This document shows, in pieces, positions 1 to 64,000 of a DNA stretch of 64,000 nucleotides. Position 1 is the stretch's first letter. Every line of letters begins with the position of its first letter. The position numbers and the translations under genes were made by a program. The DNA is from Paludibacteraceae bacterium (GTDB lineage: Bacteria; Bacteroidota; Bacteroidia; Bacteroidales; Paludibacteraceae). The DNA lies in contig JAFSTO010000040.1 of the NCBI GenBank assembly GCA_017450435.1, positions 1 through 64,000 of the forward strand, given 5' to 3'. The notes under the pieces were generated by a model. The model worked only from the letters and a program-made list of their open reading frames with translations, made no database searches and was not told the DNA's origin.

Positions 1-321
1 CATTTTATATTGCCTGACGGTTCCTTAGATCAGACAACCAATGTGCAACGGATGGGGGAGATGCTGAAAACAAAAGGATTTGTACCAAGTCGTAGAGAAC
101 AATATATAGCTGACTATGGTCTGAGAGTATATACACATGATTATTTTTCTCCCATAACCTCCACCCGTGTGATGCGCAAGACCCGAAACACATACAGCAT
201 TCACCATTTTGCGGGCAGTTGGACAAACAAGAAACATCATCGTTTATGTGATTCTTGGATAGTGCGGGAAACAATAAATGCATTGATACAAATAAAACGG
301 AAACTAAAGGGAATAGAGTAA
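1..321 (+). CDS. Glycosyltransferase, C-terminal part (GT32/OCH1-like), cut by window edge
   Basis: The frame is open from base 1 and ends at 321, so only about the last 106 residues are present. The tail around residues 66-77, with the short motif HHFAGSW followed by a Trp/Lys-rich stretch, is typical of the C-termini of GT32-like (DXD-containing, OCH1-related) sugar transferases of capsule and exopolysaccharide loci in Bacteroidetes. The catalytic DXD region would lie upstream of the window. It would transfer a nucleotide-activated sugar onto a growing surface polysaccharide in the cytoplasm. The next gene starts 1 base after its stop, so the two are co-transcribed. The family call rests on the tail motif only. 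Confidence 0.6.
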   Translation, partial: HFILPDGSLDQTTNVQRMGEMLKTKGFVPSRREQYIADYGLRVYTHDYFSPITSTRVMRKTRNTYSIHHFAGSWTNKKHHRLCDSWIVRETINALIQIKRKLKGIE

Positions 322-322
322 T

Positions 323-901
323 ATGAAAAAGGACATTTATGTTGTAGTAGGGCAGTACAACCTTAAATCTGAAGACTATTCGCCATTGATGAAAGAATTG
401 GTGGATAACTTATGTGAACTCGGCGAAGTGAATGTGTTTGACATTCCACGTGCAGACAGTAAAGACGAGGTAGAGAATGACGAACCTCTGTATGTTCATC
501 ACTACTTGTGCCCGAATAAGGATATTACCCAAGCTGATATGCGGACTGAAGAGATGGTTCGGGATATAGTACATCTTGGTGCTAAAGAATGTTTCATTGA
601 TTATGGGGTGGATGCTGTTTATCAACCTGTTTTCAAAGCAATTTGCATTGCTTTGAAAACATATGGTATAAAGACTTATACATTCAACAAAGGTGTACCA
701 TTCCGCTTCGCGCGTAATCTATGTTGGGGTATCCGATTTCATATAGACGAGAAGAAGAGATATGAGCATGAAGAGTATGAAATCTCTCAGGCAGAAGGAT
801 ATTCAGGACATGGTTCAGTGGATGGCTTCCGTTTATATAAAATCTACGAGAAGCAACACCAAGTGCGCAAGCATGTATTAGAACTTTTGAAACAAAATTG
901 A
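323..901 (+). CDS. Hypothetical protein of a polysaccharide locus
   Basis: A 192-residue soluble protein with no signal peptide and no membrane segment. I do not recognise the family. Residues 1-40 look like the start of an alpha/beta fold (KKDIYVVVGQYN), and a patch near residues 125-150 is rich in Arg, Phe and Trp. The C-terminal 30 residues are charged and probably helical. It begins 1 base after the preceding glycosyltransferase stop, which argues for translational coupling and a role in the same surface-glycan pathway, but nothing in the sequence gives a reaction. A terminator-like hairpin lies about 185 bases downstream. The roughly 260 bases between this gene and the next hold nothing else convincing. 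Confidence 0.65.
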   Translation: MKKDIYVVVGQYNLKSEDYSPLMKELVDNLCELGEVNVFDIPRADSKDEVENDEPLYVHHYLCPNKDITQADMRTEEMVRDIVHLGAKECFIDYGVDAVYQPVFKAICIALKTYGIKTYTFNKGVPFRFARNLCWGIRFHIDEKKRYEHEEYEISQAEGYSGHGSVDGFRLYKIYEKQHQVRKHVLELLKQN

Positions 902-1085
902 AGATGGTGCTTTTTCATGCATGAATCATCCCATGGCAGGTTTTGGCTTTTACATGACCATGCAACGAAATCGTGCCGAACGCAAACGCCTCCATAAAGA
1001 GCAACTTGCAGCAATTCATTAGAGATAGTGCGCACTTGCGCAACACAAGCGTTCATACGCCCATGAGCAAACGCTAAATTATTTT

Positions 1086-1118
1086 ACAGGACTCCGTGAG
1101 GCGTCCTGTTGTTTGTTT
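1086..1118 (+). terminator. Probable rho-independent terminator
   Basis: A 10-bp inverted repeat (ACAGGACTCC / GGCGTCCTGT, one mismatch) with a GTGA loop is followed by a T-rich tract. It fits as the end of the polysaccharide unit on the + strand. Confidence 0.5.
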
Positions 1119-1161
1119 GACATAGTGATAGACAAATAGAACGTAATTGATTCTAAACTGC

Positions 1162-2502
1162 CTAAAGATTGGCTATCGCATATAATGGGATGATATCTAT
1201 TCCATCGTTTTCTAATTGAGAAAAATTCTCCATAGAAGAACGGATTGCATGCACAAGGTGCTTTTTCTGCATGAATAACCGGAGACTTTTCATCTTGCCG
1301 CTTGTGCCCGATTTGATTTCCAAAGGCAAAACGGTCATGTTTCGTGAGAGAATATAATCGACTTCGGCAGTGGCACCATTAGCGAGGTTCTCCCAATAAT
1401 ATAATTCTGCTTTTCGTTTAGGCGAAGCATATTTTATCAGTTCAAGCCCTGCCACCATTTCGGCAATAGTTCCTTTGTTGACCAGATCTGAGGCTGTTGC
1501 TGTAAGTATTTCCTGCGTAACTTGATGTGCACCTTGGGTATCCATATTAAGCAGGCATAGCAGAAGCCCACTATCCAACAAAAGGTATTTGGTAAATTTC
1601 TCGTTTACCTCAGCTCCTAATGGGAGGCCATTGGCGGCTGTGTGTTTGACAGGAATAAGAATACCCGCATCACTTAGAAAGCCCAACGCTTTTTTTACAT
1701 CAGCAGTACTATATACACCTTCTACATGGCTATAAACAAATTTCTTACCGCTCTGCCGTACAGCACTTTGTAGAACCGCCTTCAATAGATCCGGAGATAT
1801 TCGCTTGGCATACTTCTTAAAGTCCTCGTAATAACTATCTGCGATATCCTCTATTTCGTCTTGGCAAGCGAGATAATCATTATGCTCTATCCATGCCACG
1901 ACACTTGCCGGCATTCCTCCGGTCATTAAGAATGTGCGAAAACTATTTGAGAGTTGTTCGTGAAGAATAGGTAATAATGGTGTTTGTGGAGTAGCTTTAC
2001 GCTTGCCGTCCAGCCACATAGAATGACCTGTAGCGATAAGAAACTCATCAAAAGACAATGGGTACATGAATAGGGACTTTATTCGTCCGACACCATACGT
2101 TTGTGAATCTTCCTTGAGTGCTAATTCTAAAAGCGAACCTGCGGCTATGACATGCAGTTCAGGAAAATCTTCTTTGAAGAACCATAAACTATGGATAGCC
2201 TCCGGGCAGGCTTGAATCTCGTCTAAGAATAGCAAAGTTTGCCCCGGAACAATAGGCTGATTGTATAAGTTACCTATTCCTGCAGCAATGTCATGGACAG
2301 ACAGATTGGAAGTGAAAAGAGTCTTCAAAGAAGAGTTTTTCTCAAAATTGGCTTCGATATAGTAGTCGAACTGCTCACCCAAATGACGGATGGCTGTTGA
2401 TTTGCCTATTTGACGCGCTCCCCGAAGTAAAAGAGGCTTGCGTTGAGACTTGTTTTTCCACTCCAATAAAAAGGCGTCAATCGTCCGTTCTATGTACTTC
2501 AT
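1162..2502 (-). CDS. AAA ATPase with C-terminal DUF4143
   Basis: A 446-residue protein of the AAA_14/DUF4143 family, widespread and highly duplicated in Bacteroidetes. The N-terminal ATPase has a Walker A near residue 27 (RGARQIGKST) and a Walker B near residue 91 (LLFLDEIQ), followed by a sensor-like segment (VIAAGSLLE). The C-terminal DUF4143 half (about residues 210-446) has the PD-(D/E)XK-like signature: AEVDYIL, then LPLEIKSG, in which Glu and Lys stand as in restriction-type nucleases. The biological role of the family is not established. It is full length. It has its own promoter on the - strand, overlapped upstream by a 33-bp tandem repeat. A beheaded paralogue lies about 400 bases upstream. 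It looks like accessory DNA rather than part of the glycan locus. Confidence 0.88.
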   Translation of the reverse strand: MKYIERTIDAFLLEWKNKSQRKPLLLRGARQIGKSTAIRHLGEQFDYYIEANFEKNSSLKTLFTSNLSVHDIAAGIGNLYNQPIVPGQTLLFLDEIQACPEAIHSLWFFKEDFPELHVIAAGSLLELALKEDSQTYGVGRIKSLFMYPLSFDEFLIATGHSMWLDGKRKATPQTPLLPILHEQLSNSFRTFLMTGGMPASVVAWIEHNDYLACQDEIEDIADSYYEDFKKYAKRISPDLLKAVLQSAVRQSGKKFVYSHVEGVYSTADVKKALGFLSDAGILIPVKHTAANGLPLGAEVNEKFTKYLLLDSGLLLCLLNMDTQGAHQVTQEILTATASDLVNKGTIAEMVAGLELIKYASPKRKAELYYWENLANGATAEVDYILSRNMTVLPLEIKSGTSGKMKSLRLFMQKKHLVHAIRSSMENFSQLENDGIDIIPLYAIANL

Positions 2503-2529
2503 GCGTTCCTATGTTTTGAACATCCGGTG

Positions 2530-2561
2530 CAAAGGTACAAAAAATAAATGAATTATGCAAG
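2530..2561 (-). promoter_or_regulatory. Bacteroidetes-type promoter for the AAA/DUF4143 gene
   Basis: Read on the - strand: CTTG at 2561-2558, 20 bases, then TACCTTTG at 2537-2530, about 28 bases before the ATG of the ATPase gene. This matches the phylum consensus TTTG-N19/20-TAnnTTTG. Confidence 0.65.
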
Positions 2562-2577
2562 AAATTTGCAAAAATAA

Positions 2578-2685
2578 AGACGAATAAATAGCATGATTTT
2601 AAAAAAATCAAGAGGAATAAATAGCATGATTTTGAAAAAATCAAGAGGAATAATAATTTCCGAATCTAAAAAATCAAGAGGAATA
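2578..2685. repeat. 33-bp tandem repeat, about 3.3 copies
   Basis: Three consecutive 33-base units (2578-2610, 2611-2643, 2644-2676) plus 9 bases of a fourth. Each begins AGA(G/C)GAATAA and ends in AAAAAATCA. Units 1 and 2 differ at about two positions; unit 3 has diverged in the middle. Units 1 and 2 contain the small palindrome TGATTTTnnnAAAATCA. There are no spacers, so this is not a CRISPR array. Confidence 0.85.
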
Positions 2686-2743
2686 GGTGTTGAGACTTGT
2701 CAGTCACTATTAATAAACAGAATATAATAAACATCGCTAACAT

Positions 2744-2872
2744 ATGAATAAACTCTTATCCATCGTCATTCCGGTCTATAAGGTTGAGGAATTTATCGAT
2801 AAGTGTATCTCATCCTTGATCCTGCCGGACGAAAAGCAACCCTCGCGAGGAGGTTGTAAAAACGTTCTTTGA
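2744..2872 (+). pseudogene. N-terminal fragment of a family 2 glycosyltransferase
   Basis: The ATG at 2744 opens a perfect GT2 start: residues 1-32 include LLSIVIPVYKVEEFIDKC, the first beta-strand and nucleotide-binding loop of GT-A glycosyltransferases. After the DEKQ at about residue 32 the frame runs into unrelated residues and stops at 2872, leaving 42 codons. The rest of the enzyme (DXD motif, acceptor domain) is absent; what follows instead is the 3' end of a DUF4143 gene on the other strand. This is a gene cut by a rearrangement at the polysaccharide locus. Confidence 0.7.
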
Positions 2873-2885
2873 CATAGTGGATACT

Positions 2886-3455
2886 TTATAACCATTCTTT
2901 CGCGTTGACAATATGAATGGTATGCCCTGAATGGATTGCGGTTCGAGAGGCTGATAGGGTGACGAGGGTTAATTGCTCGCAACTGAATTGAGTTGCGCCA
3001 TTAACCAAAGCCTGTAACTCGCGGTGTTCGGTTTTACCTTCCTGTAACTCAGCACACACTTGGATAAGTTCTATCACTTTCCGAGCTTTGCAAAGTATGA
3101 AGTCTATCTCATAATTCTCTCTAAAGAAATATATTTGATAGCCTTCTTGATAACTGCGGCGCAGTAACTCCAGATAAACAATATTCTCCAGTTTCCAACC
3201 CGTATCATCTCCCGACAGATTGTTCATTGCCGTAGCAAAACCAACGTCAACGAGGTATAGTTTGCTGCTTCTAAGACGAACACGGCTCTTATAGGAGAAT
3301 TTCTGCAAAGGTATAAACAGGTACGCCTGCGTTATATAGCCGATATAGGTGCGTATCGTTTGATCGCTTGCACCGAACTGCTTTGCCAATTGTGCATAGT
3401 TACACTCGCGGCAAAAATTGGACACAAGGTGTGCTGCCAAGTCACGCATTAACAT
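2886..3455 (-). pseudogene. DUF4143 C-terminal half, beheaded AAA/DUF4143 ATPase
   Basis: The 189 residues correspond only to the C-terminal half of the AAA/DUF4143 family: a winged-helix-like part (about residues 1-60, AKQFGASDQTIRTYIGYI), then DUF4143 with LYLVDVGFA and the nuclease-like YEIDFIL. The ATPase domain with Walker A and B, present in the full-length relative at 1162-2502, is missing and cannot be found upstream in any frame. The internal ATG used as start is therefore probably not a natural one. The 3' end abuts the GT2 fragment and shares a 12-base sequence (TTTGACATAGTG) with the 3' flank of the other DUF4143 gene. Confidence 0.75.
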
Positions 3456-3610
3456 AGGAAAACGAACGATAATATGGCTATTTTCGTCAAAAATAACGAA
3501 ATTAAGCCTAAGAATAAATCAAAAGACTAAATATGTGTGAAAAGAAAAATAGCCCTTTAATCCTAACCCCGTTTTGACACCTCTGCTTGCCCGTAGGAGA
3601 CATGTTTAAT

Positions 3611-3660
3611 CAAAAAAAACGTTGAATCCTTTCGTATTCGACGTTTTTTTTGTAACTTTG
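3611..3660 (+). promoter_or_regulatory. Promoter with embedded inverted repeat, upstream of aminotransferase
   Basis: TTCG at 3631-3634, 18 bases, then TAACTTTG at 3653-3660. A 17-bp inverted repeat (3611-3627 with 3636-3652, one G-T wobble) overlaps the promoter from the -33 region to the edge of the -7 box. The same arrangement, with nearly the same bases, lies in front of ffh (32302-32331). It could be an operator or a bidirectional terminator. Confidence 0.6.
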
Positions 3661-3696
3661 TGCTCACCATTTTATTAATACTTTATTTTAATAAGT

Positions 3697-4905
3697 ATGA
3701 AAGCATCTGATAGAATATTAAATCTTCAGTCGTCACAATCGCTCCAGATGGCACAACGTGCGGCGGAACTGAAAGCCGCAGGGGCGGATGTCATCTCGCT
3801 CTCGTTAGGCGAACCTGATTTCTTCACCCCTGCCCACATCAAGGATGCGGCAAAGAAGGCTATTGACGATAACTTTTCGTTCTATGCCCCTGTCCCGGGA
3901 TATCTATCTTTACGTGAAGCTATTAGTGCAAAGTTGTCGAGCGAAAACGGACTTGACTATACTCCTAATCAAATTATTGTATCTACGGGTGGCAAGCAGG
4001 CTATATGTAACGCTATTCTCGCTACGGTTAACAAGGGTGATGAGGTTATTATTCCTACTCCGGCATGGGTAAGTTATACTGAGATGGTAAAACTTGCAGA
4101 AGGTGTGCCGGTTATCGTCAGAACATCATACGCTGCTGGTTTCAAGCTGACTGCAGAGCAGCTTGAAAAGGCGATAACCGCAAGGACGCGCATGCTGATA
4201 CTCTGTTCGCCTTCAAACCCGTCGGGAGCAGTGTACTCCGAGCCGGAGATACGTGCGTTGGCAGAGGTGATTAACCGACATCCTGAGGTGCTGGTTCTGT
4301 CAGATGAGATTTACGAACATATCAACTATGTAGGCGGACATTTCTCAATGGCACAGGTGGAAGAGGTGAGACCGCAAGTGATTATTGCTAATGGTGTTTC
4401 CAAAGCGTATGCAATGACTGGCTGGCGTATTGGTTGGCTGGCGGCTGAGCAGTGGGTGGTTGATGCTTGTAAGAAACTGCAAGGGCAATATACCACGTGC
4501 GCAAGTACCATAGCTCAGAAAGCTGCTGAGGCTGCTTATACCGGCAGTCAGGAATGTGTGGCACAGATGCGAGAGGCCTTTCAAAGAAGACGTGACATTG
4601 TCCTCAATCTGGCAAAAGAGATTTCCGGGTTTGAAGTCAGTGCGCCGGACGGAGCGTTTTACTTATTTCCAAAAGTGGACAGCCTGTTTGGTACACACTA
4701 CACCGATTCACAAGGCGTGTGTGTGACAATTACTGACAGCTCTGCTCTGGCTGACTATCTACTTGAGGATGCTCATGTGGCTGCGGTTGCAGGAACGGCT
4801 TTTCTTATGCCGGAATGTATTCGATTCTCGTATGCAACGTCTGAAGACAAGCTTCGTCAGGCGTTCGCAAGAATCAAAGACGCTATCGAAAAACTCGAAA
4901 GATAG
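3697..4905 (+). CDS. aspC: Pyridoxal phosphate-dependent class I aminotransferase (aspartate aminotransferase-like)
   Basis: A 402-residue fold-type I aminotransferase that moves amino groups between aspartate or similar amino acids and 2-oxoglutarate in the cytoplasm. Seen: the N-terminal substrate loop (SLGEPDF, about residues 36-43), the cofactor-binding STGGKQA (about 107-113), SPSNPSGAVY (about 172-181) with the Asn that contacts the PLP ring, LSDEIYEHI (about 206) with the Asp that binds the pyridine nitrogen, and GVSKAYAMTGWRIGW with the Schiff-base Lys at 236. The length is normal for the I-gamma AspC/PatA-like group; exact substrate range cannot be read. It heads a + strand run (engB, BtuF-like, Usp-like) with gaps of about 26-33 bases and has a strong promoter with an inverted repeat. 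Confidence 0.88.
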   Translation: MKASDRILNLQSSQSLQMAQRAAELKAAGADVISLSLGEPDFFTPAHIKDAAKKAIDDNFSFYAPVPGYLSLREAISAKLSSENGLDYTPNQIIVSTGGKQAICNAILATVNKGDEVIIPTPAWVSYTEMVKLAEGVPVIVRTSYAAGFKLTAEQLEKAITARTRMLILCSPSNPSGAVYSEPEIRALAEVINRHPEVLVLSDEIYEHINYVGGHFSMAQVEEVRPQVIIANGVSKAYAMTGWRIGWLAAEQWVVDACKKLQGQYTTCASTIAQKAAEAAYTGSQECVAQMREAFQRRRDIVLNLAKEISGFEVSAPDGAFYLFPKVDSLFGTHYTDSQGVCVTITDSSALADYLLEDAHVAAVAGTAFLMPECIRFSYATSEDKLRQAFARIKDAIEKLER

Positions 4906-4931
4906 GGTTTAATATTTAGTTATCTGATGGT

Positions 4932-5558
4932 ATGATTATTAATGCTCAGTATGTCAGTTCTGTGGCCGATGTAAGCAAGTGTCCTGATCACAAGATGCAG
5001 GAGTTTGCCTTTATCGGCAGAAGTAATGTCGGCAAGTCGTCGCTTATCAATGCTCTTACCGGACGGGTAGGGTTAGCCAAGACATCACAGAAACCCGGTA
5101 AGACGGTCACCATAAACAGTTTTGCGGTCGAGTCGCGTATCGCAACAAAAGTTGGAAAGAAAACTATACAATGGAGTCTTATTGACTTGCCCGGATATGG
5201 TTTTGCGCAGATGGGGGCAACTCAGAGGGAGAAACTGAGGGTGATGATTGAGAAGTATTGTTTGATGCGGCAACAGTTGAACTGCTTGTTTGTGCTGGTG
5301 GATATTCGGCATAAACCGCAGACGATCGACCTGCAGTTCCTTGAGTGGTTAGGGGTAAACGGAATACCATTTGCTATCGTCTTTACAAAAGCAGACAAGG
5401 TTGGCAACGATCGTGGACGATGGAATGTTGAGGATTACAAGAAAGTGCTGTGTGAAACATGGGAAGAGTTGCCGCCGGTTTTTATCACTTCTTCGGAGTC
5501 AGGGAAGGGTACTGCCGAACTGCTGGAATATATTGAAAAACTTGCGATGATTGAGTAG
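4932..5558 (+). CDS. engB: Ribosome biogenesis GTPase EngB (YsxC/YihA)
   Basis: A 208-residue TRAFAC-class GTPase needed for assembly of the large ribosomal subunit. All G motifs are visible: G1 GRSNVGKSS (about residues 29-37), G3 DLPGYGFA (about 80), G4 TKADK (about 150) and a G5-like SSESGKG near the C-terminus. Length is typical. It begins 26 bases after the aminotransferase stop, so is probably co-transcribed from that promoter. Nothing is odd about it. Confidence 0.95.
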   Translation: MIINAQYVSSVADVSKCPDHKMQEFAFIGRSNVGKSSLINALTGRVGLAKTSQKPGKTVTINSFAVESRIATKVGKKTIQWSLIDLPGYGFAQMGATQREKLRVMIEKYCLMRQQLNCLFVLVDIRHKPQTIDLQFLEWLGVNGIPFAIVFTKADKVGNDRGRWNVEDYKKVLCETWEELPPVFITSSESGKGTAELLEYIEKLAMIE

Positions 5559-5584
5559 TTTAACGATAATTGAATAACTTGTTT

Positions 5585-6649
5585 ATGTGTCAAACACGTG
5601 TATTGTATTATCCGTTGTTAATTGCGCTAAGTTTTATGGCAGTTTTCTCAGTGTCATGCTCCAAGTCGCCGGATAGTCGCTCTGCGGCGCATGACAAGGC
5701 TTCGGGGTTTGTCATTACCCATCGCAATGACTCATCGTTGATTACTATCTATGATGATGGTTCAGAACAGGCTGTCACTTTGGCCGTGTCAGATAAGCAC
5801 CCTTTTACACATATTGTTACCACCTCTGTCACTCACGTGGGATTCTTGCAAGCAATAGGAGCTGATAATCAAATAGCGGGTGTTTGTGATGCCGACTACC
5901 TATACACTCCTGTCCGTGGTGCAGCGGATGTGGGGTCTTCTCTTACTATTGATACTGAGCGTATTTTGCATGTAGGTGCAGACCTTGTATTACTCACCTA
6001 CAGTGGTGACTCGCGCAGCGATAATCGTTTAGAGTCGTTTGGTATTCCCACTCTGATGATAAATGAGTGGCGCGAGCAGAATCCCCTGGCACGTGCCGAG
6101 TGGGTGCGAGTGTTTGGCGCTTTGACGGGCAGAAACAGAGAAGCAGACTCGGTGTATCATGAGGTGGTTGAGCGGTATAATAACCTGCGTGATTTGGTGC
6201 GTGCACAGGAGGAACTTTATGACAACAGAAAGTTGAAGATAATGTCAGGAGCTGTCTGGCAAGGGACATGGTATGTGCCGGATGGTAACACCTATATGGC
6301 GCAGCTGTTTCGTGATGCCGGAGCGGAATATAAGTTCACAGATGGGAGAGGTTCGGCGTCGCTTCCTTTATCTTTCGAACAGGCTCTGCTGGACTTCCAA
6401 GACGCTGATGTGTGGGTCGGGGCGCCTGTTGCTTCAATGGATGAATTGAAGCAGAGAGACGAGAAAAATACATGGTTTAAAGCTTACAAAGAGGGGAGGG
6501 TGTATAATTTTCATCGTCGCACAAAAGGTGCAGCCAACGACTTTTGGCAGTTGGGGGTTGTGCATCCTGAGCTAATATTATCAGACTTGATAGATATTGT
6601 GCATATCAATAATGACTCGCTTTTGTTCTTTGCGTCGAAGTTACAGTAA
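5585..6649 (+). CDS. ABC-transporter substrate-binding lipoprotein, BtuF/FepB-like
   Basis: A periplasmic-binding protein of the helical-backbone class (BtuF/FhuD/FepB) that would hand a metal chelate, corrinoid or siderophore to an inner-membrane ABC permease. I chose the ATG at 5585 over the in-frame TTG at 5570. The first about 25 residues are a signal peptide ending in the lipobox FSVSC, so it is a lipoprotein. The middle has THVGFLQAIGA...IAGV and ILHVGADLVLL, the two strands of the N-terminal lobe, then a long helix and a C-terminal lobe (DVWVGAPVASMDEL). No permease or ATPase gene adjoins it and no cobalamin riboswitch precedes it, so its ligand is open. It sits between engB and a Usp-like gene in a probable operon. 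Confidence 0.8.
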   Translation: MCQTRVLYYPLLIALSFMAVFSVSCSKSPDSRSAAHDKASGFVITHRNDSSLITIYDDGSEQAVTLAVSDKHPFTHIVTTSVTHVGFLQAIGADNQIAGVCDADYLYTPVRGAADVGSSLTIDTERILHVGADLVLLTYSGDSRSDNRLESFGIPTLMINEWREQNPLARAEWVRVFGALTGRNREADSVYHEVVERYNNLRDLVRAQEELYDNRKLKIMSGAVWQGTWYVPDGNTYMAQLFRDAGAEYKFTDGRGSASLPLSFEQALLDFQDADVWVGAPVASMDELKQRDEKNTWFKAYKEGRVYNFHRRTKGAANDFWQLGVVHPELILSDLIDIVHINNDSLLFFASKLQ

Positions 6650-6682
6650 CTGATTGTTATTTGCTCAAAATCACTTGCGTTT

Positions 6683-7417
6683 ATGGTATTTCTTTATATA
6701 TCTGATGTTGCTAATCCCAATGCCGAATTTTGGACTCGGCGTCTGACTAATGAGCTTGGCAAGACTTTCGAAAAATCGGAAGCAGATGACATAATAGAAC
6801 TTCGTGACCCTGATGTTTTTTCCGAGTGGCTACAGCAGCGTGACGTGGACCTTGTGTTTATTAGTTGTGAAAACGAGAAGCGTATCATTCAGCGTTTTCT
6901 TAACGCTTGTCGCTCACTGCGTATTCCGTACCTGTTCTGTACTGACACGATGGCTAAGTTATCCGTGCTCGCAAAGTATGAGCCTGCATTGCATGAGGTT
7001 CTGGCTCCGGTTACGCGACTTGAGGAAGAGGTGTATAAGGCCGAAATACTCAGTGTTTTACGTCGTTACACCTTGTGTAAAATAACACTTTTGGAGGCGA
7101 ATGACTACGGCTCTCGTGCTGTGCGTAACACCGAGCGTATTCTGAAGTTTATTGAAGACAATGCCAAGAACGACAACGAGAATACCTCCCCGGCTGTGCG
7201 TAAAATAAAAGCGGTAAAGAGCAGCGATGCTCTCTACCGCGAGATAAGTGACCGTCAGCGTGAGTTGGTACCGGATATGGTAGTCATGACTGCATCACGC
7301 GAATACGGTTTAGACGATCTCTTGTTCGGTCCTGCTGAGCGTCATGTTATTTGCAAGTCGCAAGTACCGGTATTGTTGCTTAATCCACGCGACGATTTAT
7401 TCTCACTATGTGATTAG
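6683..7417 (+). CDS. Universal-stress-protein-like protein
   Basis: A 244-residue soluble protein. The last about 60 residues resemble the end of the UspA fold: VVMTASREYGLDDLLFGPAERHV then SQVPVLLLNPRDD, the position of the nucleotide-binding G-x-x-G...(S/T)-x-x-x-x-hydrophobic-P-V-h-h-h element. The N-terminal two-thirds is an alpha/beta sensor-like region (LVFISCENEKRIIQRFL, IPYLFCTDTM). Related Bacteroidetes proteins are annotated only as hypothetical or Usp-like. It is the last gene of the + strand run and is followed at once by a dispersed hairpin repeat, then dnaE on the opposite strand. Confidence 0.6.
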   Translation: MVFLYISDVANPNAEFWTRRLTNELGKTFEKSEADDIIELRDPDVFSEWLQQRDVDLVFISCENEKRIIQRFLNACRSLRIPYLFCTDTMAKLSVLAKYEPALHEVLAPVTRLEEEVYKAEILSVLRRYTLCKITLLEANDYGSRAVRNTERILKFIEDNAKNDNENTSPAVRKIKAVKSSDALYREISDRQRELVPDMVVMTASREYGLDDLLFGPAERHVICKSQVPVLLLNPRDDLFSLCD

Positions 7418-7441
7418 TCTGATACTCCACTTCACTTTGTT

Positions 7442-7483
7442 CGTGGGAAAACACCGTCTCTACACTTTGGCGAAACAAGGTCG
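7442..7483 (+). repeat. Dispersed hairpin repeat family, copy A (half-element)
   Basis: ACACCGTCTCTAC followed by TTGGCGAAACAAGG, matching the right half of the element best seen at 33819-33871. The left GAGACGGT arm is largely lost. It lies in the short gap between convergent genes. Confidence 0.65.
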
Positions 7484-7499
7484 GTTCTTGGTCACTTGG

Positions 7500-10400
7500 T
7501 TAGTCTTTCGTGAAAGACAATATACCATTATCTCTGTTCCGTTGGAGGAACTCGTAGAAGTCTGTGTTGACGTGAATGGCGTATTTTTGTGAGACGAGTT
7601 GCACAGGATTATGTCCGAGTCCGTCGTAGAGCAGGAACTTGAGTTTGGCATTAGCTCTCGGAGGTCTTGCTGAATATACAGGCAGTGGTTCAGCCGGTGC
7701 CTGCATCTTTTCTAAAATTTGGTTGAGCGCAATGTTGAATTCCGGAGTTATATTTTCTACAGGCATTTTGATGGTGAGCGAGTGTAACATCTTGCTTTGC
7801 AGCGCATTAAGCATGTCAACCGATTGAAGTTTGAACTCATAACTGGCGTTCTCAAACGGTTTGGGCGTGAAGCGGTAGTTGGTGCTGTCGGCGCCGCGTT
7901 GTTGTATCAGTCCGGTGAGCATTACGAAGTTATTAGGACGAAGTACGGCGCTGAAGTTGTTGAATTGTTGGTCGTAGAGGTCAAAGTTCCAACTGCCGGT
8001 GTAGTCTTCGATAGTGTATCTGCCGAATGTAGTGCCGTTGTATGACACTATTGATTCAGCTTTGCTTATCAGTCCGCCTATCATCCAATTCATGTTTTCA
8101 CGCGTGCTTAGCCATTCTTTGGGGTCAGTGTCGTTTGGACCGGGCACGAAGGTGCGAGGACGGCTGCGAGACGGGTCTTGGCGGTTGATGTAGTTTTGTT
8201 TCCATTTATCAAAGTAGCATAGGTCGGCTGCGGTGATGGTGCTCATCTCTTGTATCTCGAACTTATATTCGTCCAACGGGTGTGCAGAGAGATAGATACC
8301 GATAACCTCTTTCTCTTTGTTAAGCCGGAAGATTGGCGTGTCCCGTGGGCATTGCGGCATCTCGGGGTGCTGAATTTCCACTGACATACCAAAATTGTCT
8401 CCAAAGAGCGAGTTGGTTTGCTGCTGTTTGTCTGCTTGGAAAATGTTTCCGTATCGAACAATAGTGTCAATGACAAAGTCGTTTTTGCTGTTCAGTGCGA
8501 ACATCTGTTCACGGTAGAAGTTCGGAAAATCGTCAAACGCTCCGGCGATAGTAAGGTTCTCTATTACCTTTTTGTTACATGCCGAGAGACTGACTCGTTC
8601 TACGAAATCGAAGATGTCCTTGTAGTTTCCGTTTTTCTCGCGCTCTGCTATAATGGCTTCCACGGCTCCTTCTCCTACGCCTTTGATACCTGCTAAACCG
8701 AACCGTATGTCTCCCTTGCTGTTGACTTTGAAGTTAAGTCCGGACTCGTTGATATCCGGTCTTAGAACGCTGAGTCCCATAGCTTTGCACTCGTCCATCA
8801 GTTTGGTCACTTTGGTTATATCGTCTTTGGCAATAGTGAGGTTAGCCGCCATGAACTCAGGAGCATAGTGTGCCTTGAGATAGCCTGTTTGATATGCCAC
8901 CCATGCATAGCAAGTGGCGTGTGACTTGTTAAATGCGTATGAAGCGAACTTCTCCCAATCACGCCATATCTTATCGAGTTTTTCCGGGTCATGTCCGTTC
9001 TTACGGCCCCCCTCCATAAACTTACCTTTCAACTCCTGCAGTATAGCCATCTGTTTTTTACCCATTGCTTTTCTGAGCTTGTCGCTCTCGCCTCTGGTGA
9101 AGTTGGCGAGCAGGCGCGAGAGAAGCATGACCTGCTCCTGATATACGGTGATGCCATACGTGTCTTTCAGATACTTTTCCATCACCGGTATGTCGTAGGT
9201 TATCTCTTCCTGTCCGTTTTTGCGTTTGATGAACGATGGGATATAGTCCATTGGGCCGGGGCGGTACAGGGCGTTCATTGCGATGAGGTCGGGCAGAACG
9301 GTAGGCTTGAGTTCGCGCAGGTATTTCTGCATACCGGGTGACTCAAACTGGAAGGTGGCTATTGTTTTGCCTTCTGCAAAAAGCTTATATGTTTCTTTGT
9401 CGTCAAGGGGAATATGGTCAATATCCACCTCTAAGCCGTCGTGTGTCTTGCGTATATTGGCAAGAGTCTCTTTGATAATTGAGAGGGTGGTGAGCCCAAG
9501 AAAGTCCATTTTTATCAGTCCGACGCTCTCCACAACGTGTCCGTCGTATTGTGTGACGGTGATGTCGCCTTTGTCTTTATCTCTAATAACGGCAATAGGC
9601 GCGAACTTAGTCAGGTCGTCGGCACCGATGATGGTGCCGCATGCGTGGATTCCAACTTGACGGATAGTATCTTCCAGTTCTTCGGCATAGTGCAGCATGG
9701 TGCGTTCGTTCTCGTCCGGACCATTGAGAATCTGCTTCAGTTCGTCAACGTATTTGTAGCAGTTTTTGAGGTTAACCTTGGGGCTTTTGCCGTTTTCGTC
9801 CTTGATGTTGTCAGGGAACGAGCGGTCGGGGATATAGCTTTTTATTCTGTTTACTTCCGCAAGTGGCACTCGCTGTGCCCTGCCTACGTCCGACAACGCC
9901 GACTTGGCTGCCATGGTGCCGTATGTGATGATCTGAGCTACGTGTGTCTTGCCGTATTTATCTGTAACCCACTGCAGCACTTTATCGCGACCTGAGTCAT
10001 CAAAATCAACGTCAATATCTGGCAGTGATATTCGGTCGGGATTGAGGAATCGCTCGAATAGCAGGTCGTAGGGTAGAGGATCTACATCAGTTATATGCAG
10101 GCAATACGCCACTACTGAACCTGCTGCTGAGCCACGCCCGGGTCCGACCGACACACCAAGTTCCTCACGTGCTGCGCGGATATAGTCCTGCACGATGAGG
10201 AAGTAACCGGGGAAACCCATTGTCTTCATTATGTGCAGCTCGAAAGTGATACGCTCAATCTGCTCGTCGGTGAGTGTTTCGCCGTAGCGTTTATGTGCGC
10301 CTTCCCAAGCTAACTTGGATAGGTAGTCGGCTTCTAATTTGATACGGTATAGGCGGTCGTAACCACCGAGGCGATGAATCTTTTTCTCGGCTTCCTCCTG

Positions 10401-11708
10401 ACTAAGAACTACCTCACCTTTTTCGTTGCGTGTGAACTCGTTAAAGAGGTCTTCATGCGTGAATTGTTCGCGATATTGCTCCTCTGTGCCAAACTCCTCA
10501 GGAATAGGGAACTTCGGCATGATGGGGTCTGAGTTGATGCTGTAGGTCTCAACCTTGCTAACTATCTCCTGAGTGTTTTGCAGGGTTTCCGGCAGGTCAG
10601 CAAAGATAGCGGCCATCTCTTCCGGCGTCTTCAGCCACTCTTGCTTGGTGTAGTGCATGCGGTCAGGGTCGTCCATAAACTTACCGGTTGATACGCATAA
10701 CAGCCGCTCGTGTGCCTCTGCATGTTCTTCTTCCACAAAGTGAACATCGTTGGTGCAGATTATCTTGACGTTGTGTCGCCGAGCAAGGTCGATAAGGACA
10801 GGATTAACCTGCTGCTGACGGATATATACGTCTTGGTCGGCATTAGGTTTGTCGGTCTTATGCCGCTGTAGTTCTATGTAATAGTCATCGCCAAAAACCG
10901 ACTTGAACCACTCAATAGACTTTCCTGCATCGTTTATCTTGCCGGCCATTATCAGTTGTGGCAGTTCTCCGCCAAGACAGGCGGAGCAGCATATCAGGCC
11001 TTCGTGATATTGTTCCAGCAGCTCTTTGTCGATTCGGGGACGGTTGTAAAAACCTTCCAAGAAGCCGAGACTGATTATTCGGCACAGGTTGTGATAGCCG
11101 GTTTTGTTCTTGGCAAGCAGAATAAGATGCCAACCGCTACTGTCAACGATATATTCTTTTCTTTCGGCGTTGTACGCCTTCACATCTTTGTCTTTGAGCA
11201 GTCGGCTTCTGCGTGCGCAATATGCCTCGCAACCTACAATAGGTTTGAAGGGGATGTAAGCTTCGGCGGCTTCTTTCAGTTTGGGTAGTTCCGCTTCCAA
11301 TCCGGGGAGTTCTTTTTCGGCCTTTCTACCGTCAATAATTTTGCTTTGCAGGTCTTTCTTGTCGTGTTCGGATAATGGCAGGTCTTTCTCAACCAACTTG
11401 TCGTTCTCCATTACCATCTGCGGAGCATGTCCGGCTTTAAGTACTGCTTCGTGTTTGGGTATCTCTGCTATCAGTTCTTTCGCTTTGCGGATTTTCTCCT
11501 CACAGTCTTTGACTTTACCTTTCGGTTTGCCATTAACCTTGTCAGCCGTGTCTAAAAACTCTTTTATACCGTACATGTTGCCGTGATCGGTCAGTGCCAT
11601 TGCGTGCATGCCGGTGCGCTGACACTTGCTGATAAGGTCCGGAATCTTGGACATGCCGTCCAAGATAGAGTAGTGTGAGTGTACGTGTAAATGAGTGAAT
11701 GTATCCAT
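7500..11708 (-). CDS. dnaE: DNA polymerase III alpha subunit
   Basis: The replicative polymerase (C-family, DnaE1 type), 1402 residues. N-terminal PHP domain starts with HLHVHSHYSILDG and TDHGNM. Palm catalytic aspartates are in PDIDVDFDDSGRD near residues 562-574, and the polymerase motif GPGRGSAAGS is near 520. The tau-binding and OB-fold region fills the C-terminal 350 residues. It is longer than a typical about 1160-residue DnaE because of a charged, probably coiled-coil insert at about residues 56-145 in the PHP domain (KGKVKDCEEKIRKAKE and on). Related, shorter inserts occur in other Bacteroidetes. It follows a radical SAM gene by 43 bases on the same strand. Confidence 0.97.
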   Translation of the reverse strand: MDTFTHLHVHSHYSILDGMSKIPDLISKCQRTGMHAMALTDHGNMYGIKEFLDTADKVNGKPKGKVKDCEEKIRKAKELIAEIPKHEAVLKAGHAPQMVMENDKLVEKDLPLSEHDKKDLQSKIIDGRKAEKELPGLEAELPKLKEAAEAYIPFKPIVGCEAYCARRSRLLKDKDVKAYNAERKEYIVDSSGWHLILLAKNKTGYHNLCRIISLGFLEGFYNRPRIDKELLEQYHEGLICCSACLGGELPQLIMAGKINDAGKSIEWFKSVFGDDYYIELQRHKTDKPNADQDVYIRQQQVNPVLIDLARRHNVKIICTNDVHFVEEEHAEAHERLLCVSTGKFMDDPDRMHYTKQEWLKTPEEMAAIFADLPETLQNTQEIVSKVETYSINSDPIMPKFPIPEEFGTEEQYREQFTHEDLFNEFTRNEKGEVVLSQEEAEKKIHRLGGYDRLYRIKLEADYLSKLAWEGAHKRYGETLTDEQIERITFELHIMKTMGFPGYFLIVQDYIRAAREELGVSVGPGRGSAAGSVVAYCLHITDVDPLPYDLLFERFLNPDRISLPDIDVDFDDSGRDKVLQWVTDKYGKTHVAQIITYGTMAAKSALSDVGRAQRVPLAEVNRIKSYIPDRSFPDNIKDENGKSPKVNLKNCYKYVDELKQILNGPDENERTMLHYAEELEDTIRQVGIHACGTIIGADDLTKFAPIAVIRDKDKGDITVTQYDGHVVESVGLIKMDFLGLTTLSIIKETLANIRKTHDGLEVDIDHIPLDDKETYKLFAEGKTIATFQFESPGMQKYLRELKPTVLPDLIAMNALYRPGPMDYIPSFIKRKNGQEEITYDIPVMEKYLKDTYGITVYQEQVMLLSRLLANFTRGESDKLRKAMGKKQMAILQELKGKFMEGGRKNGHDPEKLDKIWRDWEKFASYAFNKSHATCYAWVAYQTGYLKAHYAPEFMAANLTIAKDDITKVTKLMDECKAMGLSVLRPDINESGLNFKVNSKGDIRFGLAGIKGVGEGAVEAIIAEREKNGNYKDIFDFVERVSLSACNKKVIENLTIAGAFDDFPNFYREQMFALNSKNDFVIDTIVRYGNIFQADKQQQTNSLFGDNFGMSVEIQHPEMPQCPRDTPIFRLNKEKEVIGIYLSAHPLDEYKFEIQEMSTITAADLCYFDKWKQNYINRQDPSRSRPRTFVPGPNDTDPKEWLSTRENMNWMIGGLISKAESIVSYNGTTFGRYTIEDYTGSWNFDLYDQQFNNFSAVLRPNNFVMLTGLIQQRGADSTNYRFTPKPFENASYEFKLQSVDMLNALQSKMLHSLTIKMPVENITPEFNIALNQILEKMQAPAEPLPVYSARPPRANAKLKFLLYDGLGHNPVQLVSQKYAIHVNTDFYEFLQRNRDNGILSFTKD

Positions 11709-11751
11709 AAGTTAAAAAACTGTTGTAGATGAATGGTTGGATGTTGCTTTT

Positions 11752-12723
11752 TTACCAGCGGAGTTTCATAGCGCTAAGCAGAGTGTCGGGTTTGAGATGC
11801 TGCATAGCATGCATCTCTCCTCCCATTGAGAATCCGCATCTGTCGCAAACGCCGTGTGTGTAACCCATACATTTCGGGGCTCGGCTGCCGTCGGAGAAGA
11901 TGAAGTTGGTTATCCAGCAGTATTTGTCGCCGCATAGTGTTTTGCCCTCCTGCATCTTCATTGCCCGCAAGCCGGAAGTGCTGTTCATAACAGGGTAGCC
12001 ACGATGTTTGTAATCGATAATCTTATCTATTGTAGCGTTTCTTATATCAGCGTCAAGAAACAGGTCTTCAGTCTCGCTGAAGGGGGTGTGGAAGTTGAAT
12101 GATACCTCGTCAATATAGGGATTGTTTTTCACATATTCCATCACCTCATCCAAACACGGGTAATTAAGTCGGTTGATAACCATATTGACGCAGACGCCGG
12201 TCTTTTTGTTTTTTTCGGAGAGAGTTTTCTGCTCGGAGTATGTTTTAATGTTTTCTTCTAATCGCTTGAACGTTCCTTCTCCACGTATCTCATCGTGCCA
12301 CTTGCCTACACCGTCCATCGAAACCCATATCTGGTCGGCATGGCTGCCGCAGAATGGGAGTTGGGCATTAGTGGTGATTGTTACGCTCCAAAAGCCAAGC
12401 TTGTGAGCAAGGTCAACCACATCGTTGATGTCGTAGTCTCTGCCGCCGGCTTGTCCATCGGAGCAGTCTTTCCAAAGGTATAGTTCTCCGCCTTCAAAAT
12501 CGACGAAACGCGAGCCTTGCGAATAGCAGTATTCAAGCTCCGTGCGTATCTGTTCGAGCGTTTTGATGCGCGGCGTGGTAATTGCATACACCGAACAGTG
12601 TTTGCAGCGAAGGTTGCATTTGTCAAGGATGAAGATAACGGACTGCAAAGGTGAGCGTCTGCCAAACCATGTCCGCAGTTGCCACCATACAAGATATAAA
12701 GCACGGCCGATGTTTCTTATCAT
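11752..12723 (-). CDS. Radical SAM protein, HpnH-like, with C-terminal Cys cluster
   Basis: A radical S-adenosylmethionine enzyme of about 323 residues. The CX3CX2C motif that holds the [4Fe-4S] cluster is Cys36, Cys40, Cys43 (CNLRCKHC). The SAM-binding GG-like motif is EGGELYLW (about residue 78). A C-terminal cluster of Cys (LCGDKYCW, KCMGYT, CDRCGF) suggests a second Fe-S cluster, as in SPASM/twitch or HpnH-like enzymes. I chose the ATG at 12723, preceded by AAAGGAAA, rather than the upstream in-frame ATG at 12786, which would overlap the UbiA gene by 49 bases. It starts 14 bases after the UbiA-family gene ends, so a joint role in making or modifying a prenylated or lipid compound is plausible. 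The substrate is unknown. Confidence 0.85.
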   Translation of the reverse strand: MIRNIGRALYLVWWQLRTWFGRRSPLQSVIFILDKCNLRCKHCSVYAITTPRIKTLEQIRTELEYCYSQGSRFVDFEGGELYLWKDCSDGQAGGRDYDINDVVDLAHKLGFWSVTITTNAQLPFCGSHADQIWVSMDGVGKWHDEIRGEGTFKRLEENIKTYSEQKTLSEKNKKTGVCVNMVINRLNYPCLDEVMEYVKNNPYIDEVSFNFHTPFSETEDLFLDADIRNATIDKIIDYKHRGYPVMNSTSGLRAMKMQEGKTLCGDKYCWITNFIFSDGSRAPKCMGYTHGVCDRCGFSMGGEMHAMQHLKPDTLLSAMKLRW

Positions 12724-12737
12724 TATGGTTTCCTTTG

Positions 12738-13766
12738 TTATGCGAATATTATTAATGCCACTTTTACCACTGCGATGATGAAACAAAACCCTGTGTTGAT
12801 GTTTCTCATTGTATACCAGCGTAGCAGGTAATAGCGGTTTCCTTGCTCAATGTTCGTCCAGTTATCCATAGGGCCGAGCCACCAATGAGGTTTGTCAGTA
12901 GGTATATCCACTTTTTTGGCATACATCACCATTGCCCACATTAGCCACACCGCCTGAGGCAACATTAGGCAGACGAAGGAATATGCCCAATGGATGTATC
13001 CGGCTGCAACGCATGCTAAGACGAGAATGAAAGGTGTAAACAGGAAAAAGGCGTATGCCGTTAGACCGGCTGCGTTGGTGCGGAGCAGGACGGCAAGAGT
13101 TTTCTTGTGCGACACATCGTCAACATGACGCTCTACAAAAGAGTGGGTGTAGAGAATATTTGTAACGAACATACCGATAGCGCATCCGAGTGCCAATATA
13201 TGCCAGGCAAAGCCGTCCTCAGGACTATACAATCCTCCGCACGCCGACTCATACACTCCGCACAGAAGGCACGGTCCGAAGCATATACCTATAACCAGTT
13301 CGCCCATACCGTGGAAACCGAGTTTAAGTGGTGGAGCAGAGTAGAAAAAGCATAGTACGGCAGCCACGCCGGCTATGCCGACAAGCCACCAGTCGAAACG
13401 ACGCATTACCCATATTATCAATCCGCATATTATAGCAATGCCGAAGAATACAGCAATAGCCGTCTTTAGTTGTTTAATGGTGGTGGAGCCGTCGCGAAGA
13501 TACGGGTATTTGTCGGTAAACGCCTGTTCGCCCTGCTCGCGCAGGTCTTCACGATAAGAGAGAAGCTCGTCTTGCCAGTCGAAATAGTCGTCAAGAAGAT
13601 TGCCGCCAAGGTGAACCATACATACGCCGATAACGGCAAGAAGACCAAGCCATACGTTAAAATCATAGGCGCCGATTGCTAATACTACAGCAAGAATGCT
13701 CGGCATCAGATTCTGGGGGGCTGCAAAGGAGCGGGCATTATATAGCCAACGTTTGATTAGAGCCAT
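12738..13766 (-). CDS. UbiA-family prenyltransferase
   Basis: An integral membrane protein of 342 residues with about eight or nine hydrophobic segments. The first Asp-rich motif NLLDDYFDWQDE (about residues 54-65) is the prenyl-diphosphate Mg2+ site of the UbiA superfamily (MenA, UbiA, digeranylgeranylglyceryl-phosphate synthase). The second motif near residue 215 (RHVDDVSHKKTL) occupies the position of the second Asp-rich site. The C-terminal extension after the last helices is longer than in MenA. It heads a - strand unit followed by radical SAM and dnaE, with its own promoter at 13872-13902. It could be MenA or an enzyme of an uncharacterised prenyl-lipid pathway; pairing with a radical SAM protein favours the latter. 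Confidence 0.8.
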   Translation of the reverse strand: MALIKRWLYNARSFAAPQNLMPSILAVVLAIGAYDFNVWLGLLAVIGVCMVHLGGNLLDDYFDWQDELLSYREDLREQGEQAFTDKYPYLRDGSTTIKQLKTAIAVFFGIAIICGLIIWVMRRFDWWLVGIAGVAAVLCFFYSAPPLKLGFHGMGELVIGICFGPCLLCGVYESACGGLYSPEDGFAWHILALGCAIGMFVTNILYTHSFVERHVDDVSHKKTLAVLLRTNAAGLTAYAFFLFTPFILVLACVAAGYIHWAYSFVCLMLPQAVWLMWAMVMYAKKVDIPTDKPHWWLGPMDNWTNIEQGNRYYLLRWYTMRNINTGFCFIIAVVKVALIIFA

Positions 13767-13820
13767 TTGATAGAATTTGTTTTATATGAGACTGCTGACG
13801 CTGTGGGAAATGAGGCTGCT

Positions 13821-13850
13821 GACGTTCAACCAACAACGTTTAACCACAAG
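13821..13850 (+). repeat. Short interspersed repeat, CAACGTTCAACC type
   Basis: GACGTTCAACCAACAACG followed by TTTAACCACAAGCG. It resembles the stretches at 28047-28083 and inside the GH3 gene at 15297-15331. Confidence 0.5.
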
Positions 13851-13871
13851 CGTGAATGAACTAATTAGTTG

Positions 13872-13902
13872 CAAAGGTAGCAATTTTTTTTGTTAGAACA
13901 AA
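13872..13902 (-). promoter_or_regulatory. Promoter for the UbiA-radical SAM-dnaE unit
   Basis: On the - strand, TTTG at 13902-13899, 19 bases, TACCTTTG at 13879-13872. Back to back with the GH3 promoter. Confidence 0.65.
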
Positions 13903-13970
13903 ATTATTTTCAAACTATCTGACCATACTTGAAACGGAATTGTAATTTTGTTAAATTATTTTTCGAAAAC

Positions 13971-14002
13971 CTTGCGTATATGAAATATATGTGCTAACTT
14001 TG
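13971..14002 (+). promoter_or_regulatory. Promoter for the GH3 gene
   Basis: CTTG at 13971-13974, 20 bases, TAACTTTG at 13995-14002; the ATG follows 19 bases later. Confidence 0.65.
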
Positions 14003-14021
14003 TGGAGAAATCTGCTTTACT

Positions 14022-16496
14022 ATGAAAAAACATTCCATTCTAAATTCTAAACTCTCCCCTTTAAACAATTTTTTAGTTCTTCCGCTATATGCGGTTTCCT
14101 GTTTAGTTGTTTTAGCATTATCCCTCTTGTCCTGCCGAACGGTTGACACCACTGAGCGTAAGATTAATAATCTTCTTGCTCAGATGACGCTTGAGGAAAA
14201 AATTGGTCAGCTTAATCAACTTGACCTCTCATGGGCTGTTGAGGAAAAAGCCGAATTGATTCGTCAGGGAATGGTGGGGTCCGTCTTTAATATTGTTGAC
14301 CCGCAGGAGATAAATCGTCTGCAACATATTGCAGTGGAGGATACTCGACTCGGTATTCCTTTTGTTGTGGGGCGTGATGTCATACATGGCTTTAAGACAA
14401 TTTATCCTATTCCACTCGGTCAGGGTGCGACATGGAATCCGGCTCTTGTAGAGAATGCGGCACGTCTAACAGCCGGTGAGGCTGTGCAAGTAGGCATACG
14501 TTGGTCGTTCTCTCCGATGGTCGATGTGGCTCGAGACCCCAGATGGGGACGTATAGCCGAAGGCTACGGCGAAGACACATACCTTGCTTCGCAAATGGCT
14601 TCGGCTGTGGTGAGAGGTTATCAGTACAGCCAAACAGAGGAGAGCCAAATGGCAGAGGGACAGACGATTTCCGGCATGGCTGCTTGTGTGAAGCATTTTG
14701 CGGGTTACTCAGCATCAGAGGGAGGACGTGACTATAACACCACTTGGATTCCTGAGATTCAGCTTCGTGACGTGTATCTGCCGCCTTTCAAGTCTGCTAT
14801 AGACGCCGGTGCGGCATCGGTGATGTGTTCCTTCAACGACCTTAATGGCTTGCCCTCATCAGCCAACAGGTGGCTCAACGTTGACTTACTGCGCAATGAG
14901 TGGGGATTCGACGGACTGCTTGTCTCCGACTGGGGCAGCGGCTCGGATATGGTGCCGCACGGACTGGTCGCTGACAAGAGAGAAGCGGCGCTACGAGCAA
15001 TAGATGCAAGAATGGAAATGGACATGCAAGGCGGTATTTACACTGATTATCTTGCGCAGTTAGTGGCTGAGGGAAAAGTGTCAGAGCGACAAATTGACGA
15101 CTGTGTACGCTCCGTGCTGAGGATGAAGTTCCGCCTTGGATTGTTCGATAATCCCTATGTGCCGGAAGATGTTTCGGGGTACTATTCTGACGCATCTCTT
15201 GCCGCTGCTACACAAGCTGTGGAGGAAGGCGCTATTCTGCTAAAAAACAACGGTGTTCTGCCGTTGCTGTCTGATAGTAAAGCAACGGAGTCAACCACCA
15301 ACGTTCAACCTCCAATGTTCAACCGGCAATGTAACACCGAAAAACGTACCGTTTTAATCTGCGGACCGCTTGCCGACCAAAAGAAAGAGCAGCTTGGTAC
15401 TTGGGTCTTCGATGCCGAGCCTGAACATAGCAGCACTCCGCTGATGGCGTTTAACGATTTGCAGACAAAGGGATTGAACATCCTTTATGAAGCGGGACTC
15501 ACGTATTCTCGCGACCGAAATACTGACTTCTCGAGGGTTTTGCAGAAAGCACGTCTTGCAGACGTCATCCTTTTCTTTTGTGGCGAGGAGGCTATCTTGT
15601 CAGGCGAGGCTCGTTGCCGCACTACTCTTGACCTGCCCGGAGCTCAACCGGCAATGATGGAGGCACTTGCGGCAACCGGTAAGCCGGTGGTGATGATTGT
15701 AATGGCAGGACGCCCGCTCTCTATCGGTAAGCAGGTGGAGCAGGCGGCAGCGGTGGTGTATTCGTTCCATGGCGGCACAATGGCAGGACCGGGATTATGT
15801 AATGTGCTGACAGGAAAACACTTCTTCCCAATGAATAACGACAACAACCATCACCCTTCACTTGTCACCACCTGTTCACCGAGCGGCAAGTGTCCGGTCA
15901 CGTTCCCGAAGATAGTTGGTCAGGTGCCCCTATATTATAATCGTCACAACACCGGTCGTCCATCATACGAGCCGCCGATGCTGCTTGACGAAATACCAAT
16001 AGGTTGTCCGCAGTTCTCTATCGGACAGTCGTCGTATTGGCTTGATACACCAACAGAACCGCTGTTCCCATTCGGCTACGGACTGTCGTACACCACATTC
16101 GAATATGGTAAGACTTGCATTACGTCACACGCTGCAGACACCGGTATCGTCGTTTTTGATAAGTCAGAGGAGGCTATTACTCTGTCTTGTACAATTACCA
16201 ACACCGGTACAACGGACGCGTATGAGACGGCGCAACTGTATGTTCATCAATTGTCAGGCGACCTTGTCAGGCCGATTAAGGAACTGAAAGGTTTTAAAAA
16301 AGTCTTTATTCCGGCAGGGGAAAGTAGAGAACTCAAATTTACGCTTACTCCTAATGAGCTCGGTTATTGGCATGAATCGAAGTCGGGAAACAGCACTGTT
16401 ACTTATTTTGCTACTGACTCTGCGCCATTTGAGGCTTGGATTGCGCCACATAGTGATGCCAAGATGGAACATGCGAAGTTTAGGCTTGCGGAATAA
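14022..16496 (+). CDS. Glycoside hydrolase family 3 lipoprotein (beta-glucosidase/xylosidase type)
   Basis: An 824-residue secreted glycosidase cutting terminal beta-linked sugars from oligosaccharides. An N-terminal signal peptide ends in the lipobox LSLLSC (about residue 39). The GH3 (alpha/beta)8 domain (about residues 50-380) contains RWGRIAEGYGED, the KHFAGYSASEGGRDYN substrate loop and the nucleophile Asp303 in LLVSDWGSG. The (alpha/beta)6 domain (about 390-680) contains LLKNNGVLPLL and the acid/base candidate in FCGEEAILSGEA. A C-terminal fibronectin-III-like domain (about 700-800) closes it. At about residues 424-440, between the first two domains, the DNA carries a copy of a short interspersed repeat that is intergenic elsewhere in the window. 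The linkage it cleaves cannot be read. It has its own promoter and is not in a Sus-type locus. Confidence 0.92.
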   Translation: MKKHSILNSKLSPLNNFLVLPLYAVSCLVVLALSLLSCRTVDTTERKINNLLAQMTLEEKIGQLNQLDLSWAVEEKAELIRQGMVGSVFNIVDPQEINRLQHIAVEDTRLGIPFVVGRDVIHGFKTIYPIPLGQGATWNPALVENAARLTAGEAVQVGIRWSFSPMVDVARDPRWGRIAEGYGEDTYLASQMASAVVRGYQYSQTEESQMAEGQTISGMAACVKHFAGYSASEGGRDYNTTWIPEIQLRDVYLPPFKSAIDAGAASVMCSFNDLNGLPSSANRWLNVDLLRNEWGFDGLLVSDWGSGSDMVPHGLVADKREAALRAIDARMEMDMQGGIYTDYLAQLVAEGKVSERQIDDCVRSVLRMKFRLGLFDNPYVPEDVSGYYSDASLAAATQAVEEGAILLKNNGVLPLLSDSKATESTTNVQPPMFNRQCNTEKRTVLICGPLADQKKEQLGTWVFDAEPEHSSTPLMAFNDLQTKGLNILYEAGLTYSRDRNTDFSRVLQKARLADVILFFCGEEAILSGEARCRTTLDLPGAQPAMMEALAATGKPVVMIVMAGRPLSIGKQVEQAAAVVYSFHGGTMAGPGLCNVLTGKHFFPMNNDNNHHPSLVTTCSPSGKCPVTFPKIVGQVPLYYNRHNTGRPSYEPPMLLDEIPIGCPQFSIGQSSYWLDTPTEPLFPFGYGLSYTTFEYGKTCITSHAADTGIVVFDKSEEAITLSCTITNTGTTDAYETAQLYVHQLSGDLVRPIKELKGFKKVFIPAGESRELKFTLTPNELGYWHESKSGNSTVTYFATDSAPFEAWIAPHSDAKMEHAKFRLAE
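15297..15331 (+). repeat. Interspersed CAACGTTCAACC repeat inside the GH3 coding region
   Basis: ACCAACGTTCAACC then TCCAATGTTCAACC, in frame, encoding a Thr/Asn/Pro-rich loop. It matches the intergenic stretch at 28047-28083 in sequence and spacing. Confidence 0.6.
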
Positions 16497-16508
16497 AGTT
16501 GTGGTCTA

Positions 16509-16533
16509 TATGTTGTAAAACATGTTTTTTTTG
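16509..16533 (+). terminator. Weak terminator-like hairpin after the GH3 gene
   Basis: A short ATGTT/AACAT stem followed by GTTTTTTTTG, about 13 bases after the stop. The stem is only 5 bp. Confidence 0.3.
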
Positions 16534-16565
16534 TTTGTTTTTATTGTAGAAAAGTAGTAATTTTG
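16534..16565 (+). promoter_or_regulatory. Promoter for the large discoidin-domain gene
   Basis: TTTG at 16534-16537, 20 bases, TAATTTTG at 16558-16565. This leaves an unusually long leader of about 150 bases before the ATG at 16722. Confidence 0.6.
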
Positions 16566-16721
16566 CGTTGTGAATAGTGTTTGTTTCTTGTAGGTCCGAC
16601 TTCCCATAGCGTAGCGGTCTTTGAAGAGAAAGATTGGAAGCAAACAAAACAAACATTAACCTGAAAAATGAAAAATAAATTATTATCAACTATATTTATT
16701 AACCTAAAAAACACAACGATC

Positions 16722-19700
16722 ATGAAAAAGATTTCATTTCTTTTTGCGCTATTGTGCGCAAGCATGATGTCGTACGCTGCTATCGATTGGAGTGGCGTCG
16801 CGTGGCTCGGTAATGGTGTCGGAGAGGGCTATACTGAAAAGTATAAGGCCGTTGTCTCTCCCGCGCTGCCTTCACCGGGTTATATCAATAATCTTCAGCT
16901 CAAAGGTTCAACTCCTGTTTTGCATGTGAGTTTCCCATCTGCTGCTTTTGGCGCATTCTCACTTGCTTCTTCAAAGTATGAAGTAGAAGGGGCCGGCGTG
17001 TTCTTCCACCTTGATGCATTCACGGCTCAGGAGACGGAGTTTACAGTGGTGTGCTCGGATATTACCTACACTTTTACGGTGTTTTATGCTGATGGCGCTG
17101 CCGGCAGTGTTTCACCGGTAGAGGTGTATGACACCAACTTCGCACTCGCTTCGAATGGCGCTTCGGCAACATCTTCTTCGGGAGTGGCAAGTAATGCTAT
17201 TGATGGCAACAACGGTTCACGTTGGGAGTCTTCGGCGATGGACCCGCAAGAGTTTATGGTTGACCTTGGACAAGCGCGCATATTCAACACAGTACAAATA
17301 CGTTGGGAAGGTGCATACGCCAAGACTTTTGATATCGATGTATCAAGCGATGGCGAGACTTGGACAAATGTGGTTAAGATTGAGGATGTTTCTCTTGCCG
17401 GCTTCCCCAATGAGCAGACCTACACCTTCGATAAGATTACGGCACGCTACGTACGCTTCAATGGTATAGCACGTGGAACGGGCTATGGCTATTCGTTCTA
17501 TGAGTTCCGTGTTCTGCTGCCCGGCGTAAGTACACTCACTACTATCAACCTCTCGGCTGCGGATATTATCGCCAAGGTAGGACAAGGTGTTAATCTGACA
17601 CTTCAGACACTTGACCAGAATGGTCAGGCAATGCAGGCAGATGTCAACTACGAGATTACTCCTGCCGATGCGGGGGCTGTAGAAAACGGAGTGTATATTC
17701 CTGCAAAGGTCGGTGCTGCTACTATCGTAGCCAAGTCAGGCGAGGTGGTTTCAGGAAACGTGTCTGTATTCGGCTATGCCGGCGACAACCTCGCACTCAG
17801 CACGAATATCACTACTGACAATAAGGTTATTGCGCAGTCGGAGTTCGCTCCTAATGGTACTGATGCCTTTTTCGCAGTTGATGGCAATGACGGTTCTGTA
17901 TGGCAGGGTTCTGCTACCAACGGCACGGCGGGTGACGACGAAGCGCGCACCTTTGACTCTTGGTTCGTTCTTGACCTTGGAGCGTTCTATAACATTGACC
18001 TTGTTACAATCAAGTTTGAGGGCGCTTGCTCGCAGCTTTATCACTTGGATTTCTCGGCTGACAACAGTGTTTGGAACGAGGCATACAACTATGTCGGCAA
18101 TGCCGGTGTCAACGGTCATACCGATGTGCTCTCTACTCAGCTTGCCAACACTACCAAAGTGCGTTATGTCCGCTTCTGGAGCACCAAGGCTGCTACAGGA
18201 TGGGGCATGAAGATGTATGAAATGAAAGTGTTTGGTCAGGAATGGATTGACTCCGGCGATACCGAGAAACCAGTTATGGGGGAGGCTTCGGTAGAAAGTA
18301 AGTCGTGGAATAATGTGGTTATCAATGTGGCAGCTACCGACAACGGTACTGTGGTGGCTTATCACGTGGTTGACGCTACCAACAGCATTGATAAGAACTG
18401 CAACGTTAATGACGGCAAGATTACCGTTAGCGGCCTGGAGGCTTCTACTGCTTACTCTTTCACCATCACAGCCATTGATGCAGCTCAGAACGAGTCTGAC
18501 AACAACGCTGTTGTGGCTGTTACAACCAACGCTCACCTTGTTGCTCCGGCTGAAGCTGCACCGACGCCCACTTGGCCTGCTGCGCAAGTTATAGCATTCT
18601 ACTCCGACACCTACCAGCCGGCTTCTACTTGGAACTATAATGCCGGTTGGGGGCAGGCAACTCAACTGCAGGAGAAGGATATTGATAATAATCACTACCT
18701 CTCTTATACCAACTTCAACTATCTTGGTTGGGTTCTCACCGGTGGTACTCCTTACAACGCTCTTGCAATGGAGAAATTGCATGTTGATATCTGGTCAGAG
18801 AACGACGCTCAGGTTAAGCTCACACCTATCTATGGTGGTGATGGTTTGGCAACTGACGACTTGAAGGGCAAGATGCTTACACTAACGGGTCAGCAGTGGA
18901 ACAGCTTCGACCTCGACCTCTCGACCGACTTCGCCGGTCTGAATCTCTCCAGCATCTTCCAAGTTAAGTTCAGCGATGGCTCTGCTCCTTCTTTCTGCGT
19001 GGATAATGTATATTTCTATCGCACTACTCCTATTGTTGATAATGAGGCTCCGACCAACGTTAGTGCTTCGATGGCTTCGGCTTCCTACTTCTCAGTTCGG
19101 CTTGCCCTTTCTGCTGACGACAATCAAGGCATTGTTAACTTCAAGGTTCTTCTTGGCGAAACGGAGATGGCTACTATCGGTGGAACAGCCGGTGCAGTGG
19201 TTAATGTTGATGTCAAAGGTCTGGCTGCCGGCTCGAACTATACTCTTGATGTAGTATGTTATGACGGCAACGACAACTACGCTGCTGATACCGTACATGT
19301 TGCCGCTGCTACTTTAGCCGGTCCTGCTGCTGATGCTGCTCCGCTCAATCAGAATTACTTTGTTAAGTCGATATTCTCCGACGCATATACTGCTGCTCCG
19401 GCAGCTATTGGTTCGTTTATCTCTGCTTGGTGGGAGCCACCTGCAATGAGCAGAGGACCGTTGGCAGAAAACGACGAGGCTCTCTATTACGCACCGGCAA
19501 CTACAGGTATGATTGGCTGGGATTTCTCAAACATCAATGTAACTGACTATCCGTATTTGCACATCAGTATCTATCCGATGGCAAGCGGTACGATAAAGAT
19601 TTATCCTGTTGTAGCCGGCGGTGAGGGCGACTATAATAGAGTAGTTGAGGTTACCGGCAACCAATGGAATCACCTTGTTCTTGACTACTCGGGTATGAAC

Positions 19701-21224
19701 CTTGACAACGTAGCACAGATGGGCTGGATTGACTATTATGCTCTCAACGGATTCTTTATTGACAATGTATATTTCTCAATGAGTGCAGAGTCCGGTGTTG
19801 TAGCAGAGTCCGACCGTCGTATCAACGCTTACGGGCTGAATATGGTAAAAGATGGTGACAACTATACCTTCTCTTATTACGCTAATATCGCCGGTACTGC
19901 AGCCAACCTTATCTTCTATAAAGATGGTGTGGTACAAGGAACGATAGCTCTTGACGCTCCTGTTGCAGGTCTGAACACTAAGACTGTGGATAAACATGAA
20001 CTTCCTGTAGGCGAAGGTCTGACTTGGGCTGTTGAGCTGACGGCAGATCCGGTTTATGTGTTTAAACAGTACTTTGCAGGAGATGACCTTATGAAGTGTC
20101 ACTTAGCTATGGATAATAGTCCGGAGTCCGACTATTTTGGTCGTATGTATGTCGCAAACCGTGCAGGTGCCGGTTCTGGTGGTATATATGTATATAATCC
20201 TGATTATACGGTGCATACCTCAAATACTCTCGCCGGTCAGGCGAAATGGCAAAGTATGGGACGTCCGTCTGTAGGTGTTGACGGCACTGTATATGTTGCA
20301 GACTGGGGTGACAGTCATGGTGGTATTTACGTTATGAATCCTCAGACTCTTGTAGCTACCAATTTCTTTGTAGGAACTCAGGCAAGTAACGGTCTTTGGA
20401 CTAATGCTGATGGTGTAGCGATGGGTTCGTCAACTGCTGCTGTAGGTGTTTACGGCGAAGGAGCCAATACTGTTCTCTATGCTATGAACGAAGATGTAAG
20501 CAGTGCAGGTACCACTCTTTATAAGAATGGAGTAAATGTTTATCAGATAGGTCAAGAGGATGGTACAGTACTTTCTACGTGGAATACTGCTCCGACAAAA
20601 ACTTTTGCCCTGCTTGATAATGCTGCTGAGATGTTTGTTCTTAACGTTAATGAACACGGCGTGTTCTTCTCGAGCTCGCGCGGTGAGGGTAATAATGCAG
20701 CTGGTGCCCGCTCGCTGCAGTTCTACAATCATAATGGCGAGCGTACCTTTGTCGCTCTGCCGGCTGATGCAACTGCCGACCTTACGGGGTCGCTTGGTGG
20801 CGGTTGCGCTGTGTCGCGTGACGCAAGTCAACTGGCTATTGTTGACGGTAAGAAGAACATCCTTGTTTACGATATTGCGTGGACAGAAGACACACCTGCT
20901 CTCACTCTCGTTGCTAAATATGCTACATCTTATGCGGCTCATGGTTCGCTTTCCTTCGACTATGCCGGAAACTTGGTAGGCACAGCAGGAGCGAATTATA
21001 ATAACTCAACGTCGAGCAAGCTGGTTGCTTATGGTGTTCCTACAATGGACAACACAGTTGTTGTTCCGGCGAAGAAGTCGCTTGTTGTAGAAAACGAAGG
21101 TTACTCGGTAGGTGTAGATAATGTTAATAGCGTTGAATCGGTGCGAAAGGTTGTTGAGAATGGTCAGGTTTATATTATTCGCGACGGCATGCAGTACACC
21201 GTTACAGGCGTAAGAGTAAAATAA
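16722..21224 (+). CDS. Large secreted multidomain protein: discoidin (F5/8C), FN3, carbohydrate-binding-like modules
   Basis: A 1500-residue exported protein. I chose the ATG at 16722, which opens a clean signal peptide ending SMMSYA, over the ATG at 16668. Order of modules by eye: F5/8 type C at about residues 136-266 and 354-506 (ASNAIDGNNGSRWES; FFAVDGNDGSVWQGS), FN3 at about 516-604, a jelly-roll-like module at 625-771 whose core (FYSDTY...LGW) recurs at about 883-1023 (IFSDAY...IGW), an FN3-like module at 773-862, and a propeller-like region with repeated GGIYVYNP/GGIYVMNP at about 1115-1470. The tail ends IIRDGMQYTVTGVRVK, a short C-terminal pattern also seen in the protein at 38051-39043. 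Discoidin modules bind glycans, so it is probably a surface adhesin or glycan-binding scaffold. No catalytic motif is visible. Confidence 0.85.
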   Translation: MKKISFLFALLCASMMSYAAIDWSGVAWLGNGVGEGYTEKYKAVVSPALPSPGYINNLQLKGSTPVLHVSFPSAAFGAFSLASSKYEVEGAGVFFHLDAFTAQETEFTVVCSDITYTFTVFYADGAAGSVSPVEVYDTNFALASNGASATSSSGVASNAIDGNNGSRWESSAMDPQEFMVDLGQARIFNTVQIRWEGAYAKTFDIDVSSDGETWTNVVKIEDVSLAGFPNEQTYTFDKITARYVRFNGIARGTGYGYSFYEFRVLLPGVSTLTTINLSAADIIAKVGQGVNLTLQTLDQNGQAMQADVNYEITPADAGAVENGVYIPAKVGAATIVAKSGEVVSGNVSVFGYAGDNLALSTNITTDNKVIAQSEFAPNGTDAFFAVDGNDGSVWQGSATNGTAGDDEARTFDSWFVLDLGAFYNIDLVTIKFEGACSQLYHLDFSADNSVWNEAYNYVGNAGVNGHTDVLSTQLANTTKVRYVRFWSTKAATGWGMKMYEMKVFGQEWIDSGDTEKPVMGEASVESKSWNNVVINVAATDNGTVVAYHVVDATNSIDKNCNVNDGKITVSGLEASTAYSFTITAIDAAQNESDNNAVVAVTTNAHLVAPAEAAPTPTWPAAQVIAFYSDTYQPASTWNYNAGWGQATQLQEKDIDNNHYLSYTNFNYLGWVLTGGTPYNALAMEKLHVDIWSENDAQVKLTPIYGGDGLATDDLKGKMLTLTGQQWNSFDLDLSTDFAGLNLSSIFQVKFSDGSAPSFCVDNVYFYRTTPIVDNEAPTNVSASMASASYFSVRLALSADDNQGIVNFKVLLGETEMATIGGTAGAVVNVDVKGLAAGSNYTLDVVCYDGNDNYAADTVHVAAATLAGPAADAAPLNQNYFVKSIFSDAYTAAPAAIGSFISAWWEPPAMSRGPLAENDEALYYAPATTGMIGWDFSNINVTDYPYLHISIYPMASGTIKIYPVVAGGEGDYNRVVEVTGNQWNHLVLDYSGMNLDNVAQMGWIDYYALNGFFIDNVYFSMSAESGVVAESDRRINAYGLNMVKDGDNYTFSYYANIAGTAANLIFYKDGVVQGTIALDAPVAGLNTKTVDKHELPVGEGLTWAVELTADPVYVFKQYFAGDDLMKCHLAMDNSPESDYFGRMYVANRAGAGSGGIYVYNPDYTVHTSNTLAGQAKWQSMGRPSVGVDGTVYVADWGDSHGGIYVMNPQTLVATNFFVGTQASNGLWTNADGVAMGSSTAAVGVYGEGANTVLYAMNEDVSSAGTTLYKNGVNVYQIGQEDGTVLSTWNTAPTKTFALLDNAAEMFVLNVNEHGVFFSSSRGEGNNAAGARSLQFYNHNGERTFVALPADATADLTGSLGGGCAVSRDASQLAIVDGKKNILVYDIAWTEDTPALTLVAKYATSYAAHGSLSFDYAGNLVGTAGANYNNSTSSKLVAYGVPTMDNTVVVPAKKSLVVENEGYSVGVDNVNSVESVRKVVENGQVYIIRDGMQYTVTGVRVK

Positions 21225-21250
21225 ATTCTCTATAGCATTATAGACCTAAG

Positions 21251-21287
21251 AAAAGAAGGTGTGCCATCATGGCGCACCTTCTTTTTC
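21251..21287 (+). terminator. Rho-independent terminator
   Basis: AGAAGGTGTGCC, ATCAT loop, GGCGCACCTTCT, then TTTTTC. About 30 bases after the stop of the 1500-residue gene. Confidence 0.85.
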
Positions 21288-21374
21288 AATTCAGCAATCA
21301 TCAATCTACCATTCATCAATTCACCTTTAAGCGTTACCGTCACCATTCATAATTCATCAATTCTCAAATTTTTA

Positions 21375-21406
21375 TTTGTGTATTCAAACAAATTGTATTA
21401 TCTTTG
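21375..21406 (+). promoter_or_regulatory. Promoter for the barrel-like protein and VWA lipoprotein
   Basis: TTTG at 21375-21378, 20 bases, TATCTTTG at 21399-21406, 28 bases before the ATG at 21435. Confidence 0.7.
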
Positions 21407-21434
21407 CGAAAAGAATACAATATATCATACCACT

Positions 21435-22136
21435 ATGAAACGCTTATCTCTATTTATGTGTGCTGCTCTATGCAGCCTTGCCTCAGTGGCTAATGATTGG
21501 ACTAACGACATTACCGTGGCAGCCGGTCCGTTTTCTGCACCAAACTTCGGATTTGTTTTTTATGCAAACAGTATCATCGGTGCAACCAATGCTGCAGGGA
21601 AGGTGTCGTTGGAGAACTTCTCTTATGTAGGCTCGTATAGTTTCAACTATCACAAGCAACTCAAATCGTTCCTTGCTCTTGGTGTGAAAGCTACTTACGA
21701 ACAGAATGCGTGCGACGTCTTCTCTACTGACACACGTCCAAGTGTGTTGGCTGTGATGGGAAGTGCGCATGAGTTTGTCGGACATAGCAACATTCATTTG
21801 CTTACGGCAATGGCGAGTCTGCAGTTTACCTATGTACATACACGTATTGTCAAACTCTACTCTGGTGTTGACCTTGGTATAGGATTTGGTATATGGCAGC
21901 GCTCTCAGGTGTGGGACAAAACTATTCCTGCAGCGGCACAAGAGCTTGATCCTGAACTGAAGAAAGTGGCGGATTTCCGCGACAAGTACAACAATGGAAC
22001 ATCTCTATACGCTCTGCCGGCATTCGACATCACTCCTATAGGCATCAAGGTGGGAACGCGAGTTTACGGACTGGCGGAGATAAACATCGGTTATGATGCA
22101 TTGTTCAAACTTGGTGTTGGTGTCAGGTTTGATTAG
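21435..22136 (+). CDS. Exported outer-membrane beta-barrel-like protein, unknown function
   Basis: 233 residues from the ATG at 21435; the longer frame upstream runs through the promoter and terminator and is not real. Residues 1-19 form a signal peptide ending ASVANDW. The rest alternates short amphipathic strands with Gly and aromatic residues (SYVGSYSFNYHKQLKSFLALGVKATYE; LYSGVDLGIGFGIW; VGTRVYGLAEINIG), the pattern of a small 8- to 10-strand outer-membrane barrel. No enzymatic motif like that of PagL is present. It is followed 28 bases later by the VWA lipoprotein and is probably co-transcribed. Confidence 0.65.
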   Translation: MKRLSLFMCAALCSLASVANDWTNDITVAAGPFSAPNFGFVFYANSIIGATNAAGKVSLENFSYVGSYSFNYHKQLKSFLALGVKATYEQNACDVFSTDTRPSVLAVMGSAHEFVGHSNIHLLTAMASLQFTYVHTRIVKLYSGVDLGIGFGIWQRSQVWDKTIPAAAQELDPELKKVADFRDKYNNGTSLYALPAFDITPIGIKVGTRVYGLAEINIGYDALFKLGVGVRFD

Positions 22137-22164
22137 TTCCGTGAGAATAAAAAACTATAGACCT

Positions 22165-23448
22165 ATGAAACGCTTAAGCAAGTTTTTGTGGCTATGTGCC
22201 ACAGCATTAGTCATCGTTGGATGTGCTTCAGATAAACATTCTAACAGTCCATTTAACTACGATGAAGATGTTGATTACCGTTCATCTGACTACGATGATG
22301 GTGGTGAGGGTAATAATGGGGCAGGAGGTGAGGAACAGGAATATGCAGGAAAAGTGACTGCCGGTGAATGGCGAGACCTTGATCATTGGGACCTTTGGTC
22401 TGAATTAATGACTAACCCGGATTATGGTAAACAGTCTCTGCAGAACGACACACAGCAGACGAACTATAATAATGAGGAGAATAATCCTTATGATTTCACT
22501 ACTTACAGTGACTATTGGGAGTTTTATACCAATAACCGTATTGCAGTGCGTCTTAGTGATGCCGCCGGTTTGCCTGTAGGAGATGTGCGTGTTAGACTGA
22601 TGCGCGATAATGGCGGAGAACGAACGGTGCTCTATACGGGCAGAACAGACAACCGCGGTGAAGTAAATCTATGGATAGGACTGACACAACGCCTAATCGA
22701 TGCCGGCAACGGGCTGGTGTTGGTGGCGGATGGTGCAGAAGAGCTTGCTAATGTGGCCGTAACCGGATGGGGTTCGGAGGTGCAGTGGAACGAGATGACC
22801 ACAACGGCTACGTTCTCCAAGAAGATGGATATCGCTTTTATTGTTGATGCTACCGGTTCAATGTCTGATGAGATTGATTTCCTCAAGGCCGATTTGCAGT
22901 CAATCATTCGCCGTGTTGAACAGGAACACTCAGATGTGGCATTACGTACTGCTGCTTTATTCTATCGTGATGAGGGAGATGAGTATTTAACTAAGGCAAG
23001 CGACTTCTCTTTGGATATCAATACTACTGTCACATTCATCTCCAAGCAGAACGCAGGTGGTGGCGGTGACTATCCGGAGGCTGTTCACACAGCGTTAGAG
23101 AAAGGGTTGCAGGAACTTAGTTGGAATGAAGAGCCGGGTATTCGGCTGGTGTTTATGCTTCTTGACGCACCACCGCACCATGAAACTGAGGTGATTCGTA
23201 GCTTGCAGAGGTCTGTACCTGAATATGCTGCTCATGGTATTCGTGTTATTCCTGTAGCAGCCAGCGGAGTGGATAAGCCTACGGAGTTCTTCCTGCGTTT
23301 TGTAGCAACGGCTACCGATGCCACATACGTCTTCCTCACTGATCATAGCGGAGTAGGCAACAGTCATATTAAGGCTACCGTGGGTGACTATGAGGTAGAG
23401 TTGCTCAGTGACCTGATGGTAAGGCTGATTAATCAGTACATGGAATAA
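22165..23448 (+). CDS. VWA-domain lipoprotein
   Basis: 427 residues from the ATG at 22165. A signal peptide ends in the lipobox VIVGC (about residue 20), followed by an acidic low-complexity linker rich in Asp, Gly and Glu. A carboxypeptidase-regulatory-like beta-sandwich lies at about 120-195 (VGDVRVRLMR...). A von Willebrand factor A domain spans about 220-420 with an intact MIDAS motif (FIVDATGSMSDE, DXTGSMS) that binds a divalent metal and a protein ligand. Family members act in surface adhesion or complex assembly; no partner is evident apart from the barrel-like protein upstream. A strong shared terminator follows. Confidence 0.82.
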   Translation: MKRLSKFLWLCATALVIVGCASDKHSNSPFNYDEDVDYRSSDYDDGGEGNNGAGGEEQEYAGKVTAGEWRDLDHWDLWSELMTNPDYGKQSLQNDTQQTNYNNEENNPYDFTTYSDYWEFYTNNRIAVRLSDAAGLPVGDVRVRLMRDNGGERTVLYTGRTDNRGEVNLWIGLTQRLIDAGNGLVLVADGAEELANVAVTGWGSEVQWNEMTTTATFSKKMDIAFIVDATGSMSDEIDFLKADLQSIIRRVEQEHSDVALRTAALFYRDEGDEYLTKASDFSLDINTTVTFISKQNAGGGGDYPEAVHTALEKGLQELSWNEEPGIRLVFMLLDAPPHHETEVIRSLQRSVPEYAAHGIRVIPVAASGVDKPTEFFLRFVATATDATYVFLTDHSGVGNSHIKATVGDYEVELLSDLMVRLINQYME

Positions 23449-23468
23449 GAATGACCAACGTTTACACC

Positions 23469-23509
23469 ACACGATGAGAGACGCTCAAAAAGAGCGTCTC
23501 TCATCGTGT
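23469..23509. terminator. Strong bidirectional terminator hairpin
   Basis: A perfect 18-bp inverted repeat with a 5-base A-rich loop between two convergent genes. Confidence 0.75.
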
Positions 23510-23526
23510 TCGTTTCTGAGTGTCTC

Positions 23527-23570
23527 TTTTTTGAGAGACGGTGAAGAAAACCCTCTCTACCCTTTGGCGG
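23527..23570 (+). repeat. Dispersed hairpin repeat family, copy B
   Basis: TTTTGAGAGACGGT, then CTCTCTACCCTTTGGCGG. The left arm and the right tail match the family; the internal AATACCGT arm has decayed. Confidence 0.6.
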
Positions 23571-23584
23571 TGCGTTGTACTTTG

Positions 23585-24607
23585 TCAATTCATCATTACA
23601 TCTGTATATCGTTGCTGACGTAGCAGATAGTAATGTACAAGAATAGAGAACGGCCGCATCTGTTGTGGCGTCCATACTTTGGTTAGCTGCAAGTTTGTTT
23701 TGCGTTTGTCTTTCATCCGCCTTCGCATCTGCCGATAGTCGTGGCAGGCTTTGATGACTGCCTTGGCTTTGGCTGTTTCTCCTTTAAACAGATACTGCAG
23801 TGCTGCCACATAGTCAAGCAAACAGCGTAGCGGCATCAGCCAAATAAGTCGTGATGTCGGGCTGTTCTTGTATAGCATCAGCAGACTGTTGCGGAAATTA
23901 AGATACGTCTTACGCGGACTCTCATACGGCAGTGCGCCGCCTCCGAGGTGATAGACGACAGACTGTGGCAAGCAGACCAGTCGGTAGCCTCGAGCATTGA
24001 AACGCCAGCAGAGGTCAATCTCCTCCATGTGTGCGAAGAACTCGGCATCTAAGCCGCCTGCTTCTTTGTATAGTGCGGTGCGGGTTACGAAGCAGGCACC
24101 TGTTGCCCAGAAGATGCCGGCGGGTGTGTCATACTGACCATCATCGCTCTCTAAATGTCCCATAATTCGTCCGCGACAGTAAGGATAACCGAGCTTATCA
24201 AGGAACCCTCCTGCTGCACCGGCGTGCTCAAAGAGGCGTTTATCGTACCATGCGCGAATCTTTGGCTGAACAGCGGCTACGTCTTCGTGACTGTCAAGGT
24301 AGTCAAGTAGCGGACTGAGCCAGTCCTCTGTTACTTCTACATCGGAATTGAGTAGAACACAATAGCGGCTGTCTATCTGTTGTAGAGCGCGGTTATAACC
24401 TTCCGCAAAACCATAGTTTTTGTCAAGTACTATCAGCCGTACTGACGGATATGTTTCTTTCAGCACCTGCAGTGACTCGTCGGTAGAGCCGTTGTCGGCA
24501 ACAACTACTTCTGAGTCTTCCGGACAATAGCTGACCACCGATGGCAGATAGCGACGAAGCATTTCTGCCCCGTTCCAGTTTAATATAACTATTGAACAAC
24601 GTTTCAT
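23585..24607 (-). CDS. Family 2 glycosyltransferase, rhamnosyltransferase-like
   Basis: A 340-residue GT-A enzyme. It starts with CSIVILNWNGAEML and has VVADNGSTDES (about residue 34), the metal-binding LLNSDVEV (about 85) and the acceptor motif EEIDLCWR (about 190), a set typical of the wbbL/rhamnosyltransferase-like group. It transfers a nucleotide sugar onto a lipid-linked or LPS acceptor at the cytoplasmic face. Its ATG overlaps the stop of the LpxL-like gene by 4 bases, so the two are translated together, which points to lipid A or LPS core modification. The exact sugar is not readable. Confidence 0.85.
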   Translation of the reverse strand: MKRCSIVILNWNGAEMLRRYLPSVVSYCPEDSEVVVADNGSTDESLQVLKETYPSVRLIVLDKNYGFAEGYNRALQQIDSRYCVLLNSDVEVTEDWLSPLLDYLDSHEDVAAVQPKIRAWYDKRLFEHAGAAGGFLDKLGYPYCRGRIMGHLESDDGQYDTPAGIFWATGACFVTRTALYKEAGGLDAEFFAHMEEIDLCWRFNARGYRLVCLPQSVVYHLGGGALPYESPRKTYLNFRNSLLMLYKNSPTSRLIWLMPLRCLLDYVAALQYLFKGETAKAKAVIKACHDYRQMRRRMKDKRKTNLQLTKVWTPQQMRPFSILVHYYLLRQQRYTDVMMN

Positions 24608-25464
24608 AACGGCTTTGAGTACTTGAAGCGATTATGTGTCCAGAGCCAGATGTGCGGTGTGCGAAGAATGGTCTGTTCTAGCAATTTTGCGTATTCGCGA
24701 GTTATGCTGCCAACATCTGTTATTTCCGGAGCGTCGGTGATAAGCTTGAGACGGCCAATGTAGTGCCCGCGTGAAGGCATCGTATAATCAATATAAAAAA
24801 CCGGGTAGCCGAACTTACGAGCCAATGTGTCGGTGCCGGTGATGAACGGACTGTCCGTATTAAGGAATGGCAGCCGATAATCGAGGTCCTGTGCCGAAGG
24901 TTTCTGGTCAGAGAGCATACAATATATGTGGGGAAGATGGTCCTTGCGGTAAGATACCATACGTCGGAGCAGCAGGTTTTTCTCAATACAGTCGCCTCCG
25001 CGTTTTTTTCTTAGTTCAAGCATTGCTTTATCAGCCGACTCGGATTTCAGCCGACGATAAATATAATGAAACTTGAGGTCTGTTGCACTCTGTTTAGCAA
25101 TTTCTGCGTACCACTCCCAGCAGCCTATATGACCAATCATCAGCATTGCTCCGCCGTGTTGGCGGGCAGCCTTGGTCAGTTCGTCCAGTCCGCTGTATTG
25201 AATACGTTCGCGCATCTCCTCATCTGTGGCGCGATAGCCGTGTACTATCTCAGCTAATAGGTCGGCAAACCAATGGTAAAACTGCTTTTCTATCAACTGG
25301 CGCTCATTGTCCGGTTTATCCGGGAAAGCGAGTCGTAGGTTATGTCTTACCATTTTGCGCCTATATCTAACCACGTAGTAAATAAGCGGATACAACAAAC
25401 CTTGCGCTATTGCATATAGCACACTCAATGGCAGCAATGACAGTATCTTTATCAGAGTAAGCAT
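24604..25464 (-). CDS. Lysophospholipid/lipid A acyltransferase, LpxL (HtrB)-like
   Basis: A 286-residue membrane-anchored acyltransferase of the LpxL/LpxM/HtrB family, which adds a secondary acyl chain to lipid A at the inner membrane. The N-terminal about 30 residues are a membrane anchor. The catalytic HX4(D/E) motif is HIGCWEW (about residue 112). The later signatures MLSDQKPS (about 188) and the C-terminal RTPHIWLWTHNRFK are also present. The length is slightly short but normal for Bacteroidetes. It overlaps the downstream glycosyltransferase and follows a small acidic protein by 33 bases, with one promoter for all three. Confidence 0.87.
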   Translation of the reverse strand: MLTLIKILSLLPLSVLYAIAQGLLYPLIYYVVRYRRKMVRHNLRLAFPDKPDNERQLIEKQFYHWFADLLAEIVHGYRATDEEMRERIQYSGLDELTKAARQHGGAMLMIGHIGCWEWYAEIAKQSATDLKFHYIYRRLKSESADKAMLELRKKRGGDCIEKNLLLRRMVSYRKDHLPHIYCMLSDQKPSAQDLDYRLPFLNTDSPFITGTDTLARKFGYPVFYIDYTMPSRGHYIGRLKLITDAPEITDVGSITREYAKLLEQTILRTPHIWLWTHNRFKYSKPL

Positions 25465-25497
25465 TACTTATTGTTGGGCTTGCTAACGCCGGATGTA

Positions 25498-25836
25498 TTA
25501 GTCTTCTTCTTCGTATATCCCGATAGAGATGCCGTATTGCAGTTCTCCGTCAAGAATCAGCTGTATCTGCTCGTCAGTGAGTTTGATGCCCTCGTTTTTG
25601 CATGCTTGGCGCACGTAGTTCAATTCTTCGGTTTCATCAACATAACTGTCGCTTACTGTGTCCTCGTCAATAAGACCGTTTTCTTCATAGTAATCATAGA
25701 TACTATCCAGTACGAACTGCACATCATCGCGGCTGATGCCTTGTCTGTCCTCCTGAGGAATAAGGTTAAGGATGAAGTCAATACACTTGTCATCGTTGAA
25801 CTCTTCTCCGAGTTCGAGTAATTCTTTTTCTGCCAT
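25498..25836 (-). CDS. Small acidic hypothetical protein
   Basis: 112 residues from the ATG at 25836; the longer frame would start within the promoter. It is strongly acidic, rich in Glu, Asp, Leu and Ile, predicted mostly helical, and has no membrane segment or cysteine pattern. Two similar segments ending in an ILDGEL or ILNLIP-like core hint at a duplicated helical unit. I do not recognise the family beyond its being conserved-looking in this phylum. It leads the LpxL-like/glycosyltransferase unit. Confidence 0.65.
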   Translation of the reverse strand: MAEKELLELGEEFNDDKCIDFILNLIPQEDRQGISRDDVQFVLDSIYDYYEENGLIDEDTVSDSYVDETEELNYVRQACKNEGIKLTDEQIQLILDGELQYGISIGIYEEED

Positions 25837-25862
25837 AGTTGGTGATATGTTAAAGTTATTTG

Positions 25863-25894
25863 CAAAGTTACATAAAAAAAACCGTTCAGACAAA
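25863..25894 (-). promoter_or_regulatory. Promoter for the small acidic protein-LpxL-GT2 unit
   Basis: On the - strand, TTTG at 25894-25891, 20 bases, TAACTTTG at 25870-25863. Confidence 0.7.
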
Positions 25895-25917
25895 TTATTA
25901 TTAAAAAAACAATTTAT

Positions 25918-25949
25918 CTTGTTCAGGTCAGAAAAATGTTGTATCTTTG
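25918..25949 (+). promoter_or_regulatory. Promoter for recR
   Basis: CTTG at 25918-25921, 20 bases, TATCTTTG at 25942-25949. The in-frame TTG that would extend recR lies inside the -7 box, which rules it out as start. Confidence 0.65.
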
Positions 25950-25967
25950 CAAAGTTTATTCAAAGTA

Positions 25968-26588
25968 GTGATACAGAATTATCCATCTCAGTTGCTTGAC
26001 CGTGCGGTGGCTCAGATGTCCACTCTTCCCGGTGTAGGGCGCAAGTCTGCCTTGCGGCATGTGTTGTATCTTCTCAAACAACCGGCAGAAGATGTTAGGG
26101 CGTTTGCAGATGCAATGACGGGGCTGAGAGAAGGGGTTGTCTATTGCAAGGAGTGTCATAACATCAGTGATACGGAAATCTGTTCTATTTGTTCCGGTAC
26201 CCGGCGCGACCGCAGAGTGGTATGCGTGGTAGAGAACGTGCAGGATGTGATGCAAATAGAGAATACCGGACAATACAATGGGTTGTATCATGTATTGGGT
26301 GGAATTATCTCACCTATAGACGGCGTTGGACCAAGGGATATAGAGATAGACTCGCTTGTCAGTCGTGTTTCGCGTGGCGGAATTGATGAGATTATTCTTG
26401 CTTTACCTACCACTATGGAGGGCGATACAACGAATTTCTATATCTACCGACAACTAATGCGCCTTGAACACGCTGATTTGCGTGTGACTCAGATTGCACG
26501 TGGGGTCGCAATTGGAGGAGACCTTGAATATATTGATGAACTGACGCTCGGGCGCTCGATAATTAACCGTACTGAGTTCACGGCATAA
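25968..26588 (+). CDS. recR: Recombination mediator RecR
   Basis: RecR works with RecF and RecO to load RecA on gapped DNA. From the GTG at 25968 the protein has 206 residues, a normal length. The helix-hairpin-helix is near the N-terminus ([14 protein letters not shown]), a C4 zinc finger follows at about residues 60-78 ([16 protein letters not shown]) and the Toprim domain begins at VCVVENVQD. The start inferred by homology, next to the promoter, gives a very short leader of about a dozen bases. Confidence 0.93.
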
Positions 26589-26616
26589 AGATATCAACAT
26601 ACATTTTGTTTTAACT

Positions 26617-27069
26617 ATGAATACGCGCCTCAACATTCTTTACTACTCATTTTATGTATTGGCAATAGTGCTTGTTGCTTTGCTGGGTTTTGTTATTGAC
26701 CTAAGTGAAGTAGTCATGTTACCTCAGTCCGGTTCCGGCGAGGTGCTGCAATATGTGTCGATAATGTATGTTCTTCTATCCGTTCCCGGAGCGCTTTATG
26801 GCTTCAAACGCTATATGGGGAAGGTGAGTAAGATGGAAGATGCGGCACGGCAGGAGAAGGCGTATATGTGTGCTGCCGTTATGCGTATGACACTTATCGG
26901 CATCGGAGTCCTTCTTTGCATAGCTGCATTTTATCTTCTTGGTTCGTACCAATCAATGCTTTGGTGTGCCGCTATGGCGCTTATTGCATTCTATTTCTGC
27001 AAGCCAAGCGAGAAGAAAATTTACCTTGAGATGCATAACATGAACGATGGTGACAGGCCGTCAGAATAA
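26617..27069 (+). CDS. Hypothetical membrane protein
   Basis: 150 residues with four hydrophobic segments at about 8-28, 44-62, 86-108 and 112-128, a charged loop (RYMGKVSKMEDAARQEK) between the second and third, and a polar tail. No family is recognised. It follows recR by 28 bases and precedes a HAD-family gene, so it belongs to a recR-headed transcription unit. Confidence 0.65.
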   Translation: MNTRLNILYYSFYVLAIVLVALLGFVIDLSEVVMLPQSGSGEVLQYVSIMYVLLSVPGALYGFKRYMGKVSKMEDAARQEKAYMCAAVMRMTLIGIGVLLCIAAFYLLGSYQSMLWCAAMALIAFYFCKPSEKKIYLEMHNMNDGDRPSE

Positions 27070-27099
27070 TTCAATAACCACCTCTTATACCTCACACGT

Positions 27100-27516
27100 A
27101 TGATTATCGCAGTTGATTTTGACGGCACAATCGTCACACATGCTTATCCTGCAATCGGCAAACCTATCCCGTTTGCGATTGAGGCGCTGAAGCGACTTCA
27201 ACAGGAAGACCACCACGATATCATTTTGTGGTCAGTGCGCGAAGGCGAGCTGCTGCAAGAAGCTATTGACTATTGCAAAGCTCGAGGACTGGAGTTCTAT
27301 GCTGTTAACTCTAATTATCCGGAGCAGGCATTGGTTGAGAAGACTGTGCCACGTAAATTGACTGCAGATATCTTCATTGACGACCGCAACCTTGGCGGTT
27401 TGCCGGATTGGGGGGTTATCTATCAGATGATTCATAGCGGTAATCCGTTCAAGCAACCGAAGAACGAAGCGGCGTACAACGAACCGCCGAGGCGTAAGCT
27501 CTTCGGTATATTCTAA
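27100..27516 (+). CDS. Small HAD-superfamily hydrolase
   Basis: A 138-residue HAD-fold protein. The nucleophile motif is at the N-terminus, IIAVDFDGTIV (Asp6, Asp8). Motif II is probably the Ser/Thr in IILWSVREG, and the C-terminal acidic motif is IFIDDRNLGG (about residues 91-99). It lacks a separate cap domain, which fits a small Bacteroidetes phosphatase family known mainly from structural genomics. Substrate unknown. It sits between the membrane protein and a GNAT gene on the same strand. Confidence 0.78.
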   Translation: MIIAVDFDGTIVTHAYPAIGKPIPFAIEALKRLQQEDHHDIILWSVREGELLQEAIDYCKARGLEFYAVNSNYPEQALVEKTVPRKLTADIFIDDRNLGGLPDWGVIYQMIHSGNPFKQPKNEAAYNEPPRRKLFGIF

Positions 27517-27522
27517 TTAGTT

Positions 27523-28038
27523 ATGCGACTGCGAGCTATTGAAATATCCGACTTACCATATCTTTATCGTTGGGAGAATGATGCTTCTGTGTGGGCTGAC
27601 GGCGACACGCACAACCCATTGTCGCACAAGCTGCTTCGGGAGTATGTTGAGTCTTCTACCGGAGACCTATACAAAGACGGGCAATTGCGGCTGATGATAG
27701 CTGACGATAGTGATGCGGAGCAACATAGTATCGGCTGTATCGACCTCTTCGACTTGGACGTACGCTCACGACGTGCCGCAATAGGTATGTATATTGCGCC
27801 GGAAGAGCGAGGTAAAGGATACGGAAGAAAAGCACTCTTGCAGCTTGTTAAGTATGCTTTCGGTTTCTTGGGACTTGCTCAACTCTATATAGTGGTGGGC
27901 ATTGACAACCAAGCGTGTATCAGACTCTTCCGTAGTTTGAACTTCGAACAAAGCGGCGTGCTGCGACACTGGATAAGAAAGGCGGACGGACAGTGGACAG
28001 ACGCTATTATATTGCAAAAACTGGTAGATAGGCTGTAG
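27523..28038 (+). CDS. GNAT-family N-acetyltransferase
   Basis: 171 residues of the RimJ/RimL/SpeG-like branch (N-terminal MRLRAIEISDLPYLYRWEND). The acetyl-CoA pyrophosphate loop is EERGKGYGRKAL (about residues 94-105, R-G-x-G-x-G/A). The family acetylates an amino group of a protein N-terminus, polyamine or antibiotic; the substrate cannot be told from the sequence. It starts 6 bases after the HAD gene stop. Confidence 0.85.
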   Translation: MRLRAIEISDLPYLYRWENDASVWADGDTHNPLSHKLLREYVESSTGDLYKDGQLRLMIADDSDAEQHSIGCIDLFDLDVRSRRAAIGMYIAPEERGKGYGRKALLQLVKYAFGFLGLAQLYIVVGIDNQACIRLFRSLNFEQSGVLRHWIRKADGQWTDAIILQKLVDRL

Positions 28039-28046
28039 TGTATTAG

Positions 28047-28083
28047 CACGTTCAACCATCAATGTTCAACCATCAACGTTCAT
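28047..28083 (+). repeat. Interspersed CAACGTTCAACC repeat
   Basis: Three head-to-tail near-copies of (A/C)A(A/T)(C/T)GTTCAACCATCA in the gap before pyrG. This is the cleanest copy in the window. Confidence 0.65.
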
Positions 28084-28089
28084 ACATAA

Positions 28090-29709
<1,620 letters not shown>

Positions 29710-29750
29710 CAGAAAGTAGTTTTTTGACTGAATCATATATCGTATTATTA

Positions 29751-29788
29751 ACAAGGCTTGTATTTTTCTGCAGGCCTTGTTGTTTTTT
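29751..29788 (+). terminator. Rho-independent terminator after pyrG
   Basis: ACAAGGC ... GCCTTGT with a 16-base loop, then TGTTTTTTT. Confidence 0.75.
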
Positions 29789-29914
29789 TGAATTTATCAA
29801 GTGTTTTTAGCCTTAAATAACTACATGTTTTACAGCAAAAAATGCCGGATTGTGGTTTTTGGTAATAAAAGTCGTGTTATTGTCAATAGGGTGTACGTTT
29901 TTTTTTATTATTTT

Positions 29915-29946
29915 CTTGTGAGATAAAAAAAATATGTTTACCTTTG
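29915..29946 (+). promoter_or_regulatory. Promoter for the AraC-family gene
   Basis: CTTG at 29915-29918, 20 bases, TACCTTTG at 29939-29946; ATG at 29977. The rest of the gap is AT-rich without other visible features. Confidence 0.65.
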
Positions 29947-29976
29947 CGATATTTCTCACGATAAATCAATTAGTTT

Positions 29977-30882
29977 ATGGAGAATTCAATCGACTTTAAG
30001 AAAAAAATCTCCAATATCAAAAAGTCGGAAGTGTTGGTTTTACGTAACGTTACTCACTTCCCTGTCTATAATCGTGAGTTCGAGATTCCTCACATGGTGG
30101 TATCGCTCGTTCATAGCGGTCATGCGCGTGCGATATACGACATGCATGAGGTCAGTTTCGGGAAAAACGAGCTGACCGTTGTTATGCCAAACCACATTCT
30201 TCTTCCTTTGGAAAGCAGTGAGGATTATAATGTCACCTTGTTTTTCTTATCTGAGGATTTTGTCAAGGAGGTGAAACATTGCATCTTGTCGCACGACTAT
30301 AGCAAGTTTCATACTTCACCTTCGTGTGTTATTACCGACAAGCAGGCTGAGAAACTCCTTAAGATGGTTGATGTGCTTGAGATAATTTGCGGCTCCAGTC
30401 CCGCCAGTTTGCCCAATAGGCATCAGTTGCTGATTTATATGGTAGATGTGATATATGAATTTGTCAACTCATTCCGTGTCGCCCAAGACGTGAATATCAA
30501 GCACAACAGCAGGCAGTCGGCGTTATTTAATAAATTCTGTGACCTGCTTGCCAAACATTATAAAGAGTCGCGTGAGGTGATATTCTATGCAGAGATGCTT
30601 GATTTGACGCCGAAGTATTTCTCTCGTGTTATTTTTGAAACAGTTGGAGTTACAGCCGGCGAATGGATTGACGAATATGTTACGGCCAAGGCAAAACATG
30701 TTTTGCGAACACGTCCTGACTTGACGGCTCAGGATGTGGGACGAAACATCGGTTTTGCTGATGCGGCTACCTTTAGTCGGTATTTCAAAAGAGTAAGCGG
30801 TTTGACCCCTAAGCAGTATCGTGACGGTTTGAATGTGGTTGCGGATGCTCAGGATACAGACTCATTAGAAGCAGAGGCCTAA
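29977..30882 (+). CDS. AraC-family transcriptional regulator
   Basis: A 301-residue regulator. The N-terminal about 170 residues form a cupin-like sensing part (HMVVSLVHSGHARAIYDMHEVSF). The C-terminal about 100 residues are the double helix-turn-helix: first helix pair FYAEMLDLTPKYFSRVI, second DVGRNIGFADAATFSRYFKRVSGLTPKQYR, the AraC signature. It has its own promoter. It converges on the PagL-like gene, the two coding ends overlapping by 18 bases, so mutual interference is possible. Its effector and targets are unknown. Confidence 0.9.
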   Translation: MENSIDFKKKISNIKKSEVLVLRNVTHFPVYNREFEIPHMVVSLVHSGHARAIYDMHEVSFGKNELTVVMPNHILLPLESSEDYNVTLFFLSEDFVKEVKHCILSHDYSKFHTSPSCVITDKQAEKLLKMVDVLEIICGSSPASLPNRHQLLIYMVDVIYEFVNSFRVAQDVNIKHNSRQSALFNKFCDLLAKHYKESREVIFYAEMLDLTPKYFSRVIFETVGVTAGEWIDEYVTAKAKHVLRTRPDLTAQDVGRNIGFADAATFSRYFKRVSGLTPKQYRDGLNVVADAQDTDSLEAEA

Positions 30883-32235
30883 ACCGGCATCAAGAAATTC
30901 CGCTTTCATTATATGTAATTTCAGCCCTACTTGCGCGTATGCGTAGCGGCAGAAACGGTATTTAAGTTGCAAACGCTGGTAGAACCATCCGTCTTGGTAG
31001 GTGCTGGCGCGACTTGGGTCGTAGCTATAGACGAGGCCGCGATTAAGCGCTTTGCCTGATTCGGTTGCTTTCTTGGCTTCGTTATACGGCTCAAGGTTCT
31101 TAATCGGGTCATATAAGTATAGACCAAGGTGATAACCTACTGTTAGGTTGCCTATTATAAATTCCGGCTGAAGGCTTATTCCCACTCTGAAACAATTGCT
31201 AATCTTACTTTCGGCAAGGTAAGTCTTGCCGAAGAATGTGACGGGCGCATCAGGTGCGGCTGACGAAAAGTCTTTATACACACTACGGTATGCTCCGTCA
31301 TAGAACACGTCCACTCCGGCACCTATTTTGAATATAGATAGTGGTATCCAGTGTGCGGCCAACGTCAGTTCTCCGACGCCGAACAGCCACTGATTACCGG
31401 CAATGCTGCGGTCCTTGTAATAGACGCTACGGGCTCCGCCGGCAATGCCTATCTCTATGTCCCAGCGTTTGTCAACGCCGTCCCATAACTTACGAGGCAC
31501 CTCTGGCGCTTCGAACTCGTCATTCACTTCTTCTGCGTAAGGGGTGTAAGCTACACCAACCTCTGCGTTGAACATATTATATCCGGCATTGGGCGTTAGC
31601 ACACTGCCATTGCTCACGTGTTGCCAACCGCCGGTGAGACTGACCGACCAGCCGGCTTTAATCGGAAAATCAAAATATAACCCTCCGTTGATAAAAGCAT
31701 TGGCAATGCTACCTATCGAGATGTTGGCTATCTGTTGGCTCTTTCCTCCCGCTGTGGCTAACTGATATTGTGTCCACTTGTTTTCCTCCGGCACAGTGTT
31801 GCTATAGCGTTTGTCGGCAAAGGCTACGCCAACGCCGGGACGCAATCCTAATATGAAATGTTTGGAATGGTAGAGGGGAATGTTGAGGTAGGTCCAAGTG
31901 GCAACAACGTTGCCTAAATACTTGTTTTGTCCGAGATTAAGCCATGTCGCAGCTACACCGATGGAGGCATTATTCCACTGTCGAAGTGCCTTGTGGGGCT
32001 TACTCGCCAACCCGCTTGTGGGCAGGAACTCTGCCGCTATTGTAGCACCTGTTACTACAGGACGATCCATCGTCAGACCAATCATGGTCTTGGTTCCGGC
32101 AATCTTGTCGTCACGATTGAGCCAACCTGCTGTACCTGACAAGCGGTACTGCATTCTGATTTTATGCTTCAAACTATCAGACGCACTGACGGATAAGCAG
32201 GTAAGGAGTAATATGTATAGAACTTTGCTGCGCAT
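30865..32235 (-). CDS. PagL-like outer-membrane lipid A 3-O-deacylase (acyloxyacyl hydrolase family)
   Basis: 456 residues from the ATG at 32235, which opens a signal peptide ending VSAS. A first region (to about residue 230) matches the PagL barrel: catalytic His206 and Ser208 sit in GWQHVSNGS, followed by PNAGYN and strand residues with a candidate Glu (NAEVGVAY), the expected His-Ser-Glu set. PagL removes the 3-O acyl chain of lipid A in the outer membrane. The second half is an additional barrel-like region of about 200 residues (GVGELTLAAHW; YLAESKISNCFRVGISLQPEF) that PagL lacks, so this may be a fused or double barrel. It is transcribed divergently from ffh through a palindromic shared promoter. 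Confidence 0.72.
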   Translation of the reverse strand: MRSKVLYILLLTCLSVSASDSLKHKIRMQYRLSGTAGWLNRDDKIAGTKTMIGLTMDRPVVTGATIAAEFLPTSGLASKPHKALRQWNNASIGVAATWLNLGQNKYLGNVVATWTYLNIPLYHSKHFILGLRPGVGVAFADKRYSNTVPEENKWTQYQLATAGGKSQQIANISIGSIANAFINGGLYFDFPIKAGWSVSLTGGWQHVSNGSVLTPNAGYNMFNAEVGVAYTPYAEEVNDEFEAPEVPRKLWDGVDKRWDIEIGIAGGARSVYYKDRSIAGNQWLFGVGELTLAAHWIPLSIFKIGAGVDVFYDGAYRSVYKDFSSAAPDAPVTFFGKTYLAESKISNCFRVGISLQPEFIIGNLTVGYHLGLYLYDPIKNLEPYNEAKKATESGKALNRGLVYSYDPSRASTYQDGWFYQRLQLKYRFCRYAYAQVGLKLHIMKAEFLDAGLGLCF

Positions 32236-32253
32236 AATGGTGATTCCAATTTG

Positions 32254-32331
32254 CAAAGATACAAAAAAAACGCCGTATACGAAAAAAAAACGCTGAATAC
32301 TTTCGTATACGGCGTTTTTTTTGTAAATTTG
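32254..32331. promoter_or_regulatory. Palindromic bidirectional promoter between the PagL-like gene and ffh
   Basis: Two divergent -7 boxes, TATCTTTG on the - strand (32261-32254) and TAAATTTG on the + strand (32324-32331), are linked by a perfect 25-bp inverted repeat (32260-32284 with 32301-32325). Each arm carries TTCG 18 bases from its -7 box. The right arm and box closely match the aminotransferase promoter at 3630-3660. Confidence 0.75.
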
Positions 32332-32376
32332 CATGATATTTATATGAACTAACTTTTCTAATCATTCTATTCCTAC

Positions 32377-33696
32377 ATGTTTGACAATTTATCAGAACGT
32401 CTTGAACGCAGTTTTAAGATACTGAAGGGCGAAGGCCGTATTACTGAAATCAACGTAGCAGAAACGGTTAAGGATATCCGCAAGGCACTGCTTGAGGCGG
32501 ATGTCAACTATAAGACAGCTAAGCAGTTCACCGATTCGGTCAAGGAGAAGGCTCTTGGGCAGAACGTGCTGACTTCCATTCGTCCGGGCCAACTGCTTGT
32601 CAAGATTACTCATGACGAACTTGCTACCCTGATGGGCGGCGAAGCAACGGAGGTCAATCTCAAAGGCTCGCCGGCGGTTGTCCTGTTGAGTGGTCTTCAG
32701 GGCTCAGGTAAGACGACATTTGCCGCCAAGTTCGCTCATTATCTGAAAGAGAAGAAGCAGAAGAAAGTGATGCTTGTGGCGTGTGACGTCTATCGTCCGG
32801 CTGCTATCGAGCAGTTGCGTGTTCTGGGTGAACAGATTGGGGTGGAGGTCTTTGACCAGCCCGAGGAGGGTAATCCCGTTCGTAAAGCGCAAAACGCAAT
32901 AGATAAAGCCCGTGTTTACGGGTATGATGTTGTAATTGTGGATACCGCCGGACGTTTGGCTGTAGATGAGGCGATGATGCAGGAGATAGCCGCTATCAAA
33001 GAGGCTATTCGTCCGCAGGAGACCTTGTTCGTGGTGGACGCAATGACAGGTCAGGACGCTGTGAATACCGCCAAGGAGTTTAATGACCGGCTCGACTTCG
33101 ATGGGGTGGTGCTGACCAAGCTTGATGGCGATGCCAGAGGTGGTGCTGCTTTATCAATACGAAGTGTGGTAAATAAGCCGATAAAGTTTATTGGAACAGG
33201 CGAGAAGATGGACGCTATTGACGTCTTCCACCCTTCGCGTATGGCGGACCGAATACTCGGAATGGGCGATGTGGTCAGTTTGGTTGAACGGGCACAAGAA
33301 CAGTATGACGAAGAGGAAGCACGGCGTATATCCAAGAAGATTGCCAAAAACCAGTTTGACTTCAACGACTTCCGTAGTCAGATTGAGCAGATAAAGAAAA
33401 TGGGCAATATGAAGGACTTGATGGGAATGATTCCCGGCATGTCCAAGGCTCTAAAGGATATAGAGATTTCAGACGATGCCTTCAAACCTATAGAGGCGAT
33501 GATTGACTCGATGACGCCGGAGGAGCGTCAGAACCCCGCTTTACTCAACGGAAGTCGGAAGAACAGAATAGTCAAAGGCGCCGGTGTCAGCATTGTGGAG
33601 CTGAATCGATTTCTTAAGCAGTTTGAGCAGATGAGTAAGATGATGCGTAAGGTTCAAACAATGCAACGTTCAGGTAAGATGCCGCATAGAAGATGA
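32377..33696 (+). CDS. ffh: Signal recognition particle protein Ffh (SRP54)
   Basis: A 439-residue SRP GTPase that binds signal sequences and 4.5S RNA and docks with FtsY. N domain at residues 1-90; G domain with P-loop GSGKTT (residues 109-114), DTAGR (189) and TKLDGDARGG (about 247); Met-rich M domain from about 300 with the KMGNMKDLMGMIPGM finger loop and the SIVELNRFLKQF RNA-binding helix. The length is normal. A strong terminator follows. Confidence 0.98.
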   Translation: MFDNLSERLERSFKILKGEGRITEINVAETVKDIRKALLEADVNYKTAKQFTDSVKEKALGQNVLTSIRPGQLLVKITHDELATLMGGEATEVNLKGSPAVVLLSGLQGSGKTTFAAKFAHYLKEKKQKKVMLVACDVYRPAAIEQLRVLGEQIGVEVFDQPEEGNPVRKAQNAIDKARVYGYDVVIVDTAGRLAVDEAMMQEIAAIKEAIRPQETLFVVDAMTGQDAVNTAKEFNDRLDFDGVVLTKLDGDARGGAALSIRSVVNKPIKFIGTGEKMDAIDVFHPSRMADRILGMGDVVSLVERAQEQYDEEEARRISKKIAKNQFDFNDFRSQIEQIKKMGNMKDLMGMIPGMSKALKDIEISDDAFKPIEAMIDSMTPEERQNPALLNGSRKNRIVKGAGVSIVELNRFLKQFEQMSKMMRKVQTMQRSGKMPHRR

Positions 33697-33726
33697 GAGC
33701 GCTGCGTTTAATGGCGAGGTTTAATA

Positions 33727-33764
33727 ACAAGAGGGTGTGTCAAAACTGACGCACCCTCTTGTTA
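33727..33764 (+). terminator. Rho-independent terminator after ffh
   Basis: AACAAGAGGGTG and CACCCTCTTGTT form a long stem of about 16 bp around a short AAAA loop. Confidence 0.75.
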
Positions 33765-33818
33765 TCTTTGATTTTTGACACACCGTCCTAACTTTGGGCG
33801 GTCTTGCAGATTGGGCAG

Positions 33819-33871
33819 TTTTGAGAGACGGTATTCAATACCGTCTCTACCCGTTGGCGAAACAAGGCCGG
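33819..33871 (+). repeat. Dispersed hairpin repeat family, copy C (most complete)
   Basis: GAGACGGTATT, two bases, AATACCGTCTC gives a perfect 11-bp hairpin, followed by TACCCGTTGGCGAAACAAGG. Taken here as the reference copy of the family. Confidence 0.75.
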
Positions 33872-33938
33872 GACGCTTGGGCAATCTCACTTCCTATAGC
33901 GCAGGTTGTATCATTTCCCACTGCGTTGCAGTCCCGCG

Positions 33939-34679
33939 TTATTTCTTAGCGCCAAACTGGTCGAGGCAGAAGTAGGCGGGGGTGTTCATACCATAATCGC
34001 CGTTGTCTGATGAGGTGAGTGTGAACGACACTTTGCTGACTTGTCCGAGGGCGGAGAGGTCGCAATATTGCCAGTCTTTCACAATCTCGCTCTTGCCGTC
34101 GCGGAAATCTGCAAGATAGAACTCCACCTTACCGGTCTCTTTGTACTCCACCTTTTCGTTCTCTTTGACCGTGTTATAGCCGGTGATGGTCAGCAAGAAC
34201 CAGTCTCCGTTGCCGAACTTCTTAGCGTATGTGTCGCCATTCTCCATCGAAGCAACGGCGTAGGCATTGTTACATAAGTAGCAACCCGGCACTGTCTTTG
34301 GCTCTGTGAGCTTAATCTCAAGAGCAGCACCTTCGCTGAACAGATCTTGGAAACATACGGCAAACTGGTTACCCTCAGCGGCTCCGCCTGCTGCAGAGTG
34401 ATATTGGTCTGCAAAGTCGGCATAAGTGTTCTCTTGTTGTGCGCTGACAATGAAGTTGTAGAAGTACGTTCCACTATAGGCACTGCCGGTTGTGAAGGCG
34501 AACTCACCGCTGGTCCAGCCGTGAATACCGTCCTGTTCGGCAGTGAAAGTTGCGTTGGTACCACCATTACCTACAGTTACATCTTCAAAGGTGGCAACAT
34601 TAAGAGCGGGTTCCTTGTCGCAGGACACCATGAGCAAGCCGGCTGCTACAGCAACGCTTGCAAAAAAAAGTTTCTTCAT
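33939..34679 (-). CDS. DUF4465 lipoprotein, last gene of the cobalamin-riboswitch operon
   Basis: 246 residues with a signal peptide ending in the lipobox LLMVSC (about residue 20). The mature part is one DUF4465 domain: SAAGGAAEGNQFAVCF, then CYLCNNAYAVASM, FLLTITGYN, VEFYLADFRDG, CDLSALGQVSKVSFTL and PAYFCLDQFG. The same ordered blocks occur in the C-terminal region of the 2191-residue protein at 39522-46097. The function of the domain is not established to my knowledge. As the fourth gene behind a cobalamin riboswitch with a TonB receptor and a BtuG-like propeller, a surface-exposed corrinoid-binding or receptor-accessory role is the reasonable inference. A BtuH-type role is conceivable but unproven. 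Confidence 0.85.
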   Translation of the reverse strand: MKKLFFASVAVAAGLLMVSCDKEPALNVATFEDVTVGNGGTNATFTAEQDGIHGWTSGEFAFTTGSAYSGTYFYNFIVSAQQENTYADFADQYHSAAGGAAEGNQFAVCFQDLFSEGAALEIKLTEPKTVPGCYLCNNAYAVASMENGDTYAKKFGNGDWFLLTITGYNTVKENEKVEYKETGKVEFYLADFRDGKSEIVKDWQYCDLSALGQVSKVSFTLTSSDNGDYGMNTPAYFCLDQFGAKK

Positions 34680-34760
34680 AATTAAAATTAATTTAATTGG
34701 TTGATAATTATTGTTGTACTATATACAGCGTTAGCGTTCTTTCGGCTTCGTTGTTTTACG

Positions 34761-34794
34761 TGACGGTGATAAACATCGTCTCTACCCTTGAGCG
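34761..34794 (+). repeat. Dispersed hairpin repeat family, copy D
   Basis: TGACGGTGATAAACATCGTC followed by TCTACCCTTGAGCG. The hairpin is kept by paired changes (GACGGTG with CATCGTC). It lies in the gap between the BtuG-like and DUF4465 genes. Confidence 0.6.
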
Positions 34795-34797
34795 CTC

Positions 34798-35916
34798 TCA
34801 CTTCACTTTGATTATATGGCCCGGTATATCTCCTGTTCTGTGTTTGGATACTAATGTGCCGTTTTTGTCATATCGGTATAGCACACCCGGTGTTACGTAG
34901 TCGCGGGCATCAGTGAGGTAGATATCTTCGCTCTCCTCATCCACGTAGATAGAGTATGGCATCCGTATTTCGGCACTATTGGATAATGTAATCGGTGTGC
35001 GCTGAAGTGTTTCTATACTGAGATAGCCATAGCTGATGTTATTGCCGGTGAGCATGTCTCCTGAATAAAAGTATAGTTTTTGACGACAAAGGTACATCTT
35101 TGTGGCTGCAAAGCCTAATCCCTGCAGATTGCCGCTTGTAAGGTCAAGACGATATAACTCAGCCGGCAGAGTGTTATAATTCCCCTGTGAGCTTATAAAC
35201 AGTGTATTATGAATAGAGTCATAAATAATAGATTCAAGATTTTGTGCCACAGTTAAGCGTTGTGTTTCTTCGAAGCTGTCAAGAGATATCACAGATACGG
35301 TTGAGTCATAGCGAGGTGCCATGTATCCACCGGAGTTGGCAACGTATAGCATATCGCCGGCGATAGCAACGCCGTTAGGCTGGTAACCCACAGTGCAGGT
35401 CGCGACAACTGCCAGGGTTGTGGTGTCAATTTTGGCAACATAGCCAAGCTGTTTATATTCGGGATTGTTGTAATCGACAGGTCCGGCATAACTGCTAACA
35501 TACGCGTAGCCGGCTGCAAAGGTTATATTGCGGCAGTTAGGCACCTCTATCTGTCCAATGCGGCGACAACGCAGGTCGGTTACCTCTATCTTGCCGCTCA
35601 CGTTGACTATTATATACATCTTATTACCATAGACGGCTATATCGTTTCCTACATCTCCTAATTCCTTCACCACATTCGGATTCATGCGGGGGTAGATGTC
35701 GCGAATAATACTATCTGCAGCAATGTCATAGAGATCGATAGTCGCCTTGTTTGACCCCATGTTTCCTTCATTAAGAATGTAGAGTACAGCGGCGCTACTG
35801 TCGTTCAACTCAACAGGCGTGTCCTGCACTACATCAGCGTGCCGGCAGCCGATACACAGATTGATAGCAGCGAGGATGGTAAGAGGGATGATTTTTTTCC
35901 GGTATGTTGTTTTCAT
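34798..35916 (-). CDS. btuG: BtuG-like seven-bladed beta-propeller lipoprotein
   Basis: 372 residues with a signal peptide ending in lipobox INLCIGC (about residue 24). The mature part is a YncE-type beta-propeller: repeated blades of the form AVYGNKMYIIVNVSGKIEVTD, TFAAGYAYVSSYAGPV, VAIAGDMLYVANSGGY, ESIIYDSIHNTLFISSQGN. BtuG proteins of Bacteroides are surface propellers that bind vitamin B12 very tightly and cap the BtuB receptor. Here the gene is directly after the BtuB-like gene (5-base gap) in a cobalamin-riboswitch operon, so the assignment rests on fold plus context. Ligand binding cannot be confirmed from the sequence. Confidence 0.8.
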   Translation of the reverse strand: MKTTYRKKIIPLTILAAINLCIGCRHADVVQDTPVELNDSSAAVLYILNEGNMGSNKATIDLYDIAADSIIRDIYPRMNPNVVKELGDVGNDIAVYGNKMYIIVNVSGKIEVTDLRCRRIGQIEVPNCRNITFAAGYAYVSSYAGPVDYNNPEYKQLGYVAKIDTTTLAVVATCTVGYQPNGVAIAGDMLYVANSGGYMAPRYDSTVSVISLDSFEETQRLTVAQNLESIIYDSIHNTLFISSQGNYNTLPAELYRLDLTSGNLQGLGFAATKMYLCRQKLYFYSGDMLTGNNISYGYLSIETLQRTPITLSNSAEIRMPYSIYVDEESEDIYLTDARDYVTPGVLYRYDKNGTLVSKHRTGDIPGHIIKVK

Positions 35917-35921
35917 GTTGA

Positions 35922-38054
35922 TTATATAATGACTCTTATTATACCTTTCCCGTTGATTCCCGGCATCGGGTAGTTGGGTATTACTTCGTATTGCTGGTTG
36001 AAGATGTTGTTTATTTCCAATCCTATCTGTATTTTGGTCGTGTTTGCGGTTTTGTTTTGACTGACAGGTATTGTCCAGCTTGCGGCGAGGTCGTGGGTGT
36101 ACCAGGGCTGAACGATGTTTGCCGGAATGTTAGCTGAGGATGTAAAGCGTTGTCCGACATAAACAAAAGAGTAAGAAGCTGTCAAACCTCTCCAAAGTAA
36201 AGTGCCTGTTGCGGAGCCGGAGTGGCGGGGAATATACGCAACCTGTCCTTTATACGTTCCCCCATACTGGTCGTTGTCGTCAGGGTTGGTTTTGTCAAGG
36301 GCCTGCTGAAAGGTGTACGATGCGTGCAGGTAGAGGGTCAGATCGTCCGTTGGGCGAGTTGTGGTTCGAAACCGAAAACGAAGGTCGGCTGAGAGTTCGG
36401 CACCTGTTATTTCAACATATCCGAGATTGAGCATCATCCAGCGATACTGCGAGTTTCCTTTCGGGATAGCCACAATCTTATTCTCCACCTGATTGAAATA
36501 TGCGTCAGCCTTCAGTCCTGTTTCCACGCTGCGCAAGCGAGTGACGTCGGTGGCAAAAAGTCGGCTCCACTCGCTACCAAGGTCGTACTGTCGAGTCTTT
36601 TCCGGTTTGAGGTTACTTGAGCCGACATCGGTGTAATAGAGGTCGTTGAAGGTCGGCATACGATAAACCATCTTGTAGAAGCCGCGTATGAACCATTCCT
36701 CATGCAAAATAGGTTTGACGTTGACAAATACTGCGGGAGTCACGGCGTTGTAGGTGTTTTTAGTAGTACTTGGTACTTTGACACTCGGTACTTTGTCCTT
36801 GACGTATGTCTCTAAGACGGAGGCTTGTGCTTTGAGCCACTTGTATGATACTGCTGTTGCAGCGCTGACAAGAACGGTGTGTCTTATCGGATTGCTGAAG
36901 TCTGTCAGGTTAGCTTTCAGCCAATTGAGGTCGTAGTCTGCTGCGGCTGCAATGTCCCAAAAAGGGAACAAGCGCCAACGGGCTGAAGCAGACATATATA
37001 CTTGCTGCTGTAGAAAAAGGTTGTCGATATACATCAGGGTGGTGTCAGGATTGAGGTAGCGCAACTTGTCATTGGCATATTTGGCGTTCACCTGTAGGTC
37101 GGTTCGTTTGCCGACAGAGGTAGTATAATTAACTTGCACAAAAGCGTTGCGGTCCCACTGACGTTGGCTGTTCTTCCAGACGTTGTTGACTATTGCTCCG
37201 GGTATTCCTCGCTCGCTTTGGTAGTAGTAGCCCTTGACGTGCCATTTGCCTCGTTCTGTATATCCAAAGAGTCCGGCTTCTGCGCGGAAGGCTTGTACAT
37301 CTCCGTTTTCACGTACTGCAGTGGTATCCCAAGCTACGCTGCCGTCTGCAAGCTCCTTGCGGTAATGGAAATGATAACGTCCTGTCGCATAAGTGTATTC
37401 GGCATTGGCAGAAATGTGAATATTGTCGCTCAGGCGCTGCTCGTAAATAACTGAAGGGTTGGCGAGACCAAAAGTGCCTCCTCGCATCTTCACTTCCACA
37501 TTATATGTTTTGTCATGGCTGAACTTAGGCCGTTTGGTTTTTAGATAAAGCGTTCCGGCACTGCCGAAGTCGCGGGCGGGCTGGAAGATTTCTGATTTCT
37601 GACCGTTGTACAGAGCCACTTCTTCGAGGTTGTCCATTGAGAATTTTCCGAGGTCCACTATGCCGTTTTGTGCGTTGCCTATAGCTATACCGTCATAGAA
37701 CACAGCGAGGTGCTGACTGCCCATCGAACGTAGGTCAACGGTCTTCATACCGCCCACGCCGCCGTAGTCTTTCAACTGGATGCCGGAGAAGTATCTCACT
37801 GCATCTGCAACTGACGTGGTGGCTAAGGCATGGAGCTGTTCACCACGTAGTCGTTGCGGTGGAGTAACGTCCTTCTCCTGACGGGCTACAACCTCTATCT
37901 CATCAATGCGGAAGAGGCGGGCAATAGAGTCAAGATATAGAGAATCAGACCCGCTTTCACCCCACGGCGCGTTGCTTGCGGGGACACCGCTGTTGGCTTT
38001 GAGGCTCAGGGATAGAAGAATGGAAAATAATATTGCAGTCAGTTGGTTTCTCAC
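35922..38054 (-). CDS. btuB: TonB-dependent outer-membrane receptor, BtuB-like (cobalamin)
   Basis: 710 residues: signal peptide, a plug domain at about residues 50-190 (LHALATTSVADAVRYFSGIQLKDYGGVGG, then TVDLRSMG and YDGI, the classic plug core) and a 22-stranded barrel ending in VIRVII. The size (about 700) is that of BtuB-type rather than SusC-type receptors, and there is no CarboxypepD_reg-like N-terminal extension. The TonB box is probably in the acidic stretch near residue 48 (DEIEVVARQ). Its ATG overlaps the stop of the upstream exported protein by 4 bases. Specificity for cobalamin is inferred from the riboswitch and the BtuG-like neighbour. Confidence 0.88.
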   Translation of the reverse strand: MRNQLTAILFSILLSLSLKANSGVPASNAPWGESGSDSLYLDSIARLFRIDEIEVVARQEKDVTPPQRLRGEQLHALATTSVADAVRYFSGIQLKDYGGVGGMKTVDLRSMGSQHLAVFYDGIAIGNAQNGIVDLGKFSMDNLEEVALYNGQKSEIFQPARDFGSAGTLYLKTKRPKFSHDKTYNVEVKMRGGTFGLANPSVIYEQRLSDNIHISANAEYTYATGRYHFHYRKELADGSVAWDTTAVRENGDVQAFRAEAGLFGYTERGKWHVKGYYYQSERGIPGAIVNNVWKNSQRQWDRNAFVQVNYTTSVGKRTDLQVNAKYANDKLRYLNPDTTLMYIDNLFLQQQVYMSASARWRLFPFWDIAAAADYDLNWLKANLTDFSNPIRHTVLVSAATAVSYKWLKAQASVLETYVKDKVPSVKVPSTTKNTYNAVTPAVFVNVKPILHEEWFIRGFYKMVYRMPTFNDLYYTDVGSSNLKPEKTRQYDLGSEWSRLFATDVTRLRSVETGLKADAYFNQVENKIVAIPKGNSQYRWMMLNLGYVEITGAELSADLRFRFRTTTRPTDDLTLYLHASYTFQQALDKTNPDDNDQYGGTYKGQVAYIPRHSGSATGTLLWRGLTASYSFVYVGQRFTSSANIPANIVQPWYTHDLAASWTIPVSQNKTANTTKIQIGLEINNIFNQQYEVIPNYPMPGINGKGIIRVII

Positions 38055-39043
38055 TTTATTGTATGCCCGAGAATGTTGTATTCAATACCATTTTTCTGTA
38101 TGATTACATGACCGTTATATATTATTTTGCAGCACTGTTTGTTTGCCTCATGTTGTGTTAGTCGTAGTGCGGCTTGCGGGTGCAGGTCTTGTGCTCCGCT
38201 TATCTCCGTGCTTGTCTCGCCTTTGTTGCCGCTGTCGGCAGATACACCGGTTTGTACACGGACAAAGTCAATACTCTCAAGCTGCGCAGGTTCGCCATTT
38301 TCGTCCACAGCCCAGTCGATATCTATAAATCCTGCCGGATGTCCGTTAGGGTGGTTGTCCGCATATCCGTAGTCGAAGACGAGCCACGAGTGTGTAGCGT
38401 CTTGAAGGACGTTGGTAGGGAGTAGTGTGCCGGTTAGGGTGTAGCGCGAACCAAGCCATTTAGGATAGTAAGCTTGCGGGTGAAAAGCGTTGTGATAGAC
38501 AGTAATAGTGTTGCCGTCGATGTCTGTTCCGGTAACATTGAGAGTGTCGTTTGTAGGGCGGCGATAGGTGATACTGTAGTGTTGTCGGCTGCGGCTATAT
38601 TCGGAGCCGGCTATCTCATACCACGTGTCGTCAGGCATGCCGTTGTTGTTGTCATCACGACTCACATAAACGATGCCGGGCTCAGCACTGCCTTGTTGAC
38701 GCCCCTGCTCGTCAATCTTCGAGTAGAAAGCGTTGCCTAATAGCGCTAAATCACAAGAGTCAGGCAAATTAACTATAGGGTGGTCAAAGCCGAATGTGAC
38801 GTATCCTCCCCAAGCTCCAAGACATACAAGAGAGCCATCGACGCCGCATAGACGTTCGTTCACTTTGTTAAGAATTGCCTCAGCATCATCGCCGTCCTCC
38901 CATTCTGGCATAAGGTTAGTGAATTGGCCGGGAGCCGGCACATATTCATAGACACGAGAAATATACGGGTTATCAGTCTCACCCGCAAATAATGCCACTG
39001 CCGAGATAAGCAGTAGATATACGATAGTAGAAAAATTCTTCAT
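38051..39043 (-). CDS. Exported surface protein, first gene of the cobalamin-riboswitch operon
   Basis: About 330 residues. I prefer the ATG at 39043, which opens the signal peptide MKNFSTIVYLLLISAVALFAG, over the ATG at 39055 four codons earlier. The mature protein contains SLVCLGAWGGYVTFGFDHPI, NNNGMPDDTWYEIAGSE and FIDIDWAVDENG, blocks seen in proteins annotated as cell-surface protein in Bacteroidetes BtuB loci. The C-terminus ends IIQKNGIEYNILGHTIK, a short tail like that of the protein at 16722-21224. The protein has no lipobox. Overlap with btuB implies tight co-expression. It may be an accessory corrinoid-capture protein; no biochemical role is visible. Confidence 0.75.
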   Translation of the reverse strand: MKNFSTIVYLLLISAVALFAGETDNPYISRVYEYVPAPGQFTNLMPEWEDGDDAEAILNKVNERLCGVDGSLVCLGAWGGYVTFGFDHPIVNLPDSCDLALLGNAFYSKIDEQGRQQGSAEPGIVYVSRDDNNNGMPDDTWYEIAGSEYSRSRQHYSITYRRPTNDTLNVTGTDIDGNTITVYHNAFHPQAYYPKWLGSRYTLTGTLLPTNVLQDATHSWLVFDYGYADNHPNGHPAGFIDIDWAVDENGEPAQLESIDFVRVQTGVSADSGNKGETSTEISGAQDLHPQAALRLTQHEANKQCCKIIYNGHVIIQKNGIEYNILGHTIK

Positions 39044-39089
39044 GTTGTAGCTCATTTCGCGAGAGCGTTAAACAAATTTATTTACTTGC

Positions 39090-39366
39090 AAGGTCTTCTG
39101 ACTTAATCCGCCGTCTTTGCTGCCTTCCCGGCAACCGGACATCTCTGTCCAAGTTGTTTGTCCAGTGGCATGTCAGCGTTTGTCTGACAAAAATGCAAAT
39201 AGGCTTTCGGATATCACAGCAGCGCGTCTGTACAGGAATGGAGAATGATACTTGGTACTTGGCCCCTTTGTACTTTTGAGAGACGGTTAAAAATACCGTA
39301 TCTACCCTTGGGCGAAACAATGTTTGTCACTTGCTACTTGGTAGTTCTCTTCACCTGTTTCCCTAC
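39090..39366 (-). promoter_or_regulatory. Cobalamin riboswitch 1, upstream of the BtuB operon, with an internal insertion
   Basis: On the - strand from 39366: AGGGAAACAGGTGAAGAG, then CCTGTACAGACGCGCTGCTGTGA, the B12 box GCCACTGG (39169-39162), CCGGGAAGGCAGC and the 3' signature GTCAGAAGACCT (39102-39091). These are the conserved blocks of the cobalamin riboswitch. The 154 bases at 39091-39244 match riboswitch 2 with one difference by eye. Between GGTGAA and the CCTGTACAG block this copy is about 78 nt longer and contains a dispersed hairpin repeat. Its short distance to the start codon (about 35-47 bases) without a strong terminator suggests control of translation. Confidence 0.93.
39273..39320 (+). 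repeat. Dispersed hairpin repeat family, copy E, inside riboswitch 1
   Basis: TTTTGAGAGACGGTTAAAAA followed by TACCGTATCTACCCTTGGGC and GAAACAA. The corresponding place in riboswitch 2 lacks it. Confidence 0.75.
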
Positions 39367-39401
39367 AACAAATAAATGAATTAAACCAATGATTTTCGGT
39401 G

Positions 39402-39433
39402 CAAAGTTACTGCTTTTTCCTGATATATGCAAG
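39402..39433 (-). promoter_or_regulatory. Promoter of the BtuB operon
   Basis: On the - strand, CTTG at 39433-39430, 20 bases, TAACTTTG at 39409-39402. The 20-odd bases around the -7 box are nearly the same as in front of riboswitch 2. Confidence 0.7.
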
Positions 39434-39444
39434 ATAATTTTTAT

Positions 39445-39478
39445 CAAACAATGCAGGCTGCCCGTCGGGCAGCCTGCA
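39445..39478 (-). terminator. Terminator after the giant gene
   Basis: A perfect 12-bp stem, TGCAGGCTGCCC / GGGCAGCCTGCA, with a GTC loop, followed on the - strand by TTGTTTGATAAAAATT. A second, weaker hairpin (39478-39523, AAAAGCACC/GGTGCTTTT) precedes it and overlaps the stop codon. Confidence 0.8.
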
Positions 39479-39521
39479 AAAGCACCAAAGTATTTTTGGC
39501 AGAAAACAATGTAAGGTGCTT

Positions 39522-42500
39522 TTAGTTGTTCTGTTTTATAATCTTTGTTACGGTTGTGCCGTGCTTAGTGATTACTTTTATCCAATAAGGTCCGGCTTGC
39601 CATGTGTCAGTGTTGATACTTATATTTCCGTTACTTTGCGTGGATTTAATACATCTACCGTCGGCTGCGTAAACATTGATAGTAGCTGAATTTTCGGAGC
39701 TTACGTTTACTGTTCTGCTAACCAATGTTGGGAACACTCGGCAATCAGCCGCAGCTCTGTCATAACCGACAGCCGTTCCTTCATAGCTAAAACTGAATAG
39801 TTTGTACTGCTGTTTGCCACGTTGTGATGAGCGGATAAGCAACTGAGTAGCACTATCGCTGTTCGACGAGAGAGTGAGTGTCAGACTGCCGTCAAGGGTT
39901 AGATAGGCGGTTATACCGCTCTCTTCTTTGCTGACGATATCGTATGTCACTTTCCCTCTTGCTTCATGCTCGAAGTAGTCGGACAGATTGATGGTTCGCG
40001 TATCGTTGATATACAATGTTGCGAGAGTGTCGATATGCGGTTTTCCTCCGAAGTTATCAAGTGCAAAATACGTAGGTGTCGTAAATCCGTATTCATCACT
40101 TTTTGTGGTGAACATGTCGAACCGCAGTTCAGTAACCTGGCCGAGTGATGTGAGGTCAAGCCATTGCCATGTGTCAAGTGAGTAATGCTCATCAGCGTTA
40201 CTGTCGCGGTAGTCTGCAAGGTAGAAATCAAACGTGCCGGTTAGATTATTATCATTGTATCCACTCACCGTTAGGAGAAGGTAGTCAGCTTGTGTCTCGT
40301 CTCCTGTTTTGTTCTTCTTTCCAAAAGCAGGATTAGCGTAGTCTCCGTTAAGGACGGCGTTCTGCGTGTAGGCAGTGTTAGTAATATAGAAACCGCTTAT
40401 AGTCTGCGGCTCGCCGATGTTGCTCAGACGCACCGTGTCAGCGTATCCGGCAAAGCCCCAGGTGAAAGGAGCCGAGTAGTATGCTACGGCGAAGTTATCC
40501 CCCTCATATGCGCCTCCTGCTGCTGAGCGGAACTGATCAATAGCGTAGTTACCGGTAGCCTCTGCGCCGGTGTCGGACGAGATAGCGTAGCCGTTATATG
40601 CATCCCATTTTTTATTGGGTGTGTTGGCAAAGGCGTATGTGCCGCTGTATAGCCAAGCCGGAGTATTATCTGCCCAAGCTGTCTCAACATGACGATTACT
40701 GCCTGAAAGAGTATATTCTTCAAATCCCGCCGGTGTGCTCTCGCGTCTTACTCTGATGGTGGTGGTCAAGTACGCACTCTGTCCCTTTGTATCGCTAACC
40801 TGACATACATATTCCGTTGTCTGCTCTGCTGTGGTGAGGAGAACGGATGAGTTGGCAAGCGTGTCGCCGAAGACGGTGTACCAAACGAAGGAGTAGGGAC
40901 GAGCTTGTGCGTATTCTTGTGTTATGATTGCGGTGAGATTTATCTCAGAACCTTCATCCACCCAAATGTCGGCTATCGGCTCGAGGACGATAGGACGAAT
41001 GGTCCAGGCAGTGGTGAAGGACGCCGATGATAACACGGTGTCTGAGGCATCGCCAAGAGGTGATAGCAGTACTATATATGCTTTATATTCTGTTTCTTCT
41101 GTCAGTCCGCCTGCTTGGAAGGTTACCGCAATATCCGAAGTCAGGTGTACATCACGGCCGCTTGTAATAATGGTATTGACGTCAGGAATATCGGCAGTGG
41201 CAGGAAGAACAACAACTTTGGCATTTCCATGAGAAGAGGATAACAGAACAATTTCGGCTGTGGTGTCGGTTACGTTCTGTATATGAGGATAGCCGTTTGT
41301 CATTGTCGGTACGACGAATAGACTCGAATCATATTCGTATGCACCAATAGTAGGAGTGGCAGCTCGTGTTTTGCCTGTTATATCTTTAGTTATTCCTTCA
41401 ATATTTACGCCGCTGATGAGGTTACCGGCGTTGCGGAGCAGAAGAAGAGAGTTGGAGGCGAATAATGTCTGCTCATTCAGGTTTCCATCTTCAGCTGTGG
41501 CGTCAACGGCAGCCAGCCAATCAGAGAACGTGGTTTTGGTATTATTGATAGCCCCTGATGCACTATATAGAGCGTTATGACTGTAGGTCCCTTTGACGCC
41601 GAAAATACAATTACCGGTACCGTTGTTCTGAATGATATTGTTCGTTGCTTTGAGCTGTAAATTATTAAAGTTCTCAAGCCAAAGTGTAGAGGTGGAGGTA
41701 TATGTTCCGTTAATAAGGAGTGTGTTGTATGACACATTCACTTCGCGTTGCCACTTCAGACGCAGACAGGATGATGGACTATTAGCAGTTGTCTCCACAT
41801 ATACAGCGTTGTTGTAGATGTCAACTACACTGCCCTCAGCGCAGTTCGTTGCACCATTGGTGGCGAAATAAATAGCGTTGGCGTATCCTCCATTGCATTT
41901 AAGCGTTATTGTGTTGCCGGCAATGACGTAGTGGCCGGACATTATTCTAACGTCCAGCGCGCGTGCGTCATTGGCTTCTATTCCTTCACAAACGATGTTG
42001 TTACCTTCCACTGTCAGATTTTTTAGAGCGTTGCAATAAATACCGGTCTTTTCCTGATTAGTGAAAGTGTTGCCTTGTACGGTGTAGTTGTTTCGATGGG
42101 GGTGAGTAGCGTAGCTGCCTTGTGAGAAGTTGAGAGCGTAATACCCTCCGTTGAAACTACAGTTTTTGATTGTCAGGTTGTCGCAATTGGCATTATCTGC
42201 ATCCTCTGAGATGACGCGTATTAGATGGCAGTTCTGCGATGTGTTACTACCCCTAACTGACGTTGTGAATACGCATCCGTCCAAGGTGGCGTGATGACTT
42301 TGATTTTTTAGAACAAGGCAAGCTGCATAACCGGTTTGTTCGGTGCTAAAGGTGATGTTTTTCAGCGTTAGATAGTCCGTTCCGTTGATGGTCCAAACAC
42401 CCTCACTGTCGCTTGTCTCATTTGACCGGAAAATAACATCCGAAGCTTTTCCTGTTGCTGATTGGAAGGTGATGTGTGCCGCGGCTGAAGTACCTACCAC

Positions 42501-45500
42501 GTCATTGAAAGTTATATGTTCGTTGTACGTGCCGGTATTGACAACAAAGACAACGTTGCCTTCAATGCCAAGGATGTTCATTGCATCAACGGCAGTCTGT
42601 ACGTTGCGGAAATCACCGTCATTGCCGATTGTGTAGATACCGCTCATTCCGTGTGCCAGTTTTGTTTGGGCGGTCTCGGATACTGTCGGTTGAATACTCT
42701 GCGAGCCGGATGCGAGAGAAAGAAGCTTAACGCTAACAATATCATCGTCATCTGCCGTAGCAGAGGCATCTGCCGTAACCCAGAAGTAGTATGTGCCGCG
42801 TTCGCTTATAGTATAAGGACTGACGAATAATTCAGTATCTGCGAATCTATCTATAGTACCTGTTTGATATATTTTGGTAGAGGTTACGTTTTCGTTGCTG
42901 GTCAGCGTTAGCGCGTCTATAGTGATGGGGGTGCGGTCACCGCTTACGCTTACTGCCACCTTAAGCATCTTCAGGTCTTTTGCGCCTACCGTCTGTAAGG
43001 CATCAGATATATCGGTTGAATAAACACTATCTATAGAGAGGTCAACAAGTAAGTGTTCGCGTATCTCTATTTCCCAACCATCGTTGGCGGAACCATAACT
43101 GCCGTCTTTGAAATAGATGGTAAGAGAACCGTCTGTTGCTGAAGAAACATATATATCACCAACATACTTGTTCGGACTGCTATAGTTATAAGATATAGTT
43201 GCGTCAGCAGAGCCCTCGTGGCTTGTGCCGTAATAAATCTTTACATCAGCGCCGTTTGATAATTTATAATTCTTCACTTCCGCTTCCACAGCGTAACCTT
43301 CATGCTCAGGAACGAAGGTCACGTAGCCTTCTAATCCTTTGGTGTATGTTCTGTCGTCTCCGCCATCGTCATAGAACATCAGACTATTAGAACCGATTGT
43401 GAAAGTGCCGTTATCGCCCTGAGATAAGTATAAAACATTTTTGATAATGCGGCTTCCGGCAGGGTCTGCATTTTCTGCAGAAATGTTCTGACCATCTATT
43501 CTGGTATATAATAACGCAGCGTCAACTATTGTTTCAATAGTAGCGTTTTGCTTGATAGATGCAGCTATGGTTAAGTTGTTATCATACTCTTGAAGGACGT
43601 AATCTGCCGGAAGTTCGAGCATTACTGTTTCGGCTGAAGGCTTAACTGCGAGGACAACATCCTCTTTGAGCAGATAGACGGAGTCAATGTTGGCTGATGT
43701 GCCTTTTAAACTAATGGTTATATTTTCGAGTATAAGGGGATTAAGCGTACCTAAGGTTTTGATGTTGATGTATAGTAGCTGAGCTTGTTCCTCCCCCGGT
43801 GTTACAAGTTTGGTGCTTGCTTGTTCTACGCTAATACTATCCACCGCCATATCGTGTGGTGTGTATTCAGAAACGGCAGCGTGCCATCCGCCGGCGACGT
43901 AATATGATGAGGTCGTATTAGGATTGAAAACGACTGTCAGAGCGCCGTCCGGTGAAGCGGAACGCAGGTAATAAGGACGTTTGCCGTTGTTGTCAAGCTC
44001 CCACAGTTTGGTGCCGCTCGTTCCCTCACCCGAATATACTATATATTTGGCTTTGGTCCCGTAAGAAGAGGATGAGTAATATACGTCAAAGTCGGAGTAG
44101 TTAATTTCTATAAGGTTGCCTTCAGTTGCCGGCTTGAACACAATTATCTGCTCGCAGTTTTCTGCTTTGTAGTTGCTGCTATATTCGCTTGCCGCAGTGT
44201 GAGTGTACTGCCAAATTCCGTTGATATTAAAGGTTTGTGAACCGCAAGCTTGTACTGCCGTGTTGTTTACGACAACGTTACCTCTGATGTTGTCAAACGA
44301 GCGGAAGTCGCTATTGTCGTAGAACACAGCTTTTACGGGAACAATAGTAATCCTTTCTTCGTTAACAGCATCGGCAGATATGTCGCATGCTACCCAGAGA
44401 TAGTTATCTCCTTCGCGAAGGGGTATGCCGTTGGTTATTTCTACAACGACATTGTCGGTCAGCACGTCTGCTTCACCTATCATTCGACTGTCATATAGCT
44501 CTGTGGCTGATGGCGTTAGATAGATACGCACATGCGACACACGCTCAAAGGTGTTGTTTAGATTGAGAAGAAGTTGCTTGATTGTCAGAGCCGGTTCGGT
44601 GTTCTGTGTTTTCATATTAAAGCCGAGTATCGGCACGTTGGTCGCTCCTGCTTGGCTCTCAGTTACCGCAGCCGGTAATTGCTCGGCCGACTCTGCTATC
44701 ATTGCAACAGGTGTGAACTCTGACACGACACTCTCCCAGCCGTCTTTCAACTGACTGCTGATACTAACGTTATTAGTGTGTTTTACTGTTAACGAGCCGT
44801 CTAAAGCAGTACTCTTTATGGTTATGTTACTGAACTCACCGCCTTCCTTGTCGCCACTGAATAGAAGCGTACCTGTTGTTCCGCTACCGTCGTATATATA
44901 CAAGTGATCAACCCTGTCGGTGGATGAAGCGGCATACTCTGTATAATGCAAACTGATTTTACTGAAGTTGATTTGCACTTTTTTTCCGTTAGTTTTCGGT
45001 CGGAAAGTAACAACACCTGAGAAACCGCTGTTTATCTTGCCGTTTTTGCCGCCATCATCGTAGAAGTATAGGTCTCGACTAACATCGTAAGCGGCGTTTT
45101 CTGACATAAGAATAACAGGTTGAACGGTTAAAGTGGCAGGTGTCGTTTTCTCGAAGTCGGCGAACACGCCTAATGAGGTGGTGATACCGGTAATGTTTAT
45201 CGTTGTGGTAGCATCGTAGGGAGCGCCGGAAAGGACGTCGCTGCCTAAACAGAAAATGTTTTTGCCGTTGGTTAGTGGCTGCGGAGTGGTTAGGTTATAT
45301 ATCAATATGCCGTCATTCTCGCTTATTGTACCATCCAGTAGAGTCAGTTCGGCTACTGATGCTGCCTGACCGATGTATAGTTTGATGTCAGACGCATCAA
45401 TGACGCCGGAGCCGGATGTGGTGAAACTGACAGATTGCAGCATTACGGGTGAGCTATAGCCGTCTGTGGTGATAGAGAAACCGCTTAAGCTAACGTCTTG

Positions 45501-46097
45501 CTTACCTTGCCAAATGACCGTGTCAACAAATGAGTGTTCTGCTGCGGCTGACGTCAGGGTCATGGGGGACAACGTGACCGAGGATACGGTTGCTTTCCAA
45601 CCACTGATGGCTTTCGCATATTTATAATGATAACATACTGACAAGGCACCGCTTGCATCAGAAGATATATAGGTCTTTTCGGTAAAGGTGCCGTCTAATT
45701 TTTCTATCATTTTGTCTGTTGACGGAAACTCGGTTGCAACAACTCCTGAGGTTGTAGTAGGATAGGTGACGGAGCTGACATCAAATATCCCGTCATAGAT
45801 TTTCAAATAAGCCGGCCAACTTGCACCGTCGTTGCGAACGTCGATGTTTTCAAATTCAATTTTGATTGAATTGCCGGGTTCTGCCGGTTGGAAGATTGTT
45901 GTGGCAAACGAGTTGTTAGAGCTACTACTGCTGATGCTTGTGTAGCCGTTCATGTCATAAAAAGTGACCGGACTGCCGGCGCTTACCATGATTGTTTGAT
46001 GACCGAATTGTGGCATTCGCACATCTTCTGCCTTCAGCATGTGAGGCAGAATAACAAAGGCTAATAATAGCCAAAAGAAAGTCTTAAATTTGTTCAT
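39522..46097 (-). CDS. Giant riboswitch-controlled T9SS-secreted protein: CUB-like modules, beta-helix, DUF4465
   Basis: 2191 residues with a signal peptide (FWLLLAFVILPHMLKA). Layout by eye: four CUB-like beta-sandwiches starting at about residues 35, 340, 630 and 905 (recurring YDDGG, F.P...G..V.I.F, IYDG and GSLTV blocks); interleaved modules resembling the sialidase-associated BNR_assoc_N domain (IKLYIG, VRIYLTP, LREGDNYLWVACDIS); a right-handed parallel beta-helix at about 1150-1530 (many LTIKNCSF, LTVEGNNI repeats); FN3/Ig-like modules at about 1590-1780; a DUF4465 domain at about 1790-2013; and a type A T9SS C-terminal sorting domain at about 2115-2191 (RVFPTLVSRTVNV ... IKVITKHGTTVTKIIKQ). 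It has its own cobalamin riboswitch and promoter and is monocistronic. It is probably exported and anchored to the cell surface when B12 is scarce. Its substrate or ligand is unknown. Confidence 0.9.
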   Translation of the reverse strand: MNKFKTFFWLLLAFVILPHMLKAEDVRMPQFGHQTIMVSAGSPVTFYDMNGYTSISSSSSNNSFATTIFQPAEPGNSIKIEFENIDVRNDGASWPAYLKIYDGIFDVSSVTYPTTTSGVVATEFPSTDKMIEKLDGTFTEKTYISSDASGALSVCYHYKYAKAISGWKATVSSVTLSPMTLTSAAAEHSFVDTVIWQGKQDVSLSGFSITTDGYSSPVMLQSVSFTTSGSGVIDASDIKLYIGQAASVAELTLLDGTISENDGILIYNLTTPQPLTNGKNIFCLGSDVLSGAPYDATTTINITGITTSLGVFADFEKTTPATLTVQPVILMSENAAYDVSRDLYFYDDGGKNGKINSGFSGVVTFRPKTNGKKVQINFSKISLHYTEYAASSTDRVDHLYIYDGSGTTGTLLFSGDKEGGEFSNITIKSTALDGSLTVKHTNNVSISSQLKDGWESVVSEFTPVAMIAESAEQLPAAVTESQAGATNVPILGFNMKTQNTEPALTIKQLLLNLNNTFERVSHVRIYLTPSATELYDSRMIGEADVLTDNVVVEITNGIPLREGDNYLWVACDISADAVNEERITIVPVKAVFYDNSDFRSFDNIRGNVVVNNTAVQACGSQTFNINGIWQYTHTAASEYSSNYKAENCEQIIVFKPATEGNLIEINYSDFDVYYSSSSYGTKAKYIVYSGEGTSGTKLWELDNNGKRPYYLRSASPDGALTVVFNPNTTSSYYVAGGWHAAVSEYTPHDMAVDSISVEQASTKLVTPGEEQAQLLYINIKTLGTLNPLILENITISLKGTSANIDSVYLLKEDVVLAVKPSAETVMLELPADYVLQEYDNNLTIAASIKQNATIETIVDAALLYTRIDGQNISAENADPAGSRIIKNVLYLSQGDNGTFTIGSNSLMFYDDGGDDRTYTKGLEGYVTFVPEHEGYAVEAEVKNYKLSNGADVKIYYGTSHEGSADATISYNYSSPNKYVGDIYVSSATDGSLTIYFKDGSYGSANDGWEIEIREHLLVDLSIDSVYSTDISDALQTVGAKDLKMLKVAVSVSGDRTPITIDALTLTSNENVTSTKIYQTGTIDRFADTELFVSPYTISERGTYYFWVTADASATADDDDIVSVKLLSLASGSQSIQPTVSETAQTKLAHGMSGIYTIGNDGDFRNVQTAVDAMNILGIEGNVVFVVNTGTYNEHITFNDVVGTSAAAHITFQSATGKASDVIFRSNETSDSEGVWTINGTDYLTLKNITFSTEQTGYAACLVLKNQSHHATLDGCVFTTSVRGSNTSQNCHLIRVISEDADNANCDNLTIKNCSFNGGYYALNFSQGSYATHPHRNNYTVQGNTFTNQEKTGIYCNALKNLTVEGNNIVCEGIEANDARALDVRIMSGHYVIAGNTITLKCNGGYANAIYFATNGATNCAEGSVVDIYNNAVYVETTANSPSSCLRLKWQREVNVSYNTLLINGTYTSTSTLWLENFNNLQLKATNNIIQNNGTGNCIFGVKGTYSHNALYSASGAINNTKTTFSDWLAAVDATAEDGNLNEQTLFASNSLLLLRNAGNLISGVNIEGITKDITGKTRAATPTIGAYEYDSSLFVVPTMTNGYPHIQNVTDTTAEIVLLSSSHGNAKVVVLPATADIPDVNTIITSGRDVHLTSDIAVTFQAGGLTEETEYKAYIVLLSPLGDASDTVLSSASFTTAWTIRPIVLEPIADIWVDEGSEINLTAIITQEYAQARPYSFVWYTVFGDTLANSSVLLTTAEQTTEYVCQVSDTKGQSAYLTTTIRVRRESTPAGFEEYTLSGSNRHVETAWADNTPAWLYSGTYAFANTPNKKWDAYNGYAISSDTGAEATGNYAIDQFRSAAGGAYEGDNFAVAYYSAPFTWGFAGYADTVRLSNIGEPQTISGFYITNTAYTQNAVLNGDYANPAFGKKNKTGDETQADYLLLTVSGYNDNNLTGTFDFYLADYRDSNADEHYSLDTWQWLDLTSLGQVTELRFDMFTTKSDEYGFTTPTYFALDNFGGKPHIDTLATLYINDTRTINLSDYFEHEARGKVTYDIVSKEESGITAYLTLDGSLTLTLSSNSDSATQLLIRSSQRGKQQYKLFSFSYEGTAVGYDRAAADCRVFPTLVSRTVNVSSENSATINVYAADGRCIKSTQSNGNISINTDTWQAGPYWIKVITKHGTTVTKIIKQNN

Positions 46098-46129
46098 ATC
46101 ATTGCTAATTTATTTATATAAAGACGAGT

Positions 46130-46184
46130 TGGAATAATAAAAACAACACACCTATCCTCGGTTGTCCGCAACCGAGGATAGGTG
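46130..46184 (-). terminator. Attenuator-like terminator between riboswitch 2 and the giant gene
   Basis: Read on the - strand, ACACCTATCCTCGGTT and AACCGAGGATAGGTGT form a perfect 16-bp stem with a 6-base loop, followed by GTTGTTTTTATTATT, only about 50 bases before the ATG at 46097. There is no T-run on the + side. It is best read as the expression platform of riboswitch 2. Confidence 0.8.
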
Positions 46185-46309
46185 TATGTTAAATACTTGT
46201 CAACGACTTCAATCGTTGAATGGTGGTATACACCGGCAAATGTTTTTGCTCGAAAACAAGTCATTATTAAGCCCGTTACGCGAGAGCTGTTACAATGTAA
46301 ATGTTTTCG

Positions 46310-46510
46310 GGAGGTCTTCTGACTTAATCCGCCGTCTTTGCTGCCTTCCCGGCAACCGGACATCTCTGTCCATGTTGTTTGTCCAGTGGCATGTCAGCGT
46401 TTGTCTGACAAAAATGCAAATAGGCTTTCGGATATCACAGCAGCGCGTCTGTACAGGAATGGAGAAAAATACTCTTGTCCTTTGTGCTTCTCTTCACCTG
46501 TTTCCCTTTT
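46310..46510 (-). promoter_or_regulatory. Cobalamin riboswitch 2, upstream of the giant gene
   Basis: The same conserved blocks as riboswitch 1: GGGAAACAGGTGAAGAG (near 46507-46491), CCTGTACAGACGCGCTGCTGTGA, B12 box GCCACTGG (46390-46383), CCGGGAAGGCAGC and GTCAGAAGACCT (46323-46312). It is compact, about 196 nt against 274 nt for riboswitch 1. The 742 bases between the giant gene and the next gene hold the attenuator, this aptamer, its promoter and repeat copy F. Confidence 0.95.
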
Positions 46511-46646
46511 CCGAAAACTATGTGTTTTATGTTGTTATTCTATTTTACACGGAAAAAACAAATGTATTTGCAGATTTTGACGCAGTTACCTATGTCGTCT
46601 GTAAAATAGTTTGTATTCATCTGTGGTATTTAATCCTTTCTTTGTG

Positions 46647-46678
46647 CAAAGTTACTGCTTTTTTTCGAGTCCGACAAA
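46647..46678 (-). promoter_or_regulatory. Promoter of the giant gene
   Basis: On the - strand, TTTG at 46678-46675, 20 bases, TAACTTTG at 46654-46647. Confidence 0.7.
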
Positions 46679-46710
46679 CAAATCAGACAAATTCTTTCTA
46701 ATCAAGAGAC

Positions 46711-46759
46711 CGGACACGCTTCCGACCTTGTACCGCCCATGGTAGAAACGGTGTTTTAG
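46711..46759 (-). repeat. Dispersed hairpin repeat family, copy F (inverted orientation)
   Basis: On the - strand AACACCGTTTCTACCATGGG then CGGTACAAGGTCGG, aligned to the right half of copy C and to copy A. The left arm is lost. Confidence 0.6.
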
Positions 46760-46839
46760 TCAAAAAATGTAACATCCAAAAACGTTACAACCATTCAAAA
46801 AAATTAGTGGACAGTAGTGTTCTTCTACCGTTGGCGGTC

Positions 46840-47778
46840 TCACAGCTTATAGTTTTCTATGTCAATAAGATTATTGACGATAGCGTAGATGGTTAAGCCT
46901 GCAGTGGAGTGAATCTTTAGTTTTTTGCTTATGTTTTTTCTATGACTGATGACAGTGTGCGGTGATATACATAGTACGTCAGCAATTTCTTTATTACTGA
47001 GTCCTTTGACGACCTGCACAAGGACATCGTTTTCTCTGTCAGAGAGTGCTTCAGCAGCTGTGGACTGCGACATTGTAAGAGTCTTTTTAGGTGTGTGTTT
47101 TTTTAGTTGTCGTACAGCCGGCAGCAGTATTACGTCCTCTATAGCGCAGTGCGTGGCAAGTTCGTGTTCGGTGTTAAAGATATCGTATAGTGCAGAGTTA
47201 AGAAGATTGTTCTGCTCTGTTTCGGGGTAGTATTTAATAATCAGGCTTTTGAGTTCTGATAACTTGTTGGCAATATGTTGGTCATCTACAGCCCTGTGCT
47301 GGTGTGCGAAGACCTCTATTGACATCTCAGGTTCCTCTCCTCGCAGCATCTGCTCCACATAAGGAAACATCTGTTCATTTTCGTGTTGCATGTGAATAGA
47401 AATCTCGTTGACGTATTCATCGAAGAATCGAATGATAAGCATTGGAATCTTCGATTCCGGGTTGCTGTAGTTGATAGCTTCAATCAGTTTCTTGCGAAGC
47501 ATGGGAAAGACAAATTCGAAGAAATATGAGTGTGCGTTTCTTAGATATGCTATGAGGGTAGGAAGTGATAGTTCGGCGAAATTTATATAGTTGTTGAGTT
47601 TATCTTCCTCAGTAGCACGGTAAAATAGTTCGTAATTAACCACTGTAAGAAAAGTAAGTGTGTGTATATTATGTTCGTTGCACACTTCTCTGATGGTCTT
47701 TTCTCCGACACCGAGTGGCAGACCGAATCTGCCTATTATTTGCAAAGCTTCGTGCTCGTGTGCGATGAGGTCACACAT
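46840..47778 (-). CDS. RIC/hemerythrin-like sensor fused to a LuxR-type HTH regulator
   Basis: 312 residues from the ATG at 47778, preceded by AAGGAGA; the ATG 21 bases upstream is less likely. Residues 1-60 resemble the ScdA/YtfE N-terminal region (GVGEKTIREVCNEHNI) but lack its Cys pair. About 70-220 is a four-helix hemerythrin-like domain with candidate di-iron ligands in NAHSYFFEFVFP, HMQHENEQMFP, HQHRAVDD and HELATHCAIEDVILLP. The C-terminal about 65 residues are a LuxR HTH (LSDRENDVLVQVVKGLSNKEIA, SPHTVISHRKNISKKL). Hemerythrin-like RIC proteins deal with nitrosative and oxidative damage to iron centres, so this is probably an NO- or O2-responsive transcription factor. The targets are unknown; it is monocistronic. 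Confidence 0.85.
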   Translation of the reverse strand: MCDLIAHEHEALQIIGRFGLPLGVGEKTIREVCNEHNIHTLTFLTVVNYELFYRATEEDKLNNYINFAELSLPTLIAYLRNAHSYFFEFVFPMLRKKLIEAINYSNPESKIPMLIIRFFDEYVNEISIHMQHENEQMFPYVEQMLRGEEPEMSIEVFAHQHRAVDDQHIANKLSELKSLIIKYYPETEQNNLLNSALYDIFNTEHELATHCAIEDVILLPAVRQLKKHTPKKTLTMSQSTAAEALSDRENDVLVQVVKGLSNKEIADVLCISPHTVISHRKNISKKLKIHSTAGLTIYAIVNNLIDIENYKL

Positions 47779-47848
47779 TTTATTTGTCTCCTTATACATG
47801 TTGTTGATGTTTGATTATTGGTGTTATCTTTGAGAGAGGCTTAGCTCT

Positions 47849-47902
47849 GAGAGATGGTGAAAAACAGCGTCTCTACTGTGGACGGTCTCACATCTCACAG
47901 CG
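47849..47902 (+). repeat. Dispersed hairpin repeat family, copy G
   Basis: GAGAGATGGTGAAAAACAGC then GTCTCTACTGTGGACGGTC, followed by a second CTCACA-type stretch. Diverged, but with the same arm order. Confidence 0.5.
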
Positions 47903-47919
47903 TCGGTGGTCTCACATAC

Positions 47920-49332
47920 TTATATTTCTATTGTTTGTCCCTTTTCAGGTATAGTGATGTTGTTGTACCCTGCTTGTTGTAGTTTGTCCGCGAACGCTTT
48001 TTGTGCGTCATATTCGCCGTGAACGATAAATATTCCTTTCACTTTGTCGGTGTTCTGGCACTTGTAATATTGTAGCATCTCCTCGAAATCTGCATGTCCT
48101 GAGAAGCCGTCCATCTTCAAAATCTGTGCTCTAATAGGGTGTACAACACCGAAAATAGATATCTCCTTTAGTCCGGGTCGCTGAATTCTGGCGCCAAGTG
48201 ATGCTGGAGTACAATATCCCACTATAAGGACGGTGCAACGCGGGTCTTCAATGTGATAAGCAACATGTTGCTTCACTCTTCCGGCTTCAAGCATTCCAGA
48301 AGATGAGATGATGACAGCGGGGTCCGGGTCAGTGTTAAGACGAATGCTGTCTTCCGCCTTGCTTATATACGTGAGGGTGGGAAAGCCGAACGGGTCTGTA
48401 TCGTTTTGCATAACACGTTGTACGTCGGCATTCATCTCGCTTAGGTGGTCGGAGAATATTCGTGAAGCATTTACGGCAAGCGGACTATCAACATATACCT
48501 TTAGTTTGTGGGATAGTAGTCCGTGATTATAAAGGTTATTGAGAACAAAAACCAGTTCTTGTGTTCTGCCAACAGAGAATGATGGAATAATGAGTTTTCC
48601 TCCTTTCTCGACGCACGTTTCATGAATGAGTCTGCAAAGTTGCTCTTCTGCTTGGTTGTCAGGTTGGTGTCGTCGGTCGCCGTATGTGGCTTCCGTTATT
48701 AGATAGTCGCACTGTGGAAAGGCGCTGTCACGTCGTATGAGTCTGTTTTGCGGCCGTCCCATATCGCCGGTGAAGGCAAGTTTGGTGGTTTTGCCGTCCG
48801 GTTCTTCGATGGTTAGGTTGACGATGGCAGCGCCGAGCATGTGGCCGGAGCGTGTGAAACGCAGAGTAGTATGTTTGTCGATTTTGAAGTCTCGGCCGTA
48901 TTCAAGGGCTCTGAATAGATGCATACAATGTTTGGCATCGTCGGGCGAGTAGAGTGGGGTGGCGCGCTCTCTCTTGTTCTGCTTGACCATTTTTTTGTTG
49001 AACCACTCGGTGTCCTGTTTCTGGATATGTGCGCTATCCGCAAGCATGATGGTGCAGAGGTCTCTGGTCTGCGGGGTACAAATCACTCGTCCGCGAAAAC
49101 CTTGACGATAGATATATGGAATCAGTCCTGAGTGGTCGATGTGTGCATGTGACAGGATGAGGCAATCTATATCAGACGGGTTGAAACCGAGTTCGCGATT
49201 CATGCGGTCAGTCTCCAGCCCCTTGCCTTGATACATACCGCAATCCAGCAGGATACGTGTTTTGTAGGCGGTAGTAATAAGATGTTTGCTGCCGGTTACC
49301 TCACGTGCAGCACCGAGAAACTGTATTGTCAT
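47920..49332 (-). CDS. MBL-fold/beta-CASP ribonuclease-like protein
   Basis: 470 residues of the metallo-beta-lactamase/beta-CASP family (CPSF73/Ysh1-like bacterial members), predicted zinc-dependent endo/exoribonuclease acting on RNA in the cytoplasm. Zinc motif 2 is LSHAHIDHSG (HXHXDH, about residues 60-69), a further ligand His is in RSGHMLGAA (about 164) and an acidic ligand in AFTGDMG (about 185). The beta-CASP insert lies at about 215-370, and the C-terminal motifs SSGMLEAG, FSGHADFEE and IVHGEYDA close the fold. An RNA-specific role is the family expectation. Its start overlaps the stop of the GSCFA gene by 4 bases. Confidence 0.9.
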   Translation of the reverse strand: MTIQFLGAAREVTGSKHLITTAYKTRILLDCGMYQGKGLETDRMNRELGFNPSDIDCLILSHAHIDHSGLIPYIYRQGFRGRVICTPQTRDLCTIMLADSAHIQKQDTEWFNKKMVKQNKRERATPLYSPDDAKHCMHLFRALEYGRDFKIDKHTTLRFTRSGHMLGAAIVNLTIEEPDGKTTKLAFTGDMGRPQNRLIRRDSAFPQCDYLITEATYGDRRHQPDNQAEEQLCRLIHETCVEKGGKLIIPSFSVGRTQELVFVLNNLYNHGLLSHKLKVYVDSPLAVNASRIFSDHLSEMNADVQRVMQNDTDPFGFPTLTYISKAEDSIRLNTDPDPAVIISSSGMLEAGRVKQHVAYHIEDPRCTVLIVGYCTPASLGARIQRPGLKEISIFGVVHPIRAQILKMDGFSGHADFEEMLQYYKCQNTDKVKGIFIVHGEYDAQKAFADKLQQAGYNNITIPEKGQTIEI

Positions 49333-50303
49333 AGTGTTATTCGGTATTTGGTTTCAAGTTGTTGTTTAAGTGCTTGTTGCTTCTCTTTTAGTGCAGCGAT
49401 GTTTTCCGGTGAACTATGTATCGGCCGGTGATTGAGAAGCTGTTTATACTTGCTAACTTGCCCCATTGCTTCTACCGATTCTTTGGTAAAAGACCAGTCA
49501 CGGAATATCTCCCATATGTATTCTGCAGCCGAGTTAGACGGATGGCACAAGTCATCACTATACCAACGATAGTCTCGGAGCTCGTCTAAAAGAATCTCAT
49601 AAGCAGGAAAATAGGTAATATTGTGATTGGTGTGTGCTATAAGGTTGTTGATTGCAAGCTGCAGGGTACTTTTACTAATGGTATTTCCGTGTAGTCCGTC
49701 GGCTTTATGTCGAATGGGAGATACTGTAAAGATTATACGTTTATCATTGAGATACGTCTGTATTATATATTTTAAATTATCTTGAATCTCCGTAGTGGAA
49801 AGCAGTCTGCGTTGAAAGTGTGTTGCTGGCAGCTTATGACAGTTGTTGACAACTGTTGTTCGGCTGTTTCTGATGTATTCTGTTGCCGGTTGTTCTACAA
49901 GTTCGTACACCCACGCAGTGCCTAACGTAATTATCACGACATCAGCATGTCGAAGAGCTTCTGCTCCATTGTGCAGTGCGATGTTGATATTATTCAAGGT
50001 GCGTTGTTTGTCGGGTGTAGAGAATGAACCGTGATGTAAAAAAGAGTGATACAGCCCGTTAGCATAAAACAGTTTTTCTTCTGCAAAAGGTCTGTTATCA
50101 TTGAGCCGTTCGATAACAGAGCAAATACTCAGTGGGTTATATGTTGTTCCAAACGGATTGCAGCATGTATTTATACCTGATTCAGAGAGTCGCTTGCCTA
50201 TTTCGTCGGCAAAACATGAGCCGATGACAAAAAAGCGGTCATGCAGTGTCAATAGAGGATTCAATGCTTTTCTCTCAACGTATGTAAACAAGTTCACGGG
50301 CAT
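49329..50303 (-). CDS. GSCFA-family protein
   Basis: 324 residues from the ATG at 50303; the upstream TTG at 50330 lies in the -7 promoter box (TATCTTTG on the - strand at 50335-50328). The family-defining motif is at the N-terminus (FFVIGSCFADEIGKRL, about residues 25-40), with NPFGTTYNPLSI after it and TLGTAWVYE, FTVSPIRH, YFPAYEIL and SDDLCHPS further on. The fold is SGNH/GDSL-hydrolase-like: the Ser in GSCFA and the Asp-His in DDLCH are the candidate catalytic residues. Substrate unknown, possibly acyl or acetyl esters on a cell-surface molecule. It forms a unit with the MBL gene. Confidence 0.88.
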   Translation of the reverse strand: MPVNLFTYVERKALNPLLTLHDRFFVIGSCFADEIGKRLSESGINTCCNPFGTTYNPLSICSVIERLNDNRPFAEEKLFYANGLYHSFLHHGSFSTPDKQRTLNNINIALHNGAEALRHADVVIITLGTAWVYELVEQPATEYIRNSRTTVVNNCHKLPATHFQRRLLSTTEIQDNLKYIIQTYLNDKRIIFTVSPIRHKADGLHGNTISKSTLQLAINNLIAHTNHNITYFPAYEILLDELRDYRWYSDDLCHPSNSAAEYIWEIFRDWSFTKESVEAMGQVSKYKQLLNHRPIHSSPENIAALKEKQQALKQQLETKYRITL

Positions 50304-50394
50304 GTTATGCAGCACAATTTTGCTTTGCAAAGATAATAAAAATAATCGAAATCACGCTTATATTGACATTATTTAAAAATTAAACCCTCATTTT

Positions 50395-50425
50395 TTTGAC
50401 AAATCAAAAAAAAATTATATCTTTG
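50395..50425 (+). promoter_or_regulatory. Promoter of the V-ATPase subunit E unit
   Basis: TTTG at 50395-50398, 19 bases, TATCTTTG at 50418-50425; about 60-base leader to the ATG at 50488. Confidence 0.7.
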
Positions 50426-50487
50426 CAGTGAAATTGACTTATTATGTCAAGAAATGTGTGAAATAATAATCAAAAATCATATCAGAT

Positions 50488-51078
50488 ATGAACACAACAC
50501 TTCAGGAACTGACCGACAAACTCTATTCAGAGGGCGTTGAAAAGGGCAAAGAACAGGCAGCTGCAATCATAGCAGAGGCAGAGCAAAAAGCGCAAGAAAT
50601 AGTGGCTGCGGCTGAAAAGGAAGCTGCTATCAAGCTTGAGGCGGCAAAGAAAGCTGCGTCGGAGTTGGATAAAAACACTCGTTCAGAGCTCAAACTTTTT
50701 GCAGGACAATCGGTAAATGCAATCAAGACGGAAGTGATAAACTTGCTTTCTGACAAGATTGCGACAGAGGGTGTCAAAGCCGCCACTGCTGACCCGAAGT
50801 TTATGCAGAAATTGATTGCAGACTTGGCTGGCGAGTTGGTGAAGGGTGGTGAAGTGGTGATAGAGGCCAAGGACGCTGAGGGGCTGCGCAAATATGTGGC
50901 AGCCGGCGCAAAAGCTGCACTTGACAAGGGGATTGAGATAAAAGAGGTGAAGGGTATCAAGACGGAGTTTACTATCTCCCCGAAGAATGGTGGTTATAAG
51001 CTTGCGTTTGGTGATGAAGAGTTTATCGCATACTTTAAGGAGTATCTTCGCCCGCAGCTGATAGAACTATTGTTCTAA
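50488..51078 (+). CDS. atpE: V-type ATP synthase subunit E
   Basis: 196 residues of the peripheral-stalk subunit of a V/A-type ATPase. The N-terminal half (about residues 5-75) is a long Ala/Glu/Lys-rich coiled coil (KEQAAAIIAEAEQKAQEIVAAAEKEA) and the C-terminal half is the globular stalk head. It is first in a unit with DUF2764, a CotH-like gene and subunit A. The gene order fits the Bacteroidetes V-ATPase cluster up to subunit A, where it then breaks off. Confidence 0.88.
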   Translation: MNTTLQELTDKLYSEGVEKGKEQAAAIIAEAEQKAQEIVAAAEKEAAIKLEAAKKAASELDKNTRSELKLFAGQSVNAIKTEVINLLSDKIATEGVKAATADPKFMQKLIADLAGELVKGGEVVIEAKDAEGLRKYVAAGAKAALDKGIEIKEVKGIKTEFTISPKNGGYKLAFGDEEFIAYFKEYLRPQLIELLF

Positions 51079-51122
51079 GATTCTGTTAGGCAATAGGAAA
51101 CAAGCAATTATATTTATCAGTC

Positions 51123-51818
51123 ATGGGGTATGAATATTTAATAACCGGCCTTGAGGAACTACATGAGGGTGTGCCGATGCGTTTTGGTTATGAACGTCTG
51201 CTTGAGCTTTTAGAGGAGCAGATGTCGCCTTCTGATTGGGCTCTTGTGGGGGTACTTAGTCGCCGAAATGATGATCCTGCTATTCTCGCTTTGATGGAAG
51301 ATGATGCCGTCCGTGATCGTTTGGCGGAAACATCGCTTTCAGAAGACGATTTCCGTACTCAGTTGTTGTATGAACAAGGTATGCATTCGCGCAATCGCTT
51401 TGTTCGTGACTGGTTTGAGTATAATCTCAATCTGAATAACGTGATGGCGGCGGCGGTGTGTCATAAACACGGTTACGCGCCGGAAAAGGTAATTGTAGGT
51501 GACAACGAGGTGGCACAGTTGCTGCGCAAAGGCGGGGTCGCTAAGAATGCTAACCTTGCGGCTGTGTTGCCGGATTTGAAGGAGATTATAGCCGTGTCGG
51601 AAATACAAGACTTGTTAGAGCGCGAGCGTCATATTGATGCATTGCGTTGGCAGTGGATTGACAAACGCGTCCGTTTCAAGTATTTTGAGATTGATAACGT
51701 TTTGGCTTATTACCTTCAGGCTACTATTCTTCATCGTTGGGACGACCTGACAAAGGAGCAGGGCGAGCGTATCTTTAGAGAGATGCTTGCTGATATGAAG
51801 AGGGATGTTCATTTTTGA
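51123..51818 (+). CDS. DUF2764 protein, V-ATPase-associated (subunit C/d-like)
   Basis: 231 residues, all helical in appearance, without a signal peptide. The N-terminal MGYEYLITGLEELHEG and the later FEIDNVLAYYLQATILHRW (about residue 182) are typical of the DUF2764 proteins found beside V-ATPase genes in Bacteroidetes, where subunit C/d is otherwise missing. It is therefore probably the socket between rotor and stalk, though that is inference from position. It starts 44 bases after subunit E. Confidence 0.85.
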   Translation: MGYEYLITGLEELHEGVPMRFGYERLLELLEEQMSPSDWALVGVLSRRNDDPAILALMEDDAVRDRLAETSLSEDDFRTQLLYEQGMHSRNRFVRDWFEYNLNLNNVMAAAVCHKHGYAPEKVIVGDNEVAQLLRKGGVAKNANLAAVLPDLKEIIAVSEIQDLLERERHIDALRWQWIDKRVRFKYFEIDNVLAYYLQATILHRWDDLTKEQGERIFREMLADMKRDVHF

Positions 51819-51833
51819 CGGTTCAATAGTCAG

Positions 51834-53276
51834 ATGCGTTATGGCTGTCATATAATAACGCTGCTGTTCTGTTTGTTGGCAGGTGTGACATTGCGGGCAG
51901 GAGACTTTGCAGAAACAGCTTTAAGACTGAATGAAAAATCGCTGCCCATATTGAATCTCTCTTTTGATGAATCGGCGTTGCGTGCTACCGGCTTCATTGC
52001 TTGTAAAGTGGATTTACGTGATTATCACGGTCGTCTTGAGGGGGGAAAAACAGCAGTGTGTTATGAGGCACAGATACGGCATCGTGGTGGTTCGTCGCTG
52101 AGATACGAAAAGAAGTCGTTCGCTATAAAACTGAAAAACGAGCAAAACAAGAAACTGAGTGCAGAACTATTCGGCATACGCAAATCAAACAGTTGGATAC
52201 TTGATGCGATGGCGGTTGACCGTTTGCGTATGCGTAACAGGCTGTGTTTTGATGTTTGGAATGAGATTTCACCGATGCCTTACGATACCGATTATGGTAA
52301 TCGTAACGGCACAAACGGCGAGTTTGTGGAGGTTTTTGTCAATGGCACTTATTTCGGGTTGTATTGCCTCACAGATAAGGTTGATCGAGCGCTGCTCGGA
52401 CTAAAGAAAAAACCGAAACAGAATCCGGACGGAGCTTCACACGGTTATTTATATAAAGGTGTATCTTGGTCAGGCGCACATTCGCTGAGAGGCTGTTACA
52501 TGGAGCCTACTAATAGTGACACGTGGCTTAGTTTTGAGATAAAGTACCCTGATAATAAGAATACGATAGCGCATTGGGAACCGCTGAAAAATCTGGTTGA
52601 TTTTTGCAGTGACAGCGTCTCGGCTTTGAAGTTCAGACTACAGTGGAAGGAGCATTTTTATGAAGATAATCTAATTGATTACTTTGCTCTATTAATGACA
52701 ATGAACATTGGAGATGCACCGTATAAGAACACGTATCTGTCAGTAGCTGATTATCCGAACGACCACCGTTTTCTTATCACTCCGTGGGATATGGATATGT
52801 CTTTGGGTGGTAATTATGACGGCAGTTATAATGACACAGTTGCATCGCTTGACAGGTTGTGTGATGTGGCTCCATATAACAGGTTATACGGGGAAGATAT
52901 AAATGGTTTTCAAGGAAAGGTGCATCGACGTATCATCACTTTGCAGGATAGTGTGCTTTCACCGACGCGTTTGTATGAGCAGATGGCACGTTATGCAACG
53001 TTGTTCGAAGAGTCAGGTGCTTGGAAAAGGGAGGTGGAACGTTGGAACAACAACCCTGTTGCTTTGAAAGCTGATATTCGAGGGGAGATTGGATATGTGT
53101 CATCTTGGTACAAGAGAAATTACGACAATCTTCGCACCGAATGTGAAAGCAGATTGGATAGTGAGAAACGAGACCAAAGAAGACGTTTGATTATATCTAT
53201 TGTTTCACTTATTTTGATAGTATTTGGTATATCTAAGTATAAGACATATTTAAACAAAAATCATATATTACTATGA
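51834..53276 (+). CDS. CotH-like kinase, exported and membrane-anchored
   Basis: 480 residues with an N-terminal signal peptide (LLFCLLAGVTLRAGD). The CotH fold follows: LPILNLSFDES, AQIRHRGGSSLRYEKKSFAIKL (the RGxSS motif of CotH), LFGIRKSNSWILDAM, NGTYFGLYCLTDKV (about residue 170), the metal-site candidate YFALLMTMNIGDAP and PWDMDMSLG (about 320). CotH proteins are atypical protein kinases acting on secreted or surface proteins. A C-terminal hydrophobic segment (about 455-470) with flanking Arg and Lys could anchor it. It sits between DUF2764 and subunit A of the V-ATPase, and its stop overlaps the start of A (ATGA). This placement is unusual. Confidence 0.82.
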   Translation: MRYGCHIITLLFCLLAGVTLRAGDFAETALRLNEKSLPILNLSFDESALRATGFIACKVDLRDYHGRLEGGKTAVCYEAQIRHRGGSSLRYEKKSFAIKLKNEQNKKLSAELFGIRKSNSWILDAMAVDRLRMRNRLCFDVWNEISPMPYDTDYGNRNGTNGEFVEVFVNGTYFGLYCLTDKVDRALLGLKKKPKQNPDGASHGYLYKGVSWSGAHSLRGCYMEPTNSDTWLSFEIKYPDNKNTIAHWEPLKNLVDFCSDSVSALKFRLQWKEHFYEDNLIDYFALLMTMNIGDAPYKNTYLSVADYPNDHRFLITPWDMDMSLGGNYDGSYNDTVASLDRLCDVAPYNRLYGEDINGFQGKVHRRIITLQDSVLSPTRLYEQMARYATLFEESGAWKREVERWNNNPVALKADIRGEIGYVSSWYKRNYDNLRTECESRLDSEKRDQRRRLIISIVSLILIVFGISKYKTYLNKNHILL

Positions 53277-55030
53277 CAAACGGAAAAGTTAAAGGAATCA
53301 TCTCAAACCTTGTGACGGTTGGTGTAGATGGTCCTGTATCGCAAAACGAAATCTGTTATATTCATTTGGGTGACACCCGTTTGATGGCAGAGGTGATTAA
53401 GGTGACAGGCGACAATGTGTTTGTCCAAGTGTTCGAGTCAACGCGTGGATTAAAGGTGGGGGATACGGTTGAGTTTACAGGTCACATGCTCGAGGTGACT
53501 CTCGGTCCGGGGCTGTTATCTCGTAATTATGACGGTTTACAGAATGATTTGGACAAGCTCACGGGTGTATTCCTTAAGCGTGGCGAATATAATTTCCCTC
53601 TTGACGAGAATAAGCTTTGGCAATTCAAACCACTTGCTAAAGCAGGTGATGTGGTAGAGGCTGCCGCATGGCTTGGAGAGGTGGATGAGAATCATCAGCC
53701 GCATAAGATAATGGTGCCCTTTGTGTTCAAGGGAAAATATACGGTTAAGTCAGTAGTTGCAGCTGGTGAGTATAAAATCAACGATACGATAGCTGTCCTT
53801 ACCGATGAAGACGGTGTGGACCATGTTGTAACGATGGTACAGCGTTGGCCTGTTAAAAAAGCTATCACTGCGTATAAGTCCAAACCGCGTCCGTTCAAAC
53901 TCCTTGAGACCGGTGTGCGTACTATAGATACTGCTAATCCTATATGCGAGGGTGGTACGGGCTTTATTCCGGGTCCGTTCGGAACAGGTAAGACGGTGCT
54001 TCAGCATGCTATTTCCAAACAAGCTGAGGCTGATATAGTAATTATTGCCGCGTGCGGTGAGCGTGCTAACGAGGTGGTGGAAACATTCACCGAGTTCCCT
54101 GAACTGGATGACCCGCATACAGGTCGTAAACTGATGGAGCGCACCATCATTATCGCAAACACCAGTAACATGCCTGTTGCATCACGTGAGGCATCTGTTT
54201 ACACTTCAATGACGATAGCTGAATATTACCGTTCAATGGGGTTGCGTGTGTTGCTGATGGCAGACTCCACTTCCCGTTGGGCTCAGGCTCTTCGTGAGAT
54301 GTCTAACCGTATGGAGGAGTTGCCGGGTCAGGACGCCTTCCCGATGGACCTCTCGGCAATCATTGGTGCGTTCTATGCTCGTGCAGGATATGTGTATTTG
54401 AATAATGGCGCAACAGGCTCGGTTACTTTTCTCGGAACAGTATCACCTGCCGGTGGTAACCTCAAGGAACCGGTGACGGAGGGTACGAAGAAAGCTGCAC
54501 GTTGCTTCTACGCCTTAGAGCAGGCTCGAGCAGACCGTAAGCGCTATCCGGCGGTTAACCCGATTGACTCATATTCGAAATACATTGAGTATCCTGAGTT
54601 TGAGGAATATATCAGCAAACGTATTAATACTGAGTGGATACCGAAGGTTAATGAGATGAAAACATTGCTGCAAAGAGGCAAGGAAATCCAAGAGCAGATA
54701 AACATCCTTGGTGATGACGGTGTTCCTGTTGATTATCATGAGCAGTTCTGGAAGTCAGAAGTTATTGACTTTGTCATCCTTCAACAGGACGCTTTCGATA
54801 AGATAGATGCGGTATGCCCGCTTGAACGTCAGGAATATATGCTTGACCTTGTGATGGACATTTGTCGTCATGACTACGATTTTGATAACTTCGTTGATGT
54901 CAATGACTACTTTAAGCGTGTCATTAACCTCTGCAAGCAGATGAACTATTCTGAGTTCCAGTCGGAGCAGTTTAAGGACTACGAGCAGAAACTGCACGCT
55001 CTTCTTTCAGAAAAGCAAGTGGCTGCCTAA
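53273..55030 (+). CDS. atpA: V-type ATP synthase subunit A (catalytic)
   Basis: 585 residues, the nucleotide-hydrolysing subunit of V/A-ATPases. The beta-barrel start (GIISNLVTVGVDGPV), the P-loop GPFGTGKT (residues 234-241), the catalytic GERANEV (about 262), the ADSTSRWAQALREMS loop (about 330) and the C-terminal domain are all in place; the length is normal. Its ATG overlaps the CotH stop by 4 bases. A terminator follows after only about 20 bases, so the usual downstream B, D, I and K genes are not here. Confidence 0.97.
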   Translation: MTNGKVKGIISNLVTVGVDGPVSQNEICYIHLGDTRLMAEVIKVTGDNVFVQVFESTRGLKVGDTVEFTGHMLEVTLGPGLLSRNYDGLQNDLDKLTGVFLKRGEYNFPLDENKLWQFKPLAKAGDVVEAAAWLGEVDENHQPHKIMVPFVFKGKYTVKSVVAAGEYKINDTIAVLTDEDGVDHVVTMVQRWPVKKAITAYKSKPRPFKLLETGVRTIDTANPICEGGTGFIPGPFGTGKTVLQHAISKQAEADIVIIAACGERANEVVETFTEFPELDDPHTGRKLMERTIIIANTSNMPVASREASVYTSMTIAEYYRSMGLRVLLMADSTSRWAQALREMSNRMEELPGQDAFPMDLSAIIGAFYARAGYVYLNNGATGSVTFLGTVSPAGGNLKEPVTEGTKKAARCFYALEQARADRKRYPAVNPIDSYSKYIEYPEFEEYISKRINTEWIPKVNEMKTLLQRGKEIQEQINILGDDGVPVDYHEQFWKSEVIDFVILQQDAFDKIDAVCPLERQEYMLDLVMDICRHDYDFDNFVDVNDYFKRVINLCKQMNYSEFQSEQFKDYEQKLHALLSEKQVAA

Positions 55031-55046
55031 GTGGTTCACTAATAAT

Positions 55047-55085
55047 ACGGACACTATGCTGTAGGAGGTGTAGTGTCCGTTTTTA
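55047..55085 (+). terminator. Rho-independent terminator ending the V-ATPase fragment
   Basis: ACGGACACTA / TAGTGTCCGT, 14-base loop, then TTTTTAT. Confidence 0.85.
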
Positions 55086-55148
55086 TGAAGTGTTTTGGTG
55101 TGAATCATATATATAAGCTTAGCAAGATAATCAAAAAACAGAAGTAAG

Positions 55149-55700
55149 ATGATATTACCTATTTATTTATACGGTCAACCTGTTCTCCGCAAGGAGGCAG
55201 AGGAGGTACCTGCCGATTACGCTGAACTAAAGCAGTTGGTGGACGATATGTTTGAGACCCTGACTGTGGCCGAAGGTTGTGGGTTAGCCGCACCGCAGGT
55301 TGGCAAGTCGTTGAGACTCTTCGTAGTGGATGGTACGGAACTTAAGGAAGAATATCCTGAATGTGCAAATTTTAAACAGGCTTTTGTCAACCCTGAGATT
55401 TTAGAAGAGTCTGAGGAAAAGATTGCATACAGTGAAGGTTGTCTGTCACTGCCCGGAATTTCTGAGAATGTTGTGCGCCCTAAGCGTGTTCTTGTGCACT
55501 ATTACGATATAGACGGCAACGAACATGAGGAATGGTTAGAGGGCTTCAATAGCCGTATTTTCCAACACGAGTATGATCATATTGAAGGTAATGTGTTTAC
55601 TGACCGTATATCTCCGATACGCAGACAGTTTGTGAAAGGCAAATTAGTGAATATCGCCAAAGGGAAGACAACGCCTAAGTATCGTTATAAACGTAACTGA
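55149..55700 (+). CDS. def: Peptide deformylase
   Basis: 183 residues. Removes the formyl group from new N-termini. All three signature motifs are visible: GCGLAAPQ (about residue 43), EGCLSLPG (about 97) with the metal-ligand Cys, and QHEYDHIEG (about 138) with the two His ligands and the catalytic Glu. Ordinary length. It follows the V-ATPase terminator and leads def-mntP-DUF3109. Confidence 0.97.
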   Translation: MILPIYLYGQPVLRKEAEEVPADYAELKQLVDDMFETLTVAEGCGLAAPQVGKSLRLFVVDGTELKEEYPECANFKQAFVNPEILEESEEKIAYSEGCLSLPGISENVVRPKRVLVHYYDIDGNEHEEWLEGFNSRIFQHEYDHIEGNVFTDRISPIRRQFVKGKLVNIAKGKTTPKYRYKRN

Positions 55701-55717
55701 TAATAATAGATATTTTT

Positions 55718-56323
55718 GTGGATTGGCTTACAATCATCTTATTCTCTATAGGCTTGGCAATGGATTGCTTTGCAGTGTCACTTGCTAAGGGAATAGAGTA
55801 TTCAACATACGTAAGTGCCGATGTCAGACATTGGCACTTGCCGTTATTAATGGCAATCTTATTCGGGTTGTTTCAGGGCGGAATGCCTCTTATAGGTTAT
55901 TTGGCGGGCTCAGTGTTTGTTTCTTTTGTTAGCCGCTATTCATCGTGGATTGCGCTTTTATTATTGAGTTGCATTGGTGGCAGGATGATATGGGAAAGTC
56001 TGGCGAAAAAAACGAATGATAATCCGACTACGGAACATTCAGCCAAAGGAGGAAGTGTTGATATGTCGGTAAAGACACTGCTTATACTTGCCATTGCCAC
56101 TTCTATTGATGCTTTGGCAACCGGTGTGGTGTTTGTTCCGTACCCTGATTGGATATGGCTCGGAGCCGGTGTAATAGCTTTTGGTTCGTTTGTGTTATCG
56201 TTGATTGGCTGGTGGATAGGATGTTTGATGGGAACCCGCTTTCGACTGAAAGCCGATTTAATCGGTGGAATTATTTTAGTAGGAATAGGTTTAAAAATTT
56301 GGATTGAGAGTTTATGGTTCTGA
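55718..56323 (+). CDS. mntP: Manganese efflux pump MntP
   Basis: 201 residues from a GTG start, six hydrophobic segments in two threefold blocks. The family signature is in the first block (GLAMDCFAVSLAKGIE) and recurs in the second (ATSIDALATGVVF), with the conserved Asp residues of the Mn2+ pathway. It exports manganese across the inner membrane. It starts 17 bases after def and its end overlaps the DUF3109 start by 10 bases. No mntP riboswitch is evident upstream. Confidence 0.92.
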   Translation: MDWLTIILFSIGLAMDCFAVSLAKGIEYSTYVSADVRHWHLPLLMAILFGLFQGGMPLIGYLAGSVFVSFVSRYSSWIALLLLSCIGGRMIWESLAKKTNDNPTTEHSAKGGSVDMSVKTLLILAIATSIDALATGVVFVPYPDWIWLGAGVIAFGSFVLSLIGWWIGCLMGTRFRLKADLIGGIILVGIGLKIWIESLWF

Positions 56324-56910
56324 TACAGGATACGATAGTGTCACTTGAGATATTAGAAAAGGAGTTTTGTTGCGACCTTGAGCGTTGTCATGGCGCATGT
56401 TGTATAGAGGGGGATGCAGGTGCTCCGTTAACTGAAGAGGAGAGTGCGCAAATAAAAAAAATGCTTCCTCAACTATTACCGCTAATGTCAAAAGAAGCAA
56501 GAGAAGTAGTAGAGCTGTCAGGAGTGAGTTATCTTGACAAAGACGGAGAGGAGGTAACACAAATACTTGACGGCAAGGATTGTGTATTTTCCCGTACGGA
56601 TAATAATGGCTGGTGCTACTGTGTGATAGAGCGATTGTTCAGAGAAGGAAAGACGGCTTTTCGAAAGCCTATGTCATGTTATTTATACCCTATACGTGTG
56701 AAAGAGTTTCCTGCCCAAGGTGCAGCTCCGGCAATGACTGCGCTTGAGTATCATCGTTGGGATATATGTCATCCTGCAAGGCTGTGCGGGAAAAAACTTC
56801 GCTTACCATTGTATAAGTTTCTTAGGGAACCGCTGATTGAACGGTTCGGGCAGGAGTGGTATGACGAGTTATGTCTTACTGCAGAACAATGGAAAAAAAC
56901 GGCACATTGA
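56314..56910 (+). CDS. DUF3109 cysteine-rich protein
   Basis: 198 residues with eight or nine Cys in the pattern CC..C...CC near residues 19-30 (FCCDLERCHGACC) and further Cys in GWCYCVIE, MSCYLYP, DICHPA and LCGKK. The family is conserved in Bacteroidetes and the pattern suggests a metal, probably zinc or iron-sulfur, but the function is not known. It overlaps mntP by 10 bases, so it is translationally coupled to it; a link to metal handling is only inference. The terminator begins within its last codons. Confidence 0.9.
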   Translation: MVLIQDTIVSLEILEKEFCCDLERCHGACCIEGDAGAPLTEEESAQIKKMLPQLLPLMSKEAREVVELSGVSYLDKDGEEVTQILDGKDCVFSRTDNNGWCYCVIERLFREGKTAFRKPMSCYLYPIRVKEFPAQGAAPAMTALEYHRWDICHPARLCGKKLRLPLYKFLREPLIERFGQEWYDELCLTAEQWKKTAH

Positions 56911-56932
56911 GATAGACAATGTGCCGTTTTTA
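56897..56932 (+). terminator. Rho-independent terminator overlapping the DUF3109 stop
   Basis: AAAACGGCACATTG / CAATGTGCCGTTTT with an 8-base loop, then TTA. The stem includes the stop codon of the gene. Confidence 0.85.
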
Positions 56933-56982
56933 TTGTATGGAATATCAATGTAAGGACTCTTGATGATTAGCTATGACTTTTG

Positions 56983-57690
56983 TCAGCCAACCCTTGATAT
57001 TTTGGCAAGTGCCGGTTCGTCAAGTATTTTGATTTTCCTTCCGTCAATGGAAATAACACCTTCTTGAGCGAACTGAGACAGGGTTCTAATAGCGTTGGCG
57101 GTTGTCATATTGGAGAGGTTGGCCAAATCCTCGCGCGACATATACATTGAGATTGTCGCTCCATCTTCGTCTAAACCATAGTTTTGCTTCAGTGTCAGCA
57201 ATGCGTCTGCCAATCGCCCGCGGATATGTTTCTGGGTCAGATTAACCACTTTTTCATCAGAGCGACCAAGGTCTTTTGCCATCACAATCATAAACAGGTA
57301 GCAAAAGCGCGGGTTTTGCTGTATTAGCTGCATGAAGATATCTCTACGCACCTTATAAACGACGGAATTTTCGAACGCACTGACGTTTGTGTTGTAATTC
57401 TCATCAGCAATCATTGCGCGGTACGCAAAGAAATCATTGGGCTTGAGCATTCGTATTATCTGTGGTTTTTGCCCAACGCCTTCCTTATACACGCGTAACT
57501 TGCCACTACCAAGCATCATCACATGAGTAGGGTAGTCACCCTCATGATGAATGATGTCATTTTTCTTATAATGACATATTTCAACATTGCGGTTAACAAA
57601 TTCTTTCTCCTCGTATGTAAGCGCTTCCCATACGGAATTCATTTCCCATAGTTGGCGCAGGGGAGGTTCTTGTGAAGATTTTCCTGCCAT
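56983..57690 (-). CDS. Crp/Fnr-family transcriptional regulator
   Basis: 235 residues from the ATG at 57690; a methionine three codons earlier is less likely. An N-terminal cyclic-nucleotide-binding-like beta-roll (about 25-130, KNDIIHHEGDYPTHVMMLGSGKLRVY) is followed by the dimer helix and a winged HTH (MSREDLANLSNMTTANAIRTLSQF). Only two scattered Cys are present, so it is not an Fe-S Fnr. The cAMP-contact Arg/Glu set is not obvious. It has its own promoter and is monocistronic. The signal it senses is unknown. Confidence 0.9.
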   Translation of the reverse strand: MAGKSSQEPPLRQLWEMNSVWEALTYEEKEFVNRNVEICHYKKNDIIHHEGDYPTHVMMLGSGKLRVYKEGVGQKPQIIRMLKPNDFFAYRAMIADENYNTNVSAFENSVVYKVRRDIFMQLIQQNPRFCYLFMIVMAKDLGRSDEKVVNLTQKHIRGRLADALLTLKQNYGLDEDGATISMYMSREDLANLSNMTTANAIRTLSQFAQEGVISIDGRKIKILDEPALAKISRVG

Positions 57691-57716
57691 AATTTGCAAA
57701 GTGAACTTTACAATTG

Positions 57717-57748
57717 CAAAGATAGTGGTTTTTTTTCAAATGTGCAAA
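57717..57748 (-). promoter_or_regulatory. Promoter of the Crp/Fnr gene
   Basis: On the - strand, TTTG at 57748-57745, 20 bases, TATCTTTG at 57724-57717. Back to back with the DUF4199 promoter. Confidence 0.7.
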
Positions 57749-57771
57749 TATTTAAAAAAAATAATAAAAAA

Positions 57772-57803
57772 CTTGTATATTTGAGAAATAAATTTTATCT
57801 TTG
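57772..57803 (+). promoter_or_regulatory. Promoter of the DUF4199-GT2 unit
   Basis: CTTG at 57772-57775, 20 bases, TATCTTTG at 57796-57803. Confidence 0.7.
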
Positions 57804-57852
57804 CATAGAATTAAGTTAATTAGACAAAAATTGGCATTAAGTAAGTTGTTTC

Positions 57853-58422
57853 ATGGCAATATCTAACAGACAATTTGGTAAAGACCATGGTCCTCTTGCT
57901 CACGCAATGTCCTTCGGCTGGGGATTGGGATTTTGGATGGGCGTTCGCTTTATTCTTGAAGCGCAGCAGCTCAACTATTCCTGGTTGGGGGTAATAGGCT
58001 GGCTTATCGGACTATACATTATATTTGGAATGTACACATCAACAGTGCATTATAAATATAAAGTAAGAGGAGGAAAACTCTCGTTTGGAAAAGCATATCT
58101 TTATGTTCTTGAACTTGGAATGTGCGCTGCATTGGTAGGCGCACTTGTAAAATGGGCATACTTGATGTGGTTTGATACGGATTATTTGAGATATGTGTAT
58201 AATACGATGATGCCTCTTCTTGAAAAATTATTTCCGACACAGCTTGAATCGGCAGAGGCAGCACTCAAAGCGTTGCTTACTCCTATCCGTTTTGCGGTTA
58301 ATAGCATAGCCGGTGAGTTGCTAACGACAGCGTTAGTTGGTATTCTAATTGCAGCACTGGCTGTAAGAGCTAAGAATTTTCTGCCGGACGATGCTGATAA
58401 TGACAGCGAGGACGACATATAA
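57853..58422 (+). CDS. DUF4199 membrane protein
   Basis: 189 residues with four hydrophobic segments (about 20-35, 44-62, 82-100, 155-172) and a basic loop (YKVRGGKLSFGKAY) typical of the DUF4199 family. It is regularly found just upstream of a polyprenyl-phosphate glycosyltransferase in Bacteroidetes, as here (30 bases). It may help present the lipid substrate; there is no direct evidence. Confidence 0.88.
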   Translation: MAISNRQFGKDHGPLAHAMSFGWGLGFWMGVRFILEAQQLNYSWLGVIGWLIGLYIIFGMYTSTVHYKYKVRGGKLSFGKAYLYVLELGMCAALVGALVKWAYLMWFDTDYLRYVYNTMMPLLEKLFPTQLESAEAALKALLTPIRFAVNSIAGELLTTALVGILIAALAVRAKNFLPDDADNDSEDDI

Positions 58423-58452
58423 TTATTACAACTATAAGTATATATAACATAA

Positions 58453-59406
58453 ATGGATATTTCGATAGTTATACCCTTGTACAATGAGGCGGAGTCTCTG
58501 CCACATCTTTTTGAGTGGATAGAGCGCGTTATGCGTGAGCAGCAATATAAGTATGAGGTTATTTTTATAAATGACGGCTCTACCGATGCGTCATGGGACG
58601 TTATCAGACAATTGAAAGAGGATGCTCCCAACGTGGTTAGAGCAATATCTTTTCGTCATAATTACGGAAAGAGTGCAGCTCTTTACTGCGGTTTTAAGGC
58701 AGCTGAGGGCGAGGTGGTTATCACTATGGACGCAGATATGCAGGACTCGCCCGATGAAATACCGGCATTATATGACATGATAACCAAAGATAATTACGAC
58801 CTTGTTAGCGGATGGAAACAAAAACGTTATGATAATGCGTTGACTAAGAATCTTCCGTCGAAGTTATTTAATGCGACCGCTCGTATGGTGACGGGCTTGC
58901 ATCTGCATGACATGAACTGCGGTCTGAAGGCATACCGCAAGGATGTGGTTAAGAACATAGAAGTTTTTGGTGAAATGCACCGATATATTCCTTACCTTGC
59001 CAAGAATGCCGGATTTACAAGGATAGGAGAGAAGGTCGTGCAGCATAGAAAGAGGGAATTCGGCGTGTCGAAATTCGGACTTAATAGGTTTGTCAACGGG
59101 TATCTTGACTTGATGACCCTTTGGTTTTTGTCAAAGTTCGGCAAGCAACCTATGCACTTTTTCGGACTCGTAGGTTCGTTGATTTTCATACTTGGTTTTA
59201 TAGCGATATTAGTAGTGATAGGAATGAAGATTCACGCTTTGGCAACAGTCGGCACATCAATGTTGCTGGGGTTAAACCCGTATTTTCACATGGCAATACT
59301 CGCTATGATTCTCGGAAGTATGTTGTTCCTTGCCGGATTCCTCGGGGAATTGATAATACGCAACTCACAAGAGAGAAATCATTACCTGATAAGGGACGAG
59401 TTGTAA
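58453..59406 (+). CDS. Polyprenyl-phosphate glycosyltransferase, GT2 (GtrB/ArnC/DPM1-like)
   Basis: 317 residues. A GT-A domain (about 1-225) begins DISIVIPLYNEAESL and has FINDGSTDASW (about 36), the metal motif TMDADMQDSP (about 95) and the NCGLKAYR/KREFGVSKFG loops of the dolichyl/undecaprenyl-phosphate sugar transferases. Two C-terminal transmembrane segments (about 233-258 and 273-300) anchor it. It would move a sugar from a nucleotide donor onto undecaprenyl phosphate for later use on the periplasmic side. It is coupled with DUF4199 upstream. Confidence 0.9.
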   Translation: MDISIVIPLYNEAESLPHLFEWIERVMREQQYKYEVIFINDGSTDASWDVIRQLKEDAPNVVRAISFRHNYGKSAALYCGFKAAEGEVVITMDADMQDSPDEIPALYDMITKDNYDLVSGWKQKRYDNALTKNLPSKLFNATARMVTGLHLHDMNCGLKAYRKDVVKNIEVFGEMHRYIPYLAKNAGFTRIGEKVVQHRKREFGVSKFGLNRFVNGYLDLMTLWFLSKFGKQPMHFFGLVGSLIFILGFIAILVVIGMKIHALATVGTSMLLGLNPYFHMAILAMILGSMLFLAGFLGELIIRNSQERNHYLIRDEL

Positions 59407-59453
59407 TTGTTATGGAACTGACAATGTATGATAAATAAAATCAAAAGGTAAGT

Positions 59454-61475
59454 ATGAATGTGTTTGCCGGCATAAGTCGTTCGCTTTCGGGCAGAATGCT
59501 TGGGCATAGTTTTGCGTTGTTAAAGCCCGTAGTAAAGGCTCTTGATGATGCGGAACTGTCAGAAAAACTACGTATTCTTACTGAGCAGTATTTGTCAGTT
59601 TCGCAAGATTTTCTTTCAGGAGCGGATGACATCTGCATAACGGATGTGACGGATACTCTTGTTCGTGAGATGTATTCATTATCAGATATTGTTGCAGTTC
59701 GCACACGGTTGAAGGAGTCAACCTCATACGAGGTGAGAGAAATGCTCAAACAGTTGCCTTCCACACATGAGACGTTAGAAGATATTTTCCGGTATTTTTG
59801 GCTGGCAACGCTTGATGGCGGCGATATGGAGGAACTACTTTTGCTTGCAGAACAAGAAGAGACTGCTGAGAAGGCTTTGATGGGAATAAGCGGATTGCTT
59901 CTTAATATATTGCGTTGTTTCTCATCGGAGGCTGTTGTCACATTGTTTCGACTCGCAGACGACAAGTATCCGCAAGAGATAAGGGAAAGAGCGTGGGTGA
60001 GCGTACTGCTATGTTTGATTAAATATGACGAGCGTCTTGCTTTTTTTCCTGAGATACAAGAAGAACTGCAAGATTTACTACTATTAGATGATAGTATTGT
60101 ATTTGCTCGTACTGCATTGGCATGTTTGGTCAGGACTTTAGGAGTTGACTGGGCAAGTAGTTCGTACGATGATTTACAAAAGATGCTTGCGCCGCTTGTG
60201 GAAAAGATGATGCCTGGAACACACGAGAAGAAGGCCGTGCTTCTGGACGACCTTGATGATTTTACCGCTCAGTTTGGAGAGGAAATGCAGAGTTTGTTTG
60301 AGGAGCACAGAAATGAGATGGCAAAGATGCAGGAGGAACATTTGGATACTCATTTTGCTATTATCAGAAGTATGTACAGCACATCTTTCTTCTCGGAGAT
60401 TTATCGTTGGTGGCTTCCTTTCGACGAACAATTATTGACAGAGGACCAGAAAAAAGCATATTTAATGAGCAAGCGAATGTCGCTACACGGATTGTGTGAT
60501 TCTGACAGATATGCATTTATTTCCGCAGTGGCTCATGTGGGAGTTTTGAGAGATGGACAGATGCTTTCAGAAGAAGCATTGAATGATATGCCGATTTCGG
60601 ATGATGATGTCTCGGATAACCTTCTTTGTAACGGTTACGTGAAGCAAGCATATCGTTTCTTCAGACTCAATCCTTGGCAGATGGACAATCCGTTTGAGTT
60701 AATCAAGGACATCTCTTCCACACTTGTTTTCCGTCTGCTGTGTCCTACTGCGCAGGGAAAAGCCATAACTGCAGGGCAGTGCCTAAGGTGTCACGCTTAC
60801 ACAGTGGCGGCTGCTATCTACAGGCAGATTGCTGATTCTATTGATACAGCACAGACTTATCGGAACTATGCGTTTGCTCTGCAAAAGGAAAAAGATTACG
60901 ATAGAGCATTGGCTGCGTACAAACAGGCACAGGAAAAGGAGACTGATATCTGGACGCTGCGACAGATGGCTTTTTGTTACACCAGTATTCACAACTACAG
61001 CAAAGCTTTGGAAATAGCTTCGCAACTATTGGAGCTTAAGCCGGACAATATGATGTATCATTACGAACAGGCACGGTGTCTTGAGCGATTGGAACTATAT
61101 GCTGAGGCGTTGCGTGAGTATATGTTTATTGAACTCAAACATTCGGGTGTGGCGAAGGTGCAAAGAGCAATTGCATGGTGTTCATTCCTTTGCGGCGATT
61201 ATGAAACGGCGGAGTTGTTCTACGGAAAACTGATGGATGCGGATAAGATGAAAGATATAGATTACCTAAATATCGGACATTTGTATTTTGTTACCGGCAA
61301 GCGACATGATGCGCTCAATGCTTATCAGCATTCGATGAGAATGTACGATAATCTCAAAGCGTTTCTTACAGTGTTCCGCCCGGACCGGAAATTTCTTATA
61401 GAGAAGGGACTCTCTAAAACAGATATTTATATGATGGAAGATCAGCTTATTTATATTTACTCTCAATTAGGTTGA
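59454..61475 (+). CDS. TPR-repeat protein, unknown function
   Basis: 673 residues, soluble, with no signal peptide. The first about 430 residues are all-helical, possibly HEAT- or TPR-like and poorly conserved to my eye. From about 450 tandem tetratricopeptide repeats can be read (AAIYRQIADSIDTAQTYRNYAFAL, KDYDRALAAYKQAQE, HNYSKALEIASQLLELKPDN, and on to KRHDALNAYQHSMRMYD). It is a scaffold-type protein. It lies between a glycosyltransferase and rubrerythrin on the same strand; no partner is evident. Confidence 0.82.
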   Translation: MNVFAGISRSLSGRMLGHSFALLKPVVKALDDAELSEKLRILTEQYLSVSQDFLSGADDICITDVTDTLVREMYSLSDIVAVRTRLKESTSYEVREMLKQLPSTHETLEDIFRYFWLATLDGGDMEELLLLAEQEETAEKALMGISGLLLNILRCFSSEAVVTLFRLADDKYPQEIRERAWVSVLLCLIKYDERLAFFPEIQEELQDLLLLDDSIVFARTALACLVRTLGVDWASSSYDDLQKMLAPLVEKMMPGTHEKKAVLLDDLDDFTAQFGEEMQSLFEEHRNEMAKMQEEHLDTHFAIIRSMYSTSFFSEIYRWWLPFDEQLLTEDQKKAYLMSKRMSLHGLCDSDRYAFISAVAHVGVLRDGQMLSEEALNDMPISDDDVSDNLLCNGYVKQAYRFFRLNPWQMDNPFELIKDISSTLVFRLLCPTAQGKAITAGQCLRCHAYTVAAAIYRQIADSIDTAQTYRNYAFALQKEKDYDRALAAYKQAQEKETDIWTLRQMAFCYTSIHNYSKALEIASQLLELKPDNMMYHYEQARCLERLELYAEALREYMFIELKHSGVAKVQRAIAWCSFLCGDYETAELFYGKLMDADKMKDIDYLNIGHLYFVTGKRHDALNAYQHSMRMYDNLKAFLTVFRPDRKFLIEKGLSKTDIYMMEDQLIYIYSQLG

Positions 61476-61523
61476 TGTGTTCCCGTATAAAGAAATAATA
61501 ATCCAATCAAAATCCTTACAATT

Positions 61524-62072
61524 ATGAAAAAGAAGTTTATTTGCCCCATTTGTGGTTATGTTCACGAGGGGACTGAAGCACCGGAGCGTTGCCCGCAGTG
61601 CAGACAAGTAGTAGAGTGGAAAGTTGTTGACGAATCGGCAGGTATCAGTTTTGCTTGCGAACATGTTATTGGTGTTGCAAAAAGCACTGACGACGAGATG
61701 TGCAAGGACCTTAATGCACAGTTTATGGCTGAAGCAACAGAGGTTGGTATGTATCTTGCAATGTCACGTCAGGCTGACCGTGAGGGCTATCCTGAGATTG
61801 CAGCTGCTTTCCGTCAGTACGCCTTTGAGGAGGCGGAGCATTGTGCCAAGTTCGCAGAGTTGCTTGGCGATGTGGTGTGGGACACGAAGACCAACCTTGA
61901 GAAGCGCATGATGGCAGAGGCCGGAGCATGTGAAGAGAAATTGCGCATAGCTAAGCGTGCAAAGGCTCAAGACTGGGATGCAGTGCATGATACAGTACAT
62001 GAGATGGCAAAGGACGAAGCTCGTCACGGAGCCGGATTCCAAGGGTTGTACAATAGATATTTTAAGAAATAG
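61524..62072 (+). CDS. rbr: Reverse rubrerythrin (NADH-peroxidase type)
   Basis: 182 residues. Unlike classical rubrerythrin, the rubredoxin-type Fe(SCys)4 site is at the N-terminus (CPICGYVHEG, then CPQC at about residue 25) and the di-iron four-helix bundle follows (EATEVGMYLAMSRQADREGYPEIAA, FEEAEHCAKFAE, KDEARHGAGF), with all E/ExxH ligands present. Such reverse rubrerythrins reduce hydrogen peroxide and protect anaerobes. The gene has about 50 bases of leader after the TPR gene and may be transcribed with it. Confidence 0.92.
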   Translation: MKKKFICPICGYVHEGTEAPERCPQCRQVVEWKVVDESAGISFACEHVIGVAKSTDDEMCKDLNAQFMAEATEVGMYLAMSRQADREGYPEIAAAFRQYAFEEAEHCAKFAELLGDVVWDTKTNLEKRMMAEAGACEEKLRIAKRAKAQDWDAVHDTVHEMAKDEARHGAGFQGLYNRYFKK

Positions 62073-62121
62073 TCTTTTGTTTCAAGTAACTAAATAACCT
62101 TTTCAATAAAACAAAATTATC

Positions 62122-62880
62122 ATGGCAGCCAATTTATATAATCAATATGCGTGGCTTGTTGATACCATCCGTACAGCAGGGCGTATTACCAAGCACGAGA
62201 TAGACGAACGTTGGGCACGCTCGCCACTTAACGAGAAAGGTGATAAGGTGTATCCGTTGCGCTCCTTTCATAGGCATAAAGAGGCAATAGCAGAGTTCTT
62301 CGGATTGTATATTGGTTGCGACAAATTAGACGGAAATCGCTACTATATATCTGACAAGGTAGGAAACATGAGTAGCGATTTCCGAATATCTCTTTGCAAT
62401 ACTCTTACTTTTGCCAATGTGTTTTTGGAGTCGGCAGATATGCAACGTCGTGTTGTTTGGGAGCCGCTCAATGATGGCAGTCAGCACTTGGCTACACTGC
62501 TTGATGCTATGCGCCAGAAGAGGTGTGTTGCGTTACACTTAGTTAAAGAGCGGGGAGGAAGAGAAAGCATCGTGATACCATATTGTCTTGGGCAACATAA
62601 GCGGATATGGTATCTTGCCGCCAAGGACGACAAGTCAGAGCAGGAAGTGGATGTAATAGCGTTGAATGGGGTGGATACTATTAGAATTATGCCAACAAAA
62701 GGCAGTATGCCAAAATGGTTTAAGGGGGATATCTTTTTTGCATCTTTCTTCGATAAGACCTCACCTAAGGAGAGAGCTAAAAAAGAGAAAAACACTCCTG
62801 ATACTAATAAACCTCTAAAGGCAGCGCAGAAGGACTTGCCGGCTAAAGACAAAGAGAATAATCAGTTGTCGTTATTTTAA
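62122..62880 (+). CDS. WYL-like protein with a C-terminal sliding-clamp-binding-like motif
   Basis: 252 residues. The N-terminal part (YNQYAWLVDTIRTAGRITKHEIDERWARSPLN) looks like the winged HTH of WYL-family regulators, and the middle (LLDAMRQKRCVALHLV, VIPYCLGQHKRIWYLAAK) matches the WYL domain core, here with IWYL in place of WYL. The usual C-terminal extension is replaced by a Lys/Pro-rich linker (about 215-245) and the very end QLSLF, the consensus of beta-clamp-binding peptides (QL[SD]LF). If functional, it would tie this regulator to the replication clamp. It starts 49 bases after the rubrerythrin gene. Confidence 0.72.
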   Translation: MAANLYNQYAWLVDTIRTAGRITKHEIDERWARSPLNEKGDKVYPLRSFHRHKEAIAEFFGLYIGCDKLDGNRYYISDKVGNMSSDFRISLCNTLTFANVFLESADMQRRVVWEPLNDGSQHLATLLDAMRQKRCVALHLVKERGGRESIVIPYCLGQHKRIWYLAAKDDKSEQEVDVIALNGVDTIRIMPTKGSMPKWFKGDIFFASFFDKTSPKERAKKEKNTPDTNKPLKAAQKDLPAKDKENNQLSLF

Positions 62881-62917
62881 TTGACATCGTATTTGCACAT
62901 TTGTTTCTGACTATCAC

Positions 62918-64000
62918 ATGACTCCCTGTTTGCAAGTTGAGCATCTGACAAAAACATTTGGTGACCGTACCTTGTTTGATGATATCTGTTTTGGCCTGTC
63001 TGAAGGTCAAAAAGTTGCAGTAGTTGCCAGGAACGGGTACGGAAAAACGACATTGCTGAACATAATAGCCGGTCTGACTGAGGCGGATTCGGGTAGTGTC
63101 ACTTTTCGACGTGATTTGAGGGTGGGCTATCTGATGCAAGATCCGCCACTTAATGGCAGTTTGACGGTGATTGAGGCATGTATGGAGCATGCTCCGGCGG
63201 AGACAGAGTTGGAGAAGACTTGGGATTATGAAACACGTTATAAGCAGATTCTCGGAAAGCTGCAAATCACGCATTTACAGCAGTCTGTAGCAACACTGTC
63301 AGGTGGTCAGCGAAAACGTGTGGCATTAGCGGCAGTGCTTATTGCCGACCCTGATTTACTTATTCTTGACGAGCCTACTAACCACCTTGACCTTGGTATG
63401 GTGGAGTGGCTTGAGGATTTTCTTAGGCGGTCAAATAAAAGTCTGTTGATGGTTACGCATGACCGCTATTTTCTTGACCGTGTGTGTTCTGATATCCTTG
63501 AGTTGGATAATCGAACATTATTTACCTATCATGGAAACTATTCCTATTTCCTTGAGAAACGGGCGGAGCGTATTGATGTTTTCAATGCGGAGACTGCCCG
63601 TGCTCAAAACTTATATCGTACAGAACTGGAATGGATGCGGCGCATGCCACAAGCTCGAGGGCACAAGGCTTCGGCGCGAATAGATGCCTTTTATGAGCTT
63701 GAGGAAAGGGCAAAACAACGACTTACTGACGGACAAATTCACCTTGAAAACAAAGGTGTGTACGTCGGGTCCAAAATTTTTGAGGCTCGATATATATGTA
63801 AGTCATATAAGCGTGAGGGGATGGAACCTCTCATTATTTTGAAGGACTTTTACTATAATTTTGCGCGTTATGAGAAGTTGGGAATAGTCGGTAATAACGG
63901 TACAGGCAAGTCCACGTTTCTAAAGATGCTTCTTGGTGAGGAAAAGCCGGATAGCGGGTCATTCGATATAGGACAAACGGTTTCTTTCGGCTACTTTTCT
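62918..64000 (+). CDS. ABC-F ATPase (Uup/EttA-like), cut by window end
   Basis: Starts with an ATG at 62918 and is still open at base 64000 (361 residues seen). Two ABC cassettes: the first with P-loop ARNGYGKTT (the usual first Gly is Ala), signature LSGGQRKR and Walker B LLILDEPTNHLDL; then a linker with the ARGHKASARIDAF motif of ABC-F proteins; the second cassette begins with its P-loop GNNGTGKST near residue 325. ABC-F proteins act on ribosomes or, in the Uup branch, in DNA maintenance; the 4-kb context does not decide. No membrane domain is present. Confidence 0.9.
   Translation, partial: MTPCLQVEHLTKTFGDRTLFDDICFGLSEGQKVAVVARNGYGKTTLLNIIAGLTEADSGSVTFRRDLRVGYLMQDPPLNGSLTVIEACMEHAPAETELEKTWDYETRYKQILGKLQITHLQQSVATLSGGQRKRVALAAVLIADPDLLILDEPTNHLDLGMVEWLEDFLRRSNKSLLMVTHDRYFLDRVCSDILELDNRTLFTYHGNYSYFLEKRAERIDVFNAETARAQNLYRTELEWMRRMPQARGHKASARIDAFYELEERAKQRLTDGQIHLENKGVYVGSKIFEARYICKSYKREGMEPLIILKDFYYNFARYEKLGIVGNNGTGKSTFLKMLLGEEKPDSGSFDIGQTVSFGYFS

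Follow-up and report, generated by a model that had tools for sequence, protein, structure and literature searches.

A cobalamin riboswitch-linked 2191-residue DUF4465 protein with a type IX sorting domain, next to a btu operon in a Paludibacteraceae bacterium

The closest described counterparts of the locus analyzed here are the vitamin B12 proteins of Bacteroides thetaiotaomicron, for which PMC10404256 reports the structures of BtuH2 with B12 (7BIZ) and of BtuB1G1 with a BtuH-like C terminus (8BLW); the BtuJ proteins work on vesicles away from the cell (PMC12751083). B12 binding has been demonstrated for eight divergent members of the DUF4465 family, and the B12-binding tyrosines of BtuJ1 are Y146 and Y245; this 2026 survey presents the family as lipoproteins or proteins with a periplasmic signal, a lipoprotein signal occurring in over 70% of it and being common rather than defining (PMC13398666). 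The published papers searched yielded no description of an exported giant DUF4465 form.

The window, a stretch of 64,000 nucleotides, comprises positions 1 to 64,000 of contig JAFSTO010000040.1 of a Paludibacteraceae bacterium (GCA_017450435.1). It holds two RF00174 riboswitches, one preceding a gene for a 2191-aa protein (here called the giant) and the other a four-gene operon. We consider it probable that the two units together serve to scavenge cobamides and that the giant is an oversized B12-capture protein, exported by the T9SS and produced when B12 runs short.

Two riboswitch units on one strand

The locus consists of five open reading frames, all on the minus strand: the giant gene (39522-46097), btuH (38051-39055), btuB (35922-38054), btuG (34798-35916), and a btuJ-type gene (33939-34679). 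These coordinates, the size of the giant, and the presence of two cobalamin riboswitch units had been put forward in a preliminary description; the ORF check bore out the former, and the covariance model placed both leader regions above the gathering score of 31.5 bits. The aptamer of the giant gene (46292-46530, minus) scores 57.4 bits (E 1.3e-11, cmscan) and that of the btu operon (39070-39388, minus) 46.8 bits (E 1.3e-8), both over the full length of the model, and a whole-genome search (E <= 0.001; assembly 96% complete) gave no third cobalamin riboswitch. Both copies possess the closing P1 stem, read off the sequence as GUUUUCGG/CCGAAAAC in one and AUUUAUUUG.../...CAAGUAAAUAAAU in the other. 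A kissing loop between L5 and L13 that involves the expression platform is a defining feature of cobalamin riboswitches; the CGCG of a small hairpin after the aptamer could, by eye, pair with ACGCG of the aptamer.

The two units also resemble each other upstream of the aptamers, where the 17-mer AAGCAGTAACTTTGCAC precedes both riboswitches (46644-46660 and 39399-39415, both minus), the second copy lying where the btu operon has its promoter -7 region; at one mismatch or fewer it has these two matches in the window and none in shuffled sequences. The giant's copy sits inside a match to TTTG-N20-TAACTTTG (46647-46678, minus), a promoter-like pattern of the Bacteroidota type that occurs 8 times in the window against 1.34 expected.

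Downstream of the aptamers the units differ. Between the giant's aptamer and its reading frame lies a terminator-like hairpin (46146-46187, minus) with 19 pairs, 9 of them G-C, followed by TGTTTTTATT; the scan for such hairpins returned 11 sites against 7.9 expected, and this stem is by far the longest. Folding of the leader, in which an antiterminator was sought, returned the terminator alone. The hairpin suggests that the giant is controlled transcriptionally, with this element as the putative expression platform, and a terminator-like hairpin occurs in 8 of the 17 leaders that have a giant as first gene, against 0 of 8 that have btuH in this place. The aptamer of the btu operon, on the other hand, ends 14 bases before the operon's start codon, which suggests translational control. 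A second terminator-like hairpin (39452-39478, minus; 12 pairs, 9 G-C) follows the giant gene at its 3' side. As to the direction of control, the giant had been thought to be switched on together with B12 uptake; judging from the analogous case of B. thetaiotaomicron (PMC12751083), it is better said that both riboswitches probably leave their genes on under B12 scarcity.

The operon, as assigned from sequence matches, is ordered BtuH-BtuB-BtuG-BtuJ. BtuH (334 aa) matches residues 393-660 of PDB 8blw_B (2.2e-61) and 7biz (1.1e-40); no lipobox was seen in it, and it ends with a short tail, KIIYNGHVIIQKNGIEYNILGHTIK, matched at 38054-38155 with 60.7 bits by a profile that itself contains the BtuH tail. 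BtuB (710 aa) is a TonB-dependent B12 transporter with a Plug domain, matching BtuB1 of 8blw_A at 8.3e-127. BtuG (372 aa) is a beta-propeller lipoprotein (DUF5074; 8blw_B 7.5e-27, 8ptf_A 9.8e-27) with the lipobox LCIGC, and the BtuJ-type DUF4465 lipoprotein (246 aa; PF14717 1.4e-47; PDB 4jqr, 9fct, 9hmu, and 9i2l) has the lipobox LLMVSC, both read from the sequence. The BtuB/BtuG module recognized in the preliminary description thus stands, with the correction that its "surface protein" is BtuH and its DUF4465 lipoprotein is of the BtuJ type.

Domain content and predicted export of the giant

The giant begins with a signal peptide (by eye) and continues with BNR_assoc_N, weak CUB-like, DUF4465, and T9SS type A sorting domains. 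Its DUF4465 domain (residues 1830-2016; 40050-40610, minus), of the BtuJ type, matches PF14717 at 8.7e-41 with 140.6 bits against a cutoff of 25 and PDB 9hmu at 1.4e-20, and is 35% identical to that of the neighboring lipoprotein. This B12-binding family domain had been overlooked when the giant was taken as merely adhesin-like and as the sign of an undescribed system, a view that we abandon; an adhesin unrelated to B12 is ruled out by the domain. That the giant and the neighboring lipoprotein share a B12-binding domain family explains why the giant should be under B12 control.

An alignment of 22 DUF4465 domains, namely 20 of the 25 mapped orthologous domains (5 near-copies omitted) plus the window's two, gave a profile that matched 9HMU (3.8e-37), 9FCT (2.6e-23), and also 9I2L. 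Both B12-contacting tyrosines, in the DE helix and the HI loop, are kept in the giant: counting along the printed alignment puts Y1910 and Y2010 opposite Y146 and Y245 of BtuJ1. The HI-loop tyrosine is conserved in 22/22 of the aligned domains and the other in 20/22, being replaced by W in L073 and L076. The giant's DUF4465 domain probably binds B12.

A recent fusion of the neighboring btuJ into the giant is rejected, because the window's two DUF4465 proteins lie apart in a DUF4465 tree of 98 rows. The tree was built by a quick method that left 28 of the 95 inner branches open and flagged long branches; duplicate loci and domains shorter than 120 aa did not enter it. The giant's domain falls within a starred set of 45 rows, made up of 40 giants and 5 small proteins, 3 of the latter being pieces of giants, and the neighboring BtuJ lies elsewhere.

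The region in front of DUF4465, here called the arm, takes up about 1,790 of the 2,191 residues. BNR_assoc_N (PF14873, 3e-11 for the protein) matches two stretches of the giant, the best at residues 513-586 (44340-44561, minus). CUB reaches 17.0 bits in the window's giant, below the Pfam cutoff of 21.4, and exceeds the cutoff in the order-level relatives L036 and L037. Inspection by eye and similarity to relatives suggest beta-helix-like modules in the arm. A profile built from one CUB-like plus BNR-like module retrieved no solved structure from the PDB.

About 105 residues separate DUF4465 from the type A sorting domain (39531-39719, minus), whose claimed presence is confirmed by a TIGR04183 (Por_Secre_tail) match of 43.6 bits against a cutoff of 23. 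The genome encodes SprA (2700.9 bits) and a T9SS sortase (NF033707, 1016.9 bits), the latter presumably PorU. By eye, the giant's N terminus, MNKFKTFFWLLLAFVILPHMLKAED, has no lipobox cysteine, whereas the neighboring DUF4465 lipoprotein has one. Cargo of T9SS type A can be surface-held or released, and we infer that the giant is located at the surface. That it is instead a released B12 chaperone, a variant compatible with B12 capture at the locus, we regard as rather unlikely: release of such cargo, and the action of BtuJ on vesicles in B. thetaiotaomicron (PMC12751083), speak for it, but the size and repeated modules of the giant suit a surface structure better.

Relatives of the giant gene and competing explanations

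In 28 of 30 family loci, the window's own included, a cobalamin riboswitch precedes the giant, and the remaining two are truncated by contig ends; with this result and the covariance scores, neither of the two refuting conditions set in the preliminary description applies. Elsewhere in the order, the same holds for 11 of 13 giant DUF4465 proteins, one exception (L047) showing no riboswitch in the 1.6 kb up to the contig end. Of a further 12 DUF4465 frames of more than 1,000 aa fetched in the family (L084-L095), 8 are preceded by a same-strand riboswitch; L094 (1099 aa) and L095 (1098 aa), both with DUF4465 and from one genus, have none in the fetched 14 and 12 kb. The sorting domain was tested in L094. 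By eye, the C termini of the 30 giants comprise 7 type A domains, 20 of another tail, and 3 with ends outside the view.

The giant, described as lone, is so in this genome but less so among relatives, in which a btuH homologue adjoins it in 17/30 loci, between riboswitch and giant in 10 and directly 3' of the giant in 7. In L097, a single riboswitch is followed by a broken giant and then by BtuG, BtuH, BtuJ, and BtuB homologues. Two genomes, G245 (same genus) and G041 (same family), carry BtuB, BtuGH, and BtuJ homologues and gave no giant, so the giant is not essential.

These loci bear on the possibility that the giant is mainly an adhesin that binds glycans or matrix with its N-terminal part, DUF4465 only sensing B12 or being minor and B12 scarcity signaling where to attach. 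The length of the arm, its BNR_assoc_N and weak CUB matches, and the above-cutoff CUB matches of L036 and L037 all fit such a role, as does L078, which keeps the riboswitch in front of a complete frame without DUF4465; perhaps the arm by itself does something linked to B12, or else the L078 copy is decaying. Because of L078 we have lowered our confidence in B12 capture and raised that in the adhesin. The latter nevertheless seems unlikely to us, given that (i) 26/30 giants of the family have DUF4465, while two of the other four are truncated by contig ends and a third has the domain in the next frame; (ii) the HI-loop tyrosine is intact in every aligned domain; and (iii) the giant gene so often adjoins btuH, on one side or the other.

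Riboswitch copies that share a genome are 0.80-0.91 identical (7 pairs) and those from different genomes have a median identity of 0.75 (95th percentile 0.88, maximum 1.0); copies of the same genome are not always closer than copies from different genomes. The agreement of the window's two cores at 154/155 positions could point to a recent duplication that landed by chance before an unrelated gene, but this is extremely improbable, as the conservation of diverged switches before the giant in relatives speaks against chance placement, and the P1 stems of the two copies are unlike in sequence, yet each pairs.

Proposed function and comparison with known systems

In the scavenging system that we favor, scarcity of B12 would lead both riboswitches to leave their genes on, unit 1 giving BtuH, BtuB, BtuG, and BtuJ and unit 2 the 2191-residue giant, which would depend on its signal peptide to cross the inner membrane and on the T9SS to cross the outer one. 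Held on the surface or released, with its arm of CUB-like, BNR-associated, and beta-helix-like modules in front, the giant would capture B12 and pass it on to BtuH/BtuG/BtuJ and BtuB. A wider picture, quite unlikely in our estimation, is that several T9SS-bearing lineages of Bacteroidales evolved giant surface proteins for "B12 piracy," the arm (of CUB/BNR type, in one lineage also with a clostripain-family protease) holding or cutting B12-carrying proteins or glycans, DUF4465 near the anchor taking the vitamin, and BtuH/BtuG/BtuB importing it, all only when the riboswitch reports B12 scarcity. Several families of the order have DUF4465 on exported proteins of 1,000 to 3,000 residues whose genes follow cobalamin riboswitches. 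The T9SS route is therefore probably also used for capturing the vitamin in these bacteria, and one class of giant "adhesin-like" genes gains a likely function.

Compared with known systems, the giant shares a tyrosine-keeping DUF4465 domain with BtuJ1 and BtuJ2 of B. thetaiotaomicron (IPR027828; 9FCT and 9I2L) and with D5EK51 of Coraliomargarita (9HMU), and its gene, like theirs, adjoins a BtuB/BtuG system downstream of a cobalamin riboswitch. BtuJ1 and BtuJ2 are lipoproteins whose solved chains measure 256 and 305 residues, whereas the giant lacks a lipobox and has its long arm before the domain, a T9SS sorting domain after it, and a riboswitch of its own. With large sorting-domain proteins of Bacteroidota, including T9SS type A cargo adhesins, it has in common the signal peptide, modular repeats, and Por_Secre_tail (TIGR04183), and it departs from them in its DUF4465 domain and upstream cobalamin riboswitch. 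The operon is nearest to btu locus 1 of B. thetaiotaomicron (BtuB1, BtuG1 = BtuGH, BtuH1, and BtuJ1): its BtuB is closest to BtuB1 (8blw_A), its BtuG matches one half of BtuG1 (8blw_B) and its BtuH the other, and both loci have one DUF4465 lipoprotein. It differs from btu locus 1 in that BtuG and BtuH are separate genes, in that BtuH has a short tail at its C terminus and shows no lipobox, and in that another riboswitch unit, the one that holds the giant, lies next along the chromosome.

A giant DUF4465 protein beside a btu operon

The 2191-residue giant encoded at 39522-46097 (minus strand) starts with a signal peptide without a lipobox (judged by eye) and contains BNR_assoc_N modules, a CUB match under its cut-off, a DUF4465 domain at residues 1830-2016 (8.7e-41) and a T9SS type A sorting domain. 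Eight divergent DUF4465 proteins have been shown to bind B12, according to the available text of PMC13398666. The domain of the giant is 35% identical to that of the neighbouring DUF4465 lipoprotein and matches 9HMU (D5EK51 of Coraliomargarita) as well as 9FCT and 9I2L (BtuJ1 and BtuJ2 of Bacteroides thetaiotaomicron). Residues Y1910 and Y2010 align with the conserved B12-binding tyrosines named in the same text; among 22 aligned DUF4465 domains, Tyr occupies the first position in 20 (Trp in the other 2) and the second in all. The genome also encodes SprA and a T9SS sortase, and it has 26 matches to the type A sorting domain (E <= 0.001). Given the DUF4465 domain, the aligned tyrosines, the T9SS genes and the sorting domain, the best interpretation of the giant is a T9SS-exported, predicted B12-binding protein.

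The four genes of the adjacent operon (all minus strand), named by comparison with solved structures, make up the known Bacteroides cobamide-capture set: BtuH (38051-39055; 8blw_B residues 393-660, 2.2e-61; 7biz, 1.1e-40), BtuB (35922-38054; closest to BtuB1, 8.3e-127), BtuG (34798-35916) and a BtuJ-type lipoprotein (33939-34679; also a DUF4465 match). The available text of PMC10404256 describes 8BLW as the BtuB1G1 complex, in which the BtuG1 C-terminus is BtuH-like, and 7BIZ as BtuH2 with B12.

The two cobalamin riboswitches of the preliminary description were recovered by cmscan (Rfam 15, cut-off 31.5 bits) at 46292-46530 for the giant (minus strand, 57.4 bits) and 39070-39388 for the operon (minus strand, 46.8 bits), and they are the only two in the assembly (2.65 Mb, 96% complete; E <= 0.001). 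An identical 17-base promoter element lies upstream of both, the aptamers are identical at 154 of the 155 positions counted back from AGACCT, and the P1 stems differ in sequence with pairing kept in both. The pair is 91% identical over the whole alignment (233 aligned columns), against 83% for the top match of either copy in other genomes of the set; same-genome pairs (the window, L054, L055, L058, L059, L064 and L071) are 80-91% identical, and between-genome identity has a median of 75% and a 95th percentile of 88%. Since each window copy resembles its neighbour more closely than any other copy in the set, duplication or gene conversion is suggested.

Between the aptamer and the giant ORF lies a candidate expression platform, a 19-pair hairpin and then TGTTTTTATT. 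By our own hairpin rule, terminator-like structures occur in 8 of 17 giant-first family leaders and 0 of 8 btuH-first leaders, a contrast that is only suggestive because the latter are 0-89 bases long. In the operon, 14 bases separate the end of the aptamer from the start codon, which suggests translational control. Upstream of the giant's unit, 46840-47799 (minus strand) encodes a 319-residue protein with hemerythrin and LuxR-type DNA-binding domains; elsewhere, at 51834-55030 (plus strand), a CotH-kinase-family gene is followed directly by an ATP synthase alpha/beta-family gene with V/A-type domains.

Giant loci across the family and the order

Searching 358 same-family genomes with the giant yielded 30 loci, its own included (L051-L080; 27 from the same genus), and a cobalamin riboswitch was found upstream in 28: the window's own, 24 others, L073 and L076 once the flank was widened, and L080, where it lies on a separate contig holding the matching N-terminal part. 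In the other two, L074 and L077, a contig end interrupts the locus. In 25 family loci analysed, the giant comes first in 17, and a BtuH homologue, 44-47% identical to the window BtuH, stands between switch and giant in 8, as it also does in L073 and L076, beyond the 25. A BtuH homologue begins 3 bases past the giant's stop in 7 of the 30 (L061, L063, L065, L066, L067, L070 and L074), and a second riboswitch follows the giant in L054, L055, L058, L059, L064 and L071, as in the window. A wider stretch of L075 (L097) holds a riboswitch, a broken giant and then BtuG, BtuH, BtuJ and BtuB homologues.

DUF4465 is present in 26 of the 30 giant frames. Of the remaining four, L077 and L079 are truncated, L075 is disrupted and has DUF4465 in the following frame, and L078 (1495-6378, in the orientation of the gene) lacks the domain though its frame is complete. 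The L078 locus has a riboswitch upstream and a short C-terminal tail (see below) at the end of the giant. Twelve other family DUF4465 frames over 1,000 residues were examined (L084-L095), and eight have a same-strand riboswitch upstream, often with btuB, btuG, btuH or another DUF4465 gene between; for L088 and L090 the contig end was reached without one, and none was found in 14 kb (L094) and 12 kb (L095). In L086-L093, from other genus members, the DUF4465 proteins have 1,318-1,408 residues and end in the short tail; those of L087, L091 and L093 stand last in BtuB-BtuG-BtuH-DUF4465 operons behind a riboswitch.

At the order level, DUF4465 occurs in 120 of 295 genomes, and outside the window 14 of the matches, from 13 genomes, fall in open frames over 1000 residues (two share one frame). 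A riboswitch lies upstream of 11 of these 13 frames, nine directly and two (L039, L046) with one ORF between; L035 occupies its entire contig, and L047 has no riboswitch in the 1.6 kb (another ORF plus 0.3 kb) that remains up to the contig end. Seven order giants were scanned with Pfam (L036, L037, L040, L043, L044, L045, L046), four having a Por_Secre_tail match and three not. The 3027-residue relative L037 (3969-13052), behind a cobalamin riboswitch, combines MAM, a CUB domain over cut-off, four BNR_assoc_N stretches, a clostripain-family protease domain, DUF4465 and a T9SS sorting domain; L038 equals it in length and ends. On the DUF4465 tree, the giant label (a frame of 1,000 residues or more) takes 10 changes, with starred branches giving a minimum of 7; because some stem from pieces counted as small, we take the giants to form a single large, old clade and two or more additional lineages (L039-L042; L035, L037 and L038).

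A short C-terminal tail

The short tail (consensus about K.L.NGQLYIIR.GK.YNAQGQ.VK), distinct from the type A domain, was matched by profile at the ends of BtuH (38054-38155, minus strand) and of a 1518-residue protein (21111-21221, plus strand); loci L104-L132 were covered too. The latter (16668-21224, plus strand) has F5/8 type C and fn3 domains, and a family 3 glycosyl hydrolase gene (14022-16496) adjoins it. Of the family giants, 20 of 30 end in the short tail and 7 others in a type A domain (by eye). With a 13-row profile, the window's genome holds 75 tail matches at E 0.01 and 62 at 1e-5, versus 26 for type A. The tail ends 0-2 residues before the stop in 12 of 12 inspected, and by our own rule 17 of 18 fetched tail proteins have a signal-peptide-like start, the remaining one being cut by a contig end; for comparison, a stricter form of that rule picks out 10 of 35 ORFs in the window. 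At 1e-5 the tail was matched in only 3 of the 118 other order genomes, once in each, although SprA is present in 112 of 119 order genomes. No Pfam or NCBIfam match covers the tail of BtuH or L061. The short tail could serve as a second sorting signal specific to this lineage.

Proposed mechanism and known DUF4465 proteins

The arrangement probably operates as follows: (i) low B12 would switch both riboswitch units on, a direction that is probable by analogy with B. thetaiotaomicron, in which the levels of most of these proteins go up when cobalamin is absent (available text of PMC12751083); (ii) the T9SS would export the giant; (iii) its DUF4465 domain would capture B12, while its arm may hold that domain in position or attach to a surface or carrier; and (iv) the captured B12 would be passed to BtuH, BtuG, BtuJ and BtuB.

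Giant or T9SS-exported DUF4465 proteins did not turn up in the mostly open-access journal literature searched, and a word search of the PMC13398666 main text returned neither "type IX", "T9SS" nor "secretion". The giant, T9SS-exported form seems undescribed, absence from the literature not being proof; the DUF4465 proteins known from the available text of that paper are predicted lipoproteins in more than 70% of cases, the rest having periplasmic signals.
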